Origin: a virus
Virus record (IMG/VR): IMGVR_UViG_3300024433_000046
Location: 1 to 25,467 of that record
Reading direction: 5' to 3' (one strand)
Length of the DNA stretch: 25,467 nucleotides
Of the stretch, positions 1 to 25,467 are shown one piece after another (within the stretch, counting starts at the first letter, position 1; every line of letters starts with the position of its first letter). The notes beneath the pieces were generated by a model, which worked only from the letters and a program-made list of their open reading frames with translations, had not been told where the DNA came from and searched no databases. The position numbers and the translations under genes were made by a program.

Positions 1-1
1 G

Positions 2-121
2 GGCGGAACCCTTGGACATCTCTCGACTACTCAAATAGCCTCCACAAGTTTCACCGTCAACTCTAGTGACGCGGGTGATACAAGCACAATTAACTGGATC
101 TTAATTGAGCCTAGCCCATGA
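2..121 (+). CDS. C-terminal end of a tail-fibre-like protein (partial)
   Basis: An open frame enters from the left edge and gives 39 residues before a TGA stop. The last residues include SFTVNSSDAGDTSTINW followed by a short hydrophobic tail. This alternating Ser/Thr/Asn beta-strand ending with a Trp is typical of C-terminal tips of phage fibre or appendage proteins, but too little is present to name a family. The stop overlaps the ATG of the next gene by four bases (ATGA), which supports the frame being coding. What lies upstream is outside the window. Confidence 0.6.
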   Translation, partial: GGTLGHLSTTQIASTSFTVNSSDAGDTSTINWILIEPSP

Positions 122-312
122 GCGATGAATCCGTCATAGCCGTCAAAGAGAGTTCTTTGTTTGGAGCGTCCACGCGCTTCTGGCTCGCGCTCATCATAAC
201 ATGCACAGCCTGCACGATGGCTTTGTGCGGTATGACAATTGACGAGCCTCTTTACAGTGCATTCTTGCTCACGCTCGGGTTTTACTTCGGCCAGAAGACC
301 AAATCACCATGA
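118..312 (+). CDS. small two-helix membrane protein, holin candidate
   Basis: This 64-residue protein has a short charged N-terminus, a first hydrophobic segment at about residues 22-39, a brief turn containing DEP, a second hydrophobic segment at about 44-58, and a basic end (QKTKSP). Two helices with a short loop and a positive C-terminus is a layout seen in small phage holins, which permeabilise the inner membrane. The sequence itself does not prove this role. It is coupled by ATGA overlaps to the gene before it and to the lipoprotein gene after it, so the three are probably co-translated. No Shine-Dalgarno is visible. It could equally be an uncharacterised virion-associated or superinfection membrane protein. 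Confidence 0.75.
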   Translation: MSDESVIAVKESSLFGASTRFWLALIITCTACTMALCGMTIDEPLYSAFLLTLGFYFGQKTKSP

Positions 313-614
313 GGAAACGCGCGTTAATCATATCACTCGGCCTGCTTGCCACGACGGGTTGCGCTCGGTTCTCCACAACGCAGCGCGATGAAAGGACCAA
401 TGAACAGACAGGCGAGACTACCACGATCACCACGAAAGCAGCGGCTTGGACGTTCTTCGACAGCAAAAGCCAGCTCACAACGTGGAAAGCCCAGCAGCAA
501 GAAAACGATCAATCCGCCGAAGTTGGTAGCCTCACCCAAGAGTCCTACGGCACCAACGCGACCGAGTTGATCAAAGCGGTCGCCGAGGGTGTAGTGCGAG
601 GCACCAAACCATGA
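309..614 (+). CDS. small lipoprotein, possible outer-membrane spanin subunit
   Basis: This 101-residue protein begins MRKRALIISLGLLATTGC: a basic n-region, a hydrophobic core and a lipobox (LATTGC) with the acylated cysteine at residue 18. The mature part of about 83 residues is rich in Thr, Gln and Ser with no cysteine or obvious enzyme motif, so it would be tethered to a membrane facing the periplasm. Small phage lipoproteins next to a membrane-anchored coiled-coil protein are often the o-spanin of a two-component lysis system. Here the lipoprotein gene precedes the anchored partner, the reverse of the usual i-spanin then o-spanin order, so the role is only suggested. It overlaps the upstream gene by ATGA. 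Confidence 0.75.
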   Translation: MRKRALIISLGLLATTGCARFSTTQRDERTNEQTGETTTITTKAAAWTFFDSKSQLTTWKAQQQENDQSAEVGSLTQESYGTNATELIKAVAEGVVRGTKP

Positions 615-626
615 CGGGAATTGCGT

Positions 627-914
627 ATGAGCAGGGAAGACGGCGGCTCAGAAACGGGCATGTTTATCAAAAGCAGCAACGTGAGAACCACAGCCACTGT
701 GATAGGAATTGTGACAGTGGCCGCCGGGGTGTTCGGCTCGTGGTCAACCTCAAGTTACCGTATTGACCAGACGGAAAAAGCAACGATCACGAATCGATCT
801 CACATCGAGGACATGAAAAAGAGCCGCGATTCCGATCGTGAGATTTTGATCAGGATCGACGAGCGCTTGAAGCGGCTGGAGGAACGTCTTGGCAGGATAG
901 CGTCGAATCCGTGA
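627..914 (+). CDS. membrane-anchored coiled-coil protein, possible inner-membrane spanin or holin partner
   Basis: The product has 95 residues if it starts at the ATG at 627, where a GGGA at 616-619 lies seven bases upstream; a TTG at 621 in the same frame is possible but weaker. Residues of about 20-40 form one hydrophobic helix (VIGIVTVAAGVFGSW). The remainder is charged and heptad-like, ending in ILIRIDERLKRLEERLG, so an N-terminal anchor with a coiled coil is expected. This is the architecture of i-spanins, and also of XhlA-like helper proteins with the order of parts reversed. It follows the lipoprotein gene after a 12-base gap and is the last plus-strand gene before the convergent head operon. 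Confidence 0.7.
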   Translation: MSREDGGSETGMFIKSSNVRTTATVIGIVTVAAGVFGSWSTSSYRIDQTEKATITNRSHIEDMKKSRDSDREILIRIDERLKRLEERLGRIASNP

Positions 915-959
915 TGCGAGGTCACCTCCTCCCCGCGTGATGCCTATGCGCGGCCCAGG

Positions 960-979
960 CGCGAGCTGAAAGACTCGCG
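960..979. terminator. hairpin between convergent operons, candidate bidirectional terminator
   Basis: A perfect six-base GC-rich stem, CGCGAG at 960-965 and CTCGCG at 974-979, encloses an eight-base loop. It sits in the 83-base gap where the plus-strand genes ending at 914 meet the minus-strand scaffold gene ending at 998. Position and symmetry suit a shared terminator. There is no T-run on either side, so intrinsic termination would be weak. Confidence 0.3.
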
Positions 980-997
980 GGAATCGCGTTGGATCGC

Positions 998-2470
998 TTA
1001 GCGTCTCCCCCGCTGCGCCGCGATCCTATCCAGCTCCTTGAAAGGATCATGCTCTTCATTCGAGCCATTGAGCGCGTCATCCGCTCGATCCCGTCGCGTG
1101 CCTTTGCTCGTGGGTTCGCTTGCTTCGTAAGCCTCAAGCTGTTTCTTGAGCGCGTCCCGTTCTTCCAGCACCTGCCCAAGCTGTCTCAACACTCTCGGAT
1201 ACGCAATTGCCTGCTGATGAATGCGTGCTGTCGCTTTCACGCGCTCGCCCATGTCGCCGTTCGCGTCCTCAAGTAAACTCCGCACTCGCGCCCGTTCTCT
1301 CGCCATTAGCTTCGCGCCCTCCGCATCATCCGCAGGCTCGCCAAACAGATCCCCATACTGTTCTGTCAGCGCGTTCATCTCGCTCTCGTAGCTCTGCCGA
1401 ATCTTCGCCTGCTGCGCCTGTTGCGCCGCGTTCTCTTTCTGGAAGTGCGTTCGCGCCCGTTCGCCCGCTTCCTTCAGCGCCTCCTTGCGCGCTCCATCCA
1501 GCGCCCGAATATCCTGATAATGCCGCGCTACCTCCTGCACATCCAGCGGGTCATTGAACATTGACTGAATCTCCTGCTTGGCGCTGCGCGGGTCCATGTT
1601 GAGAATACGTTGCAGATCACTCTCGCTCGCCGCCCGTTGCTCGCCGTTCTCGTCCGTCACCGTGAGTGTGTTCGCGTTCTCCAGCGCCTTGCGCAGCGCC
1701 TTTTCCAGCGGCTGCACGTGATTCTTTTGAAAATCTTCGCTCTCCGTGTAGGCGATCGTGCGCAGCTTGTCCTCGTAATCCTGCACGCGCTTCTGCGATG
1801 CATCCAGCTCTTGCGCCAGCTCCAGCGCCTTGCCTTCCGAGCCCTCGCGCAGCTTCCCGCTCAGTGTCTCCAGTTCACGCGCTTTTGCCTCCAGTTCGCT
1901 CTTGAGCTTCGCGTTCTGCTTGAGCTGTTCCTTGTGCGCCCGCCGCACCTGCGGCAGCGGCCCGAGCGCATTTACCTGCGCGTCTAGCGCGGCGTCGTCA
2001 ATGGAAGCAGCGCTTTCATCAGCGATCGGCTTCCGTTCGCTCTTCTTCGTCCCGGCAAGCGCTTGCAACGCTTCTAGCGAATCCTCCCCAATCTGTCCGC
2101 GTTGTTCATCGTCGCGCGCATGCGGCTCCGGCGTATCATCATGTTCGCCAGGCCCATTATCGCCCTCAATCTCAGGTTCGGCGCGCAGCGCTTCATCCAG
2201 CGACGGTGCGGCCTCGTGAATCCTCGGTCCGTTGTTTCTCACGGGATCGGGCGTTTGTCTCGGCGCTCGCTCCGGCGCTCTGGATCTTCCGCTCCCCGCG
2301 ATCTGCACGCCAAAGTTTCCGATTGTATCGAGTCCTCCCGTATCCGGCGCTCTTACTTGCGCGGCGTTAAACGCTGCCTGGTCAGAAGCGCTCGGCTTCG
2401 CGTTAATGGTGGGTGCTGTACGCTGCGCAGGCTTACTGGCAGGCGATGGTGTCGCTGTTGCTGTTGGCAT
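998..2470 (-). CDS. scaffold-like head assembly protein
   Basis: The 490-residue product has no catalytic motif. Its first 150 residues or so are low complexity (Pro, Ala, Ser, then acidic), and from about residue 180 it is largely alpha-helical with long charged heptad runs, such as LKSELEAKARELETLSGKL. It ends in a basic tail (RIAAQRGRR). A disordered acidic N-terminus, long coiled coils and a basic C-terminal capsid-binding end, two genes after the portal, is the profile of phage scaffolding proteins that template procapsid assembly and then leave or are cleaved. In T7-like phages the major capsid gene would come next, but here the operon ends. The start is the ATG six bases after the previous stop, with no Shine-Dalgarno. 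A head-internal structural protein is the alternative. Confidence 0.75.
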   Translation of the reverse strand: MPTATATPSPASKPAQRTAPTINAKPSASDQAAFNAAQVRAPDTGGLDTIGNFGVQIAGSGRSRAPERAPRQTPDPVRNNGPRIHEAAPSLDEALRAEPEIEGDNGPGEHDDTPEPHARDDEQRGQIGEDSLEALQALAGTKKSERKPIADESAASIDDAALDAQVNALGPLPQVRRAHKEQLKQNAKLKSELEAKARELETLSGKLREGSEGKALELAQELDASQKRVQDYEDKLRTIAYTESEDFQKNHVQPLEKALRKALENANTLTVTDENGEQRAASESDLQRILNMDPRSAKQEIQSMFNDPLDVQEVARHYQDIRALDGARKEALKEAGERARTHFQKENAAQQAQQAKIRQSYESEMNALTEQYGDLFGEPADDAEGAKLMARERARVRSLLEDANGDMGERVKATARIHQQAIAYPRVLRQLGQVLEERDALKKQLEAYEASEPTSKGTRRDRADDALNGSNEEHDPFKELDRIAAQRGRR

Positions 2471-2476
2471 AAAGTG

Positions 2477-2764
2477 TTAAACGGGGTTGAGCGGTCGCAC
2501 AAACGGTATGTCGTGTTCGATTGACGGCGCTCCCACGGACATGAGTTGTTGCATGAAGATCCTCGCGCCTTCGAGTCTGTAGAAGTTCTGCGCTGCTTGC
2601 GCCGCATCCTGCGACTTGAGTCTCAGCGCGAATTGCGCGAACGCGGCTTCCAGTGCTACTTGAGCGCCATCGCTATTGATAAAACTGTTCCACTGCCCGG
2701 CTGGTGCGGGTGAACTCGGTGAAGCTCCGTGCAGCGCGAGGAATCGTTCTTTGGGTTTGATCAT
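2477..2764 (-). CDS. hypothetical head-operon protein, 95 residues
   Basis: I do not recognise the family. The product is soluble and mostly helical in appearance: an N-terminal Ala/Pro/Ser linker, then an amphipathic Ala/Gln-rich helix around residues 36-62, then RLEGARIFMQQLMSVG and a Pro-rich end. There are no cysteines and no signal peptide. Its ATG overlaps the stop of the Tat-signal-like gene (ATGA) and its stop is six bases before the scaffold start, so it is made in step with portal and scaffold. A small assembly or portal-associated factor is plausible, from position only. Confidence 0.7.
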   Translation of the reverse strand: MIKPKERFLALHGASPSSPAPAGQWNSFINSDGAQVALEAAFAQFALRLKSQDAAQAAQNFYRLEGARIFMQQLMSVGAPSIEHDIPFVRPLNPV

Positions 2765-3000
2765 ACGTGGATGTATTTGTTGACTATGCGCCCGTTATCG
2801 TCCATTCGATCATCGTACAGAGTTAAGATTCTTTGAGAGGCAGGGCTCGGCCAGAAGATACGGTATTTCGCGCTTTCCCACTCCGGATTGATCACCCACG
2901 TAGGCTCAAGCGCAGCTTTCCAAATCCTGCCGCCTCCTGGCAGGAAATGCGGCGCAACGCAGGCGGTGAGTATCGAGTTGAGAAAGGATCTGCGGTTCAT
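2761..3000 (-). CDS. small protein with a twin-arginine-like N-terminus
   Basis: The 79-residue product begins MNRRSFLNSILTACVAP, which matches the twin-arginine export pattern (R-R-x-F-L) followed by a short hydrophobic stretch and a Gly-rich turn. The remainder contains several Trp and Tyr (WVINPEWESAKYRIFWPSP) and ends charged. Short proteins with this kind of N-terminus occur in environmental phage genomes, but I know of no defined function. The cysteine at residue 14 is not in a good lipobox. It overlaps both the portal stop and the next start by ATGA. Either it is exported by the host Tat machinery, or the RR motif is coincidental in a virion protein. Confidence 0.7.
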   Translation of the reverse strand: MNRRSFLNSILTACVAPHFLPGGGRIWKAALEPTWVINPEWESAKYRIFWPSPASQRILTLYDDRMDDNGRIVNKYIHV

Positions 3001-5363
3001 TTCGCTGTGCTTTCATTCGCGCCCACTATCGCCTGTTTTTGCAATTCCTGCAACACCCTCCCGCGCGTTTTAATCGTCGTGTTCTCAAGCTCGTTTGCCG
3101 TGCGCGCGTTTTGCTCTTGAATTTCCTGCGCCGTTTTGGCGTCGCGTCGCTCAATCTCCGCGCTAAACGCCGCGTCTTTGTGCTGTTGTTTCTGCTCCGC
3201 CGTCATGCTTGCAATCTGCATCTTCTGCTGCGCCATCGCCGCCGTGGCCGCGATCTTTGCCTGCACTTCGGGCGGCACCTGTGCGCCTTGCTGTTGTTGC
3301 TCCTGCATCCGCTGTTGCAGCGACTGCGCAATCGGCGCGACCGCCTGAATCAACTCTTGCAGACCTGCCTCAAGCTGCGCCGCCTGCTCCCGCATCGGCT
3401 CATCCTGACTCACAAGCTGGATCACGCTCCCCACGTGTTGCGCGGCATTGAAAAACCCCGTCAGTTTGTCCGCGATCATGATCTCCACGCCTGGCGTCTG
3501 CGCCTCATCCAACCCTTGAATCTCTTGCGCCACCTGGCCGAGCAACTGCAAAATCACGCCAGCATACTCCACTGGATTCACATTGCGCGGCATCGGATAC
3601 GGCAGCCCTTGCAACAGCACGCCCACCGCCATCGTCGCTTCCTTCGGCGCGTTGCTTTCAATCGCGCCCGTCAGCGGCACAAGCAAATTCGCCGTGGCTG
3701 CATCAGAGAAAGCCAGCGTCGCCTTGTGCAAGATCTGTCTCTGCGATTGCGGGTCATACGCAGCCCGCCACTGCATGAGCTGACTCGCCTGCAACTGCTC
3801 AATCGCCCTGTTCCCGCCTCCAAGCACCCGGCTCGGCTCGATATCCCAGTTATCCACGTCAAGCACGATCGACAGCGCTTGTGGCGGTATCCCGCCTTCC
3901 AGCAGTCGCGACACGAGCTTCATGTGCATGGGATGACGGCTCTCTCTGCTCGCCAATCGCCTGCACACTTCACGATACAGCGGCGTGATGCCTTCGTATG
4001 TCTGGTTCAACATCGCGCTTGTCAACGCCGCGCTTGTCTGCGCGCGAATAATCTCCGCCGTCGCCGTCTCAGGCGTCAATCCCCGTCCTCCGCCTCGCGC
4101 ATCCGGCATATATGCGGCGCTGCTCGCATCCATTAACTGTTGATTCTGGCTGATCCCCATGAGCGCGAGCTGTTCATTAACTTCCCACCGCTCGTTCTTT
4201 GTCACGAATTGCAACCCATCAGGCACCGTCCCCATGTGCAACAAATCCACCTTCTCCAGCTTTTCGCGATCATCCTCGCCGACGTTGCGGAAGTATTGCA
4301 GCAGGCTCTCGAAGATCGAATCCGTAAACCGGCATCTCAAATGATTCTGCACGAGACAAATCGAGTAGAGCAAATACCCGTAGCTCCTGACCGAATGATA
4401 CCTGCACGGCGCGACCAGGCTCACATTGCCAAACTGCCAGTGAATCTGCTGCCGCCAATCCTTCGAGTAAGCCTGCTTGCGCTTCTTTGAATCGTAGAGG
4501 AAGCAATTCTTGTCATCGTTGTTGAACTCGCTTCTCAAGCTCTCCGGCTGCAACGAGTCGTAATCCAACACGATCCTGCGCACCCACGCGCCTTCCTCAT
4601 CCTCCTCCTCCTCGTGATAAAAGAAATCCCAGGCATAGATCACCGGCGCTGCGCTGCTCACAAAGAACCCGGAGTTGCTTTTCAAATCCTCTTCCAGCTT
4701 CTCCGGCATGAGCCATCTGTTCCCGCTCCACGTCGGTTGCAACTCCTGTTTCGCTAGCCCCGCTAGCATCTTGCTCACAAGCTCCTGGTTCCACCCTGGA
4801 TCAACCTGCTTTCCATGCGTCATCTCATACAACTCCGCCCAGGTCCATTCGCGATAAATCGCGTAAAACGGCAGATTCCGCATGTTCGTGTAAGTTCGCG
4901 TTGGCACAAACACGTCGTCAATTCCAAGTTCCACCGGGATTGGAGCATACTTGTTTGTCCAATAAACCGGCTGGATCCCATGCAACGTCACGCTCCGGCT
5001 CATGTTTGAGAGCAAATCCTTCCACTCGCCGCTGCGTTTGAGCAATCGATTGACCTCCTCGGTTAAGACTGCGCTCCACTGCTCCCGAGCCCATCTCGGC
5101 CCGCGATCCAGGCTGATCTTGAAGAACTCACCCGGCTTGAGCAGCGCGTTCTCCATCTGCTGCACCGCCTGATGCGCCCTCACAGGCCCTTCGAGCGAGT
5201 TGTAATTCGCCCAGATCTTGTTCGCTTTGCGCTCCTCCTCCGTCCACGGCTGGTTGCCGTTGAAGAGCCAGTTGATACGTGCTCGGTTCTCCGCCAGCGG
5301 CAGCGTCGCGATCCGCATTTGCTGCACTACAGTTTGAATGGAAGAGGCGTCTTTGAAGGTCAT
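2997..5363 (-). CDS. portal protein (head-tail connector)
   Basis: This 788-residue protein is the best portal candidate. The first 600 or so residues are mixed alpha/beta with many aromatics (WLFNGNQPWTEEERKAN near the start, WVRRIVLDYDSLQPESL in the middle). From about residue 620 on it is almost purely helical and Gln/Ala rich (QQRMQEQQQQGAQVPPEVQ), matching the crown and coiled-coil barrel of podovirus portals. The length fits long podovirus portals. The dodecamer would form the DNA entry and exit channel, nucleate procapsid assembly with the scaffold encoded downstream, and bind terminase during packaging. The 53-base gap in front of it is the longest in the head operon and holds a candidate promoter. 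No Shine-Dalgarno is visible. An acidic run EEEEDEE lies near residue 254. Confidence 0.88.
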   Translation of the reverse strand: MTFKDASSIQTVVQQMRIATLPLAENRARINWLFNGNQPWTEEERKANKIWANYNSLEGPVRAHQAVQQMENALLKPGEFFKISLDRGPRWAREQWSAVLTEEVNRLLKRSGEWKDLLSNMSRSVTLHGIQPVYWTNKYAPIPVELGIDDVFVPTRTYTNMRNLPFYAIYREWTWAELYEMTHGKQVDPGWNQELVSKMLAGLAKQELQPTWSGNRWLMPEKLEEDLKSNSGFFVSSAAPVIYAWDFFYHEEEEDEEGAWVRRIVLDYDSLQPESLRSEFNNDDKNCFLYDSKKRKQAYSKDWRQQIHWQFGNVSLVAPCRYHSVRSYGYLLYSICLVQNHLRCRFTDSIFESLLQYFRNVGEDDREKLEKVDLLHMGTVPDGLQFVTKNERWEVNEQLALMGISQNQQLMDASSAAYMPDARGGGRGLTPETATAEIIRAQTSAALTSAMLNQTYEGITPLYREVCRRLASRESRHPMHMKLVSRLLEGGIPPQALSIVLDVDNWDIEPSRVLGGGNRAIEQLQASQLMQWRAAYDPQSQRQILHKATLAFSDAATANLLVPLTGAIESNAPKEATMAVGVLLQGLPYPMPRNVNPVEYAGVILQLLGQVAQEIQGLDEAQTPGVEIMIADKLTGFFNAAQHVGSVIQLVSQDEPMREQAAQLEAGLQELIQAVAPIAQSLQQRMQEQQQQGAQVPPEVQAKIAATAAMAQQKMQIASMTAEQKQQHKDAAFSAEIERRDAKTAQEIQEQNARTANELENTTIKTRGRVLQELQKQAIVGANESTAK

Positions 5364-5391
5364 GGTTTTTGCTCGCCGTGCATTGGGCTTT

Positions 5392-5420
5392 ATACTAACG
5401 GGTTATTATTGGAGTTTCAA
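5392..5420 (-). promoter_or_regulatory. candidate sigma70-type promoter in front of the portal gene
   Basis: Reading the minus strand, TTGAAA (5420-5415), a 17-base spacer and TAGTAT (5397-5392) resemble -35 and -10 boxes. They lie in the only AT-rich gap of the head operon, about 30 bases before the portal start. The -35 box overlaps the last codons of the preceding glycosyltransferase-like gene. This could let portal and scaffold be expressed independently of the sugar genes. Assigned by eye only. Confidence 0.3.
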
Positions 5421-6112
5421 TAAGCGATTATCACAGGCTTTGGTTCATCTCGTGGGGGCAAGCTCAGGATGTCGTCCAGCATCTCATTTGCGTGGTCCGG
5501 ATGTTTTTCGCTGTGAAAGAGTTGGTGCGTTATGAGTCTGTCATCACCGACAGGCAAGTAACGCGCTCCACGCCTCCATCTTAAATATCGTCCAGCAGGC
5601 GGGCAGCAGTAATTGAGCTGCTTCTTCGCTCCGCATCGCCACAGCCATGCGTTCAAGTGTGGTTCTTCTCCTGCAAACTTCCAATCCGCTGTTCTATAAT
5701 GTTCGCGTATTTCTTCCAAGCCGGACTTCAAGTTCGCCTTTGCTCTTACTCCCGCCACAACTACACACGACTGTCCATAGTGCATCGTTTGATCGTTCGC
5801 TTCCACTCCCGGCACCGAGTAACCTGTCAAGTGCCGTGGCAAGAGCGGATAGTCAAAGTCATCTCTCAAGGCAATTTCCATCAAATCATCCAAGCAGCGA
5901 TTAGGTACAATATCCGCGTCAAGGATTACCGCCGCGTCAAACGGGCTATTTACCAAAGCGTCCAGCTTTCCCATGTATATTTCATCCAAGTTCTTGTCCA
6001 CCAGCTCAACCATCTCAATCGAATGTTGCGAGAAGCTTGTGATGCCTTTCTCAAGCACTTTGGCCAGTTCCTTGAATGATTCATTGAATACTGTGATATA
6101 GCCTGTGCTCAT
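5417..6112 (-). CDS. glycosyltransferase-like protein (GT-A type), 231 residues
   Basis: The likely catalytic signature is AVILDADIVPNR at about residues 61-72: a hydrophobic strand ending in a D-x-D that would bind the metal and nucleotide-sugar phosphate. Further on are GEEPHLNAWLWR (about 148-159), a typical acceptor-side acidic segment, and a late HQLFHS. The length is that of a minimal GT-A catalytic domain without a membrane anchor, so it should act in the cytoplasm. It starts seven bases after the previous gene and is the last member of the sugar gene set before the portal. Donor and acceptor cannot be read from the sequence. The glycosyltransferase assignment is likely, the specific activity unknown. 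Confidence 0.75.
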   Translation of the reverse strand: MSTGYITVFNESFKELAKVLEKGITSFSQHSIEMVELVDKNLDEIYMGKLDALVNSPFDAAVILDADIVPNRCLDDLMEIALRDDFDYPLLPRHLTGYSVPGVEANDQTMHYGQSCVVVAGVRAKANLKSGLEEIREHYRTADWKFAGEEPHLNAWLWRCGAKKQLNYCCPPAGRYLRWRRGARYLPVGDDRLITHQLFHSEKHPDHANEMLDDILSLPPRDEPKPVIIAY

Positions 6113-6119
6113 AGTCTGA

Positions 6120-6848
6120 CTACTCTAAAACATCGTGCTGACGAGTGTTCGTGATTTGCCGCTTGTAGGGTGGTTCTCCATCAAAGGAAATGAGCCCATG
6201 CTCGCGTAACAAGATCAACTCTTTTGCTGTGAATTTTTGAGCAGTCCAAACTTTGTCGGTGATATTGAAAGGGCGATCTCGGTCGTAGCCGAATGAATAG
6301 AATCCGGCTAATTCGGGATTGGTTTGCACGAATTTAAAGAACTTGTCTTCCGCTGAAACGTGAGGAGTCGCGCTTGTTTGTGTTTCTGTTCCGAGAAACC
6401 ATCGCACAAACTCAAGACACCAATCCCATTTGAACAGGCAGAGTGAATTCGCTGCCCAAGGCATCTTAAGTCTGCCGTAGATCATTTTGCGGTCTCCAAT
6501 CTCATCATACATCTGTTTGATGTAGGGTCCGAAGGCAAGCAGATCCTGCTCCTTATAGACGAGGTCGCATTGATTGAGCCAAGCCAGGAGCGCGCCTGTG
6601 CAAACCACGATTTGATTGGCCGGGAACTTAGGCGGGTAAACTCCGTGCGTATTGGAATCCACCGTGTCTCCAACCAGATTGATCCAGTCGCCCGGCGCGT
6701 CTTTGATTGTATGGCCGCCCATAGAGATGATGCAGACTTTTTGCGGTTTTACATCCGCTTCGATCGTGTTTCGCCACCAAATAGGATAGAACCAATCCAT
6801 ACCGCTCTCCGGCTTATTGAAATAGCCGCTGACTACAAGATATTTCAC
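6120..6848 (-). CDS. glycosyltransferase-like protein with an atypical acidic motif, 242 residues
   Basis: The start is a GTG whose G-T-G-A overlaps the stop of the methyltransferase-like gene. The product opens with a hydrophobic strand (KYLVVSGYFN) and continues with WWRNTIEAD. At about 95-105 it has LVYKEQDLLAFG, where a GT-A enzyme would normally carry D-x-D; here the order is E-Q-D. A further acidic site, HVSAEDKFFKF, and a late YKRQITN follow. The overall pattern suits a small GT-A-like fold, but the altered motif means it may be inactive, use a different metal arrangement, or be a relative with another role. Soluble, cytoplasmic, no signal peptide. Confidence 0.65.
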   Translation of the reverse strand: MKYLVVSGYFNKPESGMDWFYPIWWRNTIEADVKPQKVCIISMGGHTIKDAPGDWINLVGDTVDSNTHGVYPPKFPANQIVVCTGALLAWLNQCDLVYKEQDLLAFGPYIKQMYDEIGDRKMIYGRLKMPWAANSLCLFKWDWCLEFVRWFLGTETQTSATPHVSAEDKFFKFVQTNPELAGFYSFGYDRDRPFNITDKVWTAQKFTAKELILLREHGLISFDGEPPYKRQITNTRQHDVLE

Positions 6849-7330
6849 GGTCGTTTAAAAATCGCCCATCCGTTGCGGTCGGTTTGATCATCGCCAATCA
6901 CAGCCCACTTCAAATTCAGCAGCATGGCGCGTTGCTTCGCGTTCTTTCTTTCCTTTGTGTCATCGAGCGCTGCTATCGTAAGCCTCGGCAACAGCGCATC
7001 AAACTCTTGATCCGTTGTCTCGTCGCTGCCATCGAATAGAACCATATCAATCGCTTGCGGCAGTTCGTCTATTACACCGAGCGCGTGTCCGTTGATAAAG
7101 CGAATGCGCGGGTCTTTATACCATCTGGATGCCTCCAGCCACATTTCAGGGCTTTGTTCAATCGTCCATATGCGCTGGCTTGGTCGAATCAAGCCTAGTG
7201 CAAGACAAAGCGTGCTTCCCAGCCCATGCCACGTGCCGATCTCCACAATCTTCTCGCATTGCTTTGCAAGCTCTGTCAGTGCGTCACCGAACTTCGACCC
7301 CGGCAGAATCTGTCCTTTAGGTTCGCTCAT
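6845..7330 (-). CDS. class I SAM-dependent methyltransferase-like protein, small
   Basis: The 161-residue product has the SAM-binding glycine-rich motif IVEIGTWHGLGST at about residues 28-40, an acidic residue after the next strand (WTIEQS), and VLFDGSDETTDQEFDALLP at about 97-115, with a DD near 123. The arrangement resembles the compact methyltransferases of the Methyltransf_24 type found in polysaccharide clusters. It would transfer a methyl group from SAM to a sugar or other small acceptor. The start at 7330 is chosen because its ATG overlaps the preceding stop (ATGA); an upstream in-frame ATG at 7363 would overlap the previous gene by 37 bases. Flanking glycosyltransferase-like genes suggest a sugar O-methylation role. 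Confidence 0.8.
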   Translation of the reverse strand: MSEPKGQILPGSKFGDALTELAKQCEKIVEIGTWHGLGSTLCLALGLIRPSQRIWTIEQSPEMWLEASRWYKDPRIRFINGHALGVIDELPQAIDMVLFDGSDETTDQEFDALLPRLTIAALDDTKERKNAKQRAMLLNLKWAVIGDDQTDRNGWAIFKRP

Positions 7331-8169
7331 ACTCTTTCCACTCTCACGCCATCCCCAACCCACGGCATGTATTGTTTGAGATCAGCGGGCCACTCGTGAT
7401 TCTCTTGCAGCCTCATCCACCCTTTCACCGCGTCTTTATAGAGCTTCCCGCACTCGTTGTTGCTCGATCCATAGTATTGCTCTTTGAACGCAACCTGCGC
7501 TTCCGTCGCATACGCATAGTGGTCAAACACGAGTCCTGCCGCTTCCGTCTCCGCGTGCGTGAACGGTCTTTCCGTGATCCCGTCCACCACAGGCGGCTCA
7601 TGGCTCTTCCATCTCATCCCCGGCTCCCATCGCCACACGCGCTTCCACTCGTAAGCTTCATTGTTGCCGTAGCCGTTTCTGCTTGTAATCATAATGTCCC
7701 GCCCCACGAAGTAGCGACAGTAGAAATGCGCGCAGTTTTTCACTCGATGCTCCGCGAACATCCGCGCCATGCACATGATCTGCTCTGCGCTCCAGCACTC
7801 ATCCGCATCCACCTCCCACACGAGGCTCGGCTCTCTGATCGTGTGGCATAGCGCATTGAGCATGTGCGTCTTCCCGTTCCACAGCTCGCGCTGCATCAAC
7901 TTAACGCGCGTATCCCATGCCGCGATGCTTTCCAGATACCCCGTCGTGCCGTCGATCGACAACCTCGGCGTCATCGGCGCGCACCATTTCGTGCAATGCT
8001 TGGGCGCGGCCACGCCTTCGGCAATGCGCCACTCCCACTCAAGCTCCAGTTTCTCGAACTCGCTCAAATGCCGCGTGATAAACGGCATCGCATCCAGTGC
8101 GAGCGTTACGAATACGATGCGCGGCGTCTGCGGCGTCGGGATCTTCATGGACTTTCTCTTCGTTTTCAT
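7327..8169 (-). CDS. glycosyltransferase family 2-like protein, 280 residues
   Basis: After a basic N-terminus, a strand at about 17-25 (RIVFVTLALD) begins the nucleotide-binding half. The metal-binding signature is VWEVDADECWSAEQI at about 117-131, a clear D-x-D in the context of GT2-like enzymes. A HEPP segment near 190 and DHYAYATEAQVAFKEQYYG at about 216-234 match the acceptor-side region of glycosyltransferases that act on surface glycans. No membrane helix is present, so it is cytoplasmic. It overlaps both neighbours by ATGA. Of the sugar genes here it has one of the most conventional signatures. The sugar donor is not deducible. Confidence 0.82.
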   Translation of the reverse strand: MKTKRKSMKIPTPQTPRIVFVTLALDAMPFITRHLSEFEKLELEWEWRIAEGVAAPKHCTKWCAPMTPRLSIDGTTGYLESIAAWDTRVKLMQRELWNGKTHMLNALCHTIREPSLVWEVDADECWSAEQIMCMARMFAEHRVKNCAHFYCRYFVGRDIMITSRNGYGNNEAYEWKRVWRWEPGMRWKSHEPPVVDGITERPFTHAETEAAGLVFDHYAYATEAQVAFKEQYYGSSNNECGKLYKDAVKGWMRLQENHEWPADLKQYMPWVGDGVRVERV

Positions 8170-8864
8170 ACCCTCAACAGTTCAAAATCCTTCCTATAAC
8201 TCGGCGGCAGCGCATTCGCTCTCGCATATAAATGCACGCATACCCGTTCCGCCTTCAACTCCGGCAGCGAGTCCGCGAGAATCGCAAAGCTTGAATCAAT
8301 CATGTGCAGCTCCTTTGCGTTCTCCAACAGCCCCCAATACGCGAAGATATTCTCCGTTGCCTTCGCGTCCGGTCGCACAATCTTCATGCCGCACGGCAAT
8401 CTGTTCGCAGGTATCGCAAACCCGCGCGCCGCGTCGTCATGCACAAATGCATAGTCCTCGCGCGGCCTGCTCAACTCACAACTCGGCTGTCGCGAGCATC
8501 TGAACTCATTCCATCTGAGCTGAAAATCCAGTCCTGCTTGCACGTACATGCTCCTGTCCCACGACTTGTGGTCGTAACACTTGCGATCTCCATACATGCC
8601 CAGGCATAGCACGCGCTTCCCGTGGCTCTTAACATGTGCGGTCATCTGATCCGCGAGATCATCGTCGCTCAAGCCCCGGTCATTCTGCGTGTTTACCAGC
8701 GCGATGCGCGTGCAATCGCGGAACATGAACGCCAGGCTCGTTTGATTGTGCGGCTTGCACAGCACCGTTACGTCGTGATCTTGCGCGAAGTGGCGCGTAA
8801 GCGCGTTGCACACGAGATGATCGCCCAAGCCGAGATGACCTCTTATCAAAATCTCTTTCGTCAT
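8166..8864 (-). CDS. GT-B type glycosyltransferase-like protein (heptosyltransferase/GT9-like), 232 residues
   Basis: The N-terminal GHLGLGDHLVCNALTR at about residues 9-24 closely resembles the first loop of GT9-type (ADP-heptose:LPS heptosyltransferase-like) enzymes, where the glycines shape the active site. Near the end, ELHMIDSSFAILADSL (about 185-200) matches the donor-side loop of the second GT-B domain. At 232 residues it is much shorter than typical two-domain GT9 enzymes (about 320-350), so the domains are trimmed. It overlaps neighbours by ATGA on both sides. Such enzymes extend lipopolysaccharide cores or O-glycans. Whether this one keeps transfer activity is uncertain because of its size. 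Confidence 0.75.
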   Translation of the reverse strand: MTKEILIRGHLGLGDHLVCNALTRHFAQDHDVTVLCKPHNQTSLAFMFRDCTRIALVNTQNDRGLSDDDLADQMTAHVKSHGKRVLCLGMYGDRKCYDHKSWDRSMYVQAGLDFQLRWNEFRCSRQPSCELSRPREDYAFVHDDAARGFAIPANRLPCGMKIVRPDAKATENIFAYWGLLENAKELHMIDSSFAILADSLPELKAERVCVHLYARANALPPSYRKDFELLRV

Positions 8865-9553
8865 TCCGCATACCTTTCATTTACCCTCATCATCCAATGC
8901 TCCGGGTGCGGCAAATCATCCGTGCCTACCACCTCGCCCACGAATCGGTCTCCGTTTATCCCGCCGGGAAACGGCTTCGCTTCCGGCCATAGTGCCCGCG
9001 AGCAAGAATCATGCTGCAAGCAGCTCTTCTTCGCGCCCGGCCAAACGCGCTGCGCTAAAAAAGCTTGATCCAATCCATAGCTTGTTTTCCAGATATAAGG
9101 GCGCGCGCAAAGCTTGCTCTTGATGATCGCTTCTCTCATGCTCGGCTTGATCAATCCTCCTTTCGCGCCCCACATACCGGCTCCCATAGGCAGCCAGTGG
9201 TGCGGATGATCGCGCATTACATGCCAGTCGAGCCCGCCGTCAATCCACGCGCCCACGGCAAGCGCTTCCCGCAAGCACAATCGAGAGTCCGCGTCCCTCA
9301 CGATAAACCGCTCCGCGTCGTCCATCACGCAGAACCGCCAGAACACAGCGTCCGCGATCCCATCGACCGGCCCGCGCAATTCCACACCGATCTTCTTCAA
9401 CGTCGCCGTCACAACCTTCGGCACGTCCGGCGCTGCGTAGCACACCACTTTCCACCCTGGATAGACGGAAGGCGCAAGCTCCGCGTTCTTTATCATCCCG
9501 TGCGTGTAAAGCGGATTGGAGCCGAAGAGGGAGAAGGAGATAATGCTGCTCAT
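8861..9553 (-). CDS. glycosyltransferase-like protein with RDADSR motif, 230 residues
   Basis: The product begins with a hydrophobic strand (SSIISFSLFGSNP) and has FIVRDADSRLCLREA at about 83-97, where D-A-D is the likely metal and donor-phosphate site. HVMRDHPHHW (about 111-120) and GAGMWGAKGG (about 124-133) follow, then a late helix containing YGLDQAFL. This set, RDxDSR then MRDHP then GMWG, recurs in uncharacterised GT-A-like proteins from environmental genomes, which I recognise as a pattern but cannot name as a family. Cytoplasmic, no anchor. It starts one base after the previous stop (TAGCATG) and overlaps the next start by ATGA. Confidence 0.75.
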   Translation of the reverse strand: MSSIISFSLFGSNPLYTHGMIKNAELAPSVYPGWKVVCYAAPDVPKVVTATLKKIGVELRGPVDGIADAVFWRFCVMDDAERFIVRDADSRLCLREALAVGAWIDGGLDWHVMRDHPHHWLPMGAGMWGAKGGLIKPSMREAIIKSKLCARPYIWKTSYGLDQAFLAQRVWPGAKKSCLQHDSCSRALWPEAKPFPGGINGDRFVGEVVGTDDLPHPEHWMMRVNERYAE

Positions 9554-9554
9554 G

Positions 9555-11138
9555 CTAGAAATTACTGATCAAACTCGGCATCCCGTTCTTCGCGTAAAAC
9601 TCAATCGCCCGGTCCCGATTCCACATTTTCGCCGCGCTGTTCTTATGCTTATCGCTCGTCCATGACCGATCATGTATCTCATGCAGCACGTATCCTTTAT
9701 CGATTTCGCACGCCGGAATCAATTGTTCCCAATTGAGCTTCGTGGTAAACACGCCCGCGTCTCTTCTAATCATCACCGCAAGCACAAGGTCAAACTCAAC
9801 CTCTCCGAGAAAGAAATCCGGTATCTCATTCCACCAGCGCAGCAACCACCGCTTCTTAAACGCGAACAAATCCCGTCCAAGATCATGCACGCCGCGCTGC
9901 GCCAGGACATTCGGCTCCGTTTCATACAGGCTCTTCTCGACCTTGTTGAAATTCACCCGAAAGCTTCCGCAGGCGCTCACATGTTGCAGCTTCTCTTCAA
10001 TCGCATCCAGCACTAACGGATGCAAAATCGTGTCGTTGTTCGTCCACAGGATCACATCGTCTTTATCGCGCGCGCATGTCATCGCCGGAATCAGCACATC
10101 CTTTACATACGGCAGCGCCCGCTCATCGCCCACCTCCCGAGCATCCCTGGGATAATCGCACTCCCACACGTGCGCGGGTTTGAGCTTGCCTGCTTTGTAA
10201 AGCCTCTCCCACGAGCGCAGCGCTGCCTCCGTGCGCCTCTGCGCTCCTTTATCACGCTGGCTGTGCATCTCCACAGCGTGAAATAATCTCAATGGCTCGC
10301 GCGTTACCAGCGTCGTCGCGTAACTCGCCTTCTCCCCATGTTCAATTGCCACTTGCAATTTAAACGCCATGCAGAGTTGCGGAATCGTCGCCTCTGTGTC
10401 CTTGCGCAACAGCGAGATCAATGTTCCGTCCTTGCAGCGATGAAACAGTCCCGTAGCCCTCGGCACATCCTCCAGCGTCATCGCGTTGCGCGGTTGTCCG
10501 CTCGTCTTGCGCTTCACAAACGTGGGAGGCAGTCCCTTCTCGCCGATAAAATTCCAGATCAGCTTTGTGTGGCTCGTCATCGGCAGCACGAGATCCGTCA
10601 TCGCCACGTCCCACGCCCGTCGCGTCTTGTTCTGCACGGTGATTTTGAGCAGCTTGTCCAGCACGTTCTTGTCGCCCGGATAAACCGCCACGCCACTGAG
10701 CATCCGCTCCGGCAAACCCTGCTTGTCCGGCACAACCACCTGTCCCATGAAAAGCGCCTTGTTGCGCGTGTAGATCCTCTCAATCTCGCCCAGCCACGTG
10801 GAACGCATCGGCACGCAATCCGGCTCCAACCACAGCCACGGAGCGATCACGCCCGCTGTTTGCGTGAGATGCCTCAGTGCCGTTTCAAACATCCAATTTG
10901 GTCCGATCGGCCATTTCTCCGTGGACAGTTCAAACGGCGTCGCCACGCTCTTCACGCTCTTGAAGCAGCGGCGCGCGACCGAGTAAAGCTTCGAGCACTC
11001 CATGTCCGTGAGCTTGCAGTCACGCACAAGCAGCGCGTCATTCTCCTCGCATCGCCCTAGCTCCTCGATCCAGTCGAGCAAGTTCTCGGCGAGTTGCAAA
11101 TCCGAGCGGCAGAATGGAAGGACAACGAGGAGTTTCAT
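9555..11138 (-). CDS. two-domain glycosyltransferase-like protein, 527 residues
   Basis: This is the largest member of the sugar set. The first half starts KLLVVLPFCRSD, a typical Rossmann-like opening, and has WLWLEPDCVPMRSTWL at about 101-116 with an acidic E-P-D in the metal-site position. The second half (from about 290) contains DDVILWTNNDTILHP at about 360-374, a second GT-A-like site, followed by a conserved-looking HDLGRDLFAF and DFFLGEVEFD. Tandem GT-A domains would let one protein add two sugars or alternate units, as in some bifunctional polymerases. The start at 11138 is chosen for its ATGA overlap with the upstream stop; an upstream ATG at 11153 gives five extra residues. Confidence 0.75.
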   Translation of the reverse strand: MKLLVVLPFCRSDLQLAENLLDWIEELGRCEENDALLVRDCKLTDMECSKLYSVARRCFKSVKSVATPFELSTEKWPIGPNWMFETALRHLTQTAGVIAPWLWLEPDCVPMRSTWLGEIERIYTRNKALFMGQVVVPDKQGLPERMLSGVAVYPGDKNVLDKLLKITVQNKTRRAWDVAMTDLVLPMTSHTKLIWNFIGEKGLPPTFVKRKTSGQPRNAMTLEDVPRATGLFHRCKDGTLISLLRKDTEATIPQLCMAFKLQVAIEHGEKASYATTLVTREPLRLFHAVEMHSQRDKGAQRRTEAALRSWERLYKAGKLKPAHVWECDYPRDAREVGDERALPYVKDVLIPAMTCARDKDDVILWTNNDTILHPLVLDAIEEKLQHVSACGSFRVNFNKVEKSLYETEPNVLAQRGVHDLGRDLFAFKKRWLLRWWNEIPDFFLGEVEFDLVLAVMIRRDAGVFTTKLNWEQLIPACEIDKGYVLHEIHDRSWTSDKHKNSAAKMWNRDRAIEFYAKNGMPSLISNF

Positions 11139-11491
11139 GGTTTGATCCAGCACCGGGCGTCAAGCGCTTCCATCTCTTCGCTCGTCATCTGTTTCCGAAT
11201 CATCGCCATCGGTTCGAAAACCTTTAGTTTCAATTCGCAGCCGCACGCTCCGCAGATATTCAGCCGTTCGTCGAAGGAAGTCTTCAATGTCATGCTGGAT
11301 CTCATCTCGAACGCGCGCGTCACCCATTTGGCGAAGCTCCCAGTCAAGCTCTCGTACAAGTGCGATGATTCGTTTTTCGGGCAAGTCGAGCAGATGCTTG
11401 CCCTGTGCTCCGCGACGCCCTTTCCAACCGGTTCCGCTCCGTTGATCCACCATTCCGTGATCCTTTTTGTTCCCGTGATGAGTCGATTCAT
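11135..11491 (-). CDS. cysteine-rich, probably zinc-binding protein, 118 residues
   Basis: Cysteine pairs occur as CSTC at residues 34-37 and CGACGC at 80-85, with a last Cys near 114, so a treble-clef or zinc-ribbon-like metal site is likely. Between the pairs the sequence is helical and basic. The spacing from CSTC to CGACGCELKLKV resembles short Cys-rich phage proteins of unknown function. The start at 11491 is preferred because ATGA overlaps the previous stop; the longer form from 11524 would overlap it by 37 bases. It lies between terminase and the sugar genes. It could help packaging or act as a small regulatory nucleic acid-binding protein, but this cannot be decided here. Confidence 0.72.
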   Translation of the reverse strand: MNRLITGTKRITEWWINGAEPVGKGVAEHRASICSTCPKNESSHLYESLTGSFAKWVTRAFEMRSSMTLKTSFDERLNICGACGCELKLKVFEPMAMIRKQMTSEEMEALDARCWIKP

Positions 11492-11805
11492 GGTTTCTTG
11501 CGCTTCCTGACGCAGCCTTCGCACGTGCTAGGCTCTTGCGCTCTCACATGCGCAGCCGCCATCTCCGCGTCCATGTCCTTGCACCACGCGCCGTCGCCAA
11601 GCCGTTTGCACGTGTAAGCCTCCATCAAGTGCTTCGCGTCATTCGCGTTCAACGCATGTGCGGGGTTGCTTGTCCAATGCTTTTTGATCTGTTCGACGAC
11701 GATCCCGTGTGACTGCAATGGCTCGGGCACTTGCCACTTGCACTTCGGGCATTTGTAGCGCCAGCCGCCTGGCGGATGCTTGCGTTTGTTAATCAGCGTG
11801 AGCAT
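11488..11805 (-). CDS. cysteine-rich, probably zinc-binding protein, 105 residues
   Basis: The product has YKCPKCKWQ (Cys 19 and 22), single cysteines near 66 and 75, CEGC at 95-98, and several histidines between them. Two metal sites are possible. The C-terminus is strongly basic (CVRKRKKP), suggesting nucleic acid contact. No family is recognised. The first knuckle followed by a helix with His43 and His50 is reminiscent of a C2H2-type or zinc-ribbon fold. It starts one base after the 34-residue membrane protein gene (TAACATG) and overlaps the next gene by ATGA, so it is translated with terminase. Confidence 0.72.
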   Translation of the reverse strand: MLTLINKRKHPPGGWRYKCPKCKWQVPEPLQSHGIVVEQIKKHWTSNPAHALNANDAKHLMEAYTCKRLGDGAWCKDMDAEMAAAHVRAQEPSTCEGCVRKRKKP

Positions 11806-11806
11806 G

Positions 11807-11911
11807 TTAATTGTCGTCTCCGCTTCCGCGCCTGATCCAGTAGCTTATCAGCAGCGCGACCACAAAACTGATCACAAACCATGCGCCGAGTATGACAAGA
11901 AACTCTTTCAT
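11807..11911 (-). CDS. 34-residue single-span membrane protein
   Basis: A short frame runs from an ATG overlapping the terminase stop (ATGA) to TAA at 11807, one base before the next ATG. The peptide starts MKEFLVILGAWF, forms one hydrophobic helix over residues 4-25, and ends with a basic RR and an acidic GDDN tail. Exact tiling between two real genes, leaving no gap on either side, is the main argument that it is coding. Small membrane peptides in phage late operons can be holin- or antiholin-like or can anchor assembly factors. Function unknown. Confidence 0.65.
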   Translation of the reverse strand: MKEFLVILGAWFVISFVVALLISYWIRRGSGDDN

Positions 11912-13698
11912 GCCGTCAATTGCAGCTTCTTCCACTTCTCCTCGCGTGTATCTTTAAGCTTCCAGAGCCACTTGAAATCGCGCTTCTTCTGCGCTTCTCC
12001 CTCCAGCTTGCCAAGCGGGAATCCAAGCCTTCTTGCGCCTTCGAGCCCTACAACCAAAGCATCTGTGGTGTCGGGAGAGCGCCCGAGCCTTTTCTTCATC
12101 TCCTTCTTCGGCTCTGCTTCCATTTTGTTGCCCTTGACGATGCTGTAGAGGCGTAAGCTCGCTTCTTTAGCTATCGCCTCTGTCAACCCGCGCAATTGAT
12201 CTGCCTCTGTCGTGTATCGAAGCGTGAACCAAAGCTCAGTCACAAACTTCTCAAAGACATCCACGCATGGCAGCAAGTCCCCTTTATGCGGACCTTCCAT
12301 GTATTTACGCCCTATGAAGTTCGGCCTGTTTGTAGCCTTCCCGCCGAACTCGACCGACTGAATCTCCACACTCCAAATCCTCATGCAAGCCGCGGTGAAA
12401 CTGCTCCTGCCCGTGCCGTCATAGAAGAATCTGCGTGGTGGGATATTCAGTTTATGGCACTCTTCCATGATCGCAGCGGCCAGTCGATCCTCTTGCGTAC
12501 CCTCGCCGCGTTCCGTGAGATCGAATACTTTCGGCAGCGTCATTAAAGCGATTCTCCATTTGTGCTCCACATCTTTGCCGAATACTAGCGGAATCCCTAC
12601 GCTTTTATCGCCATGCTCCAATGTGTAACTGATGTCGGCGCAATAGAGTGTTGTTAACTCCCCGCTTCCCCACGTCACAGAATCATAGGCGTTGAACTGC
12701 TCGCATATTTGTTTGGTGATGATCCGCATCTCCAGCGTCCCACGCGGAATCTTCCCGCCCGCCATCATGTTGTACAGCGGCGTGCCTTTGCCGTAGTTCT
12801 GCTCGCACTCCATTAAATGGTTGCGCCCGATGAGCTTTTTGAACGGCTCTTGTCCCTCTGGATAATCCAGATTCGGCGAGTCCTCCCCCGGCAACTGAAT
12901 CGCAACGCTCTTGAACAATTTCGTTTTGTAAACCCGAGCTTTGTCCGAGTCGCTAATTGCGTCCCATCCTTGATCAGGCTCAGCCGCATCACCAAGAGGC
13001 GTGGAGAGATCGCCAAGGTTTCCGAGCGCGATGAAAAGTGATCCGTCATTCGCGGCTAGATTCGCCATCGAGCGCCCAATCGCGTCCGGCATGAGATGAT
13101 ATTCGTCTGCGATCACGATCACGCGATCGTTCTTAATACCCACGAAGTCGCCTAGTCCGACCCACTCAGATCCCTTCTTCACAGGCCGTCCAATGATGCC
13201 ATCGCGAAACTCGCGTCCCTCCACTTCGCGCCCATCCGTCGTGAGCATTTGCGCGCTGTCCACAAGCACTCCGGGCAGCGCTGGATATCGCTCCTTCCCG
13301 CGCCGCCAAATCATCTTGATCTCGCCCCAGATGCGTAGATTCAGCATCTCCCGCGTCGTGGTCGAGACCAGCACCGTTGTCCCGCGCGGCATGGCACTGT
13401 AAATCGCCCACGCGTACAAACTCGCAATAAAAGTCTTCTGCGAACTCGCGGCTCCAAAGATCGTCACGCGCCTGTGCCCGGCGCACAGCTCCCTCAAACA
13501 CATCTCGCCCCACCGGTGCCAGTAAATCCACGGATGAACCTTGTGCGTCAACTCCTTGATATGATGCGCGAGCCCCATGCCGCATTGCGTTCCATTGGGC
13601 TCCGTCCAGCGTCCTCCTTTGCGAATACACGAAAGCTCGATCGCCACAGGCTCTGGATTCGACCATTCGCAACCGTATTTGATGACGCCGCCAGCCAT
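11908..13698 (-). CDS. terL: terminase large subunit (DNA packaging ATPase-nuclease)
   Basis: The 596-residue length is normal for TerL. Residues 78-90 hold VTIFGAASSQKTF, the packaging ATPase P-loop, although Gln replaces the usual Gly before KT. VIVIADEYH at about 193-201 is the Walker B with catalytic D-E. The RNase H-like nuclease appears in the second half with acidic residues at CADIS (Asp355), FYDGTG (Asp427) and SPDTTDAL (Asp543, Asp546). It would bind the portal, pump DNA into the procapsid and cut it. An in-frame TAA lies three codons upstream, so this is the first ATG. There is no Shine-Dalgarno. It is the first gene of the leftward operon. No small terminase subunit is recognisable in the window. 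Confidence 0.93.
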   Translation of the reverse strand: MAGGVIKYGCEWSNPEPVAIELSCIRKGGRWTEPNGTQCGMGLAHHIKELTHKVHPWIYWHRWGEMCLRELCAGHRRVTIFGAASSQKTFIASLYAWAIYSAMPRGTTVLVSTTTREMLNLRIWGEIKMIWRRGKERYPALPGVLVDSAQMLTTDGREVEGREFRDGIIGRPVKKGSEWVGLGDFVGIKNDRVIVIADEYHLMPDAIGRSMANLAANDGSLFIALGNLGDLSTPLGDAAEPDQGWDAISDSDKARVYKTKLFKSVAIQLPGEDSPNLDYPEGQEPFKKLIGRNHLMECEQNYGKGTPLYNMMAGGKIPRGTLEMRIITKQICEQFNAYDSVTWGSGELTTLYCADISYTLEHGDKSVGIPLVFGKDVEHKWRIALMTLPKVFDLTERGEGTQEDRLAAAIMEECHKLNIPPRRFFYDGTGRSSFTAACMRIWSVEIQSVEFGGKATNRPNFIGRKYMEGPHKGDLLPCVDVFEKFVTELWFTLRYTTEADQLRGLTEAIAKEASLRLYSIVKGNKMEAEPKKEMKKRLGRSPDTTDALVVGLEGARRLGFPLGKLEGEAQKKRDFKWLWKLKDTREEKWKKLQLTA

Positions 13699-13796
13699 TC
13701 GCGCTTAGGCTTTGATCAAGCACACTGAAGTTACCAACTCGGTGCAATACTTGCGCAAGTTAGTTCGTGCGTCGCGCGGCGTTGAATTCCACTCTC

Positions 13797-13827
13797 TATA
13801 AAGCTCTCGCTTGCGTCCTTTTGTCAA
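13797..13827 (-). promoter_or_regulatory. candidate leftward promoter for the head operon
   Basis: On the minus strand a perfect TTGACA occupies 13827-13822. A -10-like TTTATA follows at 13802-13797 with a 19-base spacer; 17 is ideal, and no good -10 is present at exactly 17. The predicted leader before the terminase ATG is about 90 bases. The -35 match is exact but the rest is weak. Confidence 0.3.
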
Positions 13828-13920
13828 AGAGGCGCGCTGTCTTAACAATCTAGCGGTGCGTCCGTTCATTTCCCGCAACCATAAACCTCGAAGGCTTACA
13901 AGTCAACGCTTTAAATTCGC

Positions 13921-13949
13921 GTGACGAGCGAAGCGCGATGCGCTAGATT
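13921..13949 (+). promoter_or_regulatory. candidate rightward promoter for the tail operon
   Basis: GTGACG (13921-13926), a 17-base spacer and TAGATT (13944-13949) each match four of six consensus positions of a sigma70-type promoter. Transcription would begin at about 13956, where the repeat GGCATAGCGAGC starts, leaving a leader of about 28 bases before the tail fibre ATG. Weak but well placed. Confidence 0.25.
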
Positions 13950-13955
13950 GCTCCT

Positions 13956-13967
13956 GGCATAGCGAGC
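13956..13967 (+). repeat. 12-base repeat GGCATAGCGAGC, copy 1
   Basis: Identical to the element at 17002-17013. This copy ends 17 bases before the tail fibre ATG at 13985. It also contains the near-palindrome ATAGC-GA-GCTAT. A weak GAGAGAGA stretch lies between it and the ATG and may serve as the ribosome binding site. Confidence 0.5.
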
Positions 13968-13984
13968 TATTAGAGAGAGACATT

Positions 13985-15124
13985 ATGTCGCAAGCGATCC
14001 CGAGCCCAGTTGACTGCTGTACGCCCTGCCCAGACGACATCACCACGCAGCTTCCGGGACCACAGGGCGCGGCGGGCGCGGCGGGTACCAACGGCACGAA
14101 CGGCGTCAATCCTTTCACGACGCTTAGCAGCGGTTTCACTGTGCCCGCTGAACTTGCCACAGTTCAAATCACCGTAGCGACTACAAGCTGGATGGTGCAA
14201 GCGCAAGGCGCGGTTGAAGGCCAGATACTCTACATTCAGTTTGCCGGGCATTACGAGGTTGTCACGGTGGATAGCGCCGTGCTCGTGACGGTGCGAAATC
14301 TTGAAGATGCGGCGAATAGTCTTTACACCGACAATGCGCCTCCAGCCACAGCCATCCCCACCGCCGGGCGCGTCTCCCCCGCAGGTTTGCAAGGCCCGGC
14401 GGGCACAAGCGCGGGCGCATCGTTTCTCATCGCAAACAATCTCTCCGAAGGCGTTGCGGCTACAATGCGCGGCAACCTCGGTCTCGGCACCGCCGCTCTC
14501 GGCACCACCGGCGTGGCCGACACCAATGTCCCGGTCATCAACGACGCGGCTGGTCTCACCGCCGGTGAAGCCGTATTTGCCACAGCAACGGGCGTTGAAT
14601 CTCTCGCGGCAGGTCCTGCTCAAACCGCGCTTGGTCTCGGCACAATGGCGCTTCAATCCGCCGCTGCTGTAGCCATTACAGGCGGCGCGCTTAACGGCAC
14701 TCTCGGATTAACTACACCGGCGGCTGCCGTTGTTACCACTCTCGCAGTTGGCACAGCCTCTCTTGTCATCGGCACTAACACTATTGCAGCCACTAATTTC
14801 TGGCCTGCAAGCGCAATTCAATCTCTTCTAGCTGCTACGACTGTTCTTCCCAACGCTGCCAAGATCAAAGTCGTTGGCAACGGCGGAGCGGTCGCACTCG
14901 TTGCCACACCCACAATCACATCTCCCGCTAGCGACGGACAACTCCTTATCATCCAAGGCACTAGCGATGTTAATACCGTTACATTTCAAGATGAATCCGC
15001 CCTCGCTGGTTCAATGCTTGAACTCGGCGCGGCATCACGTCTTCTCGGTCTTGGCGACATTCTCGTTCTCACGTGGGATTCGACTGACTCCAAGTGGTAC
15101 GAAGTCTCCTTTTCGAACAACTAA
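13985..15124 (+). CDS. tail fibre / host-recognition protein with short collagen-like tract
   Basis: The 379-residue product starts with a Cys-rich end (VDCCTPCPDD), then a short Gly-x-y tract GPQGAAGAAGTNGTNG at about 25-40, a beta-rich domain to about 125, a second short GPAGTSAG tract, and Ala/Gly/Thr-rich repeats with the phrases GNLGLGTAALGTTG and ALGLGTMALQ, typical of trimeric phage fibres. The C-terminal 100 residues (from AKIKVVGNGG to WYEVSFSNN) form a beta-rich tip that I recognise from many environmental phage fibres, probably the receptor-binding or trimerisation head. It is the first gene of the rightward operon, just downstream of repeat copy 1. Confidence 0.82.
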   Translation: MSQAIPSPVDCCTPCPDDITTQLPGPQGAAGAAGTNGTNGVNPFTTLSSGFTVPAELATVQITVATTSWMVQAQGAVEGQILYIQFAGHYEVVTVDSAVLVTVRNLEDAANSLYTDNAPPATAIPTAGRVSPAGLQGPAGTSAGASFLIANNLSEGVAATMRGNLGLGTAALGTTGVADTNVPVINDAAGLTAGEAVFATATGVESLAAGPAQTALGLGTMALQSAAAVAITGGALNGTLGLTTPAAAVVTTLAVGTASLVIGTNTIAATNFWPASAIQSLLAATTVLPNAAKIKVVGNGGAVALVATPTITSPASDGQLLIIQGTSDVNTVTFQDESALAGSMLELGAASRLLGLGDILVLTWDSTDSKWYEVSFSNN

Positions 15125-15127
15125 TCC

Positions 15128-17002
15128 GTGAGCCAATCCAACCCCAAGCTTCTCCACGACGGCTCGACCTGGATCACGCTCGGCATCAACAGCGGATCGT
15201 CTCCCGACGCTCTCCCCCGCAACCAACTCTCCTTTGCCGTCAACGCAACCATGCGCGGCGATAAGCCCCGCAACCGCCCCGGCTGGAGTCAGTTGCCTCT
15301 TACCTTCGTGGCCTATCAAGAAGGCACCGCATACGCGCAAACCGCCGCCCAAGTCCAAACCGCTTTCGAGGACGGGCTATTCCAACGCGCTGGCACTTAC
15401 ATCTGGAACGACTTCGCCACTATCCTCGCCAGCATAGGCGGGCGCATCTATGCAATCGATTGTTCCGCGTGGAACGTCACGGACATCACGATTCCGGGCG
15501 ATCCTAATCCCGCCATCCGCCCACGCGCATGGTTCGAGCAAGGCGAGATGTTCTCCTTCATCCAAGACGGACAGAGCAAACCGCTCATCTTCGACGGTTC
15601 CGGCCTGCGCCGCTCAGATGTGACCAACAAAGAGATCCCCACGGGCACGCTGATGAAATATGCCCTTGGACGCATGACTGTCGTTCTCCCTGATGGACGC
15701 AGCTTCCTCGTCGGCAACATCGTGGGCTCCACGTTCAGCGGCTCGCTCTTCTACAACTTCCGCGATTCCATCATCAAATTCGACGAGAACGACTATCTCG
15801 ACGGCGGTGGCGTCTTCTCCGCTCCACGCGAAATCACCGCTCTGGCCGAAGTCGCCACGCTTGACACCACTCTCGCACAAGGCCCGGTGCAAATCTTTAC
15901 AACCAGCGGAGCCTATAGCGCAAACTACCCTTTCGACCGGGCGGAATGGCTCACCGTCACATACCCGCTCATCACAGGCTCGCTTCTCTCACGCGGTTCC
16001 CTTTCGCAAGAAGCCACGGTCAACGTGAACAACGATGTTTGGTATCGTTCCAGCGACGGTTTGCGTTCCCTCCGCATCGCTCGTCGCAACTTCGAGGGTT
16101 GGGGCGACACTCCGCTTTCACACGAGATCGAGCGCATCCTCAAATACGACACGCCATCATTGTTGCCCTACGCATCCGGCACGCTCTTCGACAACCGTTT
16201 GTTCATGACCTGTTCGCCGCAGTTCGTTCCCGATCACGGCGTCATTCATCGCGGCCTCGTTCCACTCGACTTCGACGAGTCATCCAGCATTGCCCGCGAC
16301 GGCATCCCGGCTTACGACGGCCTCTGGACCGGCCTGCGCATCCTGCAAATCCTCACCATCGAGATCAATTCCATCCCGCGTTGTTTCGCTTTCGCACTCG
16401 ATACCAACGACAAGATCGTTCTTTACGAGCTGTCGCTTGCCAATCCATCGGACAACTACGGCACGCCGCAGGAAACCCGCATCCCCTGGCTTGTCGAATA
16501 CGCGCGTTTCGACTGGGGCGAGCGCGGTGTCGCTCAGCACAGATTCAAGAAGCTCATAGGCGGCGAGGTCTGCGTGAGCAATCTCAACGGAAGCTCCGAC
16601 GCGGGCGGCCAGATCGACTTTACAATCCGCTACCGCGCCGATTCTTATCCCGTGTGGAGTGATTGGGCCTCATGGACTGAATGCGCTGATCGCGTCTGCG
16701 CCCCCATCTTTTGCGAAGAGCCCAACCAACTCCAGGCCCGTGTCCCGATGCGCTTACCCGATCCACCTGAAGTTTGCGAAGCCTATGTGGGCGTCAACAG
16801 CGGCAAAGGCACGCCAAAGCTCACAAAATATGGCTTCGCTTTCCAAGCCCGCGTCGAGGTCATCGGCTCCGCGCAGCTCGAATCCTTGCGTCTCACCGCC
16901 ATCGACCTGCCCGAGCCTCTTTACGACGCCTGTCGCACAACCGAACCATGCCTCACGCTCCAGGCTTGCAATTCGGCCATATTCGGTTATGAAATAGCTT
17001 AG
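15128..17002 (+). CDS. tail nozzle-like protein (T7 gp12-like)
   Basis: The product has 624 residues from a GTG three bases after the previous stop; no suitable ATG lies nearer than residue 42. Near the N-terminus is NATMRGDKPRNRPGW, the Arg-Pro-Gly-Trp strand that opens many podovirus nozzle or stabilisation proteins. The body is rich in beta-propeller-like blades (FSFIQDGQSKPLIFDG, GPVQIFTTSGAYS, WYRSSDGLRSL). It would form the hexameric distal tube through which DNA leaves. The last third carries many cysteines (ADRVCAPIFCEEP, YDACRTTEPCLTLQAC), uncommon in T7 relatives. Position in a tail operon upstream of an adaptor-like gene supports the call; homology is inferred from architecture. 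Confidence 0.75.
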   Translation: MSQSNPKLLHDGSTWITLGINSGSSPDALPRNQLSFAVNATMRGDKPRNRPGWSQLPLTFVAYQEGTAYAQTAAQVQTAFEDGLFQRAGTYIWNDFATILASIGGRIYAIDCSAWNVTDITIPGDPNPAIRPRAWFEQGEMFSFIQDGQSKPLIFDGSGLRRSDVTNKEIPTGTLMKYALGRMTVVLPDGRSFLVGNIVGSTFSGSLFYNFRDSIIKFDENDYLDGGGVFSAPREITALAEVATLDTTLAQGPVQIFTTSGAYSANYPFDRAEWLTVTYPLITGSLLSRGSLSQEATVNVNNDVWYRSSDGLRSLRIARRNFEGWGDTPLSHEIERILKYDTPSLLPYASGTLFDNRLFMTCSPQFVPDHGVIHRGLVPLDFDESSSIARDGIPAYDGLWTGLRILQILTIEINSIPRCFAFALDTNDKIVLYELSLANPSDNYGTPQETRIPWLVEYARFDWGERGVAQHRFKKLIGGEVCVSNLNGSSDAGGQIDFTIRYRADSYPVWSDWASWTECADRVCAPIFCEEPNQLQARVPMRLPDPPEVCEAYVGVNSGKGTPKLTKYGFAFQARVEVIGSAQLESLRLTAIDLPEPLYDACRTTEPCLTLQACNSAIFGYEIA

Positions 17003-17013
17003 GCATAGCGAGC
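17002..17013 (+). repeat. 12-base repeat GGCATAGCGAGC, copy 2, with start-codon hairpin
   Basis: Second exact copy, 15 bases before the ATG at 17029; its first base is the last base of the preceding stop codon. Its left arm GGCATAG (17002-17008) can pair with CTATTGCC (17021-17028), leaving one bulged T and a 12-base loop, and the arm ends directly against the ATG. This fold could limit ribosome access to the gene. Confidence 0.5.
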
Positions 17014-17028
17014 GAACGCACTATTGCC

Positions 17029-17847
17029 ATGCCGTTGTCTCTCATCCCTCCCACGCTCCCGGAAGATTACTGCAATCTCACGCAACAAGAGCAGGTCAAC
17101 ACGCTCATTAGCGGAACACAGATCGTTGGCGTTGGCGCTGGCGGCGTAATCACCAGCAACTCCATTCCCGGCGTCAACGACCGCGACAAACTTTGGGCGT
17201 ATCTTCGCGCATCCGGCCAATTCTCCGGCTACATCTTCAAGTATCAAGGCGACTGGCTTGTGGAGCACGAGGAGGTTGCCAGTGGAGATGCGCGTCGTCT
17301 TTACATGGGCACGACCACGGATTTGCTTACCTATGACGGAGGCGCCAACGTCGCTGTCACCGATCGCACGGGACCGATGTGGGAGGTGGATACCGTGTTC
17401 AATGGGCGCTCTCCGATGGGGCCGGGCGCGATCCCATCCAGCGACCCGGCGAAGACTCTCGCACTCGCGGAGCAATACGGCTCTGGCTCCGTCACGCTCA
17501 CGTCCGCTCAAGCCTTTGCTTTGCAGTCTCATCAGCATGTGCTTGGCAGATTCGCAGCGATTACAAACGACGACGGTTATTTCACCTTTGGCACTACGAC
17601 GCCTCCATACGCTGACGCCGTCAATCTCGTAGGCCGCCCTATCACGGGCGATACAGGCATCTCCGCTACCAGTCCGCTCTCCGCGCTAGCGGGAGAATAT
17701 ATGATATCTGGCGAAGCCTACGATCCCGCTAGTGGCAATCCCGCTTCAAGTATCACCAACGCCGCGCACCAAACCACCCACCCTGTCGTGGGCTGTTACC
17801 TCATCAAGCGCACGGCAAGAATTTACAGAACTCCAGCCGACACATGA
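17029..17847 (+). CDS. tail appendage / receptor-type structural protein
   Basis: The 272-residue product has an N-terminus with PPTLPEDYC and NRDK-like spacing (GVNDRDKLWAYL at about 49-60), a middle Gly/Ser/Thr-rich region with a collar-like SHQHVLGRF, and an end with TTHPVVGCYLIKRTARIY. His-rich loops followed by an aromatic GCYLIKRT strand recur in tail collar or receptor proteins of short-tailed environmental phages. It is likely a minor fibre or collar subunit exposed on the virion. It overlaps the adaptor-like gene by ATGA. It has a hairpin-forming leader and no Shine-Dalgarno. Exact family not assigned. Confidence 0.7.
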   Translation: MPLSLIPPTLPEDYCNLTQQEQVNTLISGTQIVGVGAGGVITSNSIPGVNDRDKLWAYLRASGQFSGYIFKYQGDWLVEHEEVASGDARRLYMGTTTDLLTYDGGANVAVTDRTGPMWEVDTVFNGRSPMGPGAIPSSDPAKTLALAEQYGSGSVTLTSAQAFALQSHQHVLGRFAAITNDDGYFTFGTTTPPYADAVNLVGRPITGDTGISATSPLSALAGEYMISGEAYDPASGNPASSITNAAHQTTHPVVGCYLIKRTARIYRTPADT

Positions 17848-18938
17848 GACTCACTGTAGGATCCATCATCAACAATCCGCGCGTGCTCGCATCCATCGGT
17901 GGTTTGTGCCCCGGCGACCCGCGCGCTCTTGCATGGCTCAATGAAGCGGAAGCGATGATGTTGTCATACGGACGCTGGTGGGGTTCGATCCAACGTGCGC
18001 AGTTTTGCGTGTCCGAGGGCTGTTTTTCTTTCGGACCCGAGATCGAGACCGTCGAGCAAATCGCCGTCAACGGCCAGCCCATCGGCATCGTCACGAACTG
18101 GTATGCCTTCACGCAAACCCTCGCCAGCGTCAAGCAATGCGCGTGTTCGACTGGCTGCGGTTCCTCGCTCCGCTATCCCTGCAATCATCTTTACGTGGAA
18201 GACCACGGCACAGCCGTCAGCGACACCGTCACCAAAGGCTCGAACAAAGTGCTGCGCTTCTACCCGCAAACCGCTGACGTGGGTAAGAAGATCATCGTTC
18301 AAGGCTACGATTCCAACAACATTTGGGTGCGCACGAGCATAGGCGGCTCGATCTCCGACGGCGAAGAGATCACGCTCGCGCTTCCCTTCACCGACACCGT
18401 CACCGTATGGTATCCCGGCTCGCCCACCGGCATCATCAAAGACGAGACCGACTACCGCGTTCTCATGCACTCCTACGACACGAGCACGACGCTCGAAGTG
18501 CTGCTCGCGACCTATCAACCGTGGGAGACGCTTCCAACCCGGCGCAAGTTCTTCATGCCGTATTTCAGCAGTGTGCCTGGCAATTCATGTTGCTCCTCAA
18601 CCACGCCCAAAACCGTCACCGCCATCGTCAAACTCGCGCACACGCCGCTCGTTAACACCAACGACTGGTTGCTGTTTGAGAACGCCAACGCCTACAAAGC
18701 CGCGCTCATGGCCATGAAAGCGCAGGAAGAAGGCTTCGCAGACCGTTTCAACTACTACTTCTTCGGAGTCGCAGCCTCTCCCGCCAGTAATCGCGGGCCT
18801 TATCGCGCCCTCAGTCGCGGTGGCGCCATCCCTCTGCTCCGCGCCGAGCTGCGTTCCAAGACCGGCGATCGCACAGACGCCTTCGTTATTCGAGAGGCTA
18901 CGAACAGCTTGCCATATTCGCTCGCGGGCTTTATCTAA
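17844..18938 (+). CDS. tail adaptor-like protein (T7 gp11-like)
   Basis: The 364-residue product opens with VGSIINNPRVLASIG, followed by DPRALAWLNEAEAMMLSYGRWW, a helical start typical of the adaptor that binds beneath the portal. Further on are beta strands (VLRFYPQTADVGKKIIVQGYD, DTVTVWYPGSP) and a helical C-terminal part (ANAYKAALMAMKAQEEGFADRF) resembling gp11-like proteins, which form the dodecameric ring between portal and nozzle. Cysteines are abundant: CACSTGC near 99-105, Cys113, and a CC near 250. Starts by ATGA overlap. The assignment rests on architecture and on proximity to the nozzle-like gene. Confidence 0.75.
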   Translation: MRLTVGSIINNPRVLASIGGLCPGDPRALAWLNEAEAMMLSYGRWWGSIQRAQFCVSEGCFSFGPEIETVEQIAVNGQPIGIVTNWYAFTQTLASVKQCACSTGCGSSLRYPCNHLYVEDHGTAVSDTVTKGSNKVLRFYPQTADVGKKIIVQGYDSNNIWVRTSIGGSISDGEEITLALPFTDTVTVWYPGSPTGIIKDETDYRVLMHSYDTSTTLEVLLATYQPWETLPTRRKFFMPYFSSVPGNSCCSSTTPKTVTAIVKLAHTPLVNTNDWLLFENANAYKAALMAMKAQEEGFADRFNYYFFGVAASPASNRGPYRALSRGGAIPLLRAELRSKTGDRTDAFVIREATNSLPYSLAGFI

Positions 18939-18943
18939 ATGCC

Positions 18944-19516
18944 GTGCGCCGCTTCTTCATCATCGGTCCCGCTCGTTGCCGCACCGCATGGCTCGCCGCT
19001 TTCCTTTCCCACGGCACAACGCATTGCTTCCATGAACTAAGCCGCCTCGCATCGAGTTTGGAAGACTTTCACGCCAAACTAAACGCTTCTCCGCATACCG
19101 TAGTAGGCGATTCCGACTCTGGTCTTTGTCTCAACATCAAGCCTATCCTCGATGCATATCCCGATGCTCGCTACCTTCTCATCGACCGCCCGTTTAGCCA
19201 CGTGGTCAAGAGCTTTGAAGCATATTTCAACACGCGCCTTCCCCGCGAGGCATGGGAAAAACTTCTCCGCATCTACTGCACCGCACGCTCCACTGTCTCT
19301 GCCCACCCCAACGCCCGCTGTGTCCTCTTCGCCGATCTTAATGACGAATCCACGATCAAATCCGTCTGGGATTTCTGCACATTCGGCTCGTTTTGGCGCG
19401 GCGATCACTACGATCTTTTCAAAGACCTTGTAATTCAAGTGCCACGAGACTATGATTTAACGCATAAAAGCGGGTTTCTCGATGAACTCGTGCAACTCGG
19501 TTTAATGAACGCATAA
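18944..19516 (+). CDS. sulfotransferase-like protein, 190 residues
   Basis: The start is a GTG five bases after the adaptor stop. Residues 7-20 (IGPARCRTAWLAAF) form a P-loop-like 5'-phosphosulfate-binding loop as in PAPS-dependent sulfotransferases. LLIDRPFSHVVKSFEAY at about 78-94 matches the 3'-phosphate-binding strand and helix (Arg82, Ser90). VWDFCTFGSFWRGDHYDLF near the end fits the C-terminal cap of small phage and marine sulfotransferases. It would move sulfate from PAPS to a sugar or tyrosine hydroxyl in the cytoplasm. It lies inside the tail operon, not beside the glycosyltransferase genes. Other P-loop kinases are possible but fit less well. Confidence 0.75.
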   Translation: MRRFFIIGPARCRTAWLAAFLSHGTTHCFHELSRLASSLEDFHAKLNASPHTVVGDSDSGLCLNIKPILDAYPDARYLLIDRPFSHVVKSFEAYFNTRLPREAWEKLLRIYCTARSTVSAHPNARCVLFADLNDESTIKSVWDFCTFGSFWRGDHYDLFKDLVIQVPRDYDLTHKSGFLDELVQLGLMNA

Positions 19517-19517
19517 A

Positions 19518-20300
19518 ATGCCAGCTATTGCATTAGGTCTAGGCGCACTCGCAATCGGCGGCGGCTCATTCCTCTCAGGCCGAGGCGCAAAGAAAGAAGC
19601 CGCGAGCAAGCAAGCTTTCCTTCGCGACGCGGCGAGCAAAGTCCCGCTCGATTATCAAGCAGAGATCAGTCAATATCTCAAGGACATTGGCAAGCTCGGT
19701 CCCGCAGCGACCAAAGCCGCTTCCACCACGGCCACGGCGGATCAAGACGTGCTGGATGCTTTGCGTGAAAAATCCGCTCCCGGCTCCGCTGGACGCCGCG
19801 ACAAGATCCTTTCCATGATTGACTCTTATCTTGCGGGCGAGCTTTCTCCTGAGATGCAGCGTGGCATTAGCAGATCCAGTGCTGCTCGCGGAGCCGCCCG
19901 CTTCGGCAATCTTGGAGGCTCGATCCCACTCCGCGCCGAAGCCGCCGCTCTCGGACGCGCCACCGAGCAGCAGCAACAAATGGGCATGCAAGCGCTCGGC
20001 CAGTTCAACTCACTCTTCCCGTCCGCGCAGCCTATCTCCATTCTCAACTTCCTCGGCGGCACGGGCACGCAACGGCTGGCGGCACGCGGACAGGAACAGT
20101 CGCAGATGGCCAACATTCTCAGTGGCATGCCCGGCACGCCAAGCATGATGTCTTCCTACGGCAACGCTCTCACGCAAGTCGGCGGCATGGCGATGGGCGC
20201 TGGCATGATCGGTATGGCGGCAGGCGGTATGCGCGGCATGGGCGGCGGCGTATACAATCCAACATCCGCAACACACTTCAACACTTTTCCCGGACGCTAG
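19518..20300 (+). CDS. internal virion protein candidate (T7 gp14-like)
   Basis: The 260-residue product begins with a hydrophobic Gly/Ala segment (IALGLGALAIGGG), continues with long charged helices (about 30-150) containing many Gln and Ala, and ends with a Gly/Met-rich hydrophobic stretch (GGMAMGAGMIGMAAGGM) and an aromatic tail. Amphipathic and hydrophobic parts in a small protein just before two long helical proteins match the first of the T7-type ejection proteins, which leave the virion and form a channel in the host envelope. It starts one base after the sulfotransferase-like stop. Sequence-level homology is not claimed. Confidence 0.7.
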   Translation: MPAIALGLGALAIGGGSFLSGRGAKKEAASKQAFLRDAASKVPLDYQAEISQYLKDIGKLGPAATKAASTTATADQDVLDALREKSAPGSAGRRDKILSMIDSYLAGELSPEMQRGISRSSAARGAARFGNLGGSIPLRAEAAALGRATEQQQQMGMQALGQFNSLFPSAQPISILNFLGGTGTQRLAARGQEQSQMANILSGMPGTPSMMSSYGNALTQVGGMAMGAGMIGMAAGGMRGMGGGVYNPTSATHFNTFPGR

Positions 20301-20301
20301 C

Positions 20302-21522
20302 ATGCCAGCCATCATCAACGGATTCAACGCAGGCGCGAGCGCATGGAGCCGTGGTTTGCAGATCCGGCAGCAGCGCGAAGAACTCGGCCAACGCCGCGAA
20401 GAGAGCAAGTTCGACCAAGCCTACAAAGAGCGGGTGTTGAAAGGCCAGCAGTCGCAGCATGATCTAGACTCACGCATTGCCGAGATCAACTTCCAAGAGA
20501 AGCGGCGCGCGCTCGTTGAAAAGCGGCAGCTTGCTGAAGATCACATAATGGCGACTGACATTTCTGCCATCACCATGAAGAGCCTTCAGAGCGAGAAAGA
20601 CCCGGACAAACGCGCGTTGATCCTAGCCGACGGCACCATGCGCGTGGCGGGACTGGATGAGTCCCAGGCAAAGATTTTACACAGCACGGGGCTGGAATAC
20701 ATCCAGCGCACATCGCCGTTTCAAGCGACGCCGATCCCTGGCACAGAAGCAATGGCGATTACGGGTGGAGGACTCACAAATCCTAGCATTCAAAAAAGCG
20801 ATACAGGTTCGTCTTTCAGACAACTTATCAACGAGCGTAATACTGCTTTCGATTCCGGCAATGTAGAAGAAACTAAACTCTATGATGCGCGAATCGCTAA
20901 AGAAGTGGCCAGTTCTGGAATGCGCATCTCCACTAACCCAGACGGCACATTTACTTTTGAGCAAGGCGCACTCGCATCCAAAGACCCAAGCGCACTCACC
21001 GTCGGCACGAAAAGCAAATTGGAGCAGGAAGCGCTTTCCGGTCAAACCAGCATAAGCGAACTCGGGCGCTCAATCGAACTCATCAAAAAAAGTCCGTTAG
21101 CCATTGGCCCCACAGGCATCGTTCTTTCCGCTGTGGAAACTGCAAAAGGCATACTCGATCCTTTTGGCGACGATGAGATGCCCATTACAGCCACACGCGA
21201 TCAACTCACGTTCACATTCACTCAAATTGCTGCGGCGCTCCGTGTTGACAGCGGCAACATGAGTCTTTATGAACGCAAGCAGTTGGAGCGCGCTGGAGAC
21301 GTTACAAAGCTCTGGACCGCTCCACGCGAGGCCAAAGATAAATTTCAAAACCTCAAACGCGCAGTCATCGCCAAGCAGATGCGCAACTATAAAGCGCGTA
21401 ACCTCCCGATAGCTGTCGATATTCTGGCTCAAGTAGAGGAATCAGAGTTTGAGGCCATGCTCACAAGCGGGTTGATTACAGCGAACGATGCTCGTCGATG
21501 GTATCAATTACAACAGCGTTAA
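20302..21522 (+). CDS. internal virion protein candidate (T7 gp15-like)
   Basis: The 406-residue product shares its MPAI opening with the preceding protein. Residues 20-80 are a highly charged coiled coil (RQQREELGQRREESKF), followed by mixed helical sequence with KRALILADGTMRVAG and a mid-region of beta turns. The C-terminal part (from about 300) is again helical, ending ANDARRWYQLQQR. No enzyme motif, signal or membrane segment is visible. Position and helical nature suggest the middle component of the ejection complex. The start is one base after the previous stop. Confidence 0.7.
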   Translation: MPAIINGFNAGASAWSRGLQIRQQREELGQRREESKFDQAYKERVLKGQQSQHDLDSRIAEINFQEKRRALVEKRQLAEDHIMATDISAITMKSLQSEKDPDKRALILADGTMRVAGLDESQAKILHSTGLEYIQRTSPFQATPIPGTEAMAITGGGLTNPSIQKSDTGSSFRQLINERNTAFDSGNVEETKLYDARIAKEVASSGMRISTNPDGTFTFEQGALASKDPSALTVGTKSKLEQEALSGQTSISELGRSIELIKKSPLAIGPTGIVLSAVETAKGILDPFGDDEMPITATRDQLTFTFTQIAAALRVDSGNMSLYERKQLERAGDVTKLWTAPREAKDKFQNLKRAVIAKQMRNYKARNLPIAVDILAQVEESEFEAMLTSGLITANDARRWYQLQQR

Positions 21523-21523
21523 A

Positions 21524-24511
21524 ATGGCATCACTTCGAGAGCTTCCTTTGGACGATTTCATGGCGCGTGTAGGTGCATTGATACCCGCTTCATCCAACAA
21601 CACAGCCATTTCCACCGTCGATCCAGAATCCCTCGGGCCAGAAGCGTCCTCCATGCGCGAGCAAGCCATGCAGCCTTCAGTGGATCTTGACGTGGATCTC
21701 GTTCAAGCCAAAGCAAAACGCGAATCATCCCAAGCGCAGATGGAGATTCTACGCGCAGCTCAAGCACGCGACGAAGGCTTTGGCATTCGCCCAGGCACTG
21801 ATCTTAACCTAGAGAAAGGCGCTCCTCTCGGCGTGCGCGCTCGTCTCGGCTTGGATCAAAACCAATTCGAGCAATTCAAGTTGTTGGTGGAACAATACGG
21901 TGCGGAGAACGTGGACACGTCCGATGACGGGCGCTTTCTTCTGCGCAATCAGCCCGCCGAGGGAGGCGGCATAGAAGACCTCTTTGTAGATCCCGTGGGT
22001 CTAGACATAGGCGATGTGGCGGAGTTCAGCGGCGAGCTTTTCCCCATGATCAGCGGGATAATCGCCGCCAAGTTCGGGGGCAAGGTAGGCGCGACTGCGC
22101 TCCGTAGAGCAGGCTCCGCCATAGGCGCAATGGCAATCGGGGGTCAAACCGTTGGAGCCCTCCAAGATTCCATCGTGCGCGGTTACCGTCCCTTTAGCGA
22201 TGTGGATGTTTCCGACATAACATTGCAACGAGGCAAACTCGCTTTGCGTGACGCAGCGTTCGGCTCTCTCATAGCGGGCGCAGGAAAAGTCGCCACGAAG
22301 ATGCTGGAAATGCCCGGACTAGACGTAAATCTTTCCATGCGCAACATGCCGTCACGTCACCGTTTTGAAACCGCCACCACACGCGCCGCTGACAAACTCA
22401 AAGCTCAGACCGGCATCCGCTTCGAGCTGAGCCCCGCTCAAGCATCCGAACATACTCTGCTCGCGCGTTTGGAGAGCATGGTTGTGGGTCGCGTAGGCGC
22501 GGGCAGTTTCGTTGATCGCATCCGCGCTGTTCAAAACAAAGCGGAGAATGAACTCCGGCGAGTCGCGCTCGGCATGCCACGCACCATCACGGACGACGAG
22601 TTAATGTCTCTCTTGCCCAAAGCGGATGTGACGGGACAAAGCGTGCTCTCCCGACTCGGCACGGAAGCGCTGCGTCTCGAAGGCGACATAGCCAAAGCAT
22701 CACAGAAAATCCAACGCATTGGCACGCAGGAAGCACAGCAAATCGCCCGCGTCAATCTCGCCACGCCATTCAGCACATCACAAATCGGCGCTGCCGCGCG
22801 CAAACGAGCCGTGGGCGACTTCAAAGCGTTCAAAGACCGCATGAGAGCGCGTTACGATGCGTTTCTTTCCAATCCGGCAATTAGCGAGCGAAACATCCCT
22901 GCCAACGCACTTGCATCCGCAGCCAAGAAACTAGAGAAAGAACTCGTGCCCGCTGTCGAGAAAGATGTGGTCAAGAAGAGCGCTGTGCTCGACAGATTCG
23001 GCAATCCCACACAGACCATCAAGCAACAAACCGAGCGCTTGGAGAGCTTTACTCCCGCCAAGGTGAAAAGCTTTCTAGACGAGTTAAAAGGACTCCAAAA
23101 AGGCCGCGTCTCCGTCAATGACCTCAAAAAGATTCGCACTTCGATAGACGATGCCGTAGCCGAAGGTGTGGCTATCCCAGGCACAGACATTCATCAGCTC
23201 CTTGTCATCAAGGAAGCCGTCAATGACAGCATCGAAACTGCGCTTGCAGGCATGGCCGACAAGACTCTTCTGCTGCAATGGAAAAAGCTCTCAGAGGACT
23301 TCAGCGCGGGCATGTCACGATTTGACAAGATCGGGATACGCGAAATGCTCGTGAAACAAGGAGAGCGCGGCTCTGTAGGAGACGCCCATATCGCCGAGAG
23401 CTTTCTCGGCAAATCCGCCAATCACTTGGATCAGTTTAACTCTTTCAAAGCCTTTTTCGGCAACAACAGTCCGGAATTCCAAAACATGCGAGAGTTGGCG
23501 CGCAAGAAGATTTTGCACGGCTCTTTGGCTGAGCGCACAGACTGGATCGACGGGCAATTGCTTCGCTCTAAACTTAGTGCCGATGCGTTACACCCGGAAA
23601 TCGCCTCCGAACTCTTCGGCGCAACCAAAAAAGAACTCTTCCGCATCTCAGACGCGCTCTCTAAAGCACAAGGCAAGATCGGCATAGACGATCTAGACAA
23701 GCTTGCTCAATCTGGAACTTTAACAGCCAAAGAGATTCCAGCACTCATTGCAGCCGAAGCCGCGCGCGCCGAAGCCTACGGAAACAAGCTCATCAAAGCG
23801 GCAGCCAACGGCACGATCCATGCGGAGAAGATCAAGCCAAGCGATTTTATTCGCTATCTCACCAACATGGACCCGGATGACTCCGCACGGATTATAGGCT
23901 TGTTGCGTGATCGTCCCGAGCTACTCAAAAGCGTGAGCCAACTCGGTGTGGAGGACATCTGGTCCAAGATCCGCATTCGCATCGACAGCGGAGAGCAAAT
24001 TTCGCAAAAGCTTCTCAAAGACGTTCTCGGGACAGAGACTCAGCAGCGCACCTGGCAGAATATCATCGGCAACGATACGGTAGCGGCGCTAAACACTATG
24101 GTCGATTTGCTTGCTTCCCGCGAAAAAAGCACTGCATTCAAAGGCATGGGCAAGTTGGGCGGCGCGATGGATTTATCCAACCTGTTCCTACGCGGCGAGG
24201 TCGGCAGCCTGCCGGATATAGCAGGACGCTTCCTCTTGGGTGTTCTCTACAGCGGCCCTTTCAAGCGAGCTGTCACCAACCTGGCCACATCCAGCGACCG
24301 AGGGCGATTCTTAAACTCTGTGATTGCCAGCACGCCGTTCATTGAGGCTGTGATAGATCAATTTGGCACGGATGGCGCGATGCCCATCATGCAAGTGTTT
24401 CGTGAAATGATCGAACCAATGCAAGAACTTGAGATGAAAGAGCCAAGTGACTCTTTGCGCAAGCTCTCAGCGGAGGACTTTGACAGGAAGATCGCGGAAA
24501 TGTTAGAGTAG
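21524..24511 (+). CDS. large internal virion / DNA ejection protein candidate, 995 residues
   Basis: The ATG at 21524, one base after the previous stop, is preferred to the ATG at 21488, which would overlap the preceding gene by 35 bases. Residues 1-100 are mixed and acidic. About 165-215 and 240-262 are hydrophobic and Gly/Ala-rich (ELFPMISGIIAAKFGG, AAFGSLIAGAGKVATKM) and could insert in membranes. From about 275 the chain is helical with coiled-coil character, including IRFELSPAQASEHTLLARLES and KLEKELVPAVEKDV. Its size and final place match T7 gp16-type ejection proteins, but I see no lytic transglycosylase motif at the N-terminus. It probably forms the long conduit for genome entry. Confidence 0.75.
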   Translation: MASLRELPLDDFMARVGALIPASSNNTAISTVDPESLGPEASSMREQAMQPSVDLDVDLVQAKAKRESSQAQMEILRAAQARDEGFGIRPGTDLNLEKGAPLGVRARLGLDQNQFEQFKLLVEQYGAENVDTSDDGRFLLRNQPAEGGGIEDLFVDPVGLDIGDVAEFSGELFPMISGIIAAKFGGKVGATALRRAGSAIGAMAIGGQTVGALQDSIVRGYRPFSDVDVSDITLQRGKLALRDAAFGSLIAGAGKVATKMLEMPGLDVNLSMRNMPSRHRFETATTRAADKLKAQTGIRFELSPAQASEHTLLARLESMVVGRVGAGSFVDRIRAVQNKAENELRRVALGMPRTITDDELMSLLPKADVTGQSVLSRLGTEALRLEGDIAKASQKIQRIGTQEAQQIARVNLATPFSTSQIGAAARKRAVGDFKAFKDRMRARYDAFLSNPAISERNIPANALASAAKKLEKELVPAVEKDVVKKSAVLDRFGNPTQTIKQQTERLESFTPAKVKSFLDELKGLQKGRVSVNDLKKIRTSIDDAVAEGVAIPGTDIHQLLVIKEAVNDSIETALAGMADKTLLLQWKKLSEDFSAGMSRFDKIGIREMLVKQGERGSVGDAHIAESFLGKSANHLDQFNSFKAFFGNNSPEFQNMRELARKKILHGSLAERTDWIDGQLLRSKLSADALHPEIASELFGATKKELFRISDALSKAQGKIGIDDLDKLAQSGTLTAKEIPALIAAEAARAEAYGNKLIKAAANGTIHAEKIKPSDFIRYLTNMDPDDSARIIGLLRDRPELLKSVSQLGVEDIWSKIRIRIDSGEQISQKLLKDVLGTETQQRTWQNIIGNDTVAALNTMVDLLASREKSTAFKGMGKLGGAMDLSNLFLRGEVGSLPDIAGRFLLGVLYSGPFKRAVTNLATSSDRGRFLNSVIASTPFIEAVIDQFGTDGAMPIMQVFREMIEPMQELEMKEPSDSLRKLSAEDFDRKIAEMLE

Positions 24512-24513
24512 CC

Positions 24514-24639
24514 ATGCCCACCGTCAGCGCCAAGCAAGACCGCTTCTTCCGTGCCTGCAAGTCCAGAAAGAGCCGCAAGCGCATGAAGAAGAAGTGCCCG
24601 AGCGCCAAAGTAATCAAGGAGTTCCTTGGCAAGAGTTAG
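24514..24639 (+). CDS. 41-residue basic protein at end of tail operon
   Basis: It starts two bases after the previous stop and reads MPTVSAKQDRFFRACKS, then a Lys/Arg-rich core (RKSRKRMKKKCP), then SAKVIKEFLGKS. The SxKQxRFxxA opening with a VxKEF-like ending recalls a widespread class of very short basic phage peptides found near structural genes, which I know only as uncharacterised. Close spacing and this pattern argue that it is real. Two cysteines (residues 15 and 28) are unusual for that class. Nucleic acid binding or capsid-interior function is possible; function unknown. Confidence 0.6.
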   Translation: MPTVSAKQDRFFRACKSRKSRKRMKKKCPSAKVIKEFLGKS

Positions 24640-24773
24640 AGCCACGCACAAACTCCGGCCACACGATAATCTTTGATCGCGCTGTATCACCGCAGCATCG
24701 AGCCGCGTGCGCGCGAAGCCTGCCTTTTGCGTAAAGCTACGCGCATTCCATACTCGCTGTGCTTGTTTAACCG

Positions 24774-25361
24774 TCAAAGACTCGGCCCATTAGTCCACAA
24801 ATCCTCCATCTCCACGTGCGTCAACGTCCCGTTCCACACGCTCAAGTCATCCAGATCCGCCGAGCAAAAACCACCAAGCCCGCGCGGCGCGCTCCATCTC
24901 GCGCCGAGCACGCTCATTGGCAGCGGGAAACTCACAGCCAGGCGGTCTCGGAAGATCGCGTCCACATAAAGACTGATCCCGCTGCCATCCCGCGTGAAAG
25001 TCAAAAAGTGCCATTCGTTTAGCGGTATCCTGTAAGCAAACGCATAGTCTCGCGCTCCATACACCGTCAATCCCACGTGTCTAAACCTCTCGCCTGTGTT
25101 CACGCTCTCCAGCGTGATCGCGTATTTCTCATCACTTAGCAGCACCATGCCCCACGGACCCTCGACACGCTTAACCCATACGGACAAACTCCACACGCCT
25201 CTGACAGGCGCGAGACTCATAATCTCGGCACGATTCCCGCGAAAAGCGTAACTCGTCCGCGTTTGCCCGCCGTTTGTCACCTCATTGCCGTCGAAATACT
25301 TGAGCAATTCAGCGGCATTCAATTGAACCGCCGCTATTAGCAGCGCCATTATCTTCTTCAT
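24774..25361 (-). CDS. secreted LamG / concanavalin A-like lectin-fold protein
   Basis: The 195-residue product has an N-terminal signal peptide (MKKIMALLIAAVQLNAA), so it should leave the cytoplasm. The rest is one jellyroll domain of the LamG type: WSLSVWVKR near 53-61, then NEWHFLTFTRDGSGISLYVDA around residue 110-130 and a final DLDDLSVWNGTLTHVEMEDL, the classic strand and DD loop. Such domains bind glycans or act as modules in surface proteins. The ATG at 25361 is chosen because AGGAG lies five bases before it; an upstream GTG at 25367 falls inside that site. It stands alone on the minus strand with unusually strong initiation, as expected of an independently expressed cargo gene. Confidence 0.82.
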   Translation of the reverse strand: MKKIMALLIAAVQLNAAELLKYFDGNEVTNGGQTRTSYAFRGNRAEIMSLAPVRGVWSLSVWVKRVEGPWGMVLLSDEKYAITLESVNTGERFRHVGLTVYGARDYAFAYRIPLNEWHFLTFTRDGSGISLYVDAIFRDRLAVSFPLPMSVLGARWSAPRGLGGFCSADLDDLSVWNGTLTHVEMEDLWTNGPSL

Positions 25362-25371
25362 ACTCACTCCT
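25362..25371 (-). promoter_or_regulatory. strong Shine-Dalgarno site of the LamG gene
   Basis: On the minus strand AGGAGTGAGT immediately precedes the ATG at 25361, with a five-base spacer after AGGAG. It is the clearest ribosome binding site in the window and decides the start of the LamG gene. Most phage structural genes here lack such a site. Confidence 0.8.
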
Positions 25372-25400
25372 GTTGTTTATGTTTATCGCACTCTCTCTTG

Positions 25401-25466
25401 TTAAAATAGCAGCTCCGTGGTTTTCGCGATTAGCGCTGCTGCCATTGGCGCTTTTGAGGCGTTAGA
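25401..25466 (-). CDS. possible C-terminal fragment of another minus-strand gene
   Basis: A frame entering from the right edge on the minus strand reads SNASKAPMAAALIAKTTELLF then TAA at 25403-25401. It is 21 residues long and Ala-rich. It lies about 40 bases before the LamG start, in the same direction. It could be the tail of a real gene or chance; the fragment is too short to judge. Confidence 0.3.
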   Translation of the reverse strand, partial: SNASKAPMAAALIAKTTELLF

Positions 25467-25467
25467 T

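Follow-up and report, generated by a model that had tools for sequence, protein, structure and literature searches.

With moderate confidence, a row of seven genes in the head operon of a bacterial virus is interpreted as a head-linked priming glycosyltransferase followed by a swappable cassette for elongation and methylation, which together would glycosylate a virion protein. The virus is known from environmental DNA only, and the window analysed here is a stretch of 25,467 nucleotides (positions 1-25,467 of IMG/VR record IMGVR_UViG_3300024433_000046). Many related viruses have a sugar gene near their head genes, often at the head of a reshuffled row, and may coat their particles with custom sugars.

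Organization of the head operon

The interval 5417-11138 is filled by seven open frames on the minus strand, and the gene order is TerL, z105, z129, the seven-gene block and the presumed portal gene. Position 11138 is an ATG of the first gene of the block, GTtan, which also has a GTG five codons further upstream. For the start codons adopted here, 4-nt overlaps occur at z105/z129, z129/GTtan, GT5/GTB, GTB/GT3, GT3/MT and MT/GT2, and the spacing is +1 at GTtan/GT5, +7 at GT2/GT1 and +53 at GT1/portal. The block is thus nearly gapless, as originally predicted. Its predicted location between terminase and portal is right as to position, except that two small genes unrelated to glycosyltransferases (z105 and z129) intervene and that the portal is a presumed one.

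TerL (11908..13698, minus strand, 596 aa) was identified as the terminase large subunit by tblastn, with annotated Streptomyces phage terminases at a best E of 3e-5 and an unannotated phage record at 4e-9, and by PHROG matches in relatives: 2 of 17 head proteins of the lineage, three of which are TerL relatives, match 'terminase large subunit'. The small proteins z105 (11488..11805, minus strand) and z129 (11135..11491, minus strand, 118 aa when started at the ATG at 11491) have profiles that in many relatives both fall within one orf, and an alignment of three z129 sequences has six invariant cysteines. The z129 profile was found in 60 of 94 loci (L015-L108, duplicates included), frequently next to TerL, the EPDC glycosyltransferase described below and the portal. 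The presumed portal (2997..5363, minus strand, 788 aa) is so labelled because of its size and its place between TerL and a scaffold-like gene, both here and in relatives (66 of 94 loci, duplicates included). It has no convincing match to Pfam, PHROG, NCBIfam or PDB profiles, and as a direct query of IMG/VR it found no relatives, which were reached through the glycosyltransferase and z129 searches. The scaffold-like protein (998..2470, minus strand, 490 aa) was recognized by its position in the head operon and by composition as judged by eye, and has relatives in 25 of 94 loci.

The tandem glycosyltransferase

A tandem-domain glycosyltransferase had been predicted within the block, and AlphaFold2 models of GTtan (9555..11138, minus strand) matched to PDB folds agree: both of its domains are modelled as GT-A folds. 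The first domain (residues 1-253), named EPDC, was modelled with a pLDDT of about 95 and matches glycogenin (Foldseek E 3e-7; VIA Z 14.3 over 198 residues, rmsd 3.8). The C domain (pLDDT 88.7) matches heparosan synthase (VIA Z 12.6), ppGalNAc-T2 (11-12), and TarP and RmlT (10.6); the 50 matches listed for it, at VIA Z 10.6-12.8, are nearly all glycosyltransferases. Residues E110, D112 and C113 are invariant in all ten aligned EPDC sequences, forming a putative DXD-like acidic motif of the kind expected in a GT-A enzyme.

EPDC is a GT-A family that Pfam and PHROGs missed in the window protein. Neither database recognizes the domain there, and its profile drew only weak, unrelated matches from PDB sequences. 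When 45 members of the family were searched against Pfam, Glycos_transf_2 was matched in two, in one of which (L031) the match lies outside the EPDC domain. A search of 50,697 phage records gave no match for GTtan, z129, GT3 or GT2, one chance-level match each for MT and GT1, four matching records for GTB and six for GT5.

Other genes of the block

Six glycosyltransferase genes were originally predicted, of which one is firm (GTtan), three are fair (GT5, GTB and GT3) and two are plausible and unproved (GT1 and GT2). Support for the middle three is fair and comes from relatives that are found within a sugar island or joined to glycosyltransferase domains. GT5 (8861..9553, minus strand, 230 aa) has a relative in a glycan island of Synechococcus phage S-SRM01 (41.5% identity, E 3e-32); others are encoded by a 735-kb phage and by Acinetobacter phage MD-2021a, where the protein is annotated as a SPINDLY-family O-GlcNAc transferase. 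GTB (8166..8864, minus strand, 232 aa) has a relative in the same S-SRM01 island (E 1e-27). Neither GT5 nor GTB has a meaningful Pfam match in the window; for GTB, no Pfam glycosyltransferase match was obtained with the L030 or S-SRM01 protein either, and its GT-B, GT9-like class is our assumption from an N-terminal motif. GT3 (7327..8169, minus strand, 280 aa) appears GT2-like from a match to Pfam Glycos_transf_2 that falls short of the cut-off (E 0.054, 13.9 bits versus 23.3) and from its relatives; the one in L030 has no Pfam match, and in L031 a relative follows EPDC and GT2-family domains within one frame.

The single methyltransferase gene expected in the block is MT (6845..7330, minus strand, 161 aa when started at the ATG at 7330), a small class I SAM methyltransferase that exceeds the Pfam Methyltransf_24 cut-off (E 2.2e-7, 32.2 bits versus 26.3), as does its L030 relative (38.1 bits). 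Its best PDB match, a weak one (E 0.025), is the O-methyltransferase YrrM, a tRNA methyltransferase, which counts against a glycan-assembly role; single-protein PDB searches with MT, GTB and the product of the sulfotransferase-like gene described below gave weak matches.

The last two slots hold orphans: GT2 (6120..6848, minus strand, 242 aa, GC3 0.56), a putative glycosyltransferase, and GT1 (5417..6112, minus strand, 231 aa, GC3 0.54), a possible GT-A enzyme. The lone family match of GT1 is to Pfam Mannosyl_trans3 and is below threshold (E 0.12); for GT2 nothing fell below E 0.3 in any family or relative search, and hhalign to the aligned EPDC set gave no match. For both, no relative was found in IMG/VR scans or by phmmer against 3,228 orfs of the relatives' loci, and tblastn of phages and plasmids was empty except for one match of GT1, at E 0.2. 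GC3 is 0.69-0.75 in the four preceding glycosyltransferase genes versus these low values, and 0.56 in MT.

Conservation in related viruses

The best 80 of 134 relatives found in IMG/VR were compared. Duplicates (L018, L047, L048, L083 and L098) were left out, as were loci in which EPDC was not called (L019, L027, L029 and L100), and L078 yielded none; 85 loci including the window remained, 59 of them non-redundant after collapsing. Gene counts in relatives are approximate because genes were called as a mechanical chain of orfs on one strand.

The original prediction had named lack of conservation in related phages as one finding that would overturn it; the comparison did not do so, and a sugar-enzyme block that belongs with the head genes is supported by the order kept in L030, the proximity of EPDC to head genes, congruent divergence and the GT-A folds. 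Nine genes stand in the same order in L030, with 41-55% identity across the block (GTtan 50%, GT5 41%, GTB 45%, GT3 53%, MT 55%), 48% in TerL, and 50% over the first 465 residues of the portal and 41% over the rest. Between L030 and the window, 55-71% of four-fold sites differ in five block genes, indicating that conservation of the block is old.

In 47 of the 59 non-redundant loci, EPDC is at most three genes away from TerL, z129, portal or scaffold; in the other 12 it is more than three genes from any recognized head gene, and four of these have no recognized structural gene. Its location varies, being before TerL, before portal or after scaffold. EPDC is followed by portal in 44 loci before collapsing, and 28 non-redundant loci have TerL or z129 upstream as well, so placing EPDC between them and portal. 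From zero to seven further genes accompany it in these 28: in 16 loci EPDC heads four to seven varying genes, and in nine it is the only gene of at least 150 aa between TerL/z129 and portal. These nine argue only weakly for EPDC acting alone, because at least three (L020, L034 and L035) have glycosyltransferase-like genes past scaffold, two (L015 and L058) are short contigs, and the searches covered parts of the genomes. Distance matrices of EPDC correlate with those of z129 (r 0.79, 43 loci), portal (r 0.78, 39 loci) and TerL (r 0.67, 30 loci), with 0 of 2000 permutations reaching the observed value in each case.

The relatives' blocks comprise 82 proteins, with 13 matches to Methyltransf_24, nine to FkbM, four to GT2 and three of CmcI type; a NAD epimerase is found in the L103 and L090 blocks and a C-methyltransferase in L103. 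Also present are HNH endonucleases, radical SAM proteins, a C5 DNA methylase and a single match to 8xMP membrane proteins; these fit an insertion hot spot, which counts against a virion-glycosylation reading.

Function of the block

The block is predicted to be a soluble, phage-encoded glycan-assembly cassette, presumably co-expressed with the late head genes. The first sugar would most likely be attached to a virion protein by the EPDC domain. The glycan may then be extended by the C domain of GTtan together with GT5, GTB, GT3 and the proteins of the last slots, and MT would O-methylate one of the sugars. Each virus may bear its own surface glycan, since the last slots differ between relatives. 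The observed part of this model comprises gene order, the two domain folds, conservation, co-divergence and the company of sugar enzymes; the phage-encoded glycosyltransferase characteristic of virion glycosylation is found in the folds of GTtan. More tentatively, the large uncultured lineage could possess an O-antigen-like virion glycan locus. In it, a conserved priming glycosyltransferase in the head operon beside the cysteine-rich z129 would precede exchangeable genes for elongating glycosyltransferases, for O- and C-methyltransferases, for epimerases and perhaps for sulfotransferases, and virion glycans would diversify between relatives as bacterial capsules do.

The main rival explanation, which we regard as rather unlikely, is that late in infection the cassette remodels a surface glycan of the host, such as capsule or LPS, and blocks re-adsorption of progeny or superinfection. 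The only cellular relative of EPDC that was found, a 1935-aa GT2/FkbM protein in a capsule-like locus, favours this explanation and counts against a virion acceptor, and the relatives of GT5 and GTB reside in the fucose island of a cyanophage. However, the seven block proteins reach at most 1.53 in 19-residue hydropathy, with no strongly hydrophobic segment, and among 76 block proteins of relatives five reach 1.8, one of which, judged by eye, resembles a membrane segment. The 25 Pfam families listed, out of 32 in the relatives' blocks, include no flippase, polymerase or initiating phosphoglycosyltransferase. Nor does such a role need long co-divergence with portal and z129.

It is improbable that the genes gathered by chance, with no joint function, at a hot spot for accessory genes near TerL. 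The variable number of further genes per locus, the HNH and unrelated genes among them, and the low GC3 of the orphans GT1 and GT2 are consistent with a hot spot, but EPDC stays near the head genes despite its varied place and co-diverges with them, and five block genes are in the same order in L030. MT has equally low GC3 yet is conserved in L030, so a low GC3 is not by itself a sign of recent acquisition.

Decoration of hypermodified phage DNA is very unlikely: viral glycosyltransferases that glycosylate DNA are in print (Pyle 2024, as cited in the available text of PMC12619734), but thymidylate-synthase-family enzymes (pyrimidine hydroxymethylases) were found in none of 20 relatives (the control was positive in 9 of 14), whose records of 51-59 kb may be fragments, like the 25-kb window, and the company of FkbM, C-methyltransferase and epimerase points to sugars, with a single C5 DNA methylase in all the relatives' blocks. 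A Tet_JBP search was also negative in the 20 relatives, but its control was silent. The original preference for sugars over DNA is supported by this company, by GT2 proteins, and by the fucose and FkbM genes around the GT5 and GTB relatives.

Relationship to known systems

Virion glycosylation remains the preferred reading, and its closest parallel is mycobacteriophage Che8 and relatives (Freeman 2023), which carry glycans on capsid and tail subunits according to the available text of PMC11256854, PMC13313380 and PMC12619734; in the same text, virion glycans are reported for actinobacteriophages only. Phage-encoded glycosyltransferases are common to both cases. In the related phage Maravista, the putative glycosyltransferase genes are located towards the genome's 3′ end, as far as the available text describes them, whereas up to seven genes are in the head operon here. 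A search that covered mostly open-access literature found no title on glycosyltransferase cassettes between terminase and portal.

The S-SRM01 island resembles the block in holding relatives of GT5 and GTB, about 0.7 kb apart, among sugar enzymes (fucosyltransferases, GT2 proteins and an FkbM methyltransferase). In contrast to the block, it has genes of GDP-fucose synthesis, and its 18.5-kb neighbourhood consists of photosystem, metabolic and hypothetical genes with no named head gene. The 1935-aa protein mentioned above comes from an alphaproteobacterial MAG (L110). It has a region similar to EPDC, which aligns with query residues 7-121 at 27% identity, as well as GT2 and FkbM domains and a match to a sulfotransferase that is below threshold. 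Unlike the block, it is cellular and a single polypeptide, and the genes around it, named by eye, suggest a capsule locus. The gtr clusters with which temperate phages convert the serotype also contain glycosyltransferase genes that alter a surface glycan. They encode GtrA and GtrC-type proteins with multiple membrane spans, which are absent from the block as judged by the hydropathy of its seven proteins.

If the virion reading is true, glycosylation of the particle would be fundamental to an entire uncultured lineage, with a simple genetic handle in one conserved glycosyltransferase gene and clear cassette swaps to compare, and diversification of the particle surface by sugars becomes testable, for example as escape from binding by other organisms.

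Other genes of the window

A collagen-like product encoded divergently from TerL (13985-15124), which has a short Gly-X-Y run, was considered as the acceptor and is unsupported: such runs do not track the block, being present in relatives with zero or one block gene as in some with six. A sulfotransferase-like gene (18944..19516, plus strand) in the divergent structural operon matches Sulfotransfer_4 below the cut-off (E 0.0032) and PHROG 10855 'hydrolase' at 2.9e-9. Its product is 56% identical in L002, where the protein is itself sub-threshold; the gene is possibly part of the same sugar pathway, in which it may add sulfate to the glycan.

Organization of the window and its block of putative sugar genes

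The record is viral and comprises 25,467 bases. The minus strand predominates in its left half, where the head-side genes are ordered as the terminase large subunit TerL (11908-13698, minus strand), the small proteins z105 and z129, the seven block genes (11138 down to 5417), a presumed portal protein of 788 aa, two small genes and a scaffold-like protein. The block genes are joined almost without gaps: four of the six internal junctions are 4-nt overlaps and the remaining two are +1 and +7. At its outer edges the block shares 4 nt with z129 and stops 53 bases short of the portal gene. The genes of the right half form a divergent operon for a collagen-like protein, proteins assigned as structural from their position, a sulfotransferase-like protein and internal virion proteins. 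No tRNA genes were found in the window, which is probably a fragment because no major capsid gene was recognised in it. Inspection by eye picked out genes resembling those of a holin and a spanin at the left end (118-614) and, at the right end (24774-25367), one that is LamG-like. The sulfotransferase-like gene (18944-19516), located within the divergent structural operon, has a sub-threshold Pfam match, a product assigned to a PHROG family named 'hydrolase', and a 56% identical counterpart beside the same structural genes in a related locus (L002).

When the seven block proteins were scanned against Pfam, the predicted methyltransferase (MT) alone exceeded the cut-off; NCBIfam yielded zero matches among 10 proteins scanned, and PHROGs none below E 0.01 for any of the seven. 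The 532-aa product of the tandem gene GTtan (9555-11138) was folded with 44 relatives, which gave a poor C-terminal half but a confident N-terminal domain (EPDC, residues 1-253, pLDDT about 95); the structural matches of the latter are to GT-A enzymes, glycogenin among them (Foldseek 3e-7, Z 14.3). Modelled alone with 20 relatives, the C domain reached pLDDT 88.7 and matched the GT-A enzymes RmlT and TarP (about 5e-6), heparosan synthase (Z 12.6) and ppGalNAc-T2 (Z 11-12). Since both domains match GT-A enzymes, the tandem reading is right. In one relative (L017), a single 788-aa protein contains EPDC and the C domain with a sub-threshold GT9 match in between. In cyanophage S-SRM01, relatives of GT5 (E 3e-32) and GTB (E 1e-27) are separated by about 0.7 kb and belong to an island that also encodes fucosyltransferases, an FkbM methyltransferase, glycosyltransferase family 2 proteins and the enzymes of GDP-fucose synthesis. 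An uncultured phage of 735 kb has relatives of both as well, and Acinetobacter phage MD-2021a has a GT5 relative whose annotation is SPINDLY-family transferase. GT3 has a family 2 match below threshold, and in L031 its relative follows EPDC and family 2 domains within one frame. Six glycosyltransferase genes had been predicted; the tandem gene stands by its GT-A folds, and the GT1 and GT2 slots are unproved as glycosyltransferases.

Conservation and association with head genes

The order TerL, z105, z129, GTtan, GT5, GTB, GT3, MT and portal recurs in L030, a locus on a 53-kb contig. There, a 108-aa gene and a gene judged HNH-like by eye are inserted, and another protein, of 222 aa, occupies the GT2/GT1 position. 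Block proteins are 41-55% identical, on par with TerL (48%) and with portal (50% over the first 465 residues and 41% over the remainder), and z105 (32%) and z129 (39%) are lower. In the five shared block genes 55-71% of four-fold sites have changed, indicating that the conservation is old. GC3 is 0.54-0.56 in the last two slots (GT2 and GT1) versus 0.69-0.75 in the four preceding glycosyltransferase genes, but it is also low (0.56) in MT, which is conserved. HNH-type genes lie inside the block in L030 (10666-11151) and in other relatives, and are possible vehicles of cassette change.

A scan of IMG/VR, from which the best 80 of 134 EPDC relatives were retained and collapsed at 90% identity, yielded 59 loci including the window. 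EPDC lies between TerL/z129 and portal in 28, downstream of portal/scaffold in 10, after TerL/z129 with portal not seen in nine, immediately before TerL in three, before portal with TerL not seen in three, and adjoining another structural gene in two; the other four have no recognised structural gene. EPDC is at most three genes from TerL, z129, portal or scaffold in 47 loci but not in the other 12. Its divergence correlates with that of portal (r 0.78), z129 (r 0.79) and TerL (r 0.67), each value being reached by none of 2000 permutations; the reference correlation between portal and TerL is 0.88. EPDC is present in nine of 12 loci retrieved through z129; L027 and L029, both short contigs, lack it, and L019 has instead, between z129 and portal, a DUF5672 protein (Pfam 5e-16), a family that we take to be glycosyltransferase-like.

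Between EPDC and portal, genes of at least 150 aa number none in nine of the 28 loci, one in three and four to seven in 16; three of the nine (L020, L034, L035) have further glycosyltransferase-like genes past the scaffold gene. Among 82 block proteins (76 from relatives, non-redundant at 55%, and six from the window), the most frequent families, in overlapping counts with 25 of 32 families listed, were Methyltransf_24 (13), FkbM (9), Methyltransf_3 (6), DUF6492 (6) and Radical_SAM (5), followed by HNH (4), Glycos_transf_2 (4), Glyco_tranf_2_4 (3) and CmcI-type (3). Two loci with EPDC downstream of scaffold (L103 and L090) encode an NAD epimerase, and L103 also a C-methyltransferase with Methyltransf_13/14 domains.

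Possible function

As EPDC is the sole glycosyltransferase kept near head genes lineage-wide, its simplest role would be priming, and we infer that the variable genes behind it may perform elongation and methylation. This inference is weaker for the fact that three of the nine EPDC-only loci carry glycosyltransferase-like genes in other places. All seven block proteins appear soluble by hydropathy, which fits a cytosolic acceptor, and their same-strand neighbours are head proteins. It is unlikely that the target is instead a host-surface glycan, an explanation retained because the only cellular EPDC relative found is part of a protein with family 2 and FkbM domains in a capsule-like locus; that search used one peptide pattern against 84,980 genomes and returned one locus, and others may exist. 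DNA modification is disfavoured, by evidence that covers the branch other than TET. Glycosylation of phage virions is described in published reports (PMC11256854, PMC13313380, PMC12619734), and no head-linked modular sugar cassette was found in the literature searched; for the cassette described here, a virion acceptor is putative.

Other features of the related loci

The alphaproteobacterial locus L110 (6813-12620) encodes a 1935-aa protein with an EPDC-like stretch, family 2 and FkbM domains and a sub-threshold sulfotransferase match. Six cysteines of z129 (window 11135-11491) are invariant in three sequences; its frequent neighbours are TerL, the EPDC glycosyltransferase and portal, it often shares a single orf with the z105 part, and among its matches only PHROG 13558, a family of unknown function, stands out. 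Immediately 3′ of the portal gene, L018 (13182-14129) and L020 (14837-15787) encode a protein with a below-threshold match to dimethylarginine dimethylhydrolase (E 0.0068 for the L020 copy). After its portal gene, L022 encodes an Asp/Glu racemase (5948-6619, 7e-25) and an ATP-grasp-like protein (6612-7994, 1.8e-5, below cut-off). L068, a relative without extra block genes, has a 318-aa orf (620-1576, minus strand) containing 50 consecutive Gly-X-Y triplets.

Follow-up and report, generated by a model that had tools for sequence, protein, structure and literature searches.

A small sulfotransferase-like protein encoded just upstream of candidate ejection genes in a podovirus

What sulfotransferases do for the phages that encode them has been stated to be unclear (PMC10580990). 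The stretch of DNA analysed here, called the window (25,467 nucleotides; positions 1 to 25,467 of IMG/VR virus record IMGVR_UViG_3300024433_000046), comes from a short-tailed phage, a podovirus, and contains a small sulfotransferase-like gene within an apparent structural operon. This location raises two questions: whether the encoded protein of 190 amino acids is indeed a sulfotransferase and, if so, what it would sulfate. A first-pass annotation, made from the letters alone, had proposed a PAPS-type sulfotransferase-like protein expressed late, with a virion-linked target and a connection to a block of glycosyltransferase genes. Here we address both questions by combining structure prediction, family searches and a survey of the corresponding position in related phages.

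The gene belongs to a tightly packed run of plus-strand ORFs (13985-24511). It begins 5 nt past the stop codon of the 364-aa ORF on its upstream side and ends just ahead of the ORF at 19518 (Table 1). A contig of a related phage, IMGVR_UViG_3300031539_005244 (L003, also L019), encodes a protein 56 % identical to it among homologues of the same neighbours, and the occurrence of this protein at the same place indicates a real gene, beyond chance. Gene order is the same in both phages, with identities along the run of 55 % (first 165 residues of a fibre-like ORF), 66, 51, 66, 56 (sulfotransferase-like) and 65 %; the terminases are 76 % identical. Thus the gene, at 56 % among neighbours of 51-66 %, is diverging at about their rate. 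The related contig also has an extra 182-aa ORF (L003:1262-1810, minus strand), absent from the window, that separates the sulfotransferase gene from the ejection-like one; the match of this ORF to citrate synthase is sub-threshold.

Table 1 Features of the sulfotransferase-like gene and its neighbours in the window; residue counts refer to relatives of the 190-aa protein
Feature	Position	Strand	Basis and remarks
Sulfotransferase-like gene	18944..19516	+	GTG start, TAA stop, 190 aa; homologue in L003, AlphaFold2 model, fold search
Predicted 5'-phosphosulfate-binding loop, residues 8-17 (GPARCRTAWL)	18965..18994	+	R11 and W16 kept in all 30 relatives; strand-loop-helix in model
E31, candidate catalytic base	19034..19036	+	Glu/Asp in 28/30; preceding H30 is His in 25/30
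Predicted 3'-phosphate-binding motif R82-x7-S90 (RPFSHVVKS)	19187..19213	+	R82 30/30, S90 29/30
364-aa ORF upstream	17844..18938	+	Tail/adaptor-type by position only; 66 % identity to L003 counterpart
260-aa Gly/Ala-rich ORF	19518..20300	+	Candidate gp14/gp7-like ejection protein by position, size and composition only; 65 % identity in L003
406-aa ORF	20302..21522	+	Candidate gp15-like, by position and size only
1007-aa ORF	21488..24511	+	Candidate gp16-like, by position and size only

The neighbours had been described as adaptor-like and internal virion genes. The order and size of the genes and their counterparts in relatives agree with this description, but family matches within the window do not add to it: a Pfam and PHROGs search of the window matched neither the 364-aa nor the 1007-aa ORF to any family (for the latter, none above chance). 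Downstream of the gene, the size order of 260, 406 and 1007 aa is near the gp14/gp15/gp16 pattern described in PMC8954989. The 260-aa protein shows no homology to the ejection family phrog_598 by PHROGs search, profile comparison or family HMM, an HMM that misses T7 gp14 as well, and an AlphaFold2 (AF2) prediction (pLDDT 38) yielded no identity. Order, size and composition make it a candidate ejection protein. At the end of the window, a minus-strand gene (24774-25367) encodes a 197-aa protein in which a LamG/ConA-like lectin domain is recognised (PF13385, E 1e-12).

The nature of the 190-aa protein is best approached through its predicted fold. An AF2 model built with 17 sequences (pLDDT 90.4, pTM 0.88) displays a P-loop sulfotransferase fold with a central sheet, a strand-loop-helix 5'-phosphosulfate-binding (PSB) element and a strand-turn-helix 3'-phosphate-binding (PB) element. 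In a Foldseek search of the PDB, human or tick tyrosylprotein sulfotransferases (TPSTs) occupy the first 13 rows (best E 1.3e-6), and VIA-align ranks sulfotransferases from 1 to 15, led by a TPST with Z 12.9 over 165 residues. The top match in a search of predicted viral structures comes from an uncultured Caudovirales phage and is named 'Sulfotransferase family'. The closest fold by both methods is that of TPST1/TPST2 (PDB 5wrj, 5wri, 3ap1-3ap3), which have in common with the phage protein an arginine in the PSB loop; however, identity is about 17 % and the phage protein is much shorter and has no membrane anchor. A PSB-loop arginine is also known from Stf0 (PMC11625862), which is not among the fold matches listed. 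On this model, the protein almost certainly has the sulfotransferase fold and belongs to the superfamily, in line with the original PAPS-type assignment.

The residues predicted to bind PAPS point in the same direction. The first-pass annotation had placed a PSB loop within residues 7-20 and an Arg/Ser pair near 82 and 90; the invariant PSB arginine R11 falls inside that interval, and R82 and S90 are found exactly where the pair was expected. The residue counts in Table 1 come from 30 divergent members with only about 20-30 % identity. In a profile of three members, E31 falls within the GEETR base motif of TPST1, a weak match (E about 0.03) that serves as a pointer only. The TPST lysine of the CNKDP segment aligns, in a weak profile alignment, to S57, a position occupied by Ser, Val, Cys, Glu or Ala in relatives. 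With no counterpart of this lysine, the protein would be placed in the sulfotransferase superfamily but outside the TPST family. Overall, the 190-aa protein is probably an active sulfotransferase.

In family searches, the protein matches PHROGs 10855 (E 2.9e-9) and 38824 (E 1e-6), scores 17.8 bits against the 22.8-bit cut-off of Pfam Sulfotransfer_4 (PF17784) and matches Sulfotransfer_3 (PF13469) weakly, below cut-off; one relative (L020) clears the PF17784 cut-off with 25.5 bits. Searching viral contigs with the 190-aa protein by itself, or with a pair of sequences, at first returned the near relative only, and further members from IMG/VR and cultured phages were gathered stepwise via relatives. 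A scan of prokaryote genomes confirmed no relatives among 286 pattern matches. Deep nodes of the family tree are weakly supported. PHROG 10855, labelled 'hydrolase', comprises proteins of Pseudomonas and Stenotrophomonas siphophages that are homologous to the 190-aa protein over nearly the whole length and have the PSB and PB motifs in common with it; they differ in that position 13 is not arginine and that their genes lie in non-structural regions. Three cultured siphophages of these hosts carry such family members annotated as 'hydrolase' or 'putative nucleotide triphosphate hydrolase' (L017:7992-8543, L018:7992-8527, L041:7001-7543). Our results suggest that the 'hydrolase' label of phrog_10855 proteins is wrong.

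Placement in a structural operon, as originally claimed, is kept in relatives. In six of them (L020, L033, L034, L035, L036 and L037), a 'DNA ejection' protein is encoded next downstream of the gene or after one intervening gene (phrog_598; for L037 the assignment comes from that family's HMM). In another (L031), the gene precedes one for a phrog_418 internal virion protein, and a gp16-like protein (phrog_342) comes after that. This position corresponds to that of T7 gene 13, ahead of genes 14-16. T7 gene 13 and the GNAT proteins encoded next to internal virion proteins (PHROG 308, PHROG 1249) share the operon place with the sulfotransferase-like family but differ in fold and chemistry, being acetyltransferases. 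In L034 and L035, a sulfotransferase domain is followed by a GNAT domain in the same ORF (phrog_1249 match for L035); five further sulfotransferases have C-terminal extensions that resemble, by eye, the GNAT of L035, bringing the GNAT-like fusions to seven. In L030, L033 and L034, an Asp/Asn beta-hydroxylase (PF05118, above cut-off) separates the sulfotransferase-like gene from the next gene of the module. In the marine T4-like and the cultured siphophage relatives the gene lies elsewhere, beside oxygenases in the former and in non-structural regions in the latter.

To survey this slot, 80 loci (L044-L123; 61 once near copies were removed) were fetched by ejection protein alone, and an HMM of the sulfotransferase-like family was run over all ORFs of at least 60 aa. 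The family was found in 14 of the 80 loci, in every case just ahead of the ejection gene and in the same orientation; among non-redundant loci it was present in 11 of 61, two of these 11 being phages from which, as carriers of the gene, the ejection query had been drawn. Hand-picked slot ORFs nearest the ejection gene (n = 77) include 22 GNAT (phrog_1249), 11 phrog_10855 and 6 Asp/Asn hydroxylase proteins, with a single member of phrog_308, the family of T7 gp13 itself. None of the 91 automatically called flanking control ORFs from the same loci is a sulfotransferase, GNAT or Asp/Asn hydroxylase; they correspond to adaptor, head-closure or tail proteins or have no assigned identity. The difference between slot and flanking ORFs gives Fisher p values of 1.2e-4 for sulfotransferase, 5e-9 for GNAT and 8e-3 for hydroxylase, with the reservation that ORFs within a locus are not independent.

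We propose, with about even confidence, that the gene codes for a small sulfotransferase of the PAPS type, that the slot it occupies is one for modifying enzymes, and that the enzyme would sulfate a protein of its own operon. The enzyme would be made late, together with the structural proteins, bind PAPS via the R11 loop and the R82/S90 site, and may use E31 (or H30) as base. Its substrate would most likely be a protein of the ejection apparatus or the tail interior, modified while the head is being assembled or earlier. That the target is a virion protein, probably an ejection protein, is judged from position only and stands at slightly under an even chance. Such a target is not general for the family, given the siphophage relatives in non-structural regions and the marine ones beside oxygenases. 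Acid-flanked tyrosines are not enriched in the ejection proteins of phages having the gene, hence tyrosine is not favoured over other acceptors. The proposal is also weakened by S57 in place of the TPST lysine and by the 260-aa downstream protein of the window, which is not recognisable as an ejection protein. A wider generalisation, that podoviruses chemically modify their DNA-ejection proteins through a dedicated slot with interchangeable enzymes, here by virion-protein sulfation, is a tentative one that we consider doubtful.

Most characterised bacterial sulfotransferases have glycans, lipids and small molecules as substrates. An active enzyme could accordingly act on the host, on a lipid, a metabolite or a glycan of the surface, and might in this way prevent superinfection or change the envelope; the operon would then set only the timing of expression. 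The early or middle location of the gene in siphophage relatives is in keeping with such a host target, as is the block of likely sugar-related genes in the window, seven minus-strand ORFs at 5417-11153 between the portal-sized and terminase-like genes. In this block, a methyltransferase (PF13578) is above cut-off and glycosyltransferase families match weakly, below cut-off; the ORFs at 5420 and 6123 have a GC content of 48-49 %, compared with 56 % for the window. Two proteins of the block, however, found no match by direct protein search in 19 records carrying the sulfotransferase-like gene, several of them 40-59 kb long and most perhaps fragments. The direct searches replaced a test with the glycosyltransferase profile PF00535, which had no match in 20 records and was uninformative because it also misses the block of the window itself. 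The lack of co-occurrence that would speak against a sulfated glycan is thus largely what these two proteins show, and the suggested glycosyltransferase link is weakened rather than disproved. Against a host target, too, are the tight conservation of the slot beside ejection genes and the identity of its other occupants, since GNAT and Asp/Asn hydroxylases are classes that often modify proteins. Overall, we regard action on the host as somewhat unlikely.

A different possibility is that the fold has been kept and catalysis lost, the protein instead helping the ejection proteins as a chaperone or assembly factor, a part that T7 gp13 might also play. Its length of 190 aa leaves scant room for an acceptor site, the Pfam score is under the cut-off, and T7 gp13, at this same position, is thought to be active in morphogenesis (PMC6775973). 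Nevertheless, a dead scaffold would have no need for R11, R82, S90 and an acidic residue 31, which are conserved across the 30 divergent members despite their low identity, and we consider such a loss of activity unlikely. A nucleotide kinase or other P-loop NTPase, the alternative fold named in the first-pass annotation and one to which the 'nucleotide triphosphate hydrolase' label of cultured relatives and the kinases in the fold list might point, is very improbable: kinases appear only from Z 10.9 down, below all sulfotransferases and over about 145 rather than 165 residues, as expected from a shared P-loop core, and the Walker A motif GxxxxGK[ST] with its lysine is absent from the 190-aa protein (GPARCRTAW instead) and from every family member, whereas the R-x7-S motif is conserved.

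Two puzzles meet here, the role of phage sulfotransferases and the job of the gene beside T7-type ejection proteins. That a single conserved slot holds sulfotransferases as well as acetyltransferases and hydroxylases, in some cases as fusions, turns both into a single testable question: are the proteins of the DNA-injection channel modified? It was already known that a GNAT is found beside internal virion proteins; it has been equated with T7 gp13 and a role in virion morphogenesis suggested (PMC6775973). A literature search, conducted mostly without subscription papers, found no paper that reports sulfotransferases in this slot or treats it as a site for several modifying enzymes.

Further gene types were seen during this work. 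The recurrent slot, some 1.3 kb ahead of the ejection gene in the 61 loci, occasionally holds cupin-like genes as well, and in one locus (L059) it contains an apparent radical SAM/B12-binding protein. In a marine T4-like phage (L002:6567-8043), two ORFs that resemble, by eye, 2OG-Fe(II) oxygenases come after the sulfotransferase-like gene.
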